Assembly: GCF_024345995.1 (NCBI RefSeq)
Contig: NZ_JAGQCE010000001.1
Coordinates: 248,001-312,000 of the forward strand
Origin: Synechococcus sp. Cruz-7E5
Lineage (GTDB): Bacteria; Cyanobacteriota; Cyanobacteriia; PCC-6307; Cyanobiaceae
Direction of reading: 5' to 3'
DNA length: 64,000 nucleotides
Part shown: positions 1 to 64,000 of the stretch, piece after piece
Position numbering within the stretch: position 1 is the stretch's first letter
Layout of the letters: every line of letters starts with the position of its first letter
Made by a program: the position numbers and the translations under genes
The notes under the pieces: generated by a model
Database searches by the model: none
Told to the model about the DNA's origin: nothing
What the model saw: only the letters and a program-made list of their open reading frames with translations

Positions 1-214
1 CGCTCTCGAGCTCTCGCCTCTCGCTCTCGAGCGCGCTGATCTGCGCATCGATCGTTGGATGCCAGTTTAACTACCCCTTCGGAGAAGACTTCGTCTTCGT
101 CAACCAGCGCCGCCACGGCGGCAAAGAGGACAGGAATTCCGATTTGCTGATTGACCGGGATGTGGATCCCCAGGAGATCAACATGGCTGTAAGAGGTGAA
201 GAACGTGATCAGGC

Positions 215-443
215 TCAGGCCAGCGCATCACGGATTGCGTCAACAAGCGCACGGGCATGGCAAAGAGCGTCGTCGCTTTGCAGACGACCGAAATGGTCCG
301 TCACGACTTCCACCCCAGACCTGCTGGCCGAGGCAGGCGAAACAGGCCCATTCATGGTGCCCTGCCTTGGCGCTCACCAAGGCCTGGTCCAGATCGGCGT
401 GCGCCTGGTGCAGCCAGTCGGCGGAACGGTTCAGGCCAGCCAC
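215..443 (-). pseudogene. HEPN-domain protein remnant
   Basis: The minus-strand reading from the ATG at 443 starts like a HEPN-domain protein (the small helical partner of MNT nucleotidyltransferases): NRSADWLHQAHADLDQA followed by AGHHEWACFA. After about 40 residues the reading frame loses that character. A neighbouring frame continues with a helical-looking tail ending DAIRDALA and a stop at 215-217. This fits a gene broken by a frameshift and probably an internal deletion, since the remnant is about 75 codons against a usual 120-140. Its start overlaps the end of the PIN toxin gene by 13 bases. No recognisable nucleotidyltransferase partner follows in bases 1-214, where I see no gene. The HEPN assignment is from pattern memory only. 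Confidence 0.5.
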
Positions 444-817
444 TCCTGAGCTAGACCGTCGATGGCCTGAAACTCCGGATCTTTGTGCAGCAGGGTGGCG
501 CCGCAGTGGAGAGCAGCCGCGGCGATCCAGGCATCCGCCAAGGACAGGGCATGGGTGGCCTTGATCTGCGCGGCAGAGATCAGGAGGGGCTCGCTGGCTT
601 CCAGCCAGTCGATCGGTAGCGCCTGCAGCTGTTCGTAGGCCAGTCGGCCGGCCCGTTCACCCTCGTCCTTCCAGACTCGGTAGAGCACCTCCATGCGGGT
701 GATGAAACAGGCCGTGCAGCGCACAGGGCCCACCAGGGCCTGCTCGACCTGATCGGCACCGGGCTCGTCATCTCGCAGGGTGAGCAAGGCCGACGTGTCG
801 AGGCAGAACCGGGTCAC
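431..817 (-). CDS. vapC: VapC-type PIN-domain toxin
   Basis: A 128-residue PIN-domain protein, the normal size for VapC ribonuclease toxins. The N-terminal acidic residue of the active site is visible in FCLDTSALL. The central acidic region is TRMEVLYRV, and the third cluster is SLADAWIAAAALHCGATLLHKD, the usual late PIN helix and strand. PIN toxins cleave RNA, often tRNA or rRNA, in a metal-dependent way and are neutralised by the co-transcribed antitoxin. The start overlaps the upstream antitoxin stop by 4 bases (ATGA), typical of translational coupling in these pairs. Family is well supported; the RNA target cannot be read from sequence. Confidence 0.88.
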   Translation of the reverse strand: MTRFCLDTSALLTLRDDEPGADQVEQALVGPVRCTACFITRMEVLYRVWKDEGERAGRLAYEQLQALPIDWLEASEPLLISAAQIKATHALSLADAWIAAAALHCGATLLHKDPEFQAIDGLAQEWLA

Positions 818-1050
818 CGCGCCTCCAGTGCAGCATCAGCCAGCCGATCGGCCAGCTGGCGCTGGGTGGAGCCCCCGAGCTTCCCCTGCCCCCGAAAGGC
901 CTTCACGGGAGAGGCGGCAACAGGAATGACCCGAATCGAGCCGTCGGCCTCCACGAACCACTCCAGCCGCTGGGAGGGGCCGAGCGCGAAGCGCTCACGG
1001 ATCGCTGCCGGGATCACGGTCTGACCGCGGGACGTGATCGTGCTTCTCAT
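814..1050 (-). CDS. vapB: AbrB/SpoVT-type antitoxin
   Basis: A 78-residue protein with the swapped-hairpin AbrB fold at its N-terminus: MRSTITSRGQTVIPAAIRE then FALGPSQRLEWFVEADGSI. The C-terminal half (about residues 45-78) is the likely toxin-binding tail. It is the first gene of a two-gene unit with the PIN toxin, overlapping it by 4 bases. AbrB-type antitoxins usually bind their own promoter together with the toxin, and an inverted repeat lies directly upstream at 1063-1091. This is the standard order of antitoxin before toxin. Confidence 0.87.
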   Translation of the reverse strand: MRSTITSRGQTVIPAAIRERFALGPSQRLEWFVEADGSIRVIPVAASPVKAFRGQGKLGGSTQRQLADRLADAALEAR

Positions 1051-1062
1051 GGCCAGCAGCTT

Positions 1063-1091
1063 GAATTACAATTAAGTCTAATCAGTAATTC
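1063..1091. promoter_or_regulatory. Candidate operator of the AbrB/PIN module
   Basis: A perfect 7-base inverted repeat, GAATTAC at 1063-1069 and GTAATTC at 1085-1091, lies in an AT-rich patch between the antitoxin start (1050) and the divergent amidase-like gene (1129). Its position fits autoregulation of the antitoxin-toxin unit. It could also affect the divergent gene. Binding is inference. Confidence 0.45.
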
Positions 1092-1128
1092 ACTGGCGGC
1101 TGAACGGCCATCCGGAGCGACCCCCACC

Positions 1129-2013
1129 ATGCCCGCCACGATCTACCTGCACTGGGCCGCCACGCCCTACACCTGGGTGCGCTCCGGCCTGTATCACACC
1201 ATCATCAGTGGTGACGGGCGGCTGAATCGCCTGCACGCCTACAGCGTGGACCTGCCGGCCCACACCTGGCGGCGCAACAGCAATTCCGTGGCCCTCTCCT
1301 GCGCCTGCATGGGCGGCCAGCCCGATCCCTGGACGATGCCGCCCACCGAGGCGCAGCTCGAAGCGATGTGCCGCGAGGCGGCCCGGATCGCCGCCAGCTG
1401 GGGCTGGAGCGCGGGCGACATCTCGCTGCAGACGGTGATGACCCACGCCGAGGCCGCCTCCAACCGCGACGGCCAGTGGATGCATGACAACTACGGGCCA
1501 GTGATCTGGGGTGGCAGCGGCGAGCGCTGGGACTTCCTGCAGCTCAGCAGGAACGGACCACCCACCGGCGGCGATGAACTACGCCAGCGCATCCGCCGGT
1601 ATCTGAGCGAACCGGAGGCGACCGCCTCAAGCCGGCTGGAGTTCCGCCGCGCCAGCACGATGCAGGCCCGCGGCCGGGAGCTGGCGGTGGAGATCGATGC
1701 CGGCGGCACCTCCTGGGCCCTGGCCGCCGAGTTGCTGGCGCTCTACGAGATCCCCTACGAATGGGAGGCCAGCCGCCGGCGGATCCTGATCGGCAGCCTC
1801 GATGTGGCACCCACGTTTCAGGACAACCAGGTGCAGCCCTCGGTGGGCTGGCCGCTGTTCGAGATGGGGCTGCAGCGGGGGGATGCGCCGTTGATCCTGC
1901 GGGGCATCGTGCGTGAGAACCGGGCCTGGTGCCGGGTGCTGGAATTCGCCGAGGAATTCGGGATCAGCGTGAGCTTCGAGCCGTTCAGGTTGTGGGAACG
2001 GCGGGGTGGGTGA
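1129..2013 (+). CDS. N-acetylmuramoyl-L-alanine amidase-like protein
   Basis: A 294-residue protein whose first 150 residues follow the Amidase_2/PGRP fold: YLHWAAT near the start, LYHTIISGDGRL, AHTWRRNSNSVALSCACMGG and VMTHAEAAS, the usual order of Zn-binding histidines and the N-x-N-S strand. GERWDFLQL closes the domain as in phage-type amidases. Members cleave the bond between muramic acid and the peptide stem of peptidoglycan. The C-terminal 110 residues form a separate domain (about 185-294) that I do not recognise. No signal peptide is seen, so a cytoplasmic or phage-lysin-like mode of delivery is more likely than Sec export. It is the only intact plus-strand gene in a minus-strand toxin-antitoxin cluster, and part of its 3' end is duplicated at 2633-2803. 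Confidence 0.72.
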   Translation: MPATIYLHWAATPYTWVRSGLYHTIISGDGRLNRLHAYSVDLPAHTWRRNSNSVALSCACMGGQPDPWTMPPTEAQLEAMCREAARIAASWGWSAGDISLQTVMTHAEAASNRDGQWMHDNYGPVIWGGSGERWDFLQLSRNGPPTGGDELRQRIRRYLSEPEATASSRLEFRRASTMQARGRELAVEIDAGGTSWALAAELLALYEIPYEWEASRRRILIGSLDVAPTFQDNQVQPSVGWPLFEMGLQRGDAPLILRGIVRENRAWCRVLEFAEEFGISVSFEPFRLWERRGG

Positions 2014-2040
2014 GTCCGACGCAGCGCCCGCAGTTGCGGC

Positions 2041-2168
2041 TCAGGGCAACACCTTGTCTGCCAGCCGTTGCAGGCGTTGGTCAGCCGTGAGCAACACGGC
2101 CGCTTCCCGGCGGGCCAGGGCGAGGGCTTCAACCTGCACATGGCATCGAGCACAAAGGCCGTAGGCAT
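2041..2168 (-). pseudogene. Deleted VapC-type PIN toxin
   Basis: The reading that starts at 2168 (ATG overlapping the antitoxin stop as ATGA) gives MPTAFVLDA, the first strand of a PIN domain. It then runs out of frame. A shifted frame continues with VEALALARREAAVLLTADQ and a stop at 2041-2043, which is the typical end of a PIN toxin. About 80 central residues with the other catalytic acids are missing. The toxin is therefore dead while its antitoxin upstream is intact. The two pieces join near 2130. Confidence 0.7.
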
Positions 2169-2413
2169 CAGCGCTCCCGATCGGCACAGATCAGCGCTTC
2201 CGGCGACTGAGGCCACTGCAGCGCGGGCTGCTGTTGCCAGCGCTGTGCGATCCGCTCGAGGGCCTGCTGTCGCCGTTGCCGCGGATCACCACCAGCGAGG
2301 GCCTCCAGATCGGCCAGGGCCTGTTGGCTGAGGCTGCGCTTGTGGGCGCGGGCCCGGCGCTGAAGCAGGGTGTGCAGAGGTTCGGGAAGGTCGCGGATCT
2401 GCAGGGATGGCAT
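2168..2413 (-). CDS. Ribbon-helix-helix antitoxin (FitA/VapB-like), orphaned
   Basis: An 81-residue protein beginning PSLQIRDLPEPLHTLLQRRA, then HKRSLSQQALADLEAL, the classic ribbon-helix-helix antitoxin pattern of one strand and two helices. The C-terminal half (QRRQQALERIAQRWQQQ) is the usual toxin-wrapping segment. It overlaps the start of a deleted PIN toxin by ATGA. Because the toxin is truncated, this is now an orphan antitoxin. It may still repress its promoter or neutralise a related toxin elsewhere. Confidence 0.82.
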   Translation of the reverse strand: MPSLQIRDLPEPLHTLLQRRARAHKRSLSQQALADLEALAGGDPRQRRQQALERIAQRWQQQPALQWPQSPEALICADRER

Positions 2414-2455
2414 GGATCGCGCATAACAGTGCCTTCTTCAACATACTGAGAAGTC

Positions 2456-2468
2456 ATGCAAACTGCAT
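2456..2468. promoter_or_regulatory. Candidate operator upstream of the orphan antitoxin
   Basis: The inverted repeat ATGCA-AAC-TGCAT lies 43 bases upstream of the antitoxin start codon at 2413. Its size and place fit a ribbon-helix-helix operator. Short palindromes occur by chance, so this is tentative. Confidence 0.3.
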
Positions 2469-2632
2469 GCCTCCATCAGGAGGCGCGAAGGGCAGAACAG
2501 CGGCAACAGCCGAGCCCTGCATGCGGGCCAGGCACCAATCGATGCGACCGCCGGACCGGACGGCATGAGGAGGTGGGGGAGGGTCGAGCACCGTCTGCTG
2601 ATCGGCATCGACGCGATGTGCTGGACTGTGCC

Positions 2633-2803
2633 TCCTGATCGGCAGCCTCGATGTGGCACCCACGTTTCAGGACAACCAGGTGCAGCCCTCGGTGGGCTGG
2701 CCACTGTTCGAAATGGGGCTGCAGAGGGGGGATACGCCGAGGAATTCGGGATCAGCGTGAGCTTCGAGCCGTTCAGGTTGTGGAAACGGCGGGGTGGGTG
2801 ACA
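2633..2803 (+). pseudogene. Duplicated 3' end of the amidase-like gene
   Basis: This 171-base stretch repeats bases 1784-2015 of the amidase-like gene almost exactly; by eye about five substitutions. A 61-base block (1890-1950 in the parent) is absent. The missing block is bounded by CGCC at both ends in the parent, which suggests deletion between microhomologies. It has no start codon in frame with the repeated part and cannot give a full domain. Between parent and copy lies the orphan-antitoxin unit, so a larger segment may have been duplicated and then eroded. Confidence 0.85.
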
Positions 2804-2820
2804 GGGTCCGCTCGGTAGCT

Positions 2821-3231
2821 TCAGCGACCTATTTCGAAGGGATTGAGTAGTGGCACCTCAAACGTTTTGAAGTCCGCTCCATTGCGGGTCACCACGGTGA
2901 GGTGGTTCACCTTGGCGATGGCGGCGATCATCGCGTCTTCATAGAGGGTGTTGGATTGGCGATGCATCAGCCGGGCCCAGCAGCGAAAGGCTGATCCATC
3001 CATCGGCAAAACGTTGTAGCTGAGGCTCACCAGATCCAGCCAGGCTTCGAGCTCGCTGGCTTTGCATGGGTCCTGCTCACGGGTGAGCTCAATACCTGCC
3101 TGGATTTCGCCCAGGGTCACCGTGGCCAGATGCAGGTTGGCGTCGTCTACGCCATCGAGCCAGGCCAATACCGCGCCATGGGGGCGTGGTTTGCGCAACT
3201 CTGAAACCACGTTGGTGTCGAGGAGATACAA
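2821..3231 (-). CDS. vapC: VapC/FitB-type PIN-domain toxin
   Basis: A 136-residue PIN toxin with all expected pieces: YLLDTNVVSELRKP at the N-terminus, VTLGEIQAGIEL in the middle, LYEDAMIAAIA for the third acidic residue and LTVVTRNGADF near the end. The C-terminal LLNPF ending is common in the FitB-like branch. The antitoxin gene is 8 bases upstream. The module appears intact and is probably a functional endoribonuclease unit. Confidence 0.9.
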   Translation of the reverse strand: MYLLDTNVVSELRKPRPHGAVLAWLDGVDDANLHLATVTLGEIQAGIELTREQDPCKASELEAWLDLVSLSYNVLPMDGSAFRCWARLMHRQSNTLYEDAMIAAIAKVNHLTVVTRNGADFKTFEVPLLNPFEIGR

Positions 3232-3239
3232 CGCAGCAC

Positions 3240-3494
3240 CTACAGGCTGATCAGCTCACGCCGCCGGGCCTTCCCCCGGGGCGGCACCAGGGCTTCGCTG
3301 CGTGCCGAGGGGGCCAGCAAGAGCTCTTTGAGGGAAGGGCGGGCCGCAGCCTCAAGGCGGCGCCACTCCTCAATCGGCACGAGCACGGCGGTTTCCGCCC
3401 CACGGCGAGACACCACCTGGGGCCCCTCCCGCACGCAGGCATCGAGGAGCTCACTGAACCGCGCCTTGGCGTGCTGCACCGGCCAGATCGCCAT
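3240..3494 (-). CDS. Phd/YefM-type antitoxin
   Basis: An 84-residue protein whose N-terminus IWPVQHAKARFSELLDAC and VSRRGAETAVLVPIEEWRRL match the Phd/YefM antitoxin fold: DNA-binding head, then a strand ending in the I-E-E-W motif. The tail (about residues 48-84) would cover the toxin. It precedes the PIN toxin by 8 bases in a two-gene unit. Phd-family antitoxins are labile and autorepress; a short inverted repeat lies upstream at 3517-3528. Confidence 0.85.
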   Translation of the reverse strand: MAIWPVQHAKARFSELLDACVREGPQVVSRRGAETAVLVPIEEWRRLEAAARPSLKELLLAPSARSEALVPPRGKARRRELISL

Positions 3495-3516
3495 CCCTGC
3501 TCTTCCCTGAATAACC

Positions 3517-3528
3517 AGTCATCTGACT
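3517..3528. promoter_or_regulatory. Candidate operator of the Phd/PIN module
   Basis: The inverted repeat AGTCA-TC-TGACT lies 23 bases upstream of the Phd-type antitoxin start. Phd/YefM proteins bind short palindromes of this size, so it is a plausible operator. Evidence is positional only. Confidence 0.4.
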
Positions 3529-3700
3529 AGACGGTACTTGCTCCCGCTCACGGTTGGGGCTACCCAAGCCGCCCTGATCACCGACCCATGCGGCGCAACT
3601 GGCTGGCTGGCTGGATCAGGGCGTGGCTCGCCGCTGGGGCCTGCTTTCGGCCAGCATCGGCCAGCACGGCGCCAATCTGCTGATTGCCGCCACTGCAGCC

Positions 3701-3732
3701 AGTGCGTCAGCAGAGCAGTGCGTCAGCAGAGA
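3701..3732. repeat. Two-copy 16-base tandem repeat
   Basis: The unit AGTGCGTCAGCAGAGC occurs at 3701-3716 and again, with one change at the last base, at 3717-3732. It lies in the 264-base gap between the Phd/PIN and AbrB/PIN modules (3495-3758), where I see no gene. Confidence 0.8.
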
Positions 3733-3758
3733 AACAGATCAGGTCAGCGCTGCTCTGA

Positions 3759-4148
3759 TCAGGTGATCAAATCAATCCACTCCACGTCGGCGATGCCGCG
3801 AAAATCGCTGTCCATGGTGTGCAGCCTGGCCTGGCGATCCCTGGCCGTGGCCAGGATGATGCTGTCTGCCATTGGCAGCTGCAGGGCATGACTGAGCTGG
3901 GCTGCCGCCAGCGCAAGCCGGCTGTCGAGATCCACCACCTGGCCGCGCTGCATCACGGCGGCCGCCTGAACGGCCTGAGCCTCCCCGTGTTCGCGCAGGA
4001 CCCACTTGAACACTTCAAAGATGCTGATCGCGGGCACCACAAGGGAGCTTTCGTCTGCCATCAGGGCCAGGAAGCGCTCGGCCTGAACACCATTGGTGAA
4101 CACCTCGATCCAGCCCGAGGAGTCCACCACCACCCGCGTGTGCGTCAC
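3759..4148 (-). CDS. vapC: VapC-type PIN-domain toxin
   Basis: A 129-residue PIN protein: VVVDSSGWIEVF supplies the first acid, ISIFEVFKWVLREHG the second, PMADSIILATARDR the third and HTMDSDFRGI the last strand. The size is normal. Its start overlaps the antitoxin gene by 4 bases (ATGA). This is a different PIN subfamily from the other toxins here: the first motif is D-S-S rather than D-T-N or D-T-S. The module is apparently intact. Confidence 0.88.
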   Translation of the reverse strand: MTHTRVVVDSSGWIEVFTNGVQAERFLALMADESSLVVPAISIFEVFKWVLREHGEAQAVQAAAVMQRGQVVDLDSRLALAAAQLSHALQLPMADSIILATARDRQARLHTMDSDFRGIADVEWIDLIT

Positions 4149-4348
4149 AGGCGATCACCCTCGCGCTGGAAGGTGTTCTTGCCCTGCAGAAAACCGCGCA
4201 GAGCCTCTGGAGACTGGCTGGGCACAAGCTCGATGCGCCCCGGCAAGGCGATCACCTGAAGGGTCTGCCCAGCCCTGAGGCCGAACTGTTCGCGGACCCG
4301 CTTGGGAATCACGACCTGGAACTTGGGGGAAACGGTTGTGACATCCAT
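4145..4348 (-). CDS. vapB: AbrB/SpoVT-type antitoxin
   Basis: A 67-residue AbrB-fold protein: TTVSPKFQVVIPKRVREQF then LRAGQTLQVIALPGRIEL is a near-textbook swapped hairpin. The short tail after residue 45 is the likely toxin-binding region. It heads a two-gene unit with the PIN toxin. It is a different sequence from the AbrB antitoxin at 814-1050, so the two modules are unlikely to be a recent local duplication. Confidence 0.88.
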   Translation of the reverse strand: MDVTTVSPKFQVVIPKRVREQFGLRAGQTLQVIALPGRIELVPSQSPEALRGFLQGKNTFQREGDRL

Positions 4349-4358
4349 CGCAAGGTCG

Positions 4359-4821
4359 TCATACCAACTGCAGATCGATCCTAGTCCGTTTTGCGGCAGC
4401 CACCGGATTCAGCAGAGCCGTGATGCCGTGAGTGACGGCCTGCAGGTCAGCTCGGATCGACTGAAATCCAGCCAGTCGGAGCAGGTTGAGGGCTGCCGAC
4501 CGTAGCGATGGGCGTCCTCACGCAGCTGGGTGTCAAGGATCCAGTGCCAGCCCTCATCCAGGTGATGGCACGGCCGTGGCTGATCTCATGATCAGTTGCC
4601 ACTAAAAGGATGTGGCATTTCCCCTGGAACTGGCTCCTGATCTGGCGATGCAGTGTTTTTGGTTCCCCTTGACGGTCAGGAGGAAGTCGGCCCCCTGCTC
4701 CTGGAGCTGCCCGTAAACGGTCTCTGGGTGTGGAGGGCATCCGCCTGGATCAGCACCCCTTCGAGATCCAGCTCCCCGAGCAGTTGCCGGAGCACCGCCC
4801 GCTCGTGGTTCTCACCAGTGG
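4359..4821 (-). pseudogene. ISAs1-family transposase remnant
   Basis: Minus-strand fragments in at least three frames match the catalytic part and end of an ISAs1-type transposase. From high to low coordinates they are ENHERAVLRQLLGELDLEG with QADALHT, then LQEQGADFLLTVKGNQK, then TLHRQIRSQFQGK with DHEISHGR, and last LNLLRLAGFQSIRADLQAV near the stop at 4359-4361. The repeated frame changes mean it cannot be translated whole. The N-terminal half is gone, cut off where the IS1595 fragment begins near 4821. It is a dead element marking past transposition next to the toxin-antitoxin island. Confidence 0.75.
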
Positions 4822-5331
4822 CGTAGCAAGGGCTTCGGGCGATGCCGACTGCAGGTGATGGAGAAGATCGACGCCGCGCATCTCGGGGAGTTCATGCACC
4901 GCTACCTCAGCCCAGGCTCGGTCGTCGTCAGCGACGCCTTGCAGTCCTACCCACTCGCGATTGCGGACACGTTCGGGCACAAGTCGTTCAACATGAAGCG
5001 CTCCGGCCTGCCGGCTCACGAACTACTGCATGGGGTGCTGCACCAGGTGGCGAGCCTGCTCAAGCGCTGGCTTGCCGATACCCACCAGTCCGGAGGCTCC
5101 GCCGAGCACCTGCAGGCCTACCTGGATGAGTTCACCTTCCGGTTCAACCGCCGTCATGCACGGGGTCGTAGGTTGCTGTTCCTTCGGCTCCTGGAGGGCG
5201 CCGTGCTTGCGCGGCCGACGCCGATGCGGGAACTGATCAATGTCCCGAACCCACACCCCGTCGCGATGCACCCACCGGAAGGGCCGAAGTGCCCCAAAAG
5301 CCTTGCGGCAGGCTTACTTGACCGCCCATAG
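4822..5331 (+). pseudogene. IS1595-family transposase, 3' fragment
   Basis: The open frame (start-like GTG at 4855, but homology already begins near 4822 with KGFGRCRLQV) encodes the C-terminal half of an ISXO2-like transposase of the IS1595 family. VVVSDALQSYPL carries the second catalytic acid, LHQVASLLKRWLADTHQ follows, and FTFRFNRRHARGR is the signature near the end. The zinc-ribbon N-terminus and first catalytic Asp are missing, so it is inactive. It abuts the oppositely oriented ISAs1 remnant without a visible inverted repeat at the joint, suggesting recombination between decayed elements. Confidence 0.8.
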
Positions 5332-5404
5332 CGAGCCGAAGACCAATCTGATCTACTGCCGACATCCGGATAGCCCATAAATAGAATAGAATCGCGAGGT
5401 AGGC

Positions 5405-6514
5405 TTATAGCGCTAAGTTCTCTCCGATAAGTTCATTGGGATACCTCACGAAATCAATATTCATCTTTTGCCTAACTCCGTCAAACTCTGCCTTGAGTCT
5501 ATCATGTGATGGCGACGACCATTTAGTTCCGCCAATAAAACCATGTCTAGTTAGCTGAAGACAAAGAGAGTCGAAATCTAAGATTGCACGACCCCTGACA
5601 GTAACACTTGGCTCGCTGACGGGCACCCATAGTTCACTTACAGATGGTATGCCAAATGTCTTTTTCGCCCCGAATGACTGAAGCTGCCAATCAAAGGTTC
5701 CATGTTTCTTGCGTCTCCATATAATAAATGAGTCTTGATGTATATTGGCAACCAGAGCATAGAGATGCACTGCAGAACCCTCTGCGAAAATAAGTTTTTC
5801 TGCTGATCCATAAAGCTGCAATTGACTTTCGATTGAATGCTCTTGAGGATGCAGAATCGTATATCCCTCCTTGATGAGATTGTCTTGAATAGCTGCCTCC
5901 AGGACGATTCCACCCTCTCGACCGCCCAGTCTCGATCGTGCTACGTAAAGCTTCTTTGGCCCATTTATCGGATTAGTACAAAGATTGCCAACCATTTCTC
6001 TGACAAGGGGATGCCCATATATAAAGCCTTGATTTAAGTCGCCTAATTGACCTGGAACAGCCAGGAACTTAATCTTTGTGGGCTCTGTAATAATTCTGTA
6101 GCTATTGCGAGGAAGCAGAAGCGCTAGTGTCTCATTTACAAATTGCGCAACTGGCCGACTTCTCTCTCTCAGATAAAAGACAATGCAATCAGCCTTAGCA
6201 AGGTGTTGAGCAGCCCAAAGCCTTGTTAGGCTTTCTGCCATAAAATGACCAAAGTGTTCATTTTGCAGAAGCCCACCAAAGACAAAGGAACCTTCAAGAT
6301 TCTGACGAACTTCTAATCGGTCAAGAGGTTGTGGCTGATTATCATATGATCCTTTAATCTGAAGGCCTAGACTACATATACTACCATCGCAATAGTGGAC
6401 ACCCCCATCGAAGAAGCCTCTTTTGGTGCCGATGGCAGGGGCAAGCGAAGTCAGTGGTGCGACATAACCATCATTGATAAATTCTATACTCGCGGAAGTA
6501 TTATAAGTTACCAT
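5405..6514 (-). CDS. GT61-family (DUF563) glycosyltransferase
   Basis: A 369-residue protein of the DUF563/GT61 family. The family core is seen in NEHFGHFMAESLTRLWA (about residue 85), KKLYVARSRLGGREGG (about 187) and QLQLYGSAEKLIFAEGSAVH (about 230). Such enzymes transfer sugars during capsule, O-antigen or exopolysaccharide assembly in the cytoplasm; donor and acceptor are unknown. Base composition is clearly AT-richer than the rest of the window, with codons such as ATA and AGA frequent, which suggests acquisition from another lineage. It is the last gene in direction of transcription of the minus-strand glycan cluster, and beyond it lies the IS wreckage. Confidence 0.8.
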   Translation of the reverse strand: MVTYNTSASIEFINDGYVAPLTSLAPAIGTKRGFFDGGVHYCDGSICSLGLQIKGSYDNQPQPLDRLEVRQNLEGSFVFGGLLQNEHFGHFMAESLTRLWAAQHLAKADCIVFYLRERSRPVAQFVNETLALLLPRNSYRIITEPTKIKFLAVPGQLGDLNQGFIYGHPLVREMVGNLCTNPINGPKKLYVARSRLGGREGGIVLEAAIQDNLIKEGYTILHPQEHSIESQLQLYGSAEKLIFAEGSAVHLYALVANIHQDSFIIWRRKKHGTFDWQLQSFGAKKTFGIPSVSELWVPVSEPSVTVRGRAILDFDSLCLQLTRHGFIGGTKWSSPSHDRLKAEFDGVRQKMNIDFVRYPNELIGENLAL

Positions 6515-6819
6515 ATCAATTACTGGATCGAGTTGGGGGTAAGATCAACAAATAATAATATTGTTTTCTTTGAGTTCATGTTCACTGTTGAGATGAGTCG
6601 CATGGTAACCAGTGCCGAGAATCAGACTTTTGCTACAGTTCTTTCAGAAGCTTCTCCAGCTTGCACCCATGAATATGTGAAGGGGCATATACACGGGCAT
6701 GGCTGATTCAAAGTGTGTCACAGGCGCTTTGGGCCTGGCTGAAACCAGTTGACCACAGACGATCTGACATTTTCAGTAGTTCCAAAATAATCTAGGAGCG
6801 GATTAAGTTCAGGAAAGGC
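6515..6819. other. AT-rich intergenic region
   Basis: This 305-base gap separates the pyruvyl transferase gene from the GT61 gene. It is AT-rich, as the two flanking genes are. I see no gene in either strand; the short open frames lack family character. It probably holds the promoter of the GT61 gene on the minus strand, but no convincing -10/-35 pair could be fixed. Confidence 0.5.
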
Positions 6820-8022
6820 CTAGACAAATTGAGTCTGCTCGCTCTCTTTCAAGATTGAAAAGGTAGATGCTAAAGCTGTAAGTCTATCCGCCGGCTGAAG
6901 ATCATTAGACGTGAGGAATTCGTGTAGAATCTTTGCCAAGCTAGTTCGGTTATGATCGAAGTGATTTGCTTCTGCCATGCTCCATTTAACAGACGCAAGT
7001 ATGTCTTCCACCCCCATCTCCATGAATTCGTTGATGCCAATAGACTTGATTCCGGTAGTTGAGGCCAATTCCCTGGTTCGGTTGTCAATGTGGATGCAAA
7101 GTGACGGCCTGCCAGCTTGTACGCCAAGTGCAACGCCATGATACCTTGGTCCCAACACAAAATCATAGTGCTGCAGGAAGTCAATCCAGCTTATGGCATC
7201 ATAAAAAGAATAGGCATTCTTGCGCATCCAGTGCCTGATGCTGACTAGATTGAATCTGCCACCATAAGCCCCTAAAATACTCTCAACTTTTGGGTTTAGT
7301 TCTTCCTTTATGATTCCACTTGCAAGTGATAGCATCACATCAGGGTGTTGAACAATGTAAGCGCCTCTGGTGTCATCGACAAGCGCAACCAGCCGTTCTT
7401 CAAGTTTACGGGATGCTACATGATAAGGATTTCCTGCGGCAGCCACAATTCGATGGCTTTCAGCTTCAATGTCGTAAGAAGCAATCGTGTTACCTAATCG
7501 CTGATCAGATGATATAAAGAGAGATGGGCATCCCGTGACAACCGAATCATAGCCTATGCTTTCTAAAACCTGTTGAGTATAGTGACCTCGAACGCCTATG
7601 TTTGGGCTTGTACTTGCCCTGAGAGACTTAACAGTACTCAGAAAAGTCTTGGTCCCTGAAGGAACATCTATGCTATCTTCGTAATTTGTAGTTTGGGCTC
7701 CAAGCCCGATTAAAGTTACTGGGAGTGACCATGCGTTCAAGATTTTTGCCCATCCACCGAGATCAACATGGGCTCCAATTTGGTTGGCACAACAGATGAC
7801 GACATGGTCAAATTGCTTTTGAGCCTCAGTGGGGTTCATGCCCCAGCCTATTACCTGTTGACGATCAGCTATGGCAAGCTTTGCCCCAAGTACAAAAGCA
7901 ACATTACCTGTATTGCCTCCAACTGCTGAACTGTACCGCGCAGTCGAACATTCCCATGCCTCAATGTCCTTGAATGAGGAGATGCCTGCTAAATTGTCGA
8001 CAACTGCAAGTCTTTTTGGCAT
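6820..8022 (-). CDS. Polysaccharide pyruvyl transferase family protein
   Basis: A 400-residue protein of the CsaB-like polysaccharide pyruvyl transferase family. Visible pieces are VGGNTGNVAFVLGAKLAI at the N-terminus, LPVTLIGLGAQT, NIGVRGHYTQQVLESIG and VTGCPSLF in the middle, and LQHYDFVLGPRYHGVALG near residue 290, with the conserved R-x-H. Family members move a pyruvyl group from phosphoenolpyruvate to a sugar, giving an acidic ketal on surface polysaccharide. These ketals can anchor S-layer proteins with SLH domains. Composition is AT-rich like the neighbouring GT61 gene. The upstream gene is 75 bases away in the same direction. Confidence 0.82.
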   Translation of the reverse strand: MPKRLAVVDNLAGISSFKDIEAWECSTARYSSAVGGNTGNVAFVLGAKLAIADRQQVIGWGMNPTEAQKQFDHVVICCANQIGAHVDLGGWAKILNAWSLPVTLIGLGAQTTNYEDSIDVPSGTKTFLSTVKSLRASTSPNIGVRGHYTQQVLESIGYDSVVTGCPSLFISSDQRLGNTIASYDIEAESHRIVAAAGNPYHVASRKLEERLVALVDDTRGAYIVQHPDVMLSLASGIIKEELNPKVESILGAYGGRFNLVSIRHWMRKNAYSFYDAISWIDFLQHYDFVLGPRYHGVALGVQAGRPSLCIHIDNRTRELASTTGIKSIGINEFMEMGVEDILASVKWSMAEANHFDHNRTSLAKILHEFLTSNDLQPADRLTALASTFSILKESEQTQFV

Positions 8023-8097
8023 GCTTGGTACCTTTTAGAAGAAGTGGGTTCAGGAGTTAGCTGGAGAATCAAAAAAATGCTGAAGAGACTAATAGGT

Positions 8098-9381
8098 TTA
8101 CAGTAATGCCATATCCTTGGTCGCCTCTTTATTTGCAAGAATCTTGCTGTAGATCGCGTTGTGCGAACTTGAGCAGGTTGTATGAGAAGATGGTGGGGGT
8201 ATGGCATCAAGAAGTTCCTTGTGAGCCAATTGATTACCTACTGAAGAGGCTAGTAGTGTGGCAAGTGAGGTTGGGTTGGAAACCGCAAAGGTATTGCCAC
8301 CTAAACCTGTAACTTTTTCGGCTGTTCCGCCAATATTGCTTGCAAGCACTGGCCGCCGATAAAATAGAGCTTCTTGGATAACTACTGGTGAGTTCTCCCA
8401 CCAGATTGATGGCATCACCAGCCAGTCATTCTCAAGCATCAATGCCTCGATGTCCTGCTGCCGGTAGCTGCCCCGCAGGATAACTCGATCTTTCACTGCT
8501 TGATGAAGTGTGTAAAACTCATCTTGGAAGTCCTGCTGCTGGTGCTCCAGATTGGCGCCGTTAATGTTCACGATAAAATTCCTGACTCCCTGCTCCTGCA
8601 GCAGCGCCACCGCTTGTAGTAGAACCAACACGCCTTTGTAGCGGTTCAGCTGGCCGAAATAGCCAAAACGGTTCAGCTCCGCTGAATAGCTGGCAGAATA
8701 CCCCTCGCGCTTGCTCTCGTCAAAGCTGGCCGGCAGCCCGTTTTCGATCATCACAAAATTTGGATGGTCGATCCCGCAGGCCCTGTATCGATCAATCAGA
8801 AACTGGCTCGGGCTCACCAATGCATCACAGCTCTCCAGAATCGTACGAATGTAGTGACTACGAAGAAACATCTCTTGGGGCGTATGCTCTGGGAAGCACA
8901 GCGAGCAGGCCAACGGTGTGGCTTTGTGGCATAGCTTCAGCTTGCCGGTGGTCACCATCTGTCCGTTGTGCATGCACAGGGCCAGATACTCGTGCAGAGT
9001 AACCACAATCTTGCTCTTCGGACTGATTGTCTGTAACAATGGAATCACATCGATTCCGAAGTGACTGTAGTGCTGCAGATGGATGATGTCTGGCTTGATG
9101 TGATCCAGCAGCCGTTGCAGACTGCGCTTCATCTCTCCGATCGCCACATTCTGAAAGCGGAACCATTCGCAGCTGGTGCCGATCAGGTACTCCCGGTCGG
9201 AGCCCTCCACATTCCGCAGTTCCCCATGGGCCAGCACCCCCTGGCTGGTGTGCATGGCCGCCAGAATCCAGCACTCCGTATCCGGCTGATCCTGCATGGC
9301 CCGGAACAGGGAAAAAGCAGCATTCTCGGCTCCACCCACCGAAAACTGCTCGTGCGCATGAATCAGATACAGAACTCGCAT
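8098..9381 (-). CDS. GT4-family glycosyltransferase
   Basis: A 427-residue GT-B fold glycosyltransferase. The N-terminal domain begins RVLYLIHAHEQFSVGGAENA, the usual GT4 glycine loop. The C-terminal donor domain shows YFGQLNRYKGVLVLLQAVAL and SIWWENSPVVIQEALFYRRP with RPVLASNIGGTAEKV, the E-x7-E region that binds the nucleotide sugar. A cysteine pair (LACSLCFP) and HEYLALC in the acceptor domain resemble a GT4 subset of surface-glycan clusters. The last 35 residues are Ser/His/Cys-rich and unusual, and a late frameshift is possible. The start is only 2 bases after the stop of the large GT2 gene, so they are co-transcribed. Confidence 0.85.
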   Translation of the reverse strand: MRVLYLIHAHEQFSVGGAENAAFSLFRAMQDQPDTECWILAAMHTSQGVLAHGELRNVEGSDREYLIGTSCEWFRFQNVAIGEMKRSLQRLLDHIKPDIIHLQHYSHFGIDVIPLLQTISPKSKIVVTLHEYLALCMHNGQMVTTGKLKLCHKATPLACSLCFPEHTPQEMFLRSHYIRTILESCDALVSPSQFLIDRYRACGIDHPNFVMIENGLPASFDESKREGYSASYSAELNRFGYFGQLNRYKGVLVLLQAVALLQEQGVRNFIVNINGANLEHQQQDFQDEFYTLHQAVKDRVILRGSYRQQDIEALMLENDWLVMPSIWWENSPVVIQEALFYRRPVLASNIGGTAEKVTGLGGNTFAVSNPTSLATLLASSVGNQLAHKELLDAIPPPSSHTTCSSSHNAIYSKILANKEATKDMALL

Positions 9382-9383
9382 GG

Positions 9384-11645
9384 CTATCCCATCGCCTCCA
9401 GCCGTGATCGTTTTAGCAGCTCGATTGCGCCGCCCCAGCGTTCCTGCTGGGTCAACGCATTCAGCGCCACCACCTTGGTCTTGAGGAGATCGTTGCTCTC
9501 CCCGTGGCCCACGCTCTGCCTCTCCAGGTGGTAAAAGCTGGCCTCCAGATCCACCAGCACCGGCAGCCCCATCGCCCGGATCCGCAGGCAGAGATCACTG
9601 TCTTCGAAATCACCGATCACGAAGTCAGTGCTCAGCCCGCCCAGCTCCCGGAACAGCTCGGTGCTCAGCATCAGGCAGGCCGCAGTGGCGGCTTCCACTT
9701 CCTGCAGGCAGGCTCGCTCGTCCTCGGCAAAACCAAGATTCAACCCTTTCATCGGATGCTCGTTGAGCCACACATCACTGAGACAGCCGGGCAGATCATC
9801 CTGCCGCACAAACTCCATGCCGGCATGTTGAATGCCACCATTATCAAACAACAACCGTGCCCCCAGCGCTCCCACCATGCCGCGGTGCTGTTGGAAGGCA
9901 CGCAGCAGGATCGCGAAACTTTCCTGCCGCTCGGGCAGCACATCGGAGTTCAGCAGCAGGAGCGTGTCGCCTCGCGCCTGCCGGCTGCCCACATTGTTGG
10001 CACCGGCATAGCCCAGGTTGGTGGCATTGATCACCGTTTCGAACGGCATCCGATAGAGCGTGTGGCAGCGTCTGGCCAGGGCTTCGAAGGTCTGCTTCAG
10101 GCGTGGATCATCGAGCACATAAATCAGTTGATAGCGCAGGGCTTCATCGCCTCCCCGGCGCAGCCAGGCATTGAACCAGTTCAGCTGGTATTCCATGAAA
10201 TCGATCCGCCCGTAGAGGGGCACCACGATGCTCAGCTCCGGTTGCTCCGGCACTGGTCCGTAGCGCTTCAGCGTTGGAGGGCATTCCATCTTCCGGCGCA
10301 GCTGATCACTCCAGGCAGCCCGCAGCTTCACGGCCGCTTCAGGAGCCAGCAGCTCGCAGCGATCACTGAACAGCGTGTCCACCGAGTGCTTCATCTCTGC
10401 GGTGGTGAGCTCACTGCTCACCGGCTGACGCCGCACCAGAAACTGTTCTCCGTTGCGGAGCACCACGAACAGCTCCATGCCTTCACCATGTGAAGACACC
10501 ATCCGTTCGTCTTCTCCCCGCACCAGGGTCAGCCTGAAGCCGGCTTCGTAGCCTGCGGAACATCCGCAACGTGCCATCTGATCCGCCAGGTCGGCCCGGG
10601 ATTGGTACTTGGCGGTCCCCAGATTCAGCCGCTGAACGCGTGTGCCCTGGATCAGGCAGAGATGCTCGAGCTGATTCCCGGGATCGATGATCCAGCCCTG
10701 CAGGTTCTGTAGGGTTCCGCAGCTGCTGAGCTGAATGGCGTCGAGAGCCATGATGAAGCCGCTGCTCTCGCTCCGATCCGCGATATGGCTGAGTTGGTTG
10801 CGGGGATTCTCCTCCAACCACTGCAGGGTCGACAGCACCCGGCCCAGCAGATCAACTTCCGAGCTGATCGTGCTCTGCAAAGGGGATTGCCTCAACCCCT
10901 CCAGCGCCTCCAGCGCTTTCTCCCCTTCCCCACAAGCCAGATGCACCCAGGCCAATGAAAGCTTGGCGTGGAAGGCCACCTGCTCACGGGCCTCCTGCAG
11001 CGGGCTGGGGCCGTCCTCCTCGGCCACGGCGCCCGCATCGGCCAGGGCTTGCAGGGATTGACGGGTGTGCTCAATCTGTCCGAGCGAGGCTGCGCTGCGC
11101 AGACCATAGAGACTCGCCCAGGGGGCCAGTTCTGCTCCCTCCGGATGGTTGCTCACCTGCTCCAGCAGGGCGATGGCCACTCGATGCCGACTCTTCTCGT
11201 GGCACCAGTGGCCGAATTGGTAGAGCGAGAGGGGTTCGAGCTCGGCGCACCACTCCCCCACCAAGCTGTGATCAAGGCTGCGGACAGCGGCGTCATAGTT
11301 CTGCTCACGCACCTGCTCAAGCCAGTGGTTGCGGTGCTCCCGCAGGGCCGTGCCAAACCGCTCACTGCCGTGGCTGGCAAAGGAACGGCGCAGCGGCCGT
11401 GGCCGATCAAGATCGATCGTGGCAACTGCTCTTGGAGCAGGTCGTGCAGGAGGGGGCTTCAACCCATTGGTTGAGACCTGCGTCCTGGTTGGCGGCTGCT
11501 GGAGCGGTGGGGAGAGCGGCCCATTCGCCTCATTGGTGTTGGCCAGCAGCGCAGCCAGTGCCGACCAGATCGCGGTGTTGCGCGGATCTTGCAGCAGTTG
11601 ATGTTGCAAGTGGGCGAGTTCAGAGCGGGTGTTCACCACTGGCAT
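9384..11645 (-). CDS. Large GT2-family glycosyltransferase with helical N-terminus
   Basis: A 753-residue protein. The N-terminal 270 residues are helical and TPR-like with a Pro-rich opening. Residues about 290-420 form an unassigned domain. From about 470 a GT2 catalytic domain follows: SIVVPLYGR, NATNLGYAGANNVGSRQARG, LLLLNSDVLP (the D-x-D equivalent) and FVIGDFEDSDLCLRIRAMG near the end. GT2 enzymes invert at the sugar and act at the cytoplasmic face of the membrane. Its ATG shares one base with the stop of the upstream methyltransferase gene (TGATG), and the GT4 gene follows after 2 bases, so the three form a tight unit. Confidence 0.85.
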   Translation of the reverse strand: MPVVNTRSELAHLQHQLLQDPRNTAIWSALAALLANTNEANGPLSPPLQQPPTRTQVSTNGLKPPPARPAPRAVATIDLDRPRPLRRSFASHGSERFGTALREHRNHWLEQVREQNYDAAVRSLDHSLVGEWCAELEPLSLYQFGHWCHEKSRHRVAIALLEQVSNHPEGAELAPWASLYGLRSAASLGQIEHTRQSLQALADAGAVAEEDGPSPLQEAREQVAFHAKLSLAWVHLACGEGEKALEALEGLRQSPLQSTISSEVDLLGRVLSTLQWLEENPRNQLSHIADRSESSGFIMALDAIQLSSCGTLQNLQGWIIDPGNQLEHLCLIQGTRVQRLNLGTAKYQSRADLADQMARCGCSAGYEAGFRLTLVRGEDERMVSSHGEGMELFVVLRNGEQFLVRRQPVSSELTTAEMKHSVDTLFSDRCELLAPEAAVKLRAAWSDQLRRKMECPPTLKRYGPVPEQPELSIVVPLYGRIDFMEYQLNWFNAWLRRGGDEALRYQLIYVLDDPRLKQTFEALARRCHTLYRMPFETVINATNLGYAGANNVGSRQARGDTLLLLNSDVLPERQESFAILLRAFQQHRGMVGALGARLLFDNGGIQHAGMEFVRQDDLPGCLSDVWLNEHPMKGLNLGFAEDERACLQEVEAATAACLMLSTELFRELGGLSTDFVIGDFEDSDLCLRIRAMGLPVLVDLEASFYHLERQSVGHGESNDLLKTKVVALNALTQQERWGGAIELLKRSRLEAMG

Positions 11646-12535
11646 CAGCGTTGCGCCTCCAGCACCAGCACTCCGGGGATGTCATGCCCCAGCACCCCAT
11701 GCTTCCAGCTGACGATGTGATGCACGGCTGAGGAGCGGAACCCTGCCTCGCTGAGCTGATCGAGCAGATCCCAGCCAGGAATCTGGAACACCACGGCTCC
11801 TTCCTCTGGTCGAAGGGGATCTCCATGGAAATCAGGCTCACCCAGAAACTGGATCCTGCCGCTGGCGGCCTCTCTCCTTGCCTTGGTAATGGTGGAAAAC
11901 TGGCCCAGCGCCAGCGGGCAGGTGGCCACCAGCCGCCCCCCCGGGCGGAGCACCCGGGCGATTTCAGCCAGAGCCTTGGGCAAGTTCTCAATGTGCTCGA
12001 ACACCTCGCTGGTGATCACAAGATCGAAACTCCGATCAGCGAAATTCAAAGCCTCAAGATTCTGATTAACAATGTCTCCCCAGACAGCCTCACCATCGGG
12101 CACTCCATCAAGAAATTCACTGAGGGTGATACCGGGAACCAGCTGCTTGAGGCGCAGGGCAAATCCAGAGATGGCTTCAGCCAGATAAATCGCTTGCTCC
12201 CTGAGTGTCTCAAGACCACCGAGGCAGTCCTCCAGCACAAGTAGAATCGCCCGATTGCGTGAAAGGCATCCCCTAGCATGCAATGACTCCCGATAGTTCG
12301 GAGCCAAAATACTGAGTTCCTCTGGTGTAATATGCTCTGCCGTGAGCGGCTCGATGATTCCCAGTTTTTGGATCACTTCGATGCAGGAAGGTACGTAGCC
12401 TGCCTGGCTCAGCAACTCGGGGATCAGGGGTTGAAATTGCTCGAATGCGGTGAATCGCTCATGCTGATGGTGCAATCTCAGGCAATGATCACTCGGGATA
12501 AAGCATGACGTGGACGCAGGGTTTGAGACAGCCAC
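11645..12535 (-). CDS. Class I SAM-dependent methyltransferase
   Basis: A 296-residue protein with the methyltransferase pattern DIVNQNLEALNFADRSFDLV, TSEVFEHIENLPKALAEIAR and VLRPGGRLVATCPL. The glycine-rich SAM loop is not the usual D-x-G-x-G-x-G; the equivalent region reads IYLAEAISGFALRLKQLVPG, as in a branch of methyltransferases found in polysaccharide clusters. It probably methylates a sugar or an assembled glycan. It heads the three-gene unit with the large GT2 and the GT4 gene. The 282 bases upstream (12536-12817) separate it from the FkbM gene; I see no gene there. Confidence 0.75.
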   Translation of the reverse strand: MAVSNPASTSCFIPSDHCLRLHHQHERFTAFEQFQPLIPELLSQAGYVPSCIEVIQKLGIIEPLTAEHITPEELSILAPNYRESLHARGCLSRNRAILLVLEDCLGGLETLREQAIYLAEAISGFALRLKQLVPGITLSEFLDGVPDGEAVWGDIVNQNLEALNFADRSFDLVITSEVFEHIENLPKALAEIARVLRPGGRLVATCPLALGQFSTITKARREAASGRIQFLGEPDFHGDPLRPEEGAVVFQIPGWDLLDQLSEAGFRSSAVHHIVSWKHGVLGHDIPGVLVLEAQR

Positions 12536-12817
12536 TGAAGCAACTTACAGCGATTGAGCAGAGGATGGGGGAACTGTACTCAGTATGGGGAGTCCAAAAT
12601 CTGGAGAGACGCCCCATGTGCAGTGGCACTGCTGAATGCTTTCACCCGTGATCCTAAGGCGACGTAGTGCTTGTTACAGCAAGCATGTTCGCTGCTTGGA
12701 TGCGGACCTGCCCCCCGTGTGTTAAGCAACACGAGGGATACTCGTCCCGTCCATCTGGTCGCACCCTTTCGCCTCCCGGCGCTGATCCCGATCCAGGCCG
12801 CTGAGGCCTGGCGCCGA

Positions 12818-13546
12818 TCAGGCCTTGAGGCAGGCCTCCGCCGCGGAACGGTGAATCCACACCACATCAGCGCGCGCCAGGAACGGCAGGTCATCAGAGG
12901 CCTGGTTCGTGAAGCGGAACAGCTCATAGCCATAGCCGCGCAGCAAGGCATCCACCTGGACCCAGGGCTGCAGGAACGAAGCCGTGGGAGCTGTGCTCGA
13001 TACGGAGCACTCCACCTGCACGAAGTCAACAGCACCGATGGCGAGCATGGGCTCGAATCCCCGCAGCACCTCCAGATCATGACCTTCGCAGTCGATCTTG
13101 AGGAAGTGGATCCTGTTGATGCCGTGACGTTGGCAGAAGCCGGCCCCGGTGCACAGAGGGACAGATTCGGTTGGTGGCCCGCCTATGGCCGGCTTGGTCT
13201 CAGCTGAGGGGGAAGCCATCACCAGATGGTTCACCGTCACATCCGGCTCTGCGGTGATCATGCCTTGGCCATCAGTGGAGCTGAGGGCCAGCCGGCTGAT
13301 CAGCGTGCGTTCCTCACAAAAAATCGGGAATTTACTTAAATTGGTGTAGCACTCGGCATGGATAGAGGCCACTGGCTCGAACAAATAATAGTGAGCCTGC
13401 GGGTAGTGCTGCAGAAAGAGATAGGTGAACCAGCCGTGGTTGGCACCCACATCGAACACCACATCCATTGCTGCCATCGGCAGGCGCTCCTGGATGTAGG
13501 CGGCAATGCTGTCTTCCAGGTCAGAGCGGTGGAGAGCAACGGACAT
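12818..13546 (-). CDS. FkbM-family methyltransferase
   Basis: A 242-residue FkbM-type SAM methyltransferase. The SAM motif is DVVFDVGANHGWFTYLFLQH (about residues 28-47), followed by YLFEPVASIHAECYTNL. The later strand INRIHFLKIDCEGHDLEVLRGF is the family's diagnostic motif. FkbM-like enzymes O-methylate sugars or other hydroxyls, and in cyanobacterial glycan loci they commonly cap surface polysaccharides. It stands alone between gaps of 282 and 118 bases but in the same direction as its neighbours. Confidence 0.85.
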   Translation of the reverse strand: MSVALHRSDLEDSIAAYIQERLPMAAMDVVFDVGANHGWFTYLFLQHYPQAHYYLFEPVASIHAECYTNLSKFPIFCEERTLISRLALSSTDGQGMITAEPDVTVNHLVMASPSAETKPAIGGPPTESVPLCTGAGFCQRHGINRIHFLKIDCEGHDLEVLRGFEPMLAIGAVDFVQVECSVSSTAPTASFLQPWVQVDALLRGYGYELFRFTNQASDDLPFLARADVVWIHRSAAEACLKA

Positions 13547-13664
13547 CAGGCCACCATGGCAGGTGCAGATTCATCAAGCCAAGTTTATTCTAACAGTGAC
13601 AGCAAAATAGCCAGCAGAAACAGCTGCTTTCAGCACTCCGCAAACGTGGAGTTCCGCGCCGTCG

Positions 13665-14840
13665 TCAGCGCTGAGCCATCAGTTCGAGCACCTGATCCAC
13701 CGTCACGGTCATGTCGGGATAGTTGGGGCCCTGATCGGTCACTTGCTCATCCCCCACCACGATGCTGTGATCAATGCCCAACCGGGAGCTGATCAGCGCA
13801 AAGGCCGGCGTGCCATTGCCTGCAGCCATCAGTTCCATGGCCCTGATCGGGGCCCGCTGCCGAAACATCAGCAGGGTGAAGGCCGCTCCATGGGGGCCGA
13901 TCACCTGCTCGTGGCGGCTGATCAGCTGGGCCTGCTCGCGTACGGACAGTGTGCCGATCGACTCCACCACCTGCAGCCTCGGAGAGTGGCGTTGCAGCCG
14001 CTCGAGCAGCTCGGCCTCGTTCAGCACCCGCCTCCGGCTGCGACGGGCCAGGTACAGCACACTTCCCTCAGCTGCCTCCAGATCCCCTGGCAGGGCCAGC
14101 AGATCGCGCAGGAACGCCATCGCCCAGGCCGAACAGCGCTGCAAGGGATGCCGGTGCAGAGCCCGCCTCACATAGAACAGCCGCTTCACCCTCAGGCACT
14201 GGCCCGGCTCCAACCAGTGGAAGCGGTGTCCATGCAGTTCCTGCGCCATGGCCAGCAGCTCCTGCTGAAACCGCTGCCCGGGCTGACCCACCAGCACAGC
14301 CATGGCACGGCGGCAGTCGGCCGCCAGAGCCAGCAGGCTGAGCTCATCGCAGATGAAATGGCAGAAATTGCTGGGGTCGATGTCGCTGGTGGCCACGAAC
14401 AGCTCGTCGAGCTCTCCCACCACTTGCTCCGCAGCAGGGTCGGCGAACGGGGCCCCCAGCAGAGGGGCGTAGGCGCTGCTTCCATCGGCCACCAGGCCGC
14501 CGTCCGTTCGGATCAGGTGAAACCCCATCCAGTTCTCGACGGTGGCGTTCTCCAGCAGGGCCACCTCCACCCGTGGTGGATCAAGCAGCACGGTTTCGGT
14601 GGCCAGCGGAAAATGCAGCCGCTCGGGCGTGGGGCAGCGCAGCCGGTAGCTCAGATCGATCGGGGTGCTGCGCACAAGCACGGTGGGCCCTGCCGCGGCA
14701 GCAGGCGCTGGTGCCAGACCCATCGCTTGGACGGCTTCGGCCGAGGCCTTGTCGGCTGCATCACCCCAGATGACCCCATCAAGCCCGTAGTGGTGATGGC
14801 AAGCCAGCAAACCTCCCAGCAAGTGCGCTCGACGATTCAC
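13665..14840 (-). CDS. GT61-family (DUF563) glycosyltransferase, high-GC copy
   Basis: A 391-residue DUF563/GT61 protein. The family core is DPSNFCHFICDELSLLALAA (about residue 155), LYLARRSRRRVLNEAELLER and RHEQVIGPHGAAFTLLMFRQ near residue 310, the conserved G-x-H-G-A step. Its overall plan matches the GT61 gene at 5405-6514 but the sequence is remote and the composition is GC-rich, like the host backbone. The two are therefore not a recent duplication. It lies 59 bases downstream of the paralogous pair of unknown genes. Donor and acceptor are unknown. Confidence 0.75.
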   Translation of the reverse strand: MNRRAHLLGGLLACHHHYGLDGVIWGDAADKASAEAVQAMGLAPAPAAAAGPTVLVRSTPIDLSYRLRCPTPERLHFPLATETVLLDPPRVEVALLENATVENWMGFHLIRTDGGLVADGSSAYAPLLGAPFADPAAEQVVGELDELFVATSDIDPSNFCHFICDELSLLALAADCRRAMAVLVGQPGQRFQQELLAMAQELHGHRFHWLEPGQCLRVKRLFYVRRALHRHPLQRCSAWAMAFLRDLLALPGDLEAAEGSVLYLARRSRRRVLNEAELLERLQRHSPRLQVVESIGTLSVREQAQLISRHEQVIGPHGAAFTLLMFRQRAPIRAMELMAAGNGTPAFALISSRLGIDHSIVVGDEQVTDQGPNYPDMTVTVDQVLELMAQR

Positions 14841-14899
14841 AGGATCGCCGGCCGGCTGATCGGATCAGACCATTCTGCAACACAAGCATCTAGGGCTGC

Positions 14900-16618
14900 T
14901 CAGCCCAGCAGCTCCACCAGATCGTGTCTCGCCGCCAGTGCCAGGCCTCGGATACCGTGCCGCAGTTGCAGCTCAAGCAGCAGGGGCAACCGCAGGGGGC
15001 CGCAGCTGGCCACCACCCAGTCAATCGGCTGCTGCCTGTGCAGGCCAAGGATCTGATCCACCAGAGCGGCCAACGCCTCTTCGTAGCCAAGGCCAACGGG
15101 CGGCTCGAGCAGGTGCAGTGGCTCCCGTTTCAATCGCCGGCGCAGGCCATCCGCACCGTTCGTCACCACCACCACATGGCGCTCGGCCAGCAAGGCACTC
15201 AGCTGCGTCCGGGTTGGAGGCTCCACCAGCTCCGGCCTGCGGCCCGACCCCTCGCTGAGGGCCTGCAGCAGGGGAAGCACGAACCAGTCGGCGCTGTCGT
15301 CGGAGCTCCACAGCACCGCCTCGCCCCACAGGGCAGCCATCATCAAAGGTCCGAGCACCCCATCCGCCCAGCGGCGGCACACCTCCGCCGCAGGCAGGTC
15401 CCCAGTGCCAGCCCCGGGAAAGCCCGCCTCAAACAGGCGACCCAGACTTTCAACAGGGTCAGTCGGATCGAACCACCAGGCCGGGTTCCGGGGAAACGCC
15501 TCGCCCCCCTGGCGCAGGGTGCTCAGCCGGAGCAGCACCGGATCGATCACCGGCTCCTGCCTCACCAGAGCTCTCACGGCCGCCAGCTCCAGCGGTTCCA
15601 GCTCCACCAGCAACTTGAACGATGTCGGCTCGAGTGGGGGCAAGCTGCTGTGCTCCTGCCAGGGACTGCCCACTCCCGCATGGCGATGCCACACCGCGGC
15701 GGCATAGCGAAACCGAGCGAAGCACTCCGGCTCGAGCCCGGAGCCGGCGATCCAGAGCACGGACAGAGAACGGAGCATTCCCTCAAGAGCCGGCTCCAAC
15801 AGGGGCTTCTGGGCAGTAGGCGCCCCGGCCAGAGAGTCCCGAACCCCGCTGAAAAAAGCGCTCACCACCCGGTCGAGGCCAGCCTCATCCCCGTCTGCAA
15901 GCCAGGGGTGGAGGTTCAGCTCCAGGCAGCCATCGCGCCAGGCCACGGCCTCCTCCCCCGGCAGCGCCACCAGGGCGAGCTGCCGCAGTAGCTGGCGAGC
16001 CCCGGCGGGGGGGCCATCCCGCCATAGCCGTGAGGCCGTGGCGGCCAGCTCGGAATTGGACGGCCGGCTGTGGTTCTCGGACCTGGCCACTGGGGCCGGA
16101 ACCACAGCGCGAAGCGCCTCAACCTCAGCCAGCACCCAGGCGGGGCATGGATCCAGCAACACAGCCAGACGCTCGTGCAGCTCCAGGGAGGACGCCGCGG
16201 CTCGAGCCAGCAGATCCTGCGCCCAACCCGGCTCAGTCAGGAACGACTTCCAGAACGCAGCTCCGTCCTGCACCACCTGCTGCTCCAGCACCGGCAGCCA
16301 GTCCGGCGGGCTGACCGGCAGGTGCTGGTGATCAACAAGGATGCGACTCAGTTCCAGGCAGAGTTCAGCCCGCCGGGGCTGCTCCAGCGGCTGGGGGCTG
16401 TTCGTGTTCACCACCCCGTGGATCGCGATGGTCAGATCGTTCACGAGTTCCCCGTAGAAGCGGTGCAACTCGCCAGCGCGGTCGGAATCCCCGGGAGCCA
16501 GGCTGCCCAGCAGATCTCTCGCTCCCTTCTGCAACTCCAGCGCCGCACTCCAGTCACGCCGGCCGATGGCCTGCCGACTCCCCGTGAGGCTCTCGAGAAA
16601 GGTGGCTTCCGCCGCCAC
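14900..16618 (-). CDS. Unknown protein, paralogue of the next gene; GT-D-like C-terminus
   Basis: A 572-residue protein with no family I can name. It is a clear paralogue of the gene at 16622-18679. Shared landmarks include PPDWLPVLEQQVVQDGAAFW, LDPCPAWV, the W-W-F-x-P-x-D-P-V-E-x-L segment, R-R-W-A-D-G-V near residue 414 and the final VVASCGPLRLPLLLELQLRH near 536. The last two resemble the R-x-G-D-G-E and aG-x-x-x-x-P-L steps of GT-D fold sugar transferases, but the catalytic Glu position is Val here, so the link is weak. It lacks the acidic Pro-rich linker of its partner. No signal peptide or membrane segment is evident. It lies 3 bases after its paralogue, so they are co-transcribed. Confidence 0.6.
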   Translation of the reverse strand: MAAEATFLESLTGSRQAIGRRDWSAALELQKGARDLLGSLAPGDSDRAGELHRFYGELVNDLTIAIHGVVNTNSPQPLEQPRRAELCLELSRILVDHQHLPVSPPDWLPVLEQQVVQDGAAFWKSFLTEPGWAQDLLARAAASSLELHERLAVLLDPCPAWVLAEVEALRAVVPAPVARSENHSRPSNSELAATASRLWRDGPPAGARQLLRQLALVALPGEEAVAWRDGCLELNLHPWLADGDEAGLDRVVSAFFSGVRDSLAGAPTAQKPLLEPALEGMLRSLSVLWIAGSGLEPECFARFRYAAAVWHRHAGVGSPWQEHSSLPPLEPTSFKLLVELEPLELAAVRALVRQEPVIDPVLLRLSTLRQGGEAFPRNPAWWFDPTDPVESLGRLFEAGFPGAGTGDLPAAEVCRRWADGVLGPLMMAALWGEAVLWSSDDSADWFVLPLLQALSEGSGRRPELVEPPTRTQLSALLAERHVVVVTNGADGLRRRLKREPLHLLEPPVGLGYEEALAALVDQILGLHRQQPIDWVVASCGPLRLPLLLELQLRHGIRGLALAARHDLVELLG

Positions 16619-16621
16619 GGC

Positions 16622-18679
16622 TCAGCCCCCCAGCGCCATCCACTGATCAGCCTGTCGGTTCTCGGCCCTCCACCGGGGTACCTCCGGCAGATCCACCCCG
16701 AACAGGGCCGTCGTGGCAGCACCCATCGCCACGCCACGCACCCCGCAACGGGCCCGCAGCTCATCGAGCAGAGGTAAGCGGTACGCGCCACAATCGGCCA
16801 GCAACAACCCAAAGGGTTTGCGCTGGAACTCCCCCACCACCTGTTTGATCAGGCCGTCGAGACTGGCGCTGAAACCCCGATCCGGCCGCTGGGGATAGTG
16901 GCTCTCGGGCGCCGGCACGGCCCGCAGGCCATAGGGCGCAATCGTGCGGTCGAGAAACAACCGGAAGGCCCTGCCGCTGCGGTGCTGATTCAGGATCGCC
17001 TCGCTGTGGGGACCCACATAGAGCACTTCCTGCCCGGCCATCACGCGGTAGATCTCGAGGAGGTCAGGTCGTCCCGTGAGCTCCGGCACTCCGCCGGTTT
17101 CCGAGCAGAGGGCCTGTGCCACCGGCAGGAAGAAACTGGCGGTGGTCCCATCGCTGCTCCACAGCGCCGCACCGGCCAGGCAGCGGAATACCCCATCCGC
17201 CCAACGCACCAGACAGGCCATGTCCGCTCCAGCAGCGGCATAGAAGCCACAGTCGGTGTGCAATCGCTTCAGATTCTCCACCGGGTCCGCCGGACGGAAC
17301 CACCAGTCGGGCGAACGCTGGTTCCAGAAGGCCACGTTGAGATGCTCCCTCCGCAGCCGCGCCAGGGCAGGTTCCAGCTGCTCACGCTCATACAGCACAC
17401 CTTGCAGGGCTGCAAGCTCAACCGCATCCAGTTGCACCAGCAGATCGTGGCTGTCGAAGCGCGGGACCGGCAGCCCACTGGGGAGAAGCCGTGCCCCCAG
17501 TGAACCCGGTCCGGTGAGCCGGCTCCAGATCGGCAGCGCCTGGTTGATGCGGAAGAACAGCTCCTGGGGCAACTGCTCCCCCACGCGCCAGAGATGCCCC
17601 ATCGATTCATAGAGGCTGACGATCGAATCGCGGACCCCAAGCTGGGCGGCACGCCCTGATGTCTCCCGCACGCGCACCGGCGCCAGAAAGGCCGCCATCA
17701 CATCCTCCAGACGCTGCGGGTCTGCCGTGCCCAGAAATGGCCAGAGATTGAGCTCCAGGCGGCTCGAATCCCGACTCACCGGCCCGGCTTCCGGCACGCA
17801 CACAAGCCCCAGCTGCAGCGACTGATCCGAACCCGCATGGCAATGGAGCCAGTCGTCCACTTCGGCGCTGATCTGCTCCGCCTCCCATGGCGGTGGCTCA
17901 GCCGCTGGCGGTGCCGGTAACGGCTGGTACCCCTCCACCCGCAGCGACTCGAAGCCGTTGAGGGTTTCCACGGGCCGAAACGCTTCGAAAACCTGATCGA
18001 TTTCAGGGTCCGGATCCGGTTCCGGATCGGGTTCCGGATCGGCCACGGGGGTCACCCCAAGCTCCTGGCAGGCCAGGCTCACCCAATCCGGGCAGGGATC
18101 CAGTCGCGCCGCCAGACGGGCGAACAGCTCTCCGGCTCGGGCAGGCGCCTCGGCCTCCTGGCCGATGCGTTCCCGCCAGAACATCGCTCCGTCCTGAAGG
18201 AAGTAGGTGTGCAGGAGGTGCAACCAGTCGGGGGAGCGGATCGGCAGCTTCAGCTGCCGATCAAGAATCCGTGCCATCCACCAGCACAACCGGGCGCGCT
18301 GGGGCTGGGGGGGAGGCGTGGCTGTGGTCTGGCTGTTGACGACTGAATGGAGGGCAGCCGCCAGGCCCTGAACCACCTCCCCATAGGGTGCCCAGAAAGC
18401 AACGGCCTGGCCCGATGGCAGCCTGCCCAGCCCAGCCATCTGCCGCTCCAGCTCCTCGCAGCGTTCCAGGGCGAGTGTCCAGTCTTCCTCGGCCTGGGCA
18501 TCAAGAACGCTGGTGTGGCAGGCTCCGAGCGAGGCAATCAGCTGATGAAACTGCTCCTCTGAGGTCGGAGGGAGGCTCTGCACCACGTTGAGGCTCCCTC
18601 GTGCGTCGTCGATGTCCGGGAAACCGTAATCAACCCATTCTGGGGGAACCACCCCGATCAGGGAGGTGAAACACGTCAC
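16622..18679 (-). CDS. Unknown protein, longer paralogue; GT-D-like C-terminus
   Basis: A 685-residue protein, the larger of the tandem pair. Relative to its partner it has an extra linker around residues 205-235 made of Asp-Pro and Glu-Pro repeats, encoded by a hexanucleotide-like tandem repeat. The C-terminal 200 residues carry LVRWADGVFRCLAG (about 489), VLYVGPHSEAIL and LADCGAYRLPLLDELRARCG (about 627) followed by MGAATTALFGV. That last pattern is reminiscent of GT-D fold transferases (GAYGLPL ... GGATQ-x-LFG). I infer a sugar-handling role from this and from the context, not from catalytic residues. The annotated start lies 26 bases from the divergent glycosyltransferase gene. GTG codons near 18594 would leave a more usual promoter gap and agree better with the paralogue's N-terminus. 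Confidence 0.6.
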   Translation of the reverse strand: MTCFTSLIGVVPPEWVDYGFPDIDDARGSLNVVQSLPPTSEEQFHQLIASLGACHTSVLDAQAEEDWTLALERCEELERQMAGLGRLPSGQAVAFWAPYGEVVQGLAAALHSVVNSQTTATPPPQPQRARLCWWMARILDRQLKLPIRSPDWLHLLHTYFLQDGAMFWRERIGQEAEAPARAGELFARLAARLDPCPDWVSLACQELGVTPVADPEPDPEPDPDPEIDQVFEAFRPVETLNGFESLRVEGYQPLPAPPAAEPPPWEAEQISAEVDDWLHCHAGSDQSLQLGLVCVPEAGPVSRDSSRLELNLWPFLGTADPQRLEDVMAAFLAPVRVRETSGRAAQLGVRDSIVSLYESMGHLWRVGEQLPQELFFRINQALPIWSRLTGPGSLGARLLPSGLPVPRFDSHDLLVQLDAVELAALQGVLYEREQLEPALARLRREHLNVAFWNQRSPDWWFRPADPVENLKRLHTDCGFYAAAGADMACLVRWADGVFRCLAGAALWSSDGTTASFFLPVAQALCSETGGVPELTGRPDLLEIYRVMAGQEVLYVGPHSEAILNQHRSGRAFRLFLDRTIAPYGLRAVPAPESHYPQRPDRGFSASLDGLIKQVVGEFQRKPFGLLLADCGAYRLPLLDELRARCGVRGVAMGAATTALFGVDLPEVPRWRAENRQADQWMALGG

Positions 18680-18705
18680 CGCGCCAAAACCGGGTTGCCT
18701 CTACG

Positions 18706-21624
18706 TTGATGCCGCTCTTCCCCCTCGAGCGAGACACCGCCCCCGTGCAGACCGTTCTGCCCCCAGCGCTGCAGGCTCGTGCCCGTGCCTCGTCCGTGGG
18801 CACCTTCGAGGGTCTGACCAGCAACGGAAGCCTCAGCGGCTGGGCCTGTTCCCTGCCCCTGTCACCGGATGGCAACCCCCTGGCCGTTCAGCTGCAGATG
18901 GAGGATTTGCTCAATCCAGGGCAGATCACGCTTCTGGGTGAGGTGTTGGCCCAGCTTCCCCGCCCGGATCTGGAGGAGCAAGGGCTGGGTCACGCCTGTG
19001 GGTTCCTGCTGCAGGGCCCGCTCGTTGTCACTCTTCCCCCACGGACCACGGGCAGCGTGCTCCGGGCCTACGCCCGCACCGCCCATGGGTTGGAGGAACT
19101 CTCCGGCAGCCCGCTGCGCCTCGATGCCGACCGTTATCAACAGCTCGAGAGCCTGTGCCATGCAGCCCAGCAACTGCCGGCAGGGTTCAGGCCCCTCGAA
19201 GGTCCCTTCCTCAGTGGCTGGGCACCCCCCGAGAGCGAACTCCTGCTGAGGATCGATGGGGAAGCCCTGCCGCCGGTGCACTCCACCGGCAAAGGCCATT
19301 TCATGCTGCCCCTGCCACCGGCCTGTTGTGATGGCCGCGCCCATCACATCGCCCTGCACCACAGCGACGGCACGCTGCTGGCCGAAACCATCGAGCTCAC
19401 CCCATTCCAGCTCACCCCCTGGCCCTCCCTGCTGGAACATGGGCGGGCTCCCTTTCCCAAGGGTCTCGATCCCCTGGCCCAGGAGCACCACCGCAGCCTC
19501 ACCACCTGGCTGCACTGGGCCGATGCCGAAGGCACCCCATTGCCCTCTGATCTGCCCCTGCTCCAGCGAATTCTCAGTGCGGCGATCAAACCACCAGCCA
19601 ATGCCGCCCCCCACCAGGAAGCGGGGCCGGATGGCAGTCCCATCACCCGGCAACCGATTCAGCTGGTCCTGAGCTCCGAGCCCCGCGTCTCGATCGTGGT
19701 GCCGGTTCACAATCAGTACGCCGTCACCCGCCGCTGTCTGGCGGCCGTTGCCTACGCCCCCACCCGGGTGCCGTTCGAGCTGATCGTGGTCGACGACGGC
19801 TCCAGCGATGGAACCTCTGAAGCCCTGGCCCAGGAAGCCCCGGGCGTTCAGGTCATTCGCCACGACTACGCCCGTGGATTCAACCAGGCCTGCCACAGCG
19901 GTGTGGCCGCGGCTCGGGGTGAGTTCGTGGTGCTGCTCAACAACGACACCGAACCCTGCTGCCGCTGGCTGGAAGAACTGCTCGATCCCTTTGAGCGCTG
20001 GAGCGATACCGGCATGACCGGCGCCCAGCTGATCTATCCCGATGGCAGGCTGCAGGAGGCCGGTGGAATCGTCTGGGGTAACGGCGAACCGTGGAACTAC
20101 GGCCGGGGGCGTAATCCCCACCATCCCGGGGTTTCCTACACCCGTCAGGTCGACTACGTGAGCGGCGCCGCCCTGGCGATCCGGCGCGAGATCTGGAGCC
20201 GCCTCGGTGGATTCAGCCCTGAGTTCTCACCCGCTTACTACGAAGACACCGATCTGGCCTTCAAGGTGCGTGAGGCCGGCTATGTGGTCCGCTATGCGCC
20301 ACTCGCCAAGGTGATCCACCACGAGGGCCTCAGCTGCGGCACCGACACCAACCCTGAAACCAGTGAAGGGTTGAAGCGCTTCCAGACCCTGCATGCGCCC
20401 CAATTCCAGCGCAAGTGGGAGCATGCCTTCACCGGCTCAAGGGAGCCGAGCTTTGAAGCCGCCGAGATCATCAAGGACCGCGGTGTCGTCGGGCGTGCCC
20501 TGTTCCTCGATCACGGCACCCCAAGGCCGGATCGCGATGCCGGCAGCCATGCGGCGCTGATGGAAATGGAACTGGTGCAGTCGCTCGGCTACAAAATCAC
20601 CTTTCTGCCAGCCAACCTGGCCTGGCTCGGCAGCTACAGCGAAGACCTGCAACGCCGTGGCATCGAAATGATTCACGCGCCCTTTGTGCTCTCGCTGGAG
20701 AGTTTCCTGATTGAGAGGGGACACGAGTTTGATCTTGTCTATCTCACTCGCTACACAACAGTGCGCGACAGCCTGGCACTCTTGCGTGACCACGCCCGCA
20801 AAGCCAAACTCATCTTCTGCAACGCCGATCTCCACTACCTGCGCGAACTGCGCCAGCTCCAGATGTCCGGCTTGGTCGGCGAGCAAGCCCAGCAGGCCCT
20901 GGCGTCCGTGCGCGTCACCCGCCAACAGGAACTCGACGCCATGGCGGCCGTGGATCTCACCCTCACCTACAGCGAAGTGGAGCAGGCGGTGATTGCCGCC
21001 GAGAGCCTCGGCCAGGCCACCACGGCCCTCTGCCCATGGGTGGTGAACACCCTGGACGAACCCGCTCCTCTGCACACGCGATCCGGAATCGCCTTCCTGG
21101 GCAGCTACCAGCACCCCCCCAACCGCGACGCAGTCGAATCCTTTCTTGCAGAGATCTGGCCAACCCTGCTGGAGCGTCATGGTGATCTGGAGCTCCATCT
21201 CTACGGCAGTGGCCTCAGTGGTGAGCTGCAAGACGCCTGGTGCCAGCTGCCTGGTGTGCGGGTCCATGGCTGGGTGGTCAACGCCTCGGTGGTGTATCAG
21301 AACCATCGGGTCTTCATTGCTCCACTGCGAGCCGGTGCGGGGATCAAGGGCAAGGTGATCGCTGCCCTGGCCCACGGCATCCCTCAGGTGCTCAGCCCCG
21401 TGGCGGCAGAGGCCACGGGACTGCGCCATGGCTCCGAAGTGTTCATCGCCCACGATCGGGATGCCTGGTGCGATGCGATCACCAATCTGATCAGCGACGA
21501 TCAGCTCTGGCAGCGCTGCAGTGCCACGGCCCTCAGCTATGCCCGCAGCAAATACTCTCGCGAGCGGGGCCGTGGGCTGATGGCCACCGCCCTGGAGCGG
21601 CTTGCACTGCCGTTGACGCGATGA
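18706..21624 (+). CDS. Two-domain glycosyltransferase (GT2 plus GT4-like)
   Basis: A 972-residue protein with three parts. Residues 1-310 are an unassigned N-terminal region. Residues about 325-560 are a GT2 domain: RVSIVVPVHNQYAVTRRCL, ELIVVDDGSSDGT, EFVVLLNNDTEP and YYEDTDLAFKVREAGY. Residues about 590-960 are a GT-B domain: RALFLDHGTPRPDRDAGSH, GIAFLGSYQHPPNRDAVESF and APLRAGAGIKGKVIAALAHG. The two catalytic units could add successive sugars to one acceptor. The stop overlaps the start of the parvulin-like gene by 4 bases (ATGA), tying a glycosyltransferase to a type I export operon. Such coupling suggests that the exported protein is the acceptor, which is inference. Confidence 0.82.
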   Translation: MMPLFPLERDTAPVQTVLPPALQARARASSVGTFEGLTSNGSLSGWACSLPLSPDGNPLAVQLQMEDLLNPGQITLLGEVLAQLPRPDLEEQGLGHACGFLLQGPLVVTLPPRTTGSVLRAYARTAHGLEELSGSPLRLDADRYQQLESLCHAAQQLPAGFRPLEGPFLSGWAPPESELLLRIDGEALPPVHSTGKGHFMLPLPPACCDGRAHHIALHHSDGTLLAETIELTPFQLTPWPSLLEHGRAPFPKGLDPLAQEHHRSLTTWLHWADAEGTPLPSDLPLLQRILSAAIKPPANAAPHQEAGPDGSPITRQPIQLVLSSEPRVSIVVPVHNQYAVTRRCLAAVAYAPTRVPFELIVVDDGSSDGTSEALAQEAPGVQVIRHDYARGFNQACHSGVAAARGEFVVLLNNDTEPCCRWLEELLDPFERWSDTGMTGAQLIYPDGRLQEAGGIVWGNGEPWNYGRGRNPHHPGVSYTRQVDYVSGAALAIRREIWSRLGGFSPEFSPAYYEDTDLAFKVREAGYVVRYAPLAKVIHHEGLSCGTDTNPETSEGLKRFQTLHAPQFQRKWEHAFTGSREPSFEAAEIIKDRGVVGRALFLDHGTPRPDRDAGSHAALMEMELVQSLGYKITFLPANLAWLGSYSEDLQRRGIEMIHAPFVLSLESFLIERGHEFDLVYLTRYTTVRDSLALLRDHARKAKLIFCNADLHYLRELRQLQMSGLVGEQAQQALASVRVTRQQELDAMAAVDLTLTYSEVEQAVIAAESLGQATTALCPWVVNTLDEPAPLHTRSGIAFLGSYQHPPNRDAVESFLAEIWPTLLERHGDLELHLYGSGLSGELQDAWCQLPGVRVHGWVVNASVVYQNHRVFIAPLRAGAGIKGKVIAALAHGIPQVLSPVAAEATGLRHGSEVFIAHDRDAWCDAITNLISDDQLWQRCSATALSYARSKYSRERGRGLMATALERLALPLTR

Positions 21625-22418
21625 CCACCACACTCTCAGGTGTCACCCAACCAGCGGTGATCGCCATTGCCTCCGGTCGTCCGCTGCTTTCAGTGGAAGA
21701 AACCAACCGGATCCTCCGCCAGCAGGGTGTAGCCCTGGCCCTCGCCCAGGGTGTCGTGCTTGATCTCGTCGCCCGCAGCGTGATGATGCAACCCGATGAG
21801 GAGAACGCCCTGATGCGCGCCTATCTCGAAGGCGAAGGCATCAGCAGTGACGAAGCCCTCGAGGGCTGGCTGCGCCGCAAAGGCTGGTCCCTCGACGACC
21901 TTCGTTACTTCGCCACCAAGGCCGAACGGGTGAGGCGGTACAGCCACAACAGTTATGGCCCCGAGGCCGAGATTCGCTTTCTCGATCGCAAGCTCGATCT
22001 CGATCAGGTCACTTACTCGCTCATGCGTGTCTCCGATGGCGATCTCGCTGAGGAGCTTTACTGCCAGCTCAAGGAAGAAGGTGCTGATTTCGCCACATTG
22101 GTGGCCGCCCATGCCGAGGGAAGTGAAAGGGTGACCCGCGGCTTGATCGGCCCGGTGGCCATCAGTGCTGGCCATCCTGCCGTGGCAGAAAAACTACGGG
22201 TCGGAAGCCCAGGCCAGCTCTGGCCACCATTCAAAGTGGCCGAATTGTGGCTGTTGGTGCGGCTCGAACAACGCTTCCCTGCTCAACTCGATCAGGACAT
22301 GCGCTCCGAGATGGTCAATGAGCTTTTCCAGATCTGGTTCAAGGAACAGGTGAACCTGTTGATGGCTGGTGAGCCGCTGATGCCCCTGATCCCTGATCTC
22401 AACGCCACCGATCGATGA
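21621..22418 (+). CDS. Parvulin-like (PpiC) peptidyl-prolyl isomerase of an export operon
   Basis: A 265-residue protein; I take the ATG at 21621 because it overlaps the preceding stop as ATGA and starts the recognisable sequence TTTLSGVTQPAVIAIASGRP. The layout is that of PpiC/SurA-like proteins: a helical N-terminal half (about 25-110), then a parvulin-like domain about 125-215 with LMRVSDGDLAEELYCQLKEE, ADFATLVAAHAEG and TRGLIGPV, and a closing helix. There is no signal peptide, so it should act in the cytoplasm. Parvulin-like proteins without signal sequences are common beside cyanobacterial C39-type ABC exporters, where they may keep the cargo export-competent. Key active-site residues are not all obvious, so chaperone activity is as likely as isomerase activity. 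Confidence 0.72.
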   Translation: MTTTLSGVTQPAVIAIASGRPLLSVEETNRILRQQGVALALAQGVVLDLVARSVMMQPDEENALMRAYLEGEGISSDEALEGWLRRKGWSLDDLRYFATKAERVRRYSHNSYGPEAEIRFLDRKLDLDQVTYSLMRVSDGDLAEELYCQLKEEGADFATLVAAHAEGSERVTRGLIGPVAISAGHPAVAEKLRVGSPGQLWPPFKVAELWLLVRLEQRFPAQLDQDMRSEMVNELFQIWFKEQVNLLMAGEPLMPLIPDLNATDR

Positions 22419-25400
22419 CCGCCTCCACCTCGAGTATTCCCGGCCACCGCGACAGTGGTCTGATCGGCCGTTTCAAACCCTTTGATCGCCTTCCCACCGA
22501 GGTGGCCGCCGCCGTGGAGCCCTTGCTTGAGGCAAGGAGGTATCGCCTCGGGCAAACGCTCCTGCGCCCGGATGTGATGCCCGAGGGAGTGCACTTGCTG
22601 CGCAGCGGCAGCCTGCGCAACCTGGCCACCAATCCACTCAACGGAGAGCTCCACACGATCGCTCGCCTCGAACCGGGTGACAGCGCCGGATGGTGTTCGT
22701 TGCTGCGCAACGACCCCTGCGAGCATCTGCGCGCCTCCTCGGAAGTGGAGACCCTCTTCCTGCCGGCCAGCGTGTTCAAGGAGCTGATCGCCAGCCACGA
22801 ATCCCTGCGTGCTGGCCTCCAGAACAAGCTTCCCGCCGCTGAATTGCATCGCCTGCTCACCGTCCTCGCGGCCCAGGATCCAACCTGGCTGGCCCTTCTG
22901 CGCAGCTGGCCCACCATCCTCAGCCAGGCCACGGTGCGCAGCCTGGCTCCCGGCAGCGCAGGCCCCCTCGACCTCCCCGACCACAGACGCTGGTTCGTCA
23001 GCAGTGGTGCCCCGCTGGGTCAGGCCTGGAGCCCACAGGCCCCGGCTCCGGCTCCAGCAACCGGAACCGCCTGGTTGCGGCTGATCGGATTGCCCACGCA
23101 GGCCAGCCAGCCAGCGTTCACCACAACCAGCACCGACCACCACCACACCGGCGGCTCGCCAAGCCCCGGGCCAGCAGCGGAGTCCTCCGCCCAGTCGCTC
23201 CAGGTGGGCAGCCAGCTGGTGACAAGCGAACCCGCTGCTGTAACCGCCCCCAGCTATGCCCCATCTCCAGACCCTGCCCAGCCCCGGGCTCAGGGCCGCA
23301 GCGAAGAATTAAGGCTGAGCCGTGCCACCGGCCCCCGCGATGGCCCGATCGCCATCTGCCAGGCCATCGCCCATTACTTCGGCGTGCCGGTGAATCGCGA
23401 CGCCCTGGTGGATCTGGTGGAGGGAATCCTGCAACGTCAGGGGCAGCTCAATCTGATCAACCTCGGCCAGGTTCTCGATTTCCTGGGCCTGCGCGTCGTG
23501 CTCACCGAACTGCCCGCAGACCGTCTGCAGCGGGCCCCGGTGCCCGCCGTGCTGTTCTCCCAGGGGCACTTCGCCATCCTCGAAGGTGTCGACGACGACG
23601 GCCGCCTGCGCCTGCTGGAGCCCGAACTCGGCCCCTTGCTGATCCCGCCCCAGCAGCTGGCATCCGGCCCCGGCGGCCTGGTGGAGCTGTTGCTGCTGCA
23701 GCGCAAAGCCGATGCCAAGGAAGAGAACTTCAGCTGGAGCTGGTTCCTGCCCTTCCTGCGGGAGCACAGGCGCCAGCTGGTGGAAGTGCTGGCGCTCTCA
23801 TTCGTGATCAATCTGCTCGCCCTGGCCCAGCCCCTGGGCCTGCAGGTACTGATCGATCAGGTGTTGCGGCAGCGCAGCTTGAATGCGCTGCTCACGATCT
23901 GCTTCGTGCTGCTGCTGGCTGCCCTGGTGGGATCGATTCTCAAGGTGTTGCGCAGCTACATCTTCACCGACACCGCCAACAGGGTGGATCAGGACACCAA
24001 GACCACCATCCTCGATCAGCTGGTGCGCCTGCCCCAGGGCTTCTTTGATGCCCGGCCGGTGGGGCAGGTGATGTTCTACTTCAACCAGCTCGACAAGATC
24101 CGCGACTTTCTGCTCGGCAGCAGCCTCACCACGGTGGTGGATCTGTTGTTCAGTTTTCTCTACCTGTTCATTCTCTTCGCGATCAGCATCCCGCTCACCA
24201 TCACCACCCTGGCCACCCTGCCCTTGATGCTGGCCCTCACCCTGATCAGCAATCCCCTGGTGCGCAAGCAGATCAATCGCAGCAACGGTGCCTCGGTGAA
24301 AACCTATTCCTACCTCAACGAGTCGATCGGCGGCATCCAGACGATCAAATCCCAGAATGCCGAACTCAAAACCCGCTGGGAGTTCCAGAACCGCTATTCC
24401 CGGTACATCGGCGAAGATTTCAAACTCAAGATCACCAGTGAATCAATCAACAACCTCGCCGGCTTCATCAACGAACTGAATACCCTAGTTGTCATCGGTG
24501 TTGGCATCTTCCTGGTGATGCAGAACGAGCTCACCCTCGGTGGTTTCATCGCCTTTCGCATCCTCAGCGGCTACATCACCCGCCCCCTGGTGGGCCTCAC
24601 TCAAACCTGGATCAAGCTGCAGAACACCACCGCCTCCCTCAAGATGGTGGCCGATGTGGTCGATCGCAACACCGAGCAGACGCCTGCGGAGGCGCTCAAC
24701 ATCCCCATGCCCCCCCTGGTGGGCAAGGTGGAATTCCTTGAAGTCAGCTTCCGCTTTGCCGATGATGGCCCGTTGATTCTTCAGGAGGTGAACCTGGAGA
24801 TTCCCGCCGGCTCCTTCGTCGGCATGGTGGGCGGCTCCGGCAGCGGCAAAAGCACCCTGCTCAAACAGCTTCCCCGCTTCTACCGTCCGCTGTCGGGCAA
24901 AGTGCTGATCGATGATCTCGACATCAACAAAGTGGAGCTCTATTCGCTCCGCCGCCAGATTGGTGTGGTTCCCCAGGACAGCGTTCTCTTCGATGGCACC
25001 GTTCGCGAGAACCTGCTGCTGGTCAAACCCGATGCCACCGCCGACGAGATGATCCGGGCTGCTCGCATCGCCTGCGCTCACGACTTCATCATGGATCTTC
25101 CCAAGGGTTACAACTCCGACGTGGGCGAGCGCGGTGCCGGACTTTCCGGCGGCCAGCGCCAGCGCCTGGCCCTGGCCCGGGCGGTGCTGCAGAACCCGCG
25201 CATGCTCATCCTCGATGAGGCCACCAGCGCCCTCGATGCGCGCACCGAACGCCAGGTGTGCATCAACCTGTTCGAGGCCTTCCGCGGCCGCACGGTCTTC
25301 TTCATCACCCACCGGCTCTCCACGATTCAGCCGGCCGACTGCATCGTGCTGATGGATCGGGGCGCCGTGATGGAGACCGGCACCCACCGCGAATTGATGA

Positions 25401-25459
25401 AACGCCAGGGCTGGTATTACGCCCTTCACCAGAGTCAGACCCAGGAAGGAGGATTGTGA
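22415..25459 (+). CDS. Type I secretion ABC exporter with cNMP-like and Cys-less C39-like domains
   Basis: A 1014-residue exporter. Residues about 18-140 resemble a cyclic-nucleotide-binding domain (FKPFDRLP ... LLRSGSLRNLA ... GDSAGWCSLL). A Pro/Ser-rich linker follows to about 300. Residues about 303-440 are a C39 peptidase-like domain: RDGPIAICQAIAHYFGV aligns with the catalytic D-C-G step but has Gly where the nucleophilic Cys should be, while the His is kept in GHFAILEGVD. It should therefore bind cargo but not cut a leader, as in HlyB. The six-helix membrane domain spans about 445-740. The ATPase has Walker A GGSGSGKST (about 805), signature LSGGQ (about 910) and Walker B MLILDEATSALD (about 930). 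It overlaps both neighbouring genes. Confidence 0.9.
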   Translation: MTASTSSIPGHRDSGLIGRFKPFDRLPTEVAAAVEPLLEARRYRLGQTLLRPDVMPEGVHLLRSGSLRNLATNPLNGELHTIARLEPGDSAGWCSLLRNDPCEHLRASSEVETLFLPASVFKELIASHESLRAGLQNKLPAAELHRLLTVLAAQDPTWLALLRSWPTILSQATVRSLAPGSAGPLDLPDHRRWFVSSGAPLGQAWSPQAPAPAPATGTAWLRLIGLPTQASQPAFTTTSTDHHHTGGSPSPGPAAESSAQSLQVGSQLVTSEPAAVTAPSYAPSPDPAQPRAQGRSEELRLSRATGPRDGPIAICQAIAHYFGVPVNRDALVDLVEGILQRQGQLNLINLGQVLDFLGLRVVLTELPADRLQRAPVPAVLFSQGHFAILEGVDDDGRLRLLEPELGPLLIPPQQLASGPGGLVELLLLQRKADAKEENFSWSWFLPFLREHRRQLVEVLALSFVINLLALAQPLGLQVLIDQVLRQRSLNALLTICFVLLLAALVGSILKVLRSYIFTDTANRVDQDTKTTILDQLVRLPQGFFDARPVGQVMFYFNQLDKIRDFLLGSSLTTVVDLLFSFLYLFILFAISIPLTITTLATLPLMLALTLISNPLVRKQINRSNGASVKTYSYLNESIGGIQTIKSQNAELKTRWEFQNRYSRYIGEDFKLKITSESINNLAGFINELNTLVVIGVGIFLVMQNELTLGGFIAFRILSGYITRPLVGLTQTWIKLQNTTASLKMVADVVDRNTEQTPAEALNIPMPPLVGKVEFLEVSFRFADDGPLILQEVNLEIPAGSFVGMVGGSGSGKSTLLKQLPRFYRPLSGKVLIDDLDINKVELYSLRRQIGVVPQDSVLFDGTVRENLLLVKPDATADEMIRAARIACAHDFIMDLPKGYNSDVGERGAGLSGGQRQRLALARAVLQNPRMLILDEATSALDARTERQVCINLFEAFRGRTVFFITHRLSTIQPADCIVLMDRGAVMETGTHRELMKRQGWYYALHQSQTQEGGL

Positions 25460-27003
25460 TGACGGAGCCCAAGCCAGACCAACAGACCGGCACCTCCCTG
25501 GTCGATGTCTACGAACGGATCCTCAATCGTCTGCGCTCTCCCCGCGGCCGTCGTCGTTCCACAGGGAATGGCTTCGAGCAGGTGGTGCCCGTGAAGGTGG
25601 ATCTGGTCGGAGATCCCAGCACCTCTCCGGCGGCCAGCAGCAGCAGCGGTAATGGCAATGGCAGCGGCAGCACGCCTGTCGTCTCCCATCCCTTCCTCAC
25701 CTCCAGCTCCAGCGCTCCGGCCGGCACTGCCGCAGCCACCAGCGCCCTGGTCTCCGTTTCCGACTGGAGCTTCAACCAGCCCGTGCTGCTGAAGAAGAGT
25801 CCGCGGGCCTCCAGCCTGATCGTCTGGACGGCCGTGGGTGGTCTCAGTGCCTTCGGCATCTGGGCCGTGCTCGCACCACTCGGAGAAACCATCGCCGTGC
25901 AGGGCAAACTGCAGCCCGGCAGCAAGGTCAAAGCGGTGCAGGCCCCGGTGGCTGGAGTGATCGAAACCGTCTTGGTCAAAGATGGCCAGAGCGTGGAAGA
26001 GGGAGATGTGCTGATCCGCTACGACCTGCGCGATGCCACCAGCAAACTGACCGCCGCCGAAGCGATCCGCGCCAAACTTCTCAGTGAGAACCAGATCCTG
26101 GCCGCCTCCCTGGGCGATTCCTCAGCCTCAGGTCTGAGCGAGAACCAACAGCGGCAGCTCGACAATCAGGCCGATGATCTGCGCAGCCGGCGACGCCAGG
26201 CTGAAGAACAATTGAAGGCCAGCGAAGTTAAAATCGAAGGGCTTCGCACCAGCCTGGCCACAGCTGAGAACATCGCCCAGCGCTACGACGGCCTCTCCAG
26301 AAGCGGTGCCGTCAGCGAAGTGCAGGCCCTGGAGAATCGCAACAGGGCCAACGAATTGCGCACCCAACTGGCCACGGAGGAACGCACGGCCGAAGCCTTC
26401 AGGGCCGCGCTGGTTGGGGCCGAGGCGGCTCCGGGGGCTGATCTGCGCAGCCGCATCGAACTGAATTTACGCCAGCTCGCTGATCTCGACGGCCAGATCC
26501 GCCAGGCACGCCTTCAGCTGCAGTACAGCGTCCTGCGGGCACCGAAGGCCGGCGCCATCTTCGACATCGACATCTCGCAGGGTTCTGTGGTGGAAGCCAC
26601 CCAGACCCTGCTGAGGGTGGTGCCTGCCGATGCACTGGAGGCCAAGGTCTTCATTCCCAACAACGCCATTGGCTACATCACCCCAGGCCAGCGGGCCGAT
26701 CTTTCGCTGGAAACCTTCCCCTCCACTGACTTCGGCACCATCCCCGGCAAGGTGAAGAGCATTGGCTCCGATGCCCTCACCACCGAAGAGATGGCGCAGA
26801 CCCTCAGAACCGATACCAAGGGTCTCTTTTATCCAGCCGTGCTCACCTTGGATCAGCAAACGCTGCCCGGGATGAAAACACCGATTCAGCTCAAGCCCGG
26901 CATGGCGCTCACTGCCGATATCAAACTGCGCCAACGCAGCGTGATCAGCCTCTTCACCGGTTTCTTTGGTGATAAACGTCGTGATCTTGAGCGGTTGCGC
27001 TGA
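25459..27003 (+). CDS. HlyD-family membrane fusion protein
   Basis: A 514-residue periplasmic adaptor of type I secretion. A long low-complexity Ser/Gly region fills residues about 50-100 in the cytoplasmic tail. One membrane helix lies at about 118-140 (SLIVWTAVGGLSAFGIWAVL). Then comes the lipoyl-like half motif VKAVQAPVAGVIETVLVKDG, a long helical hairpin (about 195-360) and the second half with YSVLRAPKAGAIFDIDISQG. It links the ABC exporter to an outer-membrane TolC-like channel, which is not encoded in this window. Its ATG shares one base with the ABC stop (TGATG), and its own stop does the same with the next gene. A GTG three bases earlier is an alternative start. Confidence 0.9.
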   Translation: MTEPKPDQQTGTSLVDVYERILNRLRSPRGRRRSTGNGFEQVVPVKVDLVGDPSTSPAASSSSGNGNGSGSTPVVSHPFLTSSSSAPAGTAAATSALVSVSDWSFNQPVLLKKSPRASSLIVWTAVGGLSAFGIWAVLAPLGETIAVQGKLQPGSKVKAVQAPVAGVIETVLVKDGQSVEEGDVLIRYDLRDATSKLTAAEAIRAKLLSENQILAASLGDSSASGLSENQQRQLDNQADDLRSRRRQAEEQLKASEVKIEGLRTSLATAENIAQRYDGLSRSGAVSEVQALENRNRANELRTQLATEERTAEAFRAALVGAEAAPGADLRSRIELNLRQLADLDGQIRQARLQLQYSVLRAPKAGAIFDIDISQGSVVEATQTLLRVVPADALEAKVFIPNNAIGYITPGQRADLSLETFPSTDFGTIPGKVKSIGSDALTTEEMAQTLRTDTKGLFYPAVLTLDQQTLPGMKTPIQLKPGMALTADIKLRQRSVISLFTGFFGDKRRDLERLR

Positions 27004-27290
27004 TGCCGAAGCGCAGATCAAAGCCAGCGCCTGCAGACTGGTCGCGCTATCTACCTCCTGAGAAACGCCGCAAGGTTGTCGTGCAGGTATGGCTGCACAG
27101 ATTCCGCTCCCGCATGCGGCAGAGGAGCGTTCTGCTTCTGTTCATGCTGCTGGCTTATCTGGCCATCTGCCTGGGTCTGGCGCTGTGGGGAGTGCAAACC
27201 ATCGGTCTGCTTGCACTCACCCCGCTGCTGCTCACACCGCTGGTTGCCTATCTGGCCTACTGGCTGGTTTGGCGGGAGTTTCATGAGTGA
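27003..27290 (+). CDS. Small basic membrane protein coupled to the exporter
   Basis: A 95-residue protein I cannot assign. The first 40 residues are strongly basic (PKRRSKP, LPPEKRRKVVVQ, RFRSRMRQR). Two membrane helices follow: about 42-63 (SVLLLFMLLAYLAICLGLAL) and about 66-88 (TIGLLALTPLLLTPLVAYLA). The ends should face the cytoplasm by the positive-inside rule. Its start shares one base with the HlyD stop, making it the fifth coupled gene of the operon. It may be a stability or regulatory subunit of the exporter. After its stop lies 68 bases of gap with a short repeat of CTCAACTGGAAGCCG. Confidence 0.7.
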   Translation: MPKRRSKPAPADWSRYLPPEKRRKVVVQVWLHRFRSRMRQRSVLLLFMLLAYLAICLGLALWGVQTIGLLALTPLLLTPLVAYLAYWLVWREFHE

Positions 27291-27358
27291 ATCAGATTCA
27301 CTCATGAATCAGAGACAGAGACAGAGGCCGATTTCTCAACTGGAAGCCGGCAGATATC

Positions 27359-28501
27359 TCAACTGGAAGCCGATCGAGTCTTCAACGTGGTCAGCTCCTT
27401 CACCAACCAGGATGGCAGGGACCGCTCAACTCCAGCCACGTTCACCTTGCTGGGGGGGTAATACATCAAGGCAGCCACCAGGGCATTGAGCGCCCTGGCA
27501 TGGCTCAGTTCTGAAACGATCAGCCCCAACTGGCGACGGGCCGCTTCCTCTTCGGGGGGCAGGGGCTCCCGGCAAAATCCTGAGGCGATCAGGTTCTGGG
27601 TGAGCTGCCCGAACGGGGTGCGGTAGAGCGCTTCGAGTTGGGGGGTATCCACATCCAGCCACACCTGGGCCACCTGACGCCGCAGACCCGAGAGTTCCTG
27701 CTTGAGCTCGGCGTCGCCTGGATCAATGGCGTAGAGGTTGATCAATCCACTCATCCGTCCCAGGAATTCGTTGTTCTGAATCAATGCCATGCCCGCCTCG
27801 CCCCGCAGCTCGCCCAGCACCGGCAGGGTCTGATTCGAAGGGCGAGGGGCTGGCTGGGCCTCCGAGGGGGCCAGCAGAGCAGGGCCCGCTGACGATGCCG
27901 GCTGGCGTGAGGCCGCTTGCTGCCTCAGGGTGTCCAGCAGCTGGGGATCACAGCGCTCGGCATAATCCCGCTGCAACCATTCCGGCACCTGACGCAGCGG
28001 ATCAGCCACCCGCATGGCGTTGAGGTCGTAATAGGGAAGCACCGCCAGCAGCAGATTGGTGGTTTCGTGACTGCCGAACGCCTTGAGCAGCTTCTGGGAC
28101 AGCGCTGCCTTCCAGCGCTCGTCGTCGGCATTCAGGGGCAGGGCCGGCAGGACGCCGCTGAGCATCAGCCGATAGGCCTGGCCGATCGGGCCGGCGTAGA
28201 GCGTTTCCAGCTGATCCAGCGGCGCCGAGAGCCAGAAACGGGTGAAGCACATGCGTGCCGCCTGGGCGTCTTCGAGCGCCTGCTGATTCGGCGCCTGCTG
28301 CAGCTGGCTGAAAATGGCCTGCAGACGCCGCACCGACCAGGCCACCACCGGCACCGGCAGCAGCTCCTCGTCCTGGGCGAGGGTGTTCACCAGCCGGTTC
28401 ACCACGGGGGCCGCTGGCACCGCAGGCGGGGCGATCGCACCGACGTGGTGATCGGACCCATGGCCATTGTTGCGGCCGAGCAGGCGGCGAAGGAAAGGCA
28501 T
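27359..28501 (-). CDS. Unknown protein with an internal duplication
   Basis: A 380-residue protein of no family I recognise. It consists of two related halves. Half A spans about residues 52-180 and half B about 240-370, joined by an Ala/Pro/Ser-rich linker (about 195-225). Matching landmarks are FWLSAPLDQLETLYAGPIGQ with VWLDVDTPQLEALYRTPFGQ, LLLAVLPYY with LVAALMYYPP, and QVPEWLQRDY with SLPSWLVKEL. There is no signal peptide or membrane helix, so it should be cytoplasmic. It is transcribed towards the exporter operon and diverges from a GT4 gene 81 bases away. Position inside the glycosylation-export block is the only hint of function. Confidence 0.65.
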   Translation of the reverse strand: MPFLRRLLGRNNGHGSDHHVGAIAPPAVPAAPVVNRLVNTLAQDEELLPVPVVAWSVRRLQAIFSQLQQAPNQQALEDAQAARMCFTRFWLSAPLDQLETLYAGPIGQAYRLMLSGVLPALPLNADDERWKAALSQKLLKAFGSHETTNLLLAVLPYYDLNAMRVADPLRQVPEWLQRDYAERCDPQLLDTLRQQAASRQPASSAGPALLAPSEAQPAPRPSNQTLPVLGELRGEAGMALIQNNEFLGRMSGLINLYAIDPGDAELKQELSGLRRQVAQVWLDVDTPQLEALYRTPFGQLTQNLIASGFCREPLPPEEEAARRQLGLIVSELSHARALNALVAALMYYPPSKVNVAGVERSLPSWLVKELTTLKTRSASS

Positions 28502-28582
28502 GGACCGGCGAAATCACGGGATGTTGGGCGGACTTTACCGATTCCGGACAAGATTCCTTTGTCGCGAAGGCTGCCGCAGCGG

Positions 28583-29821
28583 ATGCAGATCCTCTTCATC
28601 CACCAGGCCTTTCCGGCACAGTTCAGCAGCTTCGTGGCTGACCTGATCAGCCGGGGCCATGAGGTGCATGGCATCGGTGCCTCCCCGGGCCGAGCGAGTC
28701 CTGAGGGTTGCCGCCATCACCTCTATGACGACCCCAGGCCCGAAGACCTGCCTGACGGCCTCAGTGATCCACAGCTGGAAGTCAGCCTGATCCGCGCCGA
28801 ACGGGTGGCTGAACTAGGCCAGACCCTCAGCCATCAGGGAGTCAAGCCCGATGTGGTGGTGGTCCACAGCGGCTGGGGAGAGGGTCTCTACCTGCGTGAT
28901 CTCTGGCCAGACGCTCTGCTGCTGGCCTATCCCGAGCTCTATGGCCAACCCGCCCTCCTCCAGCTCGACGATCCCGATGCGCCCCCGCCCACAGACCAGC
29001 GCCTGCGCCTGCTGAGGCGCCAGAACCTGCTGGCCCTGGCGGCCCTGGCGGACGCCGACGCGCTCTGGACCCCCACCCTGTTCCAGCGCAACAGCTTTCC
29101 CGCACCCTGGCGAGGCCGGCTGCAGGTGATCCATGAAGGAGTCGACACCCGACGCAACGCTCCCCAGCCGGGTCGCCGCATCCAGGCGCGCCACGACCTG
29201 GAGCTGGGCTCAGACGATCTCGTGCTCACCTTTGTGAGCCGCAGCCTCGAGCCCCTGCGGGGCTTCTGTCGTTTCATGCGTTCTCTGCCGCCCCTGCTGC
29301 AGGCCCACCCACGCCTGCAGGTGGTGGTGGTGGGCGGCGACGGCCACAGTTACAGCCCCCCCAGCCCCCATCCGCTCGGCTATCTCGGCGAGATGCGCGA
29401 GCAACTGGGCTCCAGCCTTGATCCCGACCGCTTCCACGCCCTGGGACTGCTGGAACCCGAGCAACTCACGGCCCTGCTCCAGGTGACCACGGTGCATGCC
29501 TACCTCTCCCACCCCTACGTGCTCTCCTGGAGCCTGCTGGAGGCCATGGCCTGCGCCGCTGTGGTGGTTGGTTCCGACACCGCCCCTGTGCGAGAGGTGA
29601 TCCAGCACCAACAAAATGGCCTGCTGGCTCCGCTTCACGATCTCGACAGGCTGGTGGCCACGATCGATGGCGTGCTGCGCGATCCGCCCGCCCACCGTCA
29701 TCTCGGCACAGCGGCCCGTCAAACGATTCTGAGCCGTTTTCGCCACGACAAAGGCCAACGCAGCTTCCACGACTGGCTGATCAGCCTGCGTCTGCTCCAA
29801 ACTGCCCGTGGTAAGCCCTGA
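28583..29821 (+). CDS. GT4-family glycosyltransferase
   Basis: A 412-residue GT-B glycosyltransferase. I choose the ATG at 28583 because the family begins there (QILFIHQAFPAQFSSFVADL); the open frame upstream of it is antisense to the divergent gene. Donor-domain landmarks are VVVVGGDGHSYS, GLLEPEQLTALLQ and SWSLLEAMACAAVVVGSDTA. Family 4 enzymes with this opening are frequent in cyanobacterial glycan loci. The last 41 bases overlap the end of the convergent TPR gene, so the two coding ends are read in both directions. Confidence 0.85.
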   Translation: MQILFIHQAFPAQFSSFVADLISRGHEVHGIGASPGRASPEGCRHHLYDDPRPEDLPDGLSDPQLEVSLIRAERVAELGQTLSHQGVKPDVVVVHSGWGEGLYLRDLWPDALLLAYPELYGQPALLQLDDPDAPPPTDQRLRLLRRQNLLALAALADADALWTPTLFQRNSFPAPWRGRLQVIHEGVDTRRNAPQPGRRIQARHDLELGSDDLVLTFVSRSLEPLRGFCRFMRSLPPLLQAHPRLQVVVVGGDGHSYSPPSPHPLGYLGEMREQLGSSLDPDRFHALGLLEPEQLTALLQVTTVHAYLSHPYVLSWSLLEAMACAAVVVGSDTAPVREVIQHQQNGLLAPLHDLDRLVATIDGVLRDPPAHRHLGTAARQTILSRFRHDKGQRSFHDWLISLRLLQTARGKP

Positions 29822-31178
29822 GCAGGCCATCAATCGCCTGCCGCCAGGATCCCGTGCTGGGTTGGCGAAACAAGCGCAGGCTCGGATACCAGGGGCTGTC
29901 ACTGCGGTCCCGCAACCAACGTGGATCGGCGCTCCAGGGCAGCAACACCCAGCCCGGCGCGCCCATCGCACCCACCAGGTGGGCCATGGCGGTATCCACG
30001 CTGATCACCAGGTCGAGCTGGGCCACCACCCGGGCAGTGGCGGCGAAATCTCCCAGGCCAAGACGGGGTAATGGCAACGGGAACCCCAGCGCCGCCGCCT
30101 GCTGCTCATCGTTGCCGTACTGCAGGGAGATCAGCTGGGCTCCGGCCTGCTGCAACCCCTCGAGCAACTGCAGCAGCGCGGCCGGCGGCAGGGATCGTTT
30201 GCGGTATTCCCTGTGGGTGAAGGGATCGTCGATCTTGCGACCCGACGCCCACACCAGCCCGACACGGGGTGCGGCTGGATGGCTGGTTGCCTCAGTGGAA
30301 TCGGTTGCTGGAAGCAACACCGCCCCGCCGCGCCCGCTAGCATCACCCCAGAGCGGGGAGTGCAACGCAAACCGGTTGGAACCTTCACCCATGCAGGGGA
30401 CGGGCAGGGGTGCCCCGCCCAGCTGGTGGGGCAGGCTCATCAACGGTCCGTGCGGCACGCCGTGGTCAGCCGTCTGGAGGACTTCGGCTTTGGCCAGCAC
30501 CCGCGGAGGCGTATCCAGCCAGGCCAGCCCCTCCGAGAGCAGGCGCACCAGGTTGGCTTCCACAGCCACGGTGATCGGGGTGCTGCGGCATCCAAGCGCC
30601 TCCGCCTGGCGGTCGCGGCGATCGGCAAGGGCCGGCAGCCAGCGCAGGTATTGGAGCGTGTCGCCGTAACCCTGCTCGCTCCACACCACCAGATCAGCAG
30701 CAGGATCCAGAGCGTCGAGGCTCAGATGCCCCCCCCACCAGGGCCCTGGCAGAAACGGGGTCCAATCCGAGAGCAGGCGTCGGTCTTCCGCATCGAGGTA
30801 GGCCTCCCCGTAGCGCTCCAGCCCGATCAGCACCTGGCTGCGACCCCAGCGCGCCTGGGGGCCATCGGCCTGGGCGTAATGGCCTTCGGCAGCCTCGAAC
30901 TCACGCAGGTCCAGACAGCAATGGCCCAGGCCGCAGAGCACCAGCGGATGGCTCGCTTCCAGCTGCAGGGCACGGCCATAACAACGAAGGGCTGCAGCGG
31001 GCAGGTCGGCCTGCCATAGGGCATGCCCCTGGTTGATCAGAGGCCTTGGATCAGCCGGGTGCTGGGCCTGGAGCTGGGCATAGGCAGCAGCGGCACCGAT
31101 CCAGTCATGGCGCAGCTCACAACGGCGAGCCTGCTGCAGCGGGCCCTGTCGGGAACCATCAGTGGCGCGCTGAACCAA
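29781..31178 (-). CDS. TPR protein with GT9-like glycosyltransferase domain
   Basis: A 465-residue protein. Residues about 1-130 are tetratricopeptide-like: LQAQHPADPRPLINQGHALW, AALRCYGRALQLEASHPLVL and CCLDLREFEAAEGHYAQADG. The C-terminal part (about 270-450) follows the pattern of the GT9/heptosyltransferase-like domain often fused to TPRs: VGLVWASGRKI, KRSLPPAALLQLLEGLQQAG and VVAQLDLVISVDTAMAHLVG with the D-T-A-x-x-H step, then PGWVLLPWSADPRWLRDRSD. Proteins of this plan are thought to glycosylate proteins or glycans in the cytoplasm. It converges on the GT4 gene with a 41-base overlap. Confidence 0.8.
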   Translation of the reverse strand: MVQRATDGSRQGPLQQARRCELRHDWIGAAAAYAQLQAQHPADPRPLINQGHALWQADLPAAALRCYGRALQLEASHPLVLCGLGHCCLDLREFEAAEGHYAQADGPQARWGRSQVLIGLERYGEAYLDAEDRRLLSDWTPFLPGPWWGGHLSLDALDPAADLVVWSEQGYGDTLQYLRWLPALADRRDRQAEALGCRSTPITVAVEANLVRLLSEGLAWLDTPPRVLAKAEVLQTADHGVPHGPLMSLPHQLGGAPLPVPCMGEGSNRFALHSPLWGDASGRGGAVLLPATDSTEATSHPAAPRVGLVWASGRKIDDPFTHREYRKRSLPPAALLQLLEGLQQAGAQLISLQYGNDEQQAAALGFPLPLPRLGLGDFAATARVVAQLDLVISVDTAMAHLVGAMGAPGWVLLPWSADPRWLRDRSDSPWYPSLRLFRQPSTGSWRQAIDGLLRAYHGQFGADAG

Positions 31179-31604
31179 GACTCCTCGCCTGAAGGCATGG
31201 ACAGTAGCGAGCGGGAAATTGGATGTCTGAGAACCCCGACGAAACCGAGCCGAGGCCAGAGCAATTGTTTGATAAGTAGTCCTTATCTTGTTTGTAAACT
31301 GTATTAAGCTGGCTAGGTCAAAATCGATGGCGGAGGGGAAGTTTCGTCGCTGGCGCTACATGAATGCCAAAACCATGTGGCTTCCACTACATACAAGTCC
31401 CAGAGCTTGCGTCGGCAGTCTCAAAGCTGAAGTCCAGAAGAATTCCTGGACAGAAGCTCGCACAGGATTTGTCTGCTAAGTTTTCGCCACGGCTCCAAGG
31501 GAGTTGGCTGCTTCTTCGCATTCCGCTGATGCTTCAAACGGCTTGATTCAACTCTCCCTTCTCAATTAATAATCAAATCAATTCACTCACAACCAAATTA
31601 AGCC
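31179..31604. other. Intergenic region before the calcium-loop gene
   Basis: A 426-base gap of lower GC than the flanking genes, between two divergent genes. It contains short plus-strand open frames (for example 31364-31546, 60 codons) with no family resemblance and no clear ribosome binding site. The last 60 bases before 31605 are AT-rich and likely hold the promoter and leader of the calcium-loop gene. I see nothing else certain. Confidence 0.5.
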
Positions 31605-32240
31605 ATGGCTGCTACCACCACCACCCTCTCTGGGAGTTATCTTGACAACTGGGAAGACTTCAAGGAAATATTCACCTCAAGTCTCGACCCGGACGGCGAT
31701 GGGAGAATTGGCTCCGGCAACAGAGGCCAAAGGGTTCAGCAAGTTGAAAGGCGCTTGGATCGTCTTGATCAATTCTTCAACGACAACCTTGGCGCAGAAC
31801 TTGAAATCTTCGGACCGGGAGTCCCTTCCCGCGAGGATTTCATCAAAGCCGTCGATCCCGATGGTGATGGCACTGTAGGAACCGGTGGCTCAGGAGGGCG
31901 TGCCCAGTCGGTAGACAGGGCACTCAGAATTTATGACAACGCATTCAGCCAGTTCAATCGGAATTCTCCAGCAGGTTCGAGTGCAAGCAGTGCAACTCTT
32001 TTTGGTGCTCCAGAATCGATCGGGCTGGGCGTTGAAGCCACCACCTCCAAGGGTCCGAAAGGAAAAGATGCTGTGATCTTTGGTGGCGCTGAGCCAACCT
32101 CCAGATTCTCCGATCTGGTCGGTTCCGAGCCCCAGGTTCTCTCGTCTCCCGACATTCTCGACATCGGTGGCCAGACCGAAATCGTCGATCCTTTCGCCAA
32201 CGACCCGGATCAGATCGATCTGTTCAAGAACAAGGGCTGA
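31605..32240 (+). CDS. Protein with two EF-hand-like calcium-loop repeats
   Basis: A 211-residue acidic protein. Two repeats cover about residues 17-60 and 76-118, each a short helix, a D-x-D-G-D-G loop (loop 1 at 28-39, loop 2 at 84-95) and a following helix (QRVQQVERRLDRLDQFFND; RAQSVDRALRIYDNAFSQFN). Both loops lack the usual Glu at position 12. The second half (about 120-211) is low-complexity and acidic, ending in an Asp-rich tail. There is no Sec signal. Small Ca-loop proteins without signal peptides are typical type I secretion cargo, and this gene sits 4.3 kb from a Cys-less ABC exporter. The gene has its own leader and ends at a strong terminator, so it is a monocistronic, probably well-expressed unit. 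The cargo role is inference. Confidence 0.7.
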   Translation: MAATTTTLSGSYLDNWEDFKEIFTSSLDPDGDGRIGSGNRGQRVQQVERRLDRLDQFFNDNLGAELEIFGPGVPSREDFIKAVDPDGDGTVGTGGSGGRAQSVDRALRIYDNAFSQFNRNSPAGSSASSATLFGAPESIGLGVEATTSKGPKGKDAVIFGGAEPTSRFSDLVGSEPQVLSSPDILDIGGQTEIVDPFANDPDQIDLFKNKG

Positions 32241-32272
32241 GTCATTCCATTCCTTTCAGACTCAGTTGCATG

Positions 32273-32306
32273 CCCCCTGCCGGAGAACTCCGGCAGGGGG
32301 TTTTTT
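32273..32306 (+). terminator. Rho-independent terminator of the calcium-loop gene
   Basis: A perfect 13-base inverted repeat (CCCCCTGCCGGAG at 32273-32285, its complement at 32288-32300) is followed at once by six T residues. It lies 33 bases after the stop codon. It also separates this transcript from the convergent clpB gene ending at 32330. Confidence 0.93.
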
Positions 32307-32329
32307 CTGGCCTCAGATCAGCGCCGGAT

Positions 32330-34960
32330 TCAGACCAGCACCGGCAACCGTGCCGGTTCGGCCTGCTGAAAGCGCAGCCGCGGCGGCTCCGCTGCAGCCT
32401 CCACGTCCACCGCGATCGTGCTGCCCTCGGGGAAGGTGCCGGCCAGGATCGCCTTGGCGATCGGGGTTTCCAGCTGGCGCTGGATCGCCCGCTTCAGCGG
32501 CCGGGCGCCATACACCGGGTCGTAGCCCACGCCGGCCAGCCAGTCGAGCGCTTCGCCGTTCAGCTCCAGGCCCAGCTTGCGGTCTTCGAGGCGCTGGCGC
32601 AGCCGCTGCACCTGCAGCTCCACGATCTGGCGCAGTTCCTCCTGCCTGAGCGAGTGGAAGATGATCGATTCATCCAGCCGGTTGAGGAACTCGGGCCGGA
32701 AGTGGCCGCGCAGGGCCTCATTCACCCGCCGCTCCATCTCGCCGTGGCGGGCGGGATCGCCGGCCAGATCGAGGATCGAGGCGCTGCCGATGTTGCTGGT
32801 GAGGATCAGCACCGTATTGGTGAAATCCACCGTGCGGCCCTGCCCGTCGGTGACGCGGCCGTCATCGAGGATCTGCAGCATCACGTTGAACACATCGGGG
32901 TGGGCCTTCTCCACCTCGTCGAACAGGATCACCGCATAGGGCCGGCGCCGCACCGCTTCGGTCAGCTGGCCGCCCTCCTCGTAGCCCACATAGCCCGGAG
33001 GCGCTCCGATCAGGCGGCTCACGGCGTGCTTCTCCATGTATTCGCTCATGTCGATGCGCACCATGGCGTCGTCGCTGTCGAACAGCTGGGCGGCCAGGGC
33101 CTTGGAGAGCTCCGTCTTGCCCACACCCGTGGGGCCAAGGAACAGGAACGAAGCAATCGGCCGGTTGGGATCGCTGAGCCCGGCGCGCGAACGCTGGATC
33201 GCATCAGCCACGGCTGTCACCGCCTGCTCCTGACCGATCACGCGGGTGTGCAGCTCATCTTCGAGATGCAGCAGTTTCTCCATCTCGCTCTGCACCAGCC
33301 GGCTCACGGGGATGCCGGTCCACTTGGCGATCACCTCGGCGATGTCGTCCTCCGTCACCTCCTCGCGCAGCAGCGTTTTTTCGCCGTCGCCGGCGTTGAG
33401 CTCGGCCTCCTTGGCCGCCAGCTTCTTGTTCAGCTCCGCCAGGGTGCCGTATTCCAGCTCGGCGGCCTTGTTGAGGTCGTACTGGCGCTTGGCCTGCTCC
33501 ACCTGCAGCTGCACCTGCTCGATCTCCTCCTTGATGGCGCTGAGTTCATCGATCGCCCCTTTCTCCTGCTGCCACTGGGCATTGAGGGTGCTCTGCTGCT
33601 CACTCAGGTCGGCCAGCTCCTTCTCCAGGCGCTCCAGCCGGTCTTTGCTGGCGGAATCGGATTCACGCCCCAGCGAAAGTTTCTCCATCTCCAGTTGCAG
33701 GATGCGGCGGTCGAGTTCATCGATCGCCTCCGGCTTGGAGGTGATCACCATCTTCAGCCGCGCCGCTGATTCATCCATCAGGTCGATCGCCTTATCCGGC
33801 AGGAAGCGATCGGCGATGTAGCGGCTGGAGAGCACCGCCGCCGCCACCAGGGCGTTGTCGGCGATGCGCACACCGTGGTGCACCTCGTAGCGCTCCTTGA
33901 GGCCGCGCAGGATCGAGATCGTGTCTTCCACCGTGGGCTGATCCACGAACACCTGCTGGAAGCGCCGCTCCAGCGCGGGATCCTTCTCGATGTGCTGGCG
34001 GTGCTCATCGAGGGTGGTGGCACCGATGCAGCGCAGTTCGCCGCGGGCCAGCATCGGCTTGAGCAGGTTGCTGGCATCCATCGAGCCGCCGGCGGCGCCG
34101 GCCCCCACCACCGTGTGGATCTCGTCGATGAACAGCACGATCTGACCTTCGCTTTCGGTCACCTCCTTGAGCACGGCCTTGAGCCGCTCCTCGAATTCAC
34201 CGCGATACTTCGCCCCGGCGATCAGGGCGCCCATGTCGAGGGCGATCAGCTGGCGGTTCTGCAGGGCCTGGGGCACATCCCCGTTCACGATCCGCTGGGC
34301 CAGGCCCTCAACGATCGCGGTCTTGCCCACGCCGGGTTCACCGATCAGCACCGGATTGTTCTTGGTGCGGCGCGAGAGGATCTGGATCGTGCGGCGGATC
34401 TCCTCATCCCGGCCGATCACCGGATCGAGCTTGCCGTCCTTGGCGGCCTGGGTGAGATCGCGGCCGTACTTCTCCAGGGATTCGTAGGTGCCTTCGGGGT
34501 TCTGGTCAGTCACGCTCTGGTTGCCACGCACGGCCTTCACGGCATCTTTGAGTTTGTCAGCGTTGGTGCCGGCCTGGGAGAGCAGCTGCTTGCCGCAGCG
34601 GTCATCGATCGCCAGGGCCAGCAGCAGGTGCTCGATCGAGATGAAGCTGTCGCCGTAGCTGGCCTTGAGCTGCTCGGCCTGATCGAGCACGCTGTTGAGC
34701 CCCTTGCCCAGAAACACGTTCTCGGGCGCCGCGCCCAGGCTCGGCTGGCGTGAGAGGAAGGCCTCCACCGCCTGGCTCAGAGCCGCCACATCCACGCCGG
34801 CCTTCTCGAGAATGCGGCTGGCGAGTCCGGGCTGGCTGAGCAGGCTGGCGAACAGGTGCTCACTCTCCAGTTGCTGCTGCCGGCGCTGCTGGGCCAGCTG
34901 CTGGGCGGCCACGATGGCTCCCCAGGCCTTCTCCGTGAATGCTTCGGCGGTGGGATGCAT
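32330..34960 (-). CDS. clpB: ClpB disaggregase
   Basis: An 876-residue Hsp100 ATPase, the usual length of ClpB. Residues 1-145 are the N-domain ([20 protein letters not shown]). AAA-1 has Walker [18 protein letters not shown] and Walker [16 protein letters not shown] coiled-coil middle domain (about 405-525) distinguishes ClpB from ClpA/C. AAA-2 has [15 protein letters not shown] and [18 protein letters not shown]. No ClpP-binding I-G-F loop is seen. It extracts polypeptides from aggregates with DnaK. Upstream lies about 130 bases before the divergent secreted-protein gene. This is the first clearly housekeeping gene after the island. Confidence 0.97.
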
Positions 34961-35093
34961 GCCTGTTCTCCTCTCTGATCAGATCTGAATCGACGCTATG
35001 AACAACTGGCCGGCCAGCACAGGATGGGCAGGCCGAAACAATTGGCGAATCAACCGAACGGCGCCGGCCGGGCCTGTCCTTAACTTCACTCCC

Positions 35094-35597
35094 ATGCCTC
35101 ACCCCTGCTCGATGCCCATGCCGATGCCGATGACCAGGCCCCTTGCCGCGCTGGCGGCCCTCTCCCTGCTGGGCGCGGGCCTGGCCCCCGGCGCTGCAGC
35201 CGCCAGTTGCACCTATCTGCCGGCCGTGGGGGGAGGCACCAGCGTCAGCAAGTCGATCCAGTTGAACGGCCCCCTGGTGTTTCCCTTCGGCCGCACCAAC
35301 TTCAACACCGATTTCACGGTGAGCCGGGCCTACTCCAGCTACAAGGTGAACTTCAAATCCACCTCCACCGAGCGTGGGCCCTATCCCATTCAGGCCTATC
35401 TCAAGTTCAGCGACGGCACCAACCTGCAGGTGGTGAATGAAACCCTGGATGCCCCGCCGGGCCTGTTTCGCCAGTTCGGCCCCTTCTACCCTCCTGCCGG
35501 CAAACTCGTCAGCCAGGTGAATGTCAAGGTGGGCTCGGGCTACAACGCCAACGCCACCGGCTTCAGTTACACGATTTCAGTGTTCGGCTGCCGCTGA
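35094..35597 (+). CDS. Secreted protein of unknown function
   Basis: From the ATG at 35094 the gene gives 167 residues. The N-terminus contains five in-frame Met codons (35094, 35112, 35118, 35124, 35130) in a Met-Pro repeat, so the true start is uncertain. A Sec signal peptide follows (RPLAALAALSLLGAGLAPGA, likely cut after AAA). The mature part of about 130 residues begins at a Cys, ends in Cys-Arg and is rich in Ser, Asn and aromatic residues, suggesting a disulfide-closed beta sandwich. I do not recognise the family. An earlier start at 34998 is possible but reads through unstructured sequence before the signal peptide. Confidence 0.65.
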   Translation: MPHPCSMPMPMPMTRPLAALAALSLLGAGLAPGAAAASCTYLPAVGGGTSVSKSIQLNGPLVFPFGRTNFNTDFTVSRAYSSYKVNFKSTSTERGPYPIQAYLKFSDGTNLQVVNETLDAPPGLFRQFGPFYPPAGKLVSQVNVKVGSGYNANATGFSYTISVFGCR

Positions 35598-35638
35598 CAC
35601 CGGGCCGCAAGCAGATCAGCAGCTGACCCGGATCAGAG

Positions 35639-35953
35639 TCACAGGTCCAGGTTCGGCAGCGCCCGCGGGCAAAGCCTGAGCGGACAGCCATCGGCGCCGT
35701 ACAGCGCATCCGCCGCTGAAAGACAACCGCCGGCGTTCTTGCGCTGAACCTGCTGCGGCTCGATCCGCAGCGGCTGCAGAACCGAGTCCTTCAGCGGCAC
35801 CAAACGCTTGCAGGCGGCACGCGGCGGCCATGGCGTGGTGGAAAGGGGCGGTACCGCCAGGGGCTGGGGCTGGGCGGAAACGGCGGCGCCGAGCATCAGG
35901 GGCAGCACTGCCAGGCAAGCCCCCCATCCGTGCAGTTGCCGTGCAGTTGCCAT
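35639..35953 (-). CDS. Small secreted cysteine-containing protein
   Basis: A 104-residue protein with a clear signal peptide (GWGACLAVLPLMLGAAVSAQ) and a short mature part containing four cysteines (ACKRL, GGCLSAADALYG, GCPLRLCP) that could form two disulfides. It is not assigned to a family. The gene converges on the secreted-protein gene 41 bases away and diverges from the small gene at 35990. Confidence 0.6.
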   Translation of the reverse strand: MATARQLHGWGACLAVLPLMLGAAVSAQPQPLAVPPLSTTPWPPRAACKRLVPLKDSVLQPLRIEPQQVQRKNAGGCLSAADALYGADGCPLRLCPRALPNLDL

Positions 35954-35989
35954 GATGTCGCCACGTCAGGCCACGGGACCAGAGTAGGG

Positions 35990-36196
35990 ATGAGCAACGA
36001 GGAGAGGGAGGCCCTGGTGCTGCGCCTGGCGCAGGAATCCCGCGACTTCGAGGGCACCAGCAGGGATCCGGAGCGCAATTGCTGGCTGGTGGTGCACCGT
36101 CATGCCCACGGCGTGCTGCCCAGCGAGTACGACATCCGCGACGTCCCCGAAGACCTCTACCTCGAGGTGCTCTCCAGGCGCCGTTCGCTCAGCTGA
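35990..36196 (+). CDS. Small conserved-type protein of unknown function
   Basis: A 68-residue acidic protein starting MSNEEREALVLRLAQESRDF, with NCWLVVHRHAHGVLPSEYDI in the middle. I take the ATG at 35990; the open frame continues upstream but antisense to the gene at 35639-35953. The length and composition resemble small cyanobacterial conserved proteins, but I cannot name it. Its last 40 bases overlap the end of the convergent Nif11-like gene. Confidence 0.6.
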   Translation: MSNEEREALVLRLAQESRDFEGTSRDPERNCWLVVHRHAHGVLPSEYDIRDVPEDLYLEVLSRRRSLS

Positions 36197-36447
36197 GCCC
36201 TCCGTCCGGTCACTGAGCCCAGCAGATCGGCCACAGGGGCAATCCTGGATTGGTCCAGGAACCTGGAGGCAGCTTCCGCCGCACTGGCCTGCTCCAGGTC
36301 GGCCCACTCGATCGGGTAACCCAAGGTTCTGGCGCGCTCGATCAGCCGCTGCCAGGGCCGCTCCTGATCTGTCAGCCGCAGCAGGGCCCTCAGCCTCGGT
36401 TGCCGCTCGGCGTCGGCCACCAGCCGCCGCAGCTGCTCCATCGACAT
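36157..36447 (-). CDS. Nif11-like leader domain protein
   Basis: A 96-residue protein starting at the ATG at 36447: SMEQLRRLVADAERQPRLRA, then ERARTLGYPIEWADLEQASA. This is the Nif11 domain pattern: S-x-E-Q-L, a helix, then a Gly-Tyr/Phe-x-I step before a second helix. In marine picocyanobacteria Nif11-type leaders precede lanthipeptide (prochlorosin) cores, but here there is no G-G cleavage site followed by a Cys/Ser/Thr-rich core. A stand-alone Nif11 protein of other function is more likely. The open frame extends upstream to 36717 but runs across the petJ terminator and end. Confidence 0.65.
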   Translation of the reverse strand: MSMEQLRRLVADAERQPRLRALLRLTDQERPWQRLIERARTLGYPIEWADLEQASAAEAASRFLDQSRIAPVADLLGSVTGRRAQLSERRLESTSR

Positions 36448-36520
36448 AGCCACCGTCGCGTCGGTCGAACCCAGCCTCGCCTTGCCCAGCGGGATTGACC
36501 AGCGAGCGAACACAAACCAC

Positions 36521-36548
36521 AAAAAAACCACCCCTGGGCAGGGGTGGT
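36521..36548 (-). terminator. Rho-independent terminator after petJ
   Basis: On the minus strand a perfect 10-base stem (ACCACCCCTG with its complement, 36527-36548) is followed by seven T residues (A-run at 36521-36527 on the plus strand). It lies 29 bases after the petJ stop at 36578. It separates petJ from the Nif11-like gene transcribed in the same direction. Confidence 0.9.
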
Positions 36549-36577
36549 GAATGGAAACCAGAGCTGAAGGACCTTGA

Positions 36578-36919
36578 TCAGGCCCAGCCCTTGGCAGCCA
36601 TTTCCTCGATGTAGGAGGCCACATCGGCGATGTCGGTTTCGCTGAGCTTGCCACCGAAGGCAGGCATGGCGTTCTTGCCGTTGGTGACCTGATAGGCGAT
36701 GGCCGATTCGTGGTCACTGCTGTAGTTGGCCAGATAGGCCTCGAGCGCTTCGGCCTTGAGCGTGCGCTCGGCGTTCACCACATTGCCGCCGCCCATGTGG
36801 CAGGCGGCGCAGTTGGCAGAGAAGATCTGCCCGCCATGGGCGGCGTCGGCGGCGAAGCTGGGAGCGGCTCCCAGCAGCAGGGCCAGGCAGACGGCGAAGA
36901 ATGAAAGCAGGCGACGCAT
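36578..36919 (-). CDS. petJ: Cytochrome c6
   Basis: A 113-residue precursor, taking the ATG at 36919. The signal peptide (LLSFFAVCLALLLGAAPSFA) targets the thylakoid lumen. The mature protein has the heme motif C-A-A-C-H (NCAACHMGGGN) and the axial Met in NAMPAF, and ends SYIEEMAAKGW. Cytochrome c6 carries electrons from the cytochrome b6f complex to photosystem I and can also feed terminal oxidase. An earlier ATG (37015) would add an unlikely 32-residue extension. It follows petE by 111 bases in the same direction, and a strong terminator follows. Confidence 0.97.
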   Translation of the reverse strand: MRRLLSFFAVCLALLLGAAPSFAADAAHGGQIFSANCAACHMGGGNVVNAERTLKAEALEAYLANYSSDHESAIAYQVTNGKNAMPAFGGKLSETDIADVASYIEEMAAKGWA

Positions 36920-37030
36920 CAGGGAGGCGAGCAATGGAGCGGGCAACCCGTCAAAAATAGAGTCCCAGAGCCGGCCGAGCGCCGGCTGCGGGAGTGGATG
37001 AAACAATCTCGTCACTGAGCACCAGGTGCC

Positions 37031-37423
37031 TCACTCCACGATCACCTTGCCCACCATGCCGGCACCGCGGTGGGGCTCACACCAGTAGTCGTAGCTGCCG
37101 GCCTGATCAAAGGTTTCATCCCAGCTTTCACCCGGCGCAAAGGCCAGGTCGGTGTGGCTGAGTTCATCGTGGCCATCGAAGACGGCGTTGTGGGGGGCCA
37201 GCTTGTTGTTCACGAAGCGGACAGTGTCCCCCTTGCTGATCGTGATCACGCTGGGCTCGAAAGCCAGCATGCCGGCGTCGGTGCCGAGCTTCACCTCAAC
37301 GGTGGCGGCCTCAGCCGGCAGGACCGAACTGAAGCTCACCAGCACCAGCAGCGCCCCGAGCAGGGCAGAAGCGGCCATGGCCTGAATCAGACGCGCCGCG
37401 GAGGCCTGCAGAGCTTGGACCAT
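37031..37423 (-). CDS. petE: Plastocyanin
   Basis: A 130-residue precursor. The first 39 residues are a lumen-targeting signal ending PAEAA. The mature blue-copper domain has the His ligand in [10 protein letters not shown] and the Cys, His and Met ligands in [20 protein letters not shown]. Plastocyanin performs the same b6f-to-photosystem I transfer as cytochrome c6. Many cyanobacteria use plastocyanin when copper is available and cytochrome c6 when it is scarce. Only 37 bases separate its start from the stop of the upstream SDR gene, so it may read from an upstream promoter or one inside that gene. Confidence 0.97.
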
Positions 37424-37451
37424 CAGGTTTTCCTAACACTGATGAAACTTT

Positions 37452-37461
37452 AAGACGTCTT
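37452..37461. promoter_or_regulatory. Palindrome upstream of petE
   Basis: The perfect 10-base palindrome AAGACGTCTT lies 29 bases upstream of the petE start and touches the stop codon of the SDR gene. It could be an operator. It does not match the T-A-C-A-n-n-T-G-T-A type of known copper-responsive repressors, so the idea is weak. Confidence 0.25.
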
Positions 37462-38495
37462 CAGATAGCCCCGCGGTGGGGCAGCCCCGCCAGCTCGAAC
37501 ACCGCCTCCAGTGAAGGGGCATGGCTCACCAGCTCGAAGCGCTCCGGCGGGCTCACCGGCTCATGAACGAAATGGCGCTGGCGGATGCTGAAGCGATCCC
37601 AGGCGTTCACCTCGATCGGCAGTACGCGGATCAGGGCTTCAATCCACCAGCCGTTCAGCGACAGCCCCAGCGGCGGCCTCCAGCTGCGGCGCCAGCGGCA
37701 GAGGCGGCTCACCGTGTCATCGACCGTGACCGCCGGTTGCCCCAGCACCAGCCGGCGCACCGGCCCCTGATTCGGCTCTGGATTGGGCTGGTGAGGGTTC
37801 AGGGCCAGATGGGCGCAGACCAGGGCGATGTCGGCGGCATGGATGAAGTGGAAGCTGGCCTCGGCCCGCAGCCACTTCGCCAGCCACAGCCAGCGCACCG
37901 CCTCCTTCAGGCCCGCCGTGAGATAGCTGGTGGGGTGGGAATCGCCAGGTCCCACGGAGCCGCCGAACACCAGCGTGGGGAAGACCGCCACGATCCGCTC
38001 GGCCAGGGGATGGCTCTCCAGTTGCTGCAGGCAGAGGGCCTTGGTCTGGATGTACTCGGTGCCGTAGGCAGCCGCTTCCGGCAGCAGCTGCAGCTGGCGA
38101 TCGAGAATGCTGGCGGTGGAGAAATAGATGATCTGCTCCAGCCGCTCGGGATCGAGCCGGCTCAGCAGCTCCTTGACGGCCACCACGTTCACCTGCTGGG
38201 CTCGCTCCGGGTCTCCCCAGGCGGTGGCGGTGTGGATCACCCGGGTGGCCGAGGCGATCTCTGCGGCGTGGGGCGCCTGATCACGCAGATCGCCCACCAG
38301 CAGGGTGATGCGCGGATGCTGCCTGGGCACGGCCGTGAGCTTGGCGGGATCCCGCAGCCAGAGCAGCAGCTCGGCATCGGAGCTGGCCAGCAGCTGCTCG
38401 GCGATGGCCTGACCGACGCAGCCGCTCGCTCCGGTGATCAGGATGCGGGCCGGACGGCCGTTGCCGCTAAGGAGGCCGCTCTGAGGACCGCTCAA
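37461..38495 (-). CDS. NAD-dependent epimerase/dehydratase-type SDR protein
   Basis: A 344-residue extended short-chain dehydrogenase. The Rossmann motif is [20 protein letters not shown] at residue 18. [20 protein letters not shown] and [11 protein letters not shown] carry the usual core strands, and Y-x-x-x-K lies in [15 protein letters not shown] with modified spacing. The substrate is unknown. Its start overlaps the hemE stop by 4 bases (ATGA), so it belongs to the hemE transcript. A similar SDR gene beside hemE is, to my knowledge, a usual arrangement in picocyanobacteria. Confidence 0.85.
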
Positions 38496-39550
38496 ACAGC
38501 TGCACCCAGCAGCTCGTTCACCGACTTGCCGGCCTCGAAGAACACCCGGGCGTTCTCCTCGGGCGTGCCCGGCAGAATCCCATGGCCGAGGTTGAGGATG
38601 TGGCGGCGGCCCCTGGCCTTGAGCACGGTGTCGACGATGCGCTCGCGGATCGCCTGCGGGGTGCCGAAGAGCAGACCGGGATCCACATTGCCCTGCACCC
38701 CGAGGTGCTGGGGCAGGCGGGCGCAGCCGTCGGCCATGTCCACGGTCCAGTCGAGCGAGATGAAATCAACGCCGGTGGTGGCCATCCGCTCCAGCACACC
38801 GGCGCTGCCGGAGATGTAGAGAATCAGCGGGGTGTCGGGGTGCTTCGCTTTCACCTGATCCACCACCCGTTTCTGATACGGAGCGGCGAACACGTCGTAG
38901 TCGATCGGGCTGAGCTGACCGGCCCAGGAATCGAACAGCTGCACCACCTGGGCACCGCTCTCGATCTGATAGCTCACGTAGGCGGCGATCGAATCGGCCA
39001 GATGGGCCAGCAGGCGATGCAGCAGCGCCGGCTCCTGGAACGCCATCGCCTTGATCACGGCGTAGTTCTTGCTGCTCCTGCCCTCCACCGCATAGGCGGC
39101 AAGGGTCCATGGGGCACCCACGAAGCCCAGCACCGCCGCCTCGTTGCCCACGCTCTGGCGCAGCCGGCCCAGCACCTCGCCCACGAACGGAAGCGAAGCC
39201 GCCGCATCCAGGGGCCGCAGCGCCTCCACCTGGGCCAGGCTGCGGATCGGCGGATCGATGATCGGCCCCTTGCTCTCGATGATGTCGAAATCAATCCCCA
39301 TTCCCGGCAGGGGCGTGAGGATGTCGGAGAAGAGAATCACCCCATCGGGTTGAAAGGCCCGATAGGGCTGCATCGAAATCTCATAGGAGAGATCGGGCTG
39401 CTCCGAGCGCTCCCGGAAGCCGGGATGTCGGTCGCGCAAGTCGCGGTAGACCTTCATGTAGCGCCCGGCCTGGCGCATCATCCAGACCGGTGGACGCTCC
39501 ACCTGCTCACCTCGGGCGGCGCGCAGCAGCAGGGGGAGCGAGTCGGCCAT
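38492..39550 (-). CDS. hemE: Uroporphyrinogen decarboxylase
   Basis: A 352-residue enzyme that removes four carboxyl groups from uroporphyrinogen III to give coproporphyrinogen III, for heme and chlorophyll. Family signatures are [20 protein letters not shown] at the N-terminus and [15 protein letters not shown] in the middle, with [20 protein letters not shown] and [13 protein letters not shown] later. The length is standard. It lies 26 bases downstream of glgB in the same direction and overlaps the SDR gene by 4 bases. Confidence 0.97.
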
Positions 39551-39576
39551 GGGTGAAGGGAATGCCAGGGGCGAAC

Positions 39577-41886
39577 CTACCCGAGAGCCCCACCCGTTTC
39601 GGCGGCTTCGTCACAGAGGGCCTGGCTGCGAACGGGGTCGAGCTTCAGCACCAGCACGCCCAGGGGCGGCAGGCAGAGGTCGAGCGACTGGTCGTAGCCA
39701 TGGACCGCCCACTCCTCGCTGAATTTGCCCCCCAGGTTGCCGAGGTTGCTGCCGCCGTAGCGGCTGCTGTCGGTGTTGAAGACTTCGGCGTAGTAGCCCT
39801 CCATCGGCACCCCAATCCTGTAGTGGGAGTGGCTCTGGGGCGTGAAGTTGGCCACCACCACCACACAGCTGCCGGTGCGGCTCTCGCGGCGCATGAAGCT
39901 GATCACCGAATGGCGGCTGTCGCTGCAATCGATCCACTGGAAGCCGTAGTGGTCGAAATCGTCCCTCCACAGGGCCGGCTCCTCGCGGTAGAAGCGATTG
40001 AGGTCGTCGACCAGGTTGCGCAGTCCCTGGTGGGCCTCGAACTCCAGCAGGTCCCACTGCAGATCGCCCCAGACGTTCCATTCGGAACGCTGGCCGAACT
40101 CCATGCCCATGAAGATCGTCTTCTTGCCCGGGTGGGTCCACATGTAGGCAAGCAGGGCACGCACATTCGCGAACTTCTGCCAGTCGTCACCAGGCATCTT
40201 GTGCAACAGATGGCTCTTGCCATGCACCACCTCGTCGTGGCTGAGTGCCAGCATGAAGTTCTCGGTGTAGTGATACATGATCGAGAAGCTGACATTGTTC
40301 TGGTGGAACTGGCGGAACCAGGGATCCAGCTCGAAGTAATCGAGCATGTCGTGCATCCAGCCCATGTTCCACTTGAGGTTGAAGCCCAGGCCACCCATGT
40401 CGGTGGGCTTGGTGACCATCGGCCAGGTGGTGGATTCCTCGGCGATCGAGAGGGCACCCGGGAAGTGATGGAACAGCACCGAATTGGCCTGCTGCAGGAA
40501 GCGCACCGCCTCGAGGTTTTCGCGGCCGCCGTGCTCGTTGGCCAGCCATTCGCCCTCGGGGCGCAGGTAGTCGCGGTAGAGCATCGAGGCCACCGCATCC
40601 ACCCGGATGCCGTCGATGTGGAACTCCTCGAACCAGAACACCAGGTTGGCCACGAGGAAGTTGCGCACCTCGTTGCGGCTGTAGTTGAAGATCAGCGTGC
40701 CCCACTCCTTGTGCTCGCCGATGCGGGGATCGGCATGCTCATAGAGGTGGCAACCATCGAAGAACGCCAGGCCGTGGCTGTCCTTGGGGAAATGGCCAGG
40801 CACCCAGTCGAGGATCACCCCGAGACCTTCGGCGTGGCAGCGATCCACGAAGGCACGGAATTCATCCGGCGGGCCGAAGCGGCTGGTGGGGGCGTAGAAG
40901 CCCGTCACCTGATAACCCCAGGAGCCATCGAAGGGATGCTCGGCGATCGGCATCAGCTCCAGATGGGTGAATCCCCGCTCCTTCACATAGGGGATCAGCC
41001 GGTCGGCCAGCTCGGGATAGGTGAGCAGGCGCGCGCCGGGTTTGAGGTCGGCGGCCGCCACGGGCGGTCTGGGGCTGCCATCGGCCTCGATGTAGGGCTG
41101 GTCGGTCGGGCCATGCATCCAGCTGCCCAGATGCAACTCATAAACCGAGATCGGCTGATCGAGGGGATCGCGGCTGTCACGCTCCGCCAGCCAGGCCTGG
41201 TCGCCCCAGCGGTACTGACCCAGCTGGGCGACCACCGAGCCGGTCTGGGGGCGGATCTCGTGCTGGAAGCCGTAGGGATCCGCCTTCTGATAGCAGTGGC
41301 CCTCGGGCGAGCGCACCTCATATTTGTAGATGGTTCCGGTGCTCAGCCCGGGCACGAACAGTTCCCAGATCCCCCCGATGCGCAGCTGCATCGGGTGATG
41401 GCGGCCATCCCAGCTGTTGAAACCACCAAGCAGCGCCACGCTGCGGGCATTGGGAGCCCAGAGCGCGAACTGCACGCCGGCGATGCCCTCGCGCTCACAG
41501 GGGTGGGCGCCGAGACGGCGCCAGATGTGATGGTGGTTCCCCTCGGCGAAGAGATGGCGGTCGAGCTCCCCCATCCACTCCTCACGGAAGGCCCAGGGGT
41601 CGTGCTGCTGGTGCTCGATGCCCCCCCGCTGCACCCGGTACTCGTAGCGGCGGCCCGGGTCCTCGCCCAGCTCGACTTCAAAGATCCAGGGGTGGTTGGG
41701 CGTGGCCATCGGCAGGGCGCGGCCATCGAGCACCAGGTCCACCTGGCTTGCCTCCGGCATCCAGGCCCGGACCACCCAGCCATCGCCATGGGGATGGGGT
41801 CCGAGCACGGCAAACGGATGGTCGTGCCGGCAGTCCTGAAGCCTCTGGCCGTCTTGGACCATCCATTCGAGGCTGGTGGAGGGCAT
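39577..41886 (-). CDS. glgB: 1,4-alpha-glucan branching enzyme
   Basis: A 769-residue GH13 enzyme that makes alpha-1,6 branches in glycogen. Residues about 1-225 include the N1 and CBM48 domains ([40 protein letters not shown]). The catalytic barrel shows [40 protein letters not shown] with the nucleophile Asp, [10 protein letters not shown] with the acid Glu, and [12 protein letters not shown] with the third acid. The length fits the long cyanobacterial form. It is probably transcribed with hemE, 26 bases downstream. Confidence 0.97.
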
Positions 41887-41942
41887 CGAGCATCGGCACG
41901 CGGAACGGGAGCTTAGGCCGGCCGATCCTGGGGCCCCATCGC

Positions 41943-42659
41943 TCAGGGCAAGGGGGTGCCGGGCTGGGCGGGATCTTCAGGGAAATCGACGCCGATGATG
42001 TGTCCCTCGGGATCAAGGATCACGAAGAGGTTGTCGGTGACCCTCTGGAACTGGGTGGTGACGAGCACCAGCTGCTGGGGTCCCCCTTCACTGGCCACCA
42101 CGGTCGAGCGCAGGCGCTGGAATGTACCGGTGAGTTTTTCGAGATTCTTCCAGCGGTTGAGCAGATCCTGGGGAGTGATCTCGTCCTGAAGACTCCGGAT
42201 CAGCAGGCTGCGGGCATCCACCACCCGGCCCTGGCTGAGGGCCGTGATGAAGTTGGTGGCGATCTGCTTGATCGGCTTGTCGTGCTGATCGAGTTCCCAG
42301 CCCAGCAGACGACCCCGGCCATCGAGCACCAGCACCAGGGGCCGGCTGCCGCTGGTTCCCCTCAGCTCAGCCTCCACCGTGCTGTCATCCACCCCCGTCG
42401 ACACCTCGGTGATGCGGCTGCCGAGGATGGTCCCCTGCTGCTGCAGGCGCTCCCGCACCCGCTCAACCGTGGTCAGCTTCTGCAGATCAGGAGCCAGCAG
42501 CTCATACACGGCCTGACTGTCCTGGCGCTTGAGGGCATCGAGCAACACCTGCCCGGCTGCTCTGGCCTGGGCGGGCTGCAGCGCGGAGGTGGCCAGTGCA
42601 CCGCCTCCATGCAGTCCGCAGGCCAGGGCCATCGCCAGCAGAGGGACGCGCAGGTTCAC
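41943..42659 (-). CDS. Exported DUF3887-type protein with two repeats
   Basis: A 238-residue protein with a signal peptide ([20 protein letters not shown]). Two similar units of about 95 residues follow: one starting [20 protein letters not shown] and the other starting [20 protein letters not shown]. Each ends in a strand plus [10 protein letters not shown] or [12 protein letters not shown]. This matches the DUF3887 fold, a small alpha-beta domain seen in exported proteins, often next to hydrolases. The downstream gene is glgB (56 bases), and the CocE-like gene lies 24 bases upstream. Function is unknown. Confidence 0.65.
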
Positions 42660-42683
42660 GGAGGTGCGGGCGTTGAGGTCGGC

Positions 42684-44228
42684 TCAGTCTGCCGGAGAAT
42701 CAAACGGCCGCAGGCGCAGCCAGGCCTCAGTCAGCTGCAGTTCCAGGGTGATCACCCGGTGGCCGGGGCCCACCGGTCCCAGGGGGGCCTCGCCGCTGCC
42801 GGGGTTCACGCACACCTGGGGCCAGGCCGCTGCCGCCAGCGACAGCCGCAGCTGCTCGCCGGGAGCCAGGCTGGCCACCAGGGGCTGCAGGTTCAGGCGC
42901 CAGCGCTGACGGCGGCGGCAGTGGGGGCCAAGCGCCCGGAGCACCCCGGTGCTCAGCTGCCAGACACTGCCCTGGCGGATCACCGAGAGGGCGCCACAGA
43001 GATCGAAACCGTCCTGGTCAGCGCTGAGTTCCAGCTCCAGTTCCGCTCGCCCCGCCAGCAGCAGCGGCTCGGCCAGGGGCGTGGTGGTGAAGCAGGCCAC
43101 ATCGGCGCGGGCATCGAGATCGGTGCGGTCCACCAGGCCGGCATCGAGGCCCAGATGGCCACCCCGGCCGGGGACCGGCCGCCAGGGGTCATGCACCAGC
43201 CAGACGACACCGCCGCCCTCGCCGCCAGCGAGCAGGCGGCCCTCGCCGGCATCGATCGCGGCCAGCCCTTCGCTGCGCAGGACCCACTGGCGCGGCTCAG
43301 CGCAGCCAGCCGCCAGGTCCCGCCATGTGCCAGCGCCGAGATCCGCCACCGCTTCGCGCCGATGGGCCTCCAGGCCGTGCCTGTCCCGCAGGTGCCGGTC
43401 AAAGAAGGCCAGCTGCAGGCGATCGATGCCTCCGCCCCAGTTCAGATGACTCCAGGCGCCGATCCGCAGCCAGGGATCGGCGCCGGCGGCCTGGGCGCGG
43501 GCCCGCAGATCCAGCACCCCGCCCAGGTGGGGATCGTGCCAGCCACCCACCAGCAGCATCGGCTGGCGCAACAGACCCTCCGGCGGCTGATGGCGCCTCC
43601 AGCCAGCGGGGCTGGCGGGATCCAGCCGCAACCAGCCCAGCCCCATCCCGCCTGGATCGTGCTGCTCCAGCAGCGCCAGGCCATCGCGCAGGAACGTGCC
43701 CCCCTCCAGGCTCAGGCGCAGGCGACGCCAGGCGTTCTCATCCCCGGCGCGGCGCATCTTTTCAGCCGCCAGCTGCAGCGCCCAGCCCAGGCCCAGGGCC
43801 CACCAGTGGGCGCCCCCCTCGCTGGCCCAGTGCAGCCGCTCATCCAGGCCCGCCATCGCCGGAGCCAGGGCATCGGGCAGGGGGCTGCCGGGGCTCAGCA
43901 GCAGTTGTGTGAGTCCCTGATAGGAAAAGCCGTAGGTCCCCACCCGGCCGTTGACGTAGGCAAGGCTGCGCACCCAGGCCAGGGCCACGGCGCCATCGGC
44001 CGCCTCCTGGGCAAAGCCCCTGAACTCGCCTGTGGAATCACCCCGGCCGCGCACGTCCTGCACGGCCACCGCATAGCCCTGGCTGGCGTACCAGCGCGGA
44101 TGGGCATAGGTCACGGTGGAGGCGATGGCCCGCCCGTAGGGCTGGCGCATCAGCAGCAGCGGCCAGCGTCCGGGCCGCGTCGGTTTCCAGACCCTGGTCG
44201 CCAGCCGCACCCCGTCGGGGCAGGGCAT
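42684..44228 (-). CDS. CocE/NonD-family alpha/beta hydrolase
   Basis: A 514-residue serine hydrolase of the X-Pro dipeptidyl-peptidase-like family. MPCPDGVRLATRVWKPTRPG opens the domain. The nucleophile is in GRVGTYGFSYQGLTQLLLS, GGWHDPHLGGVLDLRARAQA bears the acid, and SHLNWGG the histidine. From about residue 280 on there is a jelly-roll C-terminal domain, as in cocaine esterase. The natural substrate in cyanobacteria is not known; acyl esters or peptides are possible. No signal peptide is seen. Confidence 0.85.
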   Translation of the reverse strand: MPCPDGVRLATRVWKPTRPGRWPLLLMRQPYGRAIASTVTYAHPRWYASQGYAVAVQDVRGRGDSTGEFRGFAQEAADGAVALAWVRSLAYVNGRVGTYGFSYQGLTQLLLSPGSPLPDALAPAMAGLDERLHWASEGGAHWWALGLGWALQLAAEKMRRAGDENAWRRLRLSLEGGTFLRDGLALLEQHDPGGMGLGWLRLDPASPAGWRRHQPPEGLLRQPMLLVGGWHDPHLGGVLDLRARAQAAGADPWLRIGAWSHLNWGGGIDRLQLAFFDRHLRDRHGLEAHRREAVADLGAGTWRDLAAGCAEPRQWVLRSEGLAAIDAGEGRLLAGGEGGGVVWLVHDPWRPVPGRGGHLGLDAGLVDRTDLDARADVACFTTTPLAEPLLLAGRAELELELSADQDGFDLCGALSVIRQGSVWQLSTGVLRALGPHCRRRQRWRLNLQPLVASLAPGEQLRLSLAAAAWPQVCVNPGSGEAPLGPVGPGHRVITLELQLTEAWLRLRPFDSPAD

Positions 44229-44264
44229 CCACTCCTCGAGAAGCTCGGTTTCCAGCGCAGCGAC

Positions 44265-44618
44265 TCAGCGCACGTCAGGGCAGTGAAGCCCGACCACATA
44301 GGTGGTGAGAATCTCGGCGTCGGTGGAGCTCAGCCCCTGGCTCCGGGCCACCATGGCGACCGCTTCCGGCGAATTGGAACTGACGCCGCGGCTGTTGAGC
44401 TGGCGCAGATCGGCGCAGATCCTTTTGGCCAGCTGCGGGTTCTGCTTGACCGACTCCAGCAGCGGTGAGGCCGCCTGGAGGGGGGTGAGCGGCAGACCGG
44501 CACCGATCAGACCGGCCAGAGCAGCCACGGCGAGCTGACGGAGTAAGGGCAAGCGTTGACGTGGATGAGAGAAAAGGGAGAAAACAGGCAAGGACCGTCC
44601 ACCGCAGGGGTGATCCAT
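44265..44618 (-). CDS. Small exported protein of unknown function
   Basis: A 117-residue protein with a membrane-type signal at about residues 28-49 (RQLAVAALAGLIGAGLPLTP, then LQAAS). The mature part of about 70 residues carries two cysteines (RICADL; GLHCPDV) that could pair. The pattern SPEAVAMVARSQGLSSTDAE suggests a helical bundle. I recognise no family. A later start would shorten the unusual basic leader, but no in-frame ATG exists before the signal. Confidence 0.6.
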   Translation of the reverse strand: MDHPCGGRSLPVFSLFSHPRQRLPLLRQLAVAALAGLIGAGLPLTPLQAASPLLESVKQNPQLAKRICADLRQLNSRGVSSNSPEAVAMVARSQGLSSTDAEILTTYVVGLHCPDVR

Positions 44619-44659
44619 CCATTTGACGGTCTCCGTGAGACCGGTTGGAGCAGTCCTGG

Positions 44660-45052
44660 TCAGTTTGGTGGGCGACCGGTGGCCCGCCGTGCCGCGGCGA
44701 TCCAGGCGCGCACCTGGGTGGCATCGGGCGACGGCAGCGCGGATCCGGTCAAAGAGCGCTGCAGCCGGCCCAGCTGGCGCAACAGTTGCTGGGGCGATGC
44801 CTCGGCCAGCCCGGCCGAACTGGCGATGCCCGCATAGAGGAGCAGAGCGGCCTGCTCAGGCGCCAGACCGAGCTCACTGATCAGGCGTGCCTGGCCCCGC
44901 AGCTTGATCAGTCGCTGCTCCGAAGCGCCGCAGCGGGCCAGGCGCCGCAGGGCCAGATCGCTCTGGGCGGCCAGCGCCGGCCAGTCCTTCAGGCCGGCCA
45001 GGCTCAGCTGGCTCTGCTCAGCGCTGAAGTGGGAGGGAAGAACCAGCATCAA
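44660..45052 (-). CDS. DUF4332-like helix-hairpin-helix protein
   Basis: A 130-residue helical protein. LRGQARLISELGLAPEQAAL followed by AGIASSAGLAEASPQQLLRQ resembles the helix-hairpin-helix repeats of DUF4332 proteins, which are small and often encoded beside Ycf51. Its start overlaps the stop of the Ycf51 gene by 4 bases (ATGA). Function is unknown. Confidence 0.6.
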   Translation of the reverse strand: MMLVLPSHFSAEQSQLSLAGLKDWPALAAQSDLALRRLARCGASEQRLIKLRGQARLISELGLAPEQAALLLYAGIASSAGLAEASPQQLLRQLGRLQRSLTGSALPSPDATQVRAWIAAARRATGRPPN

Positions 45053-45516
45053 CGCAGCACCTTCACCGCGCCGTCATCGAGGCTGCGGGTGGCCTCCGCC
45101 AGCACCACCGGCCGACTGACGCCGGCCCCGGCTGACTCGACCCGCCGCAGGCGCACATGCACCAGCCCATCGGCGCTGCTGCGGCCGCTGCTGCGCAGGT
45201 TGAGGGCCAGCTGCTCCACCGTGGGGGCATAGGCCTCGGCAGGAAGATCAGCCGTCGCAGCGGCGATCACCAGGTTGCTGCCGTTGTCGAACACCACCGG
45301 CACGGTCACAGCCCCCTCCACCTGGGTGCGTGGCGAGTAGCTGATGGCGAAGGCCAGACAGGAGAGCGAGAGCAGGGCCGTGAAGCTGGTGACACCCACC
45401 AGCCGGAAGCGGAAGCCCCAGCCCATGACGAAGGCCAGCACCATCCACACCGCCAGCGCGCCGCTGGCGGCCCCCAGCCAGAGCCCGGCTTTGAGCGACA
45501 GCGGATCGACGGGCAT
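45049..45516 (-). CDS. ycf51: Ycf51-family membrane protein
   Basis: A 155-residue protein from the ATG at 45516. Two membrane helices lie at about 10-30 (LWLGAASGALAVWMVLAFVM) and about 37-57 (RLVGVTSFTALLSLSCLAFA), then a soluble domain of about 100 residues with VEGAVTVPVVFDNGSNLVIA and LRSSGRSSADGLVHVRLRRV. This is the pattern of Ycf51 (DUF2518), conserved in cyanobacteria and some plastids but of unknown role. The open frame runs up to 45741, but that part is antisense to the divergent TamB-like gene. Confidence 0.82.
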   Translation of the reverse strand: MPVDPLSLKAGLWLGAASGALAVWMVLAFVMGWGFRFRLVGVTSFTALLSLSCLAFAISYSPRTQVEGAVTVPVVFDNGSNLVIAAATADLPAEAYAPTVEQLALNLRSSGRSSADGLVHVRLRRVESAGAGVSRPVVLAEATRSLDDGAVKVLR

Positions 45517-45584
45517 GACGGCTGGAGCAACAGGGGGAACCCCTTTATATTGCGGCGACCTCAGGCGGTGACAGCGACGAGCCG

Positions 45585-48500
45585 ATGGGGTCCCCGCCTT
45601 CGCCTGAAACGGGAACCCAGTCCCGGAGTCGCCGCCAACGACTGCTGCTGGCTGCCGCCCTCGGGGGAAGCGCAGGTCTGGCGGGAGCCTGGTGGGGGTC
45701 CGATCACCTGGCTCGCCGGGTCTACGACAGCTGGCGGCCAAGGCTGCAGGTGCTGATCGGACGGGGGCTGGGCCACCCAGTCCAGCTCGGTCCCTACAAA
45801 GGCCTCAGACCCTGGGGGCTGAGCATCGGCCCCAGCCGTGTCCTGAGCGGACCTGCCGAGCGCTCCAACCTGCGCCTCGACGGGATTGGGGTGAACCTGG
45901 ATCCCCTGGCCAGCCTGGTGGAGCGGGCGCCTGTGCTGGAGCTGCGGCCCAGGGGCGCCCAGCTCAGCCTGATCCCCAACGCCCAGGGGCAGCTCTGGGT
46001 GTTCGGGCCGGCTGGAGACAAGCCCCCGCCCAGACTCACTCTCAAGATCCTGCTGGAGCAGCCCGCCCGCCTGCAGCTGGGCTCCAGCGCTCTCGACCTG
46101 AAGCTGCAGGGCAGAGCCGGGGTGAGGATCCACAACCGCAGCGTCGACTGGCGCGCCACCGCCAGGGAAAGGGCCGGCAACGGCCGCGCCCTGGCGCGCG
46201 GCTCGGCCAACTGGCGCAGTGGCGCGGTGAAGCTCGGCCTCGACCTGCGGCGCTGGGACCTGGCGCCGCTGGTCTCCTTCATTCCCCGTGGCCGTCCTCC
46301 GCGCCAGCAGTCGCTGAAGGGAACCGCCGACGGCCGTCTGGAGCTGGATCGCCGCCGTGGCAGCACCAGCTGCCGGGGTTCGCTGCGCATCGGGCAGTTG
46401 GAGCTGCGGGATCCGCTGTTGCCGGCGCCGCTTCAGGCCAGACGCCTGACCGTTGGCTGCCGCGGGCAGGAGATCCAGCTGGAGGGGGATCCCTGGCAGA
46501 TGGCGAACTGGCGCGGCACGGTCAAGGGCTCCCTGGTACCTGGAAGCCGCTTCGATCTGCGCTTCAGCGCCAGCGATCCCCAGCGCGGCGACCGGCTCGG
46601 CCTGGGGGTGAGCGGGCCCTGGCGCCAGCCGCTGCTGGCACTCGATGGCCACATCCCCCTCGGCAAGGGCACCCCCACCAGCCCCCAACCGCTCAAACTC
46701 AACGCCCTGATCCGCTCCGACTGGCGCAGCAGCCTCCAGTTGCGGCTCGACAGCCTGCGCCTGCGCTCCGGCCGCTCCGAGATCACGGCCAAGGGTCAGA
46801 TCTGGCCCCAGCTCGACGTGCGCAGCGAGCGGCTGCGGCTCCATCCCTCCCTCTGGCAGCCGGCCGGAGCCGCGGCCCAGGCCCTGCTGGGTAGCAGCTC
46901 CTGGCTGGATGGCGGCCTGCTCCTGGCTGGAACCCTGCGGCAGCCGACCCTGAGCGCCAGCTTTCAGAGGCAGGGGAGCACCCTGCTCAACGTCCAGGCC
47001 AGTGCGGGGCCGAGCGACAGCCGGGCTGGTCCCCTCGGCCGCATTCAGGCGCGGCTGACGGCCCCCTCCGGTCTGCGCCTGCAGGACACCCTGCTGCTGG
47101 GTGCCGCCAGCGCCGATCTGGCCTGGTCCGATGACCAGCTGCGGCTGCTCCGTTTCGAGAGTCCGGAACTCAGCGGCGATGGCAGCCTTCCGCTGCGCTG
47201 GCAGCGCCGGCGGGGCCTGGTGGCAGGCGATCTGGGCCTGAACCTGGAGCTCAGGCCCTACGCCCTGGCCCGGCTCGGCCCCCTGCTGGGAAGCACGCTC
47301 CAGGGAGATCTCAGCGCCAGGGGCCGCCTCAGTGGCCCCCTGGCAGCCCTGCGCCCCGACTTCTGGCTGTCGGTGCGTCAGCCCGGTGGCGGCCCCCTGC
47401 AACTGCTGGAAACCTGGGAAGGTCGGCTCACCGCCCGCAGCGGCGGTGGCGGCGATCTGGCCATGACGGCATTGGCCCCGGCCCAGCAGGGCAGCCTGAC
47501 GGCCCGGCTGAACCGGTCCTGGCTGCCCAGCCAGGTGGAGCTGCGCCGCCAGCAAGGGGTTCTGAGCTTCAGCGGCGATGCGCGCCGCTACCGCTGGCAG
47601 GCGAGCCGCTTTCCCCTCGTGGGCCTGCAGCTCGCCGTTGGTGGTTCCTCCAGGCCCAGGGCCCTCGACGGACTGCTCAGCGGCAAGGGAATTCTCGATC
47701 TCCAGCCCCTGGCGATGGAGGGCAGCGTGGCCGTGGAGCGTCCCCTGCTGCTGGGGGTGCGCGGACAGCGGCTCACCGCCTCAGGCCGCTATACGGCAGG
47801 CCAGTTCAACTTCAAGGGAGAGCTCACGCCCCTGGCCGGTGGAACGGTGGCCCTCAGCGCCGATGGCGAACGCAAGGGCCGCCTGCGCAGCCGCATCGAG
47901 GGGCGAGGACTGCCGCTGCAACTCTTCCAGGAGCTGGCCCAGGCACTCACGATCTGGAGGGGCGGCAGCCCCCTGGCCAGGGGGAAGGCCAGCGACCTGG
48001 GCACCCTCGTGATCGACACCCTGGGCGGCACGATCGATGGCCAGCTTCAGGCTCTGCGCGCGGCCCAGGCCCGGCTGGCGGACTTCCGTGGCCCCACCAC
48101 AGCCGGATCACGGACACGGCTCGAGGACCTGCGCGGTCTGGTGGATCTCGACATCAGCCTGGCCGGCCCCGATCTGGAACGCCTCAACCTGGATCTGGGC
48201 GCCAAGGGCCACCTCTGGCTGCGGGCCGATGACCGCGACGAGGCCCTGCGGCTCGATCCTTTCCAGGTGCGGCTGGAAGGACCGATCCGGGGCGGGAAGG
48301 GGAGCTTCAGCCTCGAGAACCTTCCTCTGGCCCTGCTGGCCCTGGCCACGCCAGTACCCAGCAGCCTGCGGGGGGGGCTCAATCTGGAGGGCTCCTACCA
48401 GCTGGGATCGGCCTCGCGCAAGAGCGCCTTCAGCACCAGCCTGAGCCTGATCGACGCCAGCCTGAACGGGATTCCGCTGCGGCTCGAGGACGCCACGGTG

Positions 48501-50129
48501 AGCCTGGATGGGGATGCCCTGGCTCTGTCTGCCGCCCTCAGCAGTGAAGGGGCCGACAGCCGCGTCGCCCTCAGCGGCACCGTCCCTCTCGATCCCACTC
48601 AGGAGGGGTTGAAGCTGAGGCTCTCCAGCCGCGGCGACGGCCTGCGCTTCATCAGCACCCTGGTGGGGCGTGGGCTGGAGTGGCGCAAAGGCAGCGCCGA
48701 TCTGGAGCTGCTGATGCGGGGCAGCCTGCTCAAGCCGCTGGCCAATGGCTTCCTGCGCTTCCGCGATGGCGAACTGGTGGTGGCCGGTCAGGAGATCAGC
48801 CAGCTCCAGGCCACGGTGCTGTTCGATTTCGAGGAGCTGCTGGTGCAGGAATTCAAGGCCCGCATGGGCAGCCAGGGGGAACTCGATGGCAGCGGCGGCC
48901 TCGGGCTGTTCCGCGACATTCCCCAGCGCCAACCCCTCAACCTCACTGTCAAGGACGCCCGGATCAAGGCGCCCCGCCTCAACGCCCTCACCAATGGCAG
49001 CCTGGCCCTGCGCGGCAGCCTGCTGCAGCCGCTGCTCAGTGGCGAGCTGAGCCTGAGCAGAGGCACGATCAACGGCCAGCCCGGCACCCTGGCCCAGGCG
49101 GATGAGAACGGCGTCATCCAGCCGAAGCAGGCCCGGCGGCTGGTGGAGGAGTCGTGGAACTTCGAGAAGCCCCTGCTGCTGCTGGGGCCGGAGGTGGAGA
49201 GCGACACTGCCCTGGACCTGCGCGATTCGATCCCCCGGGTCCCCCTGCTGCGCCTGAGCAATCTGCGCCTCAAGCTCGGCCCCGATCTGGAGGTGGTGGT
49301 GCCGCCGGTGGCCAGCTTCAAGACGGGCGGCACCCTGACCCTCAACGGCCGCATCGACCCCAGCCTCAGCGCCAGCGGCGTGGTGCGGCTGCTCGGTGGT
49401 CGTCTGAGCCTGTTCACCACCAACTTCACCCTCGATCCCGACGCCCCCAACGTGGCGGTCTTCACACCGAGCCTCGGCCTGATCCCCTACGTGGACATCG
49501 CCCTGCGCACCCGGGTCTCGAACACGCTCAAGGTGGGCCAGGGCCGCGAAGCCTTCAACGACTTCGACCTGCGTGGTGGTTACACCCCGCTCGATCAGCT
49601 CAACCTGGTCAGGGTGGTGGTGACCGTCAGCGGCCCTGCCGATCGGATCGCCGAATCGCTCACCATCCGCAGCTCCCCTCCCCTGCCGGAGGAGCGGCTG
49701 GTGGCCCTGATCGGCGGCAATTCCCTGGCCGGACTGAGCGGCGGCAACGCCACGGCGGCCCTGGCCACGGTCTTCGGCCAGTCGCTGCTCTCACCCCTGG
49801 TGGGAACCCTGAGCAACGTCTTCGGCCAGCGGGTGAGCTTCTCCCTGTTCCCCACCTTCTTCTCCCCCTCCGTGAACGAGGTGGGCAGCAACGCCTCGGG
49901 CTCCCGCCGGGAGTCGCGGCGCGCGCCGGCCCAGCTGGTGCTGGGCTCGGAGCTGGGCCTCGACATCACCGAGCGCTTCAACTTCTCCGTGCTGGCGGCC
50001 CCGAACCGCACCGATATCCCTCCCCAGCTCACCCTGCGCTACCAGGCCAGTGACACCCTGGGCCTGCAGGGATCCTTCGACACCGAAGGGCGCTGGCAGG
50101 GCCAGCTGCAGTTGTTCTTCCGCTTCTGA
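45585..50129 (+). CDS. TamB-like (DUF490) translocation/assembly protein
   Basis: A 1514-residue protein. A short basic start and one N-terminal membrane anchor (RLLLAAALGGSAGLAGAWWG) are followed by a very long series of beta strands with alternating polar and apolar residues. The C-terminal part (about 1300-1514) carries the DUF490 signature: LTLNGRIDPSLSASGVVRLL, LDPDAPNVAVFTPSLGLIPY and LVALIGGNSLAGLSGGNATA. TamB-like proteins bridge inner and outer membrane and are linked to outer-membrane protein assembly and lipid transport. The gene diverges from ycf51 (68 bases) and runs into the ROK kinase gene 16 bases later, with which it is probably co-transcribed. Confidence 0.88.
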   Translation: MGSPPSPETGTQSRSRRQRLLLAAALGGSAGLAGAWWGSDHLARRVYDSWRPRLQVLIGRGLGHPVQLGPYKGLRPWGLSIGPSRVLSGPAERSNLRLDGIGVNLDPLASLVERAPVLELRPRGAQLSLIPNAQGQLWVFGPAGDKPPPRLTLKILLEQPARLQLGSSALDLKLQGRAGVRIHNRSVDWRATARERAGNGRALARGSANWRSGAVKLGLDLRRWDLAPLVSFIPRGRPPRQQSLKGTADGRLELDRRRGSTSCRGSLRIGQLELRDPLLPAPLQARRLTVGCRGQEIQLEGDPWQMANWRGTVKGSLVPGSRFDLRFSASDPQRGDRLGLGVSGPWRQPLLALDGHIPLGKGTPTSPQPLKLNALIRSDWRSSLQLRLDSLRLRSGRSEITAKGQIWPQLDVRSERLRLHPSLWQPAGAAAQALLGSSSWLDGGLLLAGTLRQPTLSASFQRQGSTLLNVQASAGPSDSRAGPLGRIQARLTAPSGLRLQDTLLLGAASADLAWSDDQLRLLRFESPELSGDGSLPLRWQRRRGLVAGDLGLNLELRPYALARLGPLLGSTLQGDLSARGRLSGPLAALRPDFWLSVRQPGGGPLQLLETWEGRLTARSGGGGDLAMTALAPAQQGSLTARLNRSWLPSQVELRRQQGVLSFSGDARRYRWQASRFPLVGLQLAVGGSSRPRALDGLLSGKGILDLQPLAMEGSVAVERPLLLGVRGQRLTASGRYTAGQFNFKGELTPLAGGTVALSADGERKGRLRSRIEGRGLPLQLFQELAQALTIWRGGSPLARGKASDLGTLVIDTLGGTIDGQLQALRAAQARLADFRGPTTAGSRTRLEDLRGLVDLDISLAGPDLERLNLDLGAKGHLWLRADDRDEALRLDPFQVRLEGPIRGGKGSFSLENLPLALLALATPVPSSLRGGLNLEGSYQLGSASRKSAFSTSLSLIDASLNGIPLRLEDATVSLDGDALALSAALSSEGADSRVALSGTVPLDPTQEGLKLRLSSRGDGLRFISTLVGRGLEWRKGSADLELLMRGSLLKPLANGFLRFRDGELVVAGQEISQLQATVLFDFEELLVQEFKARMGSQGELDGSGGLGLFRDIPQRQPLNLTVKDARIKAPRLNALTNGSLALRGSLLQPLLSGELSLSRGTINGQPGTLAQADENGVIQPKQARRLVEESWNFEKPLLLLGPEVESDTALDLRDSIPRVPLLRLSNLRLKLGPDLEVVVPPVASFKTGGTLTLNGRIDPSLSASGVVRLLGGRLSLFTTNFTLDPDAPNVAVFTPSLGLIPYVDIALRTRVSNTLKVGQGREAFNDFDLRGGYTPLDQLNLVRVVVTVSGPADRIAESLTIRSSPPLPEERLVALIGGNSLAGLSGGNATAALATVFGQSLLSPLVGTLSNVFGQRVSFSLFPTFFSPSVNEVGSNASGSRRESRRAPAQLVLGSELGLDITERFNFSVLAAPNRTDIPPQLTLRYQASDTLGLQGSFDTEGRWQGQLQLFFRF

Positions 50130-50145
50130 AGGAGCCCACTCAAGG

Positions 50146-51030
50146 ATGGAACTGATCGGCGTGGATCTGGGGGGCACCGCCATCAAGCTCGGCCGCTTCG
50201 ATGCCAGCGGCGCCTGCCTGGCCGAACTGGAATGCCCCACCCCCCGGCCAGCCCTGCCCGGTGCGGTCTGCACGGCACTGGTGGAGGCGATCACGGCCGT
50301 GGACCCTGCTGGCCTGGCCGGTCGGGTTGGGATCGGCCTGCCCGGACCGATGGACCGCAGCGGCCGGGTTGCACGGGTCTCGATCAACCTGCCCGGCTGG
50401 CACAACGTTCCCCTGGCCGACTGGCTGGAGCCCCAGCTGGACCGACGGGTCGTCCTGGCCAACGACGCCAACTGCGCCCTGCTGGGGGAGGCCTGGCTGG
50501 GCGCGGCCCGCGGCCGGAGCGACGTGCTGCTGCTCACCCTGGGCACGGGCGTGGGCGGCGCGGCCCTGCTGGGAGGCCAGCTGTTCACCGGCCGCGACGG
50601 AGCGGCGATCGAGCCCGGTCTGATCGGCGTGGATCCGGACGGTCCGCCCTGCCGCAGCGGCAACCGGGGCTCGCTCGAGCAGTTCTGCAGCATCACGGGG
50701 CTGGGGCGGCTGAGCCCGCTGGACCCGGCCGAGCTCTGCCGCCGCGCCGAATCCGGGGATGGCGAGGCGCAGGCAGTGTGGGAGCGCTACGGCCGCTGGC
50801 TGGGCATCGGCCTCAGTTCGCTGCTCTATGTGCTCACACCGGAGCTTGTGTTGATCGGCGGCGGCCTCAGTGCCGCCAGCGACCACTTCCTGCCGGCGGT
50901 GTGGCGGGAGGTGGAGGAGCGGGTGCTGCCGGAGAGCCGCCAGGGCCTGGAGATTCGCCGCTGCGCCCTCGGAAACGGCGCCGGACGGCTGGGGGCCGTG
51001 CGGCTGGCCATAGATGCTCTACCGGCCTGA
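50146..51030 (+). CDS. ROK-family sugar kinase
   Basis: A 294-residue kinase from the ATG at 50146, with a preceding purine-rich site (CAAGG). ATP-binding LIGVDLGGTAIKLGRFDASG opens the protein, and VVLANDANCALLGEAWLGAA with LLLTLGTGVGGAALLGGQLF gives the sugar and phosphate sites. The usual ROK zinc motif (C-x-C-G-x-x-G-C-x-E) is degenerate here: CRSGNRGSLEQF keeps only one Cys. This resembles zinc-less glucokinase-like ROK proteins. A second, unrelated glucokinase is encoded at 58277-59308. Confidence 0.85.
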   Translation: MELIGVDLGGTAIKLGRFDASGACLAELECPTPRPALPGAVCTALVEAITAVDPAGLAGRVGIGLPGPMDRSGRVARVSINLPGWHNVPLADWLEPQLDRRVVLANDANCALLGEAWLGAARGRSDVLLLTLGTGVGGAALLGGQLFTGRDGAAIEPGLIGVDPDGPPCRSGNRGSLEQFCSITGLGRLSPLDPAELCRRAESGDGEAQAVWERYGRWLGIGLSSLLYVLTPELVLIGGGLSAASDHFLPAVWREVEERVLPESRQGLEIRRCALGNGAGRLGAVRLAIDALPA

Positions 51031-51079
51031 GCCAGCTCGGTGCTGCTGGAACAGCCGGTGCGGCTGAAATGATGGGTCG

Positions 51080-52399
51080 ATGGCTTCCATTCCATCCGGC
51101 GTCCCCGATCCCAGTCCCGAGCTGCTCAGCCGGGCCGGCGCCGTTCGCCGTGCCGCCATGGCCCTGGGCCAGGCCTCGGATGATCAGCGGCGCCAGGCCC
51201 TGAGCGCCATGGCCCAGGCTCTGGAGCAGGACACCGGCACGATCGTGGCCGCCAACGCTGCCGACCTGGAAGCGGCGGCGGCCGAGCAGCTGGCACCGGC
51301 CCTGGTGGCGCGCCTCAGGCTCGACGCCGCGAAGCTGTCAGGCGCCATCGATGGAGTCCGCCAGCTGGCGGACCTGCCCGATCCGGTCGGCCGCCGCCAG
51401 CTCCGCACCGAACTGGATCAGGGCCTGGTGCTCGAGCGGATCACGGTGCCCCTGGGGGTGGTGGGGGTGATCTTCGAGGCGCGCCCCGATGCCCTGATCC
51501 AGATCGCGGCCCTGGCGATCCGCTCCGGTAACGGTGCCCTGCTCAAGGGAGGGCGCGAGGCCAGCCGCAGCTGCGCGGCGATCTTCGCGACCCTGCAGCA
51601 TGGCCTGGCGGCAAGCGCAGTGGATCCGGCTGCCCTCGCCCTGCTCACCACCCGCCAGGAGAGCCTGGGACTGCTCAAGCTCGATGGCCTGGTGGATCTG
51701 ATCATCCCCAGGGGCTCGAACGAGCTGGTGCGCTTCATCCAGGACCACACCCGCATTCCCGTGCTTGGCCATGCCGATGGGGTCTGCCACCTGCTGGTCG
51801 ACCGCGCCGCGGATCCCGACCAGGCCCTGCGCCTGGCCATCGACAGCAAGACCCAGTACCCGGCTGCCTGCAACGCGATCGAAACCCTGCTGGTGCATCG
51901 CGAGGCGGCTGCCGCCTTCCTGCCGCTGGCCATCGCCGCCTTCGCCGCTGCGGCGGTGGAACTGCGGGGCTGCCCCTTGGCCTGTGAGCTGGGGGTGGCC
52001 ATTGCAGCCAGCGACGACGACTGGGGCCGGGAATTCTCCGATCGGATCCTGGCGGTGAAAGTGGTGGCCAGCCTCGAGGAGGCCCTGGAGCACATCGCCC
52101 GTCACGGCTCCCGCCACACCGACGCCATCTGCACGAACGATCCCGAGGCGGCCCGGCGCTTCCTCGCCGCCGTCGACAGCGCCGGGGTATTCCTCAACTG
52201 TTCCACCCGCTTCGCCGATGGCTTCCGCTACGGCTTCGGCGCCGAAGTGGGCATCAGCACCCAGACCCTGCCACCGCGTGGGCCGGTGGGGCTGGAGGGG
52301 CTGGTCACATATCGCTATCACCTGCGCGGTGAAGGCCACATCGTGGCCGACTACGCCAGCGGCAAGAGCCGATTCACGCACCGCCGCCTGCCCCTATGA
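51080..52399 (+). CDS. proA: Glutamate-5-semialdehyde dehydrogenase (gamma-glutamyl phosphate reductase)
   Basis: A 439-residue enzyme of the aldehyde dehydrogenase superfamily that reduces gamma-glutamyl phosphate to glutamate semialdehyde in proline synthesis. Landmarks are [54 protein letters not shown] and the catalytic Cys in [17 protein letters not shown]. The end [20 protein letters not shown] is typical. The stop overlaps folB by 4 bases (ATGA). Confidence 0.97.
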
Positions 52400-52806
52400 G
52401 CCCTCCGGCCAAGCCACTGCACCCATCCCTGCCCGGCCGTGAGGCGATCCATGTGCAAGGGCTGCGGCTCTGGGCGCACGTGGGTGTGCTGGAGCAGGAA
52501 AGGGACCTGGGCCAATGGTTCGAGCTTGCCTTCAGCCTCTTCCACGACCTGGGCCCCGCAGGCCGAAGCGATGATCTGGCCCTCAGCCTTGATTACGGCC
52601 TGGCGATCCAGGCCCTGCAGGAGCAGGCGCGACTGGTCCGCTGTCTCACCCTCGAGCACTACGCCGAGCGGATCATGGAGCGGATCGAGCAGCTCTACGG
52701 GCCCGTGACCCAGCGCGTGATCCTGACCAAATGCGCAGCCCCGGTGAGCGGCTTCAGCGGCCTGGTGCAGGTGGAGCGCTGGCGCCATGCGCCCGCGGCA
52801 GGCTGA
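52396..52806 (+). CDS. folB: Dihydroneopterin aldolase
   Basis: A 136-residue enzyme that cleaves dihydroneopterin to hydroxymethyldihydropterin in folate synthesis. [20 protein letters not shown] at the N-terminus, [20 protein letters not shown] in the middle and [20 protein letters not shown] later are family marks; the conserved Glu and Lys ([11 protein letters not shown]) are present. It is translationally coupled to proA and followed after 4 bases by a hydrolase gene. Confidence 0.92.
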
Positions 52807-52810
52807 GCCG

Positions 52811-53404
52811 ATGACCGTCCCGCCTCTGGTGCTGGTGCATGGGCTCTGGGATTCGCCCCGCCTGTTCCGGCGCCTTGAGCAGCACCTGGCGGGAGCCCGC
52901 GATCCGCTGCTGGTTCCCCACCTGAGTCACCGGCTCGGTGCCACCCCCCTGCTGGACCTGGCAGAGCGGCTGGGGAAGGCCATCGAAGCAAGGTTCGGAG
53001 CCGAGGAACCGATCGATCTGCTCGGCTTCTCGATGGGCGGGGTGATCGCCCGTTGCTGGTTGCAGCTGCTCAGCGGCGAGAAGCGCACCCGTCGCTTCAT
53101 CAGCGTGGCCAGCCCGCAGCAGGGCACGCTCACGGCCCAGCCCTGGCCGGCGTTCCTGCTGGGGGGAATCGCAGACATGAAACCAGGCAGTCCGCTGCTG
53201 CGCCGACTCAACGATGATCCCAACGCCCTGGCCGGGGTGGAGTGCCTGAGCCTCTATACCCCCACCGACCAGGTGGTGGTGCCTGGCTGGAAGGCGGTCC
53301 TGCCATTCGGGCCGGCCAGGCCCCTGCCGGTTTGGCTGCACCAGAACGTGCTCAGCGCGCCGGCGTCGCTGGAGGTGATACATCGCGAATTGCTCCGCCC
53401 CTGA
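52811..53404 (+). CDS. Lipase-like alpha/beta hydrolase
   Basis: A 197-residue protein starting at the ATG at 52811, 5 bases after the folB stop. VPPLVLVHGLWDSPRLFRRL gives the oxyanion-hole H-G, and LLGFSMGGVIARCWLQLLSG the nucleophile elbow G-F-S-M-G. SLYTPTDQVVVPGWKAVLPF carries the acid. The small size and lack of a lid fit the triacylglycerol-lipase-like (LipA/YdeN) branch. No signal peptide is seen. The third gene of the proA-folB unit, it converges on the M3 peptidase gene with 19 bases between. Confidence 0.82.
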   Translation: MTVPPLVLVHGLWDSPRLFRRLEQHLAGARDPLLVPHLSHRLGATPLLDLAERLGKAIEARFGAEEPIDLLGFSMGGVIARCWLQLLSGEKRTRRFISVASPQQGTLTAQPWPAFLLGGIADMKPGSPLLRRLNDDPNALAGVECLSLYTPTDQVVVPGWKAVLPFGPARPLPVWLHQNVLSAPASLEVIHRELLRP

Positions 53405-53423
53405 CCACCTCCAGCAGCACTGA

Positions 53424-55559
53424 TCAGGCCGCCACCAGACCCGAGTGGCGGATCAGGGCCTCCGGCGAGGGAGCCCGGCCGCGGAAGGCCTCAAACACCT
53501 CGGCGGGGCTGCGGCTGCCGCCGAGGCTGAGCACCGTGTCGCGGAAACGGCGGCCCGTGCTCTGAACAGCTGGCTCATTCCCCAGACCCACCTCCTCGAA
53601 GGCGCTGAAGGCGTCGGCGCTGAGCACCTCGGCCCACTTGTAGGAGTAGTAGCCGGCGGAGTAGCCCCCCGCGAAGATGTGGCTGAAGGCGCAGAGGAAG
53701 CAGTCTTCCGGGATGGGGGGCAGCACCGTGGTGGTGCGGGCGATCTGCCTGCGCAGATCCTCGGGGCTCTGGCCCGAGGCGGGAGTCCAGGCGCTGTGCA
53801 GGCGCAGGTCGACCAGGGCGAAATGCACCTGGCGCAGGGTGGCGCTGCCGCCCATGAAGGTGCGCGCCGCCAGCAGCTTGGCGAACTCCGCCTCGGGCAG
53901 GGGCTCACCGGTCTGCCAGTGATGGGCCATGCCCAGCAGCGTGGCCCGGTCGTAGCACCAGTTCTCCATGAACTGGCTCGGCAGTTCCACCGCGTCCCAC
54001 TCCACATGGTTGATGCCCGCCGCCTGAGGCCGCTCCACGGTGGTGAGCATGTGCTGGAGCCCGTGTCCGAATTCATGGAAGAGCGTCTCCACCTCCTCGA
54101 AGGTCATCAGGCTGGGGGTCTCACCCACCGGCGGGCTCTGGTTGCAGATCAGGTAGGCCACCGGCAGCACCGGATCTCCAGCGGCATCAATGGAGCGACC
54201 GAGGCAATCGTCCATCCAGGCTCCACCACGCTTGCTGCCGGGGCGGCTGTAGGGATCGAGGTAGAACCCGGCGATGGGCTGCCCGCTGCCGGCATCGAAG
54301 ACCCGGAAGAAGTGGACATCGTCATGCCAGACCGGTGCCTCGCCATCGGCGGCTTCGATGCGGATGCCGAACAGGCGGCCGCAGAGGGCGAACAGGCCAT
54401 CGAGCACCCGCGGCAGGGGGAACCAGGGGCGCAGGGCCTCACCATGCAGATCGAAGCTCTCGCGGCGCAGCACCTCGGCCCAGAAGCTCACATCCCAGGG
54501 TTTGAGCTCGCTGGCTTCAGGGGCGCCCTGGCGCTCGGCGCAGGCGGCCAGGGCCTGCAGCTCCCGTTCCGCAGCCGGGTAGGAGGCCGCGCGCAGATCC
54601 TCCAGCAGGCGTTCCACCGCGTCCACAGACTCCGCCATCTTCGAAGCCAGGCTCACCTCGGCCCAGTTGGCGTAACCCAGCCGCACGGCCTGCTCGCGCT
54701 TGATGGTGAGGATGCGCTCGATCAGGGGACGGTTGTCGAGATCACCGGTTGAGGCACGGCTCACCTGGGCCTTGTACAGCCGCTCGCGCAGGTCGCGGCG
54801 GCGGCTGTATTTGAGAAAGGGCATGGCCCGGGGTATGTCCAGCCCCAGCAGCCAGGGACCGGCCTCGGCGCTGGCCTGGCTGCCATCGGGCCCGTTCAGC
54901 CCCGCCTCCCGCGCCGCCTGGGCCAGCAGCTGGCGCAGGCTTTCAGGCAGTCCCTCCACCTCGTCCGGCGTGTTCAGGGCCAGGGTCCAGCCGTTGGTGG
55001 CATCGAGCACGTGGTTGCCGAAGCGGGTGGCGAGCTGGGCGAGCTCCTCACTGGCGGCATTGAAGGCCGCCTGGACCTCCCCCTCCAAGGCCACGCCCCG
55101 CAGCTGCATCTCCAGCAGTTCGGCCGCGAGGATCCTCTCCTGGGTGGCATCGAGGGGCAGGCGGCCAGCATTGTGCTGCTCCTGGAGCTGCTCCAGGGCC
55201 CGGTACACAGTGCGGCTCTGGCCGGCGCGATTGCCGAAGGCCACCACGGCCCCTTGCTGACTCTGGTGCGCCTCCCGCAGCTCGGGGCTGTTGCAGACGC
55301 CATTGAGATGGGTGACCACACCCCAGCTCCAGCGCAGGCGCTCCCCCAGCCGCTGGAGAGGATCCATCACCTCCGCCCAGCCAAGGGGTTCATCCGAGGC
55401 CAGGGCCAGCTCCAGGCGCTGCTCCAGCTCGCTCAGGCCGGCATTGAGCTCGTCGAGCAGGCCAGGGATCTGCTGGCTCACCTGCTCGGGAGTGATGGCC
55501 AAGAAGTCGGGAAGGCCTTCGCCGCGTAGCAGAGGGGGCGCAAGCAGGGAGGCGCTCAT
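53424..55559 (-). CDS. prlC: M3-family oligopeptidase (oligopeptidase A-like)
   Basis: A 711-residue zinc peptidase, taking the ATG at 55559. The zinc site is TLFHEFGHGLQHMLTTVERP with H-E-x-x-H. GAWMDDCLGR and PVAYLICNQSP precede it, and AGGYSAGYYSYKWAEVLSAD follows, as in oligopeptidase A and thimet-type enzymes. It degrades short peptides, including cleaved signal or transit peptides, in the cytoplasm. An upstream ATG (55586) would add nine residues of no family character. The gene symbol is by similarity to E. coli oligopeptidase A. Confidence 0.95.
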   Translation of the reverse strand: MSASLLAPPLLRGEGLPDFLAITPEQVSQQIPGLLDELNAGLSELEQRLELALASDEPLGWAEVMDPLQRLGERLRWSWGVVTHLNGVCNSPELREAHQSQQGAVVAFGNRAGQSRTVYRALEQLQEQHNAGRLPLDATQERILAAELLEMQLRGVALEGEVQAAFNAASEELAQLATRFGNHVLDATNGWTLALNTPDEVEGLPESLRQLLAQAAREAGLNGPDGSQASAEAGPWLLGLDIPRAMPFLKYSRRRDLRERLYKAQVSRASTGDLDNRPLIERILTIKREQAVRLGYANWAEVSLASKMAESVDAVERLLEDLRAASYPAAERELQALAACAERQGAPEASELKPWDVSFWAEVLRRESFDLHGEALRPWFPLPRVLDGLFALCGRLFGIRIEAADGEAPVWHDDVHFFRVFDAGSGQPIAGFYLDPYSRPGSKRGGAWMDDCLGRSIDAAGDPVLPVAYLICNQSPPVGETPSLMTFEEVETLFHEFGHGLQHMLTTVERPQAAGINHVEWDAVELPSQFMENWCYDRATLLGMAHHWQTGEPLPEAEFAKLLAARTFMGGSATLRQVHFALVDLRLHSAWTPASGQSPEDLRRQIARTTTVLPPIPEDCFLCAFSHIFAGGYSAGYYSYKWAEVLSADAFSAFEEVGLGNEPAVQSTGRRFRDTVLSLGGSRSPAEVFEAFRGRAPSPEALIRHSGLVAA

Positions 55560-55614
55560 GGACGTGAACCGCGTCAATGGGCCCATTCCAGCGGATCAGC
55601 GCCACTGAGGCGGT

Positions 55615-57189
55615 TCAACCGAGAGCGGAAATCCGCCCGATCGCCATCACGCTGGGGTTGCTGAGCCCTTCCGCCAGGGCGGTTGTGGTGGCCCCATAAA
55701 AGTCGATCGCCAGGCGGGGCCAGAAGCCGATCGCCAGGGTGGGCACCAGCAGGCAGAGGCCGATCACCAGCTCCCTGGGCTTCATGTCGCCCACCACAGC
55801 CAGCGCCGGAATCCTGGGTCCGAAGAACACCCTGCGGCAGAGCGAGAGCAGGTAGACGGGTGTGAGCACAAGGCCGATCGCCGCCAGCACGATCGTGACC
55901 ACTCGAAAGGGCACGGTGAAACCATCGTTGGCGGTGATTCCCAGGAAGACGGTGATCTCGCTGATGAAGCCGCTCATGCCAGGCAGAGCCAGGGAGGCGA
56001 GCGAACTGGCCAGGAAGAAGGCGAAGGTGATCGGCAGCGCCTTGGCCAGCCCCCCCATGTTCGGGATCGAGAGGGTCTTGGTGCGCTCGTAGAACACCCC
56101 CGTCACGAAGAACATTGAGGCGGCGATCAGTCCGTGGCTGATCATCTGCAGCATCGCCCCGCTCATGCCGAGGCTGTCGATGGCACCGATGCCGAGCAAC
56201 ACAAAGCCCATGTGACTCACCGAGCTGCAGGCGATCCTGCGTTTGACGTTGTCCTGGGCAAAGGCATTCAGTGCCCCATAGATGATGTTGACGATGCCCA
56301 GCACCACCAGGGCCGGCGCCAGCTGGACATGGGCATCTGGGAGCATCTGCACGTTGAAGCGCAGCAGGGCATAGCCGCCCATCTTCAGCAGCACCCCCGC
56401 CAGCAACATCGACACCGGGGCATTGGCCTCACCATGGGCATCGGGCAGCCAGGTGTGCAGGGGGAACATCGGCAACTTCACCCCGAAGCCGATCAGGAAA
56501 CCCAGATAACAGAGCAGTCCGAAACTGCCGCCATAGGAGCGCTGGCTGAGTTCCTGCAGGTTGAGGGTGAAGCCATCGCCGCCCAGGGCCAGGGCCAGAC
56601 CGCTGATCAGGATCAGCAGCGAGGCGGTGGCGGTGTAGAGAATGAATTTGGTGGCGGCGTACTGGCGCTGGCTTCCGCCCCAGATCGCGATCAGCAGGTA
56701 GACCGGTACCAGCTCCAGTTCCCAGGCCAGGAAGAAGAGCAGAAAGTCCTGGGACAGAAACACCAGCGACTGGGCCGAGGCCTGCAGCAGCAGCAGGCCG
56801 AAATAGAGCTGGGTCTTGCGGTTCACGTTCCAGCTGGCCGCCACCGCCAGCAGGGTGACCAGTCCGCTGAGCACCACCAGGGGGGCCGAGAGGCCATCAG
56901 CTCCGAGCGACCACTCCAGACCGAGCAGGGGGACCCAGGGCACCCGCTCCACCAGCTGCAGGCCGCTCAGTCCACCGTCAAAACGCTGGCTGAACACCCA
57001 CATCATCAACAGCAGGTCGGCCAGCAGCACCACCAGGGCGATGGTGCGGGGCGCGCGTGGATCAGTGCCGTCGCCGGGGAGCAGCGGCATCAGCAGGGCG
57101 CCTGCCGCCGGCAACAGGGCGATCAGGCTGAGCCAGGGAAAGGAAGCAGGCAGGCCGGACGCAACTGTGAGGGGCAGAGTGGCGTCCAT
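55615..57189 (-). CDS. ndhD: NDH-1 subunit NdhD (subunit 4)
   Basis: A 524-residue membrane protein with about 14 hydrophobic helices, taking the ATG at 57189. Family signatures include [40 protein letters not shown] and [20 protein letters not shown]. It is a proton-pumping antiporter-like subunit of the photosynthetic NDH-1 complex, used in cyclic electron flow and respiration. I take it as the NdhD1/D2 kind used in NDH-1L rather than the CO2-uptake NdhD3/D4 kind because no carbon-uptake genes lie nearby, which is weak evidence. A longer start at 57240 adds 17 unlikely residues. Confidence 0.94.
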
Positions 57190-57280
57190 TCGAGACTGCG
57201 GAAGGGTCGGTTGTAGCCGGATGAACCGGCTTTCGGGCACTGAATGTATCAGTTAGGTAGTTGTACTCACGAGCACCTGC

Positions 57281-58234
57281 TCAGGGGCGGTCGGGGAGGT
57301 CGTGCCAGCGGCTGCCGCTCACCTGCACCCGCAGTACTTCGGCCCGGGAGGCGACCCCCTCCCGCTCCCAGGCCGACACCATCGCCCGGCTCACGGCAGG
57401 GGCATGGTCGGCGCTGGCCAGAGCCAGCAGGCTCGGCCCGGCGCCACTGATCACGCAGCCCCAGGCTCCGGCGTCGAGAGCCGCCTGGCGCACCTGGCGT
57501 CCCCCCTGGATCAACCCCCAGCGGTAGGGCTCATGCAGCCGGTCGTGCATGCCGTCGGCGATCAGATCGCCATTGCCGGTGCGCAGACCCTGCAGCAGCA
57601 GGGTGAGCGAGCCCAGGTTGACAACGGCGTCGGCAATCGGAATCAGCTTGGGCATCACCCGCCTTGCCTCGCTGGTGGAGAGCCGGATGGCCGGAATCAC
57701 CACCACCGCCTTGACACTCTCCTGCCATTCACAGCGCACCACCCGCCAACGGTGCGAGGCCGCCCGGGCGGTCATGCAGAGACCACCCAGCAGCGAAGGA
57801 ACGACATTGTCGGGATGCCCCTCGATGTCGATGGCCAGCTCCAGCAGTTTCTCCTTGCTCAGGGGTTCCCCCACCAAAGCGTTGGCGCCGATCAGGCCGG
57901 CCACGATCGCCGTGGCGCTGCTGCCCAGACCGCGGGCCGGGGGAACTGCGAGCCGCACCCGGGCCTCGAGCGCCACCGGCTGCTGGCCCGCCTCCTTCCA
58001 CACCCGCTGGGCCGAGCGGTAGACGAGGTTGTCCGGTCCACCGCGCAGGTGAGCTCCCTCGCTGCCTTCAATCAGCAGATCGAAGCGTTCACCGTCACCC
58101 TCGATGCAGCGCAGCTCGAAGCGGTTGTTCAGCTCCAGGGCCGCCCCGAGGCAATCGAATCCTGGACCCAGGTTGGCGGTGGTCGCCGGCACATCAACCT
58201 GTACACCCTGCCCGATGCGGGGCCTCACCATCAC
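57281..58234 (-). CDS. thrB: Homoserine kinase
   Basis: A 317-residue GHMP kinase. It phosphorylates homoserine on the path to threonine. VDVPATTANLGPGFDCLGAA is the substrate-side motif, VPPARGLGSSATAIVAGLIG the ATP-binding glycine loop, and GAWGCVISGAGPSLLALASA motif 3. It lies 42 bases downstream of glk in the same direction and is probably transcribed with thrS and glk. Confidence 0.96.
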   Translation of the reverse strand: MMVRPRIGQGVQVDVPATTANLGPGFDCLGAALELNNRFELRCIEGDGERFDLLIEGSEGAHLRGGPDNLVYRSAQRVWKEAGQQPVALEARVRLAVPPARGLGSSATAIVAGLIGANALVGEPLSKEKLLELAIDIEGHPDNVVPSLLGGLCMTARAASHRWRVVRCEWQESVKAVVVIPAIRLSTSEARRVMPKLIPIADAVVNLGSLTLLLQGLRTGNGDLIADGMHDRLHEPYRWGLIQGGRQVRQAALDAGAWGCVISGAGPSLLALASADHAPAVSRAMVSAWEREGVASRAEVLRVQVSGSRWHDLPDRP

Positions 58235-58276
58235 AACCTTTCTGCTCGGGTCAGTGTCCCATCCGCCCGTCCAGTC

Positions 58277-59304
58277 TCAGTCCAGCAGCATCCGCGCCCT
58301 GCAGGCGGCACTGAAGAGGCCGGCCTCTGGATCGATCAGGGCCCGCAGCGGGATCTGCTGCAGCACCGGGGTCAGCCGGCCCTTGGCCGCCAAGGGGCCG
58401 AGAAAGGCCTGGGAGCGCAGCTGGGGCAGCAGCTTGGCGGCGGTGCCACCCCCCAGCCAGAGCCCACCGCGGCACAGGCTCTGCAGGGCCAGATCCCCCG
58501 CCACGCAGCCGTAGGCACCCAGCCAGAGATCGAGAGCCGCAGCGGCGGTTGGATCGCCACTGGCGGCAGCGGCGGCCACCAGTGCCGGCAGATCGGGGCG
58601 TTCCGCCTCCCCGCGGAGCTCGGCCAGGGCCCAGGCCCCTGCCGCCTCCGCCAGCCCATGGGGAGCGCCGGACCCGGCCTCGTGCAGGAACCAGCGGAAG
58701 ACATGGCCCAGGCCGGTGCCACTGACGATCCGCTCGATCGAGACCCGCTCCAGAGACAGATCGTGCTGCAGCCACTGCTTCAGCCGCCACTCCCGCTCCA
58801 GCCGCGGCGCGAATTCAGCATGGGCAGCCTCACTGGCCAGCGCGATCAGGCCCTGGGCTCCGGGCACTCCGATGGCCACGCCAAGGCCCGTGCCCGCCCC
58901 GAGGATCGCCAGGGGTCCTGGCTGGGCCACTCCTTCTCTCACCACCGCCTGCTGGTGCTCCCCCAGGTGCGGCAGCCCGTAAATCAACACGGCGAAGTCG
59001 TTGACCAGCTCCAGGCGCCTGAGTCCGCACTCGTCCGTCAGCTGCCGTTCGTTCAGCTCCCAGGGCAGGTTGGTCAGGCGCACCAGGCCGTCCTGCACCG
59101 GCCCGGCAATCGCCAGACAGCCATGACTGGGGGCCTCGGATCCGGCTGGGCCGCCGGCGAGGAACTGGCGTACCAGGGCCGGGAAGTCGTCCCAGGCGGC
59201 GGAGACGAAGCGCTCACAGCGGAGCTGCACCAGCCCTCCCGCCTCCAGCCGGTAGGTGGCCAGCAGGGTCTTGGTGCCACCGATGTCGCCAGCCAGCAGG
59301 GTGG

Positions 59305-59308
<4 letters not shown>
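58277..59308 (-). CDS. glk: Glucokinase (Glk family)
   Basis: A 343-residue kinase of the bacterial Glk family, unrelated in detail to the ROK protein at 50146. TTLLAGDIGGTKTLLATYRL is the phosphate 1 motif, LAIAGPVQDGLVRLTNLPWE and VNDFAVLIYGLPHL the sugar site, and LAILGAGTGLGVAIGVPGAQ the phosphate 2 loop. GGLWLGGGTAAKLLPQL lies near the end. It phosphorylates glucose to glucose 6-phosphate. Its start overlaps the thrS stop by 4 bases (ATGA). Confidence 0.94.
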
Positions 59309-61131
<1,823 letters not shown>

Positions 61132-61207
61132 GGAATCGGGCCAGGCCAGGGTCGATCCTACGCATCGGTTTCAGCCCTGCCGCCCGATCAATTCCTAAGG
61201 TTGGCTG

Positions 61208-61582
61208 GTGAGTGATCTTCCCTCCACACCGGATGCGACCCCCATGCCGGCCGCTGCGGGCGAGCTGCTCGACCAGCTGCTGGGCTCGCTGCTGCTGGAT
61301 TTCGACTTCTGGTTCGATCGGGGGCTGCTGTTGCTCCAGCACTGCCCGGAGAACGTGCTCGGCGCCGGCGAGCAGGAGGCTCTCGCCCAGCGCCTGGTCG
61401 ATGCCCGCAAGGAGCTGATTGCCGCCAGGACCCTGCGCTCAGCCGCCCCGGTGAGCATGGCCCTCGACATGCAGGCCATGGCTCCCTGGCACCGCCTGGT
61501 GCTGAACGTCTGGACCCTGTCGGCGGAACTGCGCCAGGCCGGTGTGGTGCTGCCTGAGCTGCCTAGAGCGACCCAACCTTGA
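61208..61582 (+). CDS. DUF2605-family protein
   Basis: A 124-residue cyanobacterial protein. ELLDQLLGSLLLDFDFWFDR and GLLLLQ, then EALAQRLVDARKELIAARTL and MAPWHRLVLNVWTL follow the DUF2605 pattern. No signal peptide. Function unknown. It is followed by a TM2 gene whose TTG start overlaps the stop codon. Confidence 0.8.
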   Translation: MSDLPSTPDATPMPAAAGELLDQLLGSLLLDFDFWFDRGLLLLQHCPENVLGAGEQEALAQRLVDARKELIAARTLRSAAPVSMALDMQAMAPWHRLVLNVWTLSAELRQAGVVLPELPRATQP

Positions 61583-62064
61583 AACGACCAGCAGCCCCTG
61601 GGATTCGCCAGCAGCGGCGTCAGGTGGCACCCGGCTACCTGCTCTGGGCCCTCGGCCTCTTCGGGGTCTGCGGCCTGCAGCGCTTCTATGCCCGCAAACC
61701 CCTGAGCGGCACGCTCTGGTTGCTCACCTTCGGCCTCTGCTACATCGGTCAGCTGGTGGATCTGTTCCTGATCCCGGAGCTGGTGGATCAGGCCAACCAG
61801 CCGCTCCAGCTCCAGGAAGCGCTGGAGGCCCTGGAGGCCGGCGACCCCACGAATGCCCTGCCGCCGCTGGACCGCCAGTTGCTGGCCCTGGCCAGACGTG
61901 CCGGGGCCGCTGGCTTCACTTACAACGATGCCCTGCTGGAGTGTCAGCTTTCCCGTGACACCCCGCGTGAACGGGTGCGCGAAGAAATTGAGCGCCTTCT
62001 CCACGACGATCTGCTCGACGTGGGCAACGACGAACGGGGCCGGGTGGTCTACCGGGAGCCCTGA
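61579..62064 (+). CDS. TM2-domain membrane protein
   Basis: A 161-residue protein that seems to start at a TTG (61579) overlapping the previous stop as TTGA. The TM2 domain covers about residues 18-70: GYLLWALGLFGVCGLQRFYA, then LSGTLWLLTFGLCYIGQLVD, with the D-x-F-L-I-P end. The C-terminal 90 residues form a helical, winged-helix-like soluble part (DALLECQLSRDTPRERVREE). No in-frame ATG precedes the TM2 domain, which supports the rare start. Function is unknown. Confidence 0.75.
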   Translation: MKRPAAPGIRQQRRQVAPGYLLWALGLFGVCGLQRFYARKPLSGTLWLLTFGLCYIGQLVDLFLIPELVDQANQPLQLQEALEALEAGDPTNALPPLDRQLLALARRAGAAGFTYNDALLECQLSRDTPRERVREEIERLLHDDLLDVGNDERGRVVYREP

Positions 62065-62787
62065 TCAGACGAGCTGGCCGTCAGCCAGTCGCAGAGTCGG
62101 CTGCTTGAGCTGCTCGTTGAAGAAGCGGCGCAGCTGGCCGGCCGCCTTGACCGGTTGGCCGTAGGCACTGCCGCCGTGGTGCAAGGGGAAGGACGCCCAT
62201 TCACCAGCCAGGCGCGCCATCGCCTCATCACAGAGCTGGCCCCTGTCAATCGCCGCCAGGGCGCCACGCTGATCAGCCAGATAGAGGGCTGCCTGGTCCT
62301 GGTTGGCGGGCCCGAAGCCGCGCAGACCGAGACGGCGACTGGCCGCCTCCCAGGTGGCTGGCAGCATCTGGTATGCCCCGGCGGCGGCACTGGCGTAGCG
62401 CTTCACCACCACTGTGTCGGGGTGACGCTCCAGGGAGGACACCAGCTCGCCGCCGTAGAGGGTGCGGTAGCCATCGGGGGAACCATTCGCCCAGGTGCCC
62501 TCGGCGTAGCGGATCGTGGCCAGCAGGGCCCGCCGTTGGCGGGTGAGGGGATAGCGAACTGCAGTCGGGGCAGGTGCACGGACCGTGACAGTTGGAGCTG
62601 CAGGACGCGGTTGCGCAGCTGTTGCCGGCTTGGAGGCAAGCGGAGGGGGTGTGGGCAGCGTCGGCGGAACGGCAGCCAGAGCAGCGCCATAGCGGCTGGA
62701 GATCAGCGAAGGCAGGACCAGCAGCAGAGCGGTGCTGCCGAGGGCCTGGATGGTTCCGCGGGGTGCTGATGTTCCCTTACCAACCAT
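62065..62787 (-). CDS. Exported lysozyme-like protein (lambda endolysin, GH104-like)
   Basis: A 240-residue protein with a signal peptide-like N-terminus (ALGSTALLLVLPSLISSRYG), a Pro/Ala-rich linker (about 38-75) and a lysozyme-like domain of about 150 residues. Landmarks are LLATIRYAEGTWANGSPDGY with the catalytic Glu, TLYGGELVSSLERHPD, SAAAGAYQMLPATWEAASRR and FGPANQDQAALYLADQRGAL. This is the pattern of lambda R-type transglycosylases and their cellular relatives. Here the enzyme would act on periplasmic peptidoglycan. It converges on the TM2 gene with no gap. The 246 bases to trpS (62788-63033) show no gene. Confidence 0.82.
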   Translation of the reverse strand: MVGKGTSAPRGTIQALGSTALLLVLPSLISSRYGAALAAVPPTLPTPPPLASKPATAAQPRPAAPTVTVRAPAPTAVRYPLTRQRRALLATIRYAEGTWANGSPDGYRTLYGGELVSSLERHPDTVVVKRYASAAAGAYQMLPATWEAASRRLGLRGFGPANQDQAALYLADQRGALAAIDRGQLCDEAMARLAGEWASFPLHHGGSAYGQPVKAAGQLRRFFNEQLKQPTLRLADGQLV

Positions 62788-63033
62788 GCCGTATCAAATT
62801 CTTAAAGTTTGCAAAATTGTGATGGTTGAAACACCTATCCGGCGCCGACTGCCTGGCGGGCTGGACAAATGGGGCGCTGCCGTGCTTTTCAATCCACCCG
62901 CGAGGTCATCACGCGCCGAAGCAGGCGCCAGCACAGGTGCCCCCATTACTTCAGCTACCACACCCGCCTGGATCGACAAGCCCCCGCCGACGGCTTGAAT
63001 GATCAGTGCCACTGATCCAGTTCAGGGCAGTGA

Positions 63034-64000
63034 TCAGCGTGCCGGCAGAAATCCCATCGCCGTGCGCACCCGCTCCAGAGATGCCTCGGCCACCGCGCTG
63101 GCACGCTCCCGACCACTGCGCAGGACCTGATCGAGGTAGCCCGGCTCGGCGAGGATCTCGTCGTAGCGCTCCTGCAGGGGACGAAGGGCCTCCACGGCCG
63201 CCTCGGCCAGCAGGGGTTTGAACTGGCCCCAGCCCATCTGGGCGCACTGCCGTGCAGCGGCCTCTCGGCCCACCCCACTCAGCAGCGCATACAGCCCCAG
63301 CAGATTGTCTGCCTCAGGCCGCTCGGGGTTGCCGAACTCCAACCCCATCACCGGATCGGTCTTGGCCCGTTTGATCTTGCGGGTGATCAACTCGGGGGGA
63401 TCGAGCAGGTTGATGCGAGAACCCTCATTGGGGTCGCTCTTGCTCATCTTGCTGCGACCATCCACCAGGCTCATCACCCGGGCCCCTTCAGCCAGGATCA
63501 ATGGCTCCGGCACCTTCAGCAGCGGCCGCTCTTCGGGTGCGAAGCGGGCGTTGATCCGTTGCTGGGCGATGTCGCGGGCCAGCTCCAGATGCTGCTTCTG
63601 GTCTTCGCCCACCGGCACCAGATCGGCGTCGTAGAGAAGGATGTCCGCCGCCATCAGCACGGGGTAATCCAGCAGACCCACTGAAACGTTCTCCCCCTGC
63701 TTGCGCGCCTTCTCCTTGAACTGGATCATCCGCTCCAGCCAGTTCAGAGGCGTGACGCAGTTCAGCAGCCAGGTGAGCTCACTGTGGGCCGCGACCTGGC
63801 TCTGCACAAAGACACTGGAGAGCTCAGGATCGATGCCGCTGGCCAGGTAAAGCGCAGCGGTGCGGCGCGTGTTCTCCGCCAGCTGCGCCGGATCGTGGGG
63901 AACGGTGATGGCATGTAGATCCACCACACAGAAAAACGTGTCGTGGTCGTGCTGAAGGCTGACCCAGTTGCGGATGGCTCCGAGCCAGTTGCCCAGGTGC
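63034..64000 (-). CDS. trpS: Tryptophanyl-tRNA synthetase, 5' end outside the window
   Basis: The minus-strand frame is open to the window edge and the protein continues beyond it. The visible part of about 320 residues starts inside the catalytic domain: HLGNWLGAIRNW (the H-I-G-H equivalent) at the edge, VVDLHAITVPHDPAQLAENT, PVLMAADILLYDADLVPVGE and the K-M-S-K-S loop in SKMSKSDPNEGSRI. The C-terminal helices end at the stop at 63034-63036. Only the first about 15-25 residues are missing. It charges tRNA-Trp. Confidence 0.95.
   Translation of the reverse strand, partial: HLGNWLGAIRNWVSLQHDHDTFFCVVDLHAITVPHDPAQLAENTRRTAALYLASGIDPELSSVFVQSQVAAHSELTWLLNCVTPLNWLERMIQFKEKARKQGENVSVGLLDYPVLMAADILLYDADLVPVGEDQKQHLELARDIAQQRINARFAPEERPLLKVPEPLILAEGARVMSLVDGRSKMSKSDPNEGSRINLLDPPELITRKIKRAKTDPVMGLEFGNPERPEADNLLGLYALLSGVGREAAARQCAQMGWGQFKPLLAEAAVEALRPLQERYDEILAEPGYLDQVLRSGRERASAVAEASLERVRTAMGFLPAR

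Follow-up and report, generated by a model that had tools for sequence, protein, structure and literature searches.

A picocyanobacterial family of exporter-linked proteins joining a helical module to a divergent GT-D-like domain

Introduction

Glycosyltransferases of the GT-D type are represented by DUF1792, in which the Asp-x-Glu of the RxGDGE motif holds manganese (PMC6493773). Another relevant system is the GtfA-GtfB (Gtf1-Gtf2) pair of the streptococcal serine-rich repeat proteins, where one catalytically inactive partner binds the acceptor and the pair acts before export of the surface glycoprotein (PMC5207161; PMC12809243); GtfB is the inactive partner of GtfA (PMC12809243). Helical additions to glycosyltransferases have also been described, one such example being CgT, whose helical domain mediates oligomerisation (PMC5063993). 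In a Synechococcus, the surface RTX protein SwmA is apparently glycosylated (PMC3034196). Here, two neighbouring genes of Synechococcus sp. Cruz-7E5 are compared with these systems; "the window" refers to the whole stretch of 64,000 nucleotides that was analysed.

The Gene Pair and Its Family

The two genes lie on the minus strand, where P0002 (685 aa; 16622..18679), the canonical member of a family that combines a helical module with a GT-D-like domain, is followed by its paralogue P0001 (572 aa; 14900..16618). The P0002 stop codon TGA, the bases GCC and the P0001 start GTG follow one another directly, so that the genes are three bases apart, as originally predicted. BLASTP aligns the two proteins at 34% identity over 385 residues (E 5e-43), with a second match of 38% identity over the N-terminal 152 residues, which bears out the prediction of tandem paralogues with landmarks in common; judged by sequence, they are paralogues over nearly their full length. 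No third copy was found when the genome was searched with P0002. Both GTG starts are uncertain, and model confidence is very low for residues 1-35 of P0002, whose full-length AlphaFold2 model has a pLDDT of 86. The annotated starts of P0002 and of a divergent GT2-GT4 gene leave about 30 bases between them (window positions 18679-18709); because this is too tight for two ordinary promoters, the real P0002 start probably lies further inside the open reading frame.

Pfam and NCBIfam gave no informative match for P0001 or P0002 and no named family above cut-off for any of the 32 family members, and direct sequence searches of the PDB returned nothing useful. Among 400 genomes of the organism's own taxonomic family, a profile search identified 36 that encode a full member (E below about 1e-70), the named hosts including Synechococcus sp. 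WH 5701, which belongs to the same genus in the genome taxonomy scheme used, Synechococcus sp. J7-Johnson and Cyanobium sp. CZS48M. In a phylum sample of 292 genomes the full domain occurs in just two, both of that taxonomic family (the window's own genome and one other), and the matches in the remaining genomes are short GT-D-like proteins only. A scan of genome contigs with P0002 alone as query gave no match, and nothing was found in viral contigs and phage records. The family is picocyanobacterial and as yet unnamed.

In a phylogenetic tree, P0001 and the second copy of WH 5701 form one clade on a long branch with support of 100/100, by which a recent local duplication was rejected; the duplication predates the split from WH 5701. 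Second copies are missing from some genomes, and the pair is therefore not obligatory.

The two copies differ in what they have retained. In a set of 30 members of the P0002 type, P0002 included, 14 positions with polar or aromatic residues reach a conservation of at least 85%. All 14 are retained by P0002, three by P0001 and six by the WH 5701 counterpart of P0001. P0001 and this counterpart both lack the C-terminal end as well as the region surrounding H566 and R598-P599. That P0001 is a freshly broken pseudogene is unlikely, as the WH 5701 copy has the same central deletion and short C-terminus. Given that the duplication is ancient and that two species still carry the second copy, with its fold-core residues kept, P0001 is more likely to serve as a partner without catalytic activity than to be a gene in decay. 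The suggestion that the proteins could be catalytically dead partners fits the 572-residue copy well, and only possibly the 685-residue copy, which has the complete conserved set.

The GT-D-like Domain

The GT-D-like domain of P0002 (residues 409-680; 16640..17455, minus strand) was delimited by hhalign alignment to a short PF22882-positive family and by the Foldseek match to 4PHR described below. It is preceded by an alpha/beta region (residues 283-365; 17585..17833, minus strand), located between the linker and the domain, which folds together with the latter in the AlphaFold2 model of residues 283-685. As reference set, 20 short proteins from cyanobacteria, each about 300 aa long and L027 and L014 among them, were used; every one matches PF22882 of Pfam ("GT-D fold-like") at E <= 0.1. 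In the profile-profile comparison, the C-terminal domain of the P0001/P0002 family aligns with this short family over 233 columns (probability 97.6, E 2.9e-12), and the short-family profile matches P0002 at E 1e-9, with no match to reversed or shuffled controls. Neither P0001 nor P0002 reaches the PF22882 gathering cut-off, and two of the 32 family members show weak matches below it (best E 0.017).

With respect to PF08759 (DUF1792), Pfam found no match in P0001, P0002 or the rest of the genome, and hhalign of the family domain against 19 PF08759 proteins was not significant (E 0.53). The short PF22882-like family is in register with the PF08759 proteins at RxGDGE, but at an E-value of 0.18.

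The AlphaFold2 model of P0002 residues 283-685, built from an alignment of family members only, has a pLDDT of 93.6 and a pTM of 0.91. When it was compared with the PDB by Foldseek, 4PHR, a DUF1792 structure with manganese, had the top probability (0.89) among the matches listed, but the match is weak, ranking fourth by E-value (0.04) with a TMt of 0.36. Foldseek with the full-length model was swamped by helical bundles. Taken with the profile match to the PF22882 family, the weak but top-probability hit to 4PHR supports the predicted divergent GT-D-like C-terminal domain. The case for homology of the P0002 domain to PF22882-like proteins is strong, and that for a true GT-D is moderate; on its sequence, P0002 is GT-D-like by homology and outside GT-D by the defining motif.

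Among viral models, residues 283-685 have clear structural matches, the best of which are uncharacterised giant-virus proteins that are apparently GT-D-like: A0A2P1ELU1 of Moumouvirus australiensis (E 5e-9) and A0A3G5A8V2 of Hyperionvirus (E 7e-8). True PF08759 GT-D genes (L164-L183) occur in 31 of 244 genomes of the phylum, which all belong to one other family (f44), and some of the genes are fused to a GT2-like region. Rows of two or more short GT-D-like genes are also found outside the P0001/P0002 family (L014, L027, L064, L073, L075).

Motif Positions

In the original prediction, WADGV was taken as the counterpart of RxGDGE, with the acidic residue replaced by Val and with matching order and spacing up to a late G-x-x-x-L-P-L-L step. 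The alignment and the column conservation contradict the first part of this reading. When P0002 is aligned with the short GT-D-like family by hhalign, LLVQLDAVELAAL is paired with FMIGRFGGTEMTSL, GFYA with GFFP and RWADGV with RFCEQM, and WADGV (P0002 residues 493-497, 17189..17203; P0001 residues 417-421, 15356..15370, placed by BLASTP and the family alignment; both minus strand) therefore falls on the RFCEQM-type helix that comes after GFFP in GT-D-like proteins, and not on the catalytic slot. Only the Trp of this motif is conserved among the 32 homologues (W493 in 32, D495 in five, G496 in six and V497 in six). The RxGxxE slot sits about 75 residues before WADGV, at residues 416-421 of P0002 (Q-L-D-A-V-E; 17417..17434, minus strand), as placed by hhalign and column counts, and at residues 339-344 of P0001 (E-L-E-P-L-E; 15587..15604, minus strand) in the family alignment. 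The proposed spacing fails as well, W493 and G631 being 138 residues apart, whereas R60 and G256 of the short GT-D-like protein L027 are separated by 196; from the true slot of P0002 to G631 the distance is 215.

At the true slot, Arg is kept in five of the 32 members, and neither Gly nor the Asp of Asp-x-Glu remains. The final position, residue 421, is Glu in 24 members and Gln in eight, and nothing else; as Glu is present in both copies (E421 in P0002, E344 in P0001), the proposed loss of the acidic residue to Val rests on the wrong slot. The Asp is already absent from the short PF22882-like family, so its loss is older than the P0001/P0002 family. Because Asp-x-Glu holds the metal in DUF1792 and the Asp is lost here, a classical mechanism is unlikely. 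Also lost are the invariant His, Gln and GxRW of the short family, whereas GAYxLPL is retained. This late step is real in both copies, reading GAYRLPLL in P0002 and GPLRLPLL in P0001; GAYRLPL (residues 631-637; 16769..16789, minus strand), which hhalign and column counts equate with the GAYGLPL step, and GPLRLPL (residues 540-546; 14981..15001, minus strand), placed by BLASTP and the family alignment, share G631, L635 and P636, which are invariant in the 32 homologues.

Residue 418 varies together with residue 421: it is Ser in all eight Gln421 carriers (Ser-x-x-Gln), which are confined to a few lineages, and Asp or Glu in 20 of the 24 Glu421 carriers.

The Helical Module

The N-terminal module of P0002 (residues 41-207; 18059..18559, minus strand) is all-helical in the model and is recognised by a profile common to other proteins. 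The same profile matches P0001 (residues 4-171; 16106..16609, minus strand) at E 5e-50, a value obtained with an alignment that includes P0001 itself. In related genomes it also matches proteins with WcbI, GT61, FkbM and GT2 domains, as well as free-standing proteins about 260 aa long (E 1e-6 to 1e-28; no match to reversed or shuffled controls), and in the window it matches no other open reading frame. The module is located N-terminal to, or inside, the WcbI, GT61, FkbM and GT2 proteins (L082:9483-10886; L150:1639-3387 and 3275-4774; L148:5034-7094; L149:228-2633; L098:3538-6282). Because it is common to glycan-tailoring proteins, the module may act as a docking unit, by analogy with the helical domain of CgT.

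Gene Neighbourhood

P0002 is encoded head-to-head with a divergent GT2-GT4 fusion glycosyltransferase (18706..21624, plus strand; Pfam). This arrangement, with a GT2-GT4 orthologue of 57-74% identity (100% in the window itself), is found in 36 of the 36 genomes with a full member. In 35 of them the matches to the two genes end 73-345 bases apart; in the remaining one the distance is 2 kb. A further three genomes have the GT2-GT4 gene and no family match, but were rejected as counterexamples, as the contig ends on the divergent side in each.

On the plus strand the GT2-GT4 gene is followed by a PPIase-like open reading frame (21240..22418), with a weak Rotamase_2 match below the Pfam cut-off and a true start that is probably internal, a type-I-secretion ABC transporter with a cNMP-binding domain (22415..25459) and an HlyD-type membrane fusion protein (25459..27003), an order seen in most of the GT2-GT4 stretches read. 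RTX-type proteins are common cargo of type-I systems and are encoded elsewhere in the genome, with no cargo linked to the exporter at 22415..27003. On the minus strand, the pair is followed by genes for GT61, FkbM methyltransferase, methyltransferase 11, GT2, GT4, pyruvyl transferase and GT61 proteins (5405..14840; Pfam), which, to go by the spacing, may form one transcript with P0002 and P0001.

Proposed Function and Alternatives

On balance, the reading we favour, by a modest degree of confidence, is that P0002 is a retooled GT-D-like subunit, P0001 its non-catalytic partner, and a type-I-exported protein the substrate of their glycosylation. In P0002, the classical Arg and Asp-x-Glu site would have been replaced by another conserved polar set. 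P0002 would probably act in the cytoplasm together with the GT2-GT4 glycosyltransferase encoded divergently from it. The GT61, GT2, GT4 and methyltransferase proteins encoded on the strand of P0002 would join them in a complex held together by the helical module, and the complex would add sugars to a protein that the adjacent type-I system exports. The retooled domain may bind the growing glycan and perhaps also transfer to it, while P0001, which keeps the fold-core residues and has lost the polar set and the C-terminal end, would probably be a partner without catalytic activity, much as in GtfA/GtfB. Gene linkage is no proof that the exported protein is the acceptor, and the cluster could equally serve polysaccharide synthesis.

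The main competitor, a possible but doubtful one, is that both proteins are pseudo-enzymes, the GT-D-like domain acting only as an adaptor, structural or acceptor-binding, to bring in the real transferases (GT2-GT4, GT61). The sparse retention of the slot Arg, the missing Asp, the Gln in place of Glu in eight members and the loss of the short family's His, Gln and GxRW all agree with this, but 14 polar or aromatic positions held at 85% or more in a family of about 30% identity suggest a working site in the P0002 type. A further alternative is that P0002 is an ordinary, active, metal-dependent GT-D glycosyltransferase whose motif has merely shifted to D-x-x-E at residues 418-421, as the acidic residue 418 in most Glu421 carriers and the rank of 4PHR as most probable fold match would allow; the eight members with Ser-x-x-Gln, the mostly lost Arg and a genome devoid of Pfam GT-D matches make this improbable. 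Slightly less credible still is a role for P0001 and P0002 as chaperones or assembly factors of the type-I export machinery, with no sugar handling at all. Such a role is in line with the degenerate glycosyltransferase site and with the ABC, HlyD and PPIase genes as invariable neighbourhood, but the closest conserved gene encodes a glycosyltransferase, glycan-tailoring enzymes carry the same helical module as a fusion, and the pair's own strand runs on into glycosyltransferase and methyltransferase genes.

The favoured glycosylation reading can be taken further, to a rather unlikely general form in which the helical module is a shared docking unit that gathers GT-D-like, GT61, GT2, WcbI-like and FkbM proteins in one complex, the complex decorates proteins passed on to a type-I exporter, and the retooled GT-D-like subunit and its gutted paralogue make up the acceptor-binding core. 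The locus defines an unnamed exporter-linked family with a putatively retooled GT-D-like domain, supplies a natural pairing of a canonical member with a gutted one, and reveals a helical module common to several kinds of glycan-tailoring proteins. If the proposed function is true, it would offer a genetic handle on picocyanobacterial glycosylation of exported surface proteins, of which SwmA of Synechococcus is a reported example.

Comparison with Known Systems

Among the closest known systems, the short PF22882 proteins such as L027 and L014 share the homologous C-terminal domain, with its GFF/GFY step, LxGKxVLVIHP-like strand and GAYxLPL step, but have no helical module and retain the invariant Arg, Glu, His, Gln and GxRW that the P0001/P0002 family has lost or changed. 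GT-D itself (PF08759, DUF1792; PDB 4PHR) gives the predicted P0002 domain its fold match of highest probability, a weak one, and differs in that there is no significant profile match and that P0001 and P0002 do not have the Arg and Asp-x-Glu of RxGDGE. For the helical module, a likeness by analogy is offered by dGT1 CgT, where a helical domain on a glycosyltransferase brings about oligomerisation and is required for activity (PMC5063993), as opposed to P0002 in that the CgT domain consists of three helices on a GT-A domain. Finally, P0002 and P0001, with the asymmetry of their conserved positions, would make up a two-protein pair comparable to GtfA and inactive GtfB; this is only an analogy, GtfA being a GT4-type and not a GT-D-like protein and the exporter of that system being accessory Sec rather than type I.
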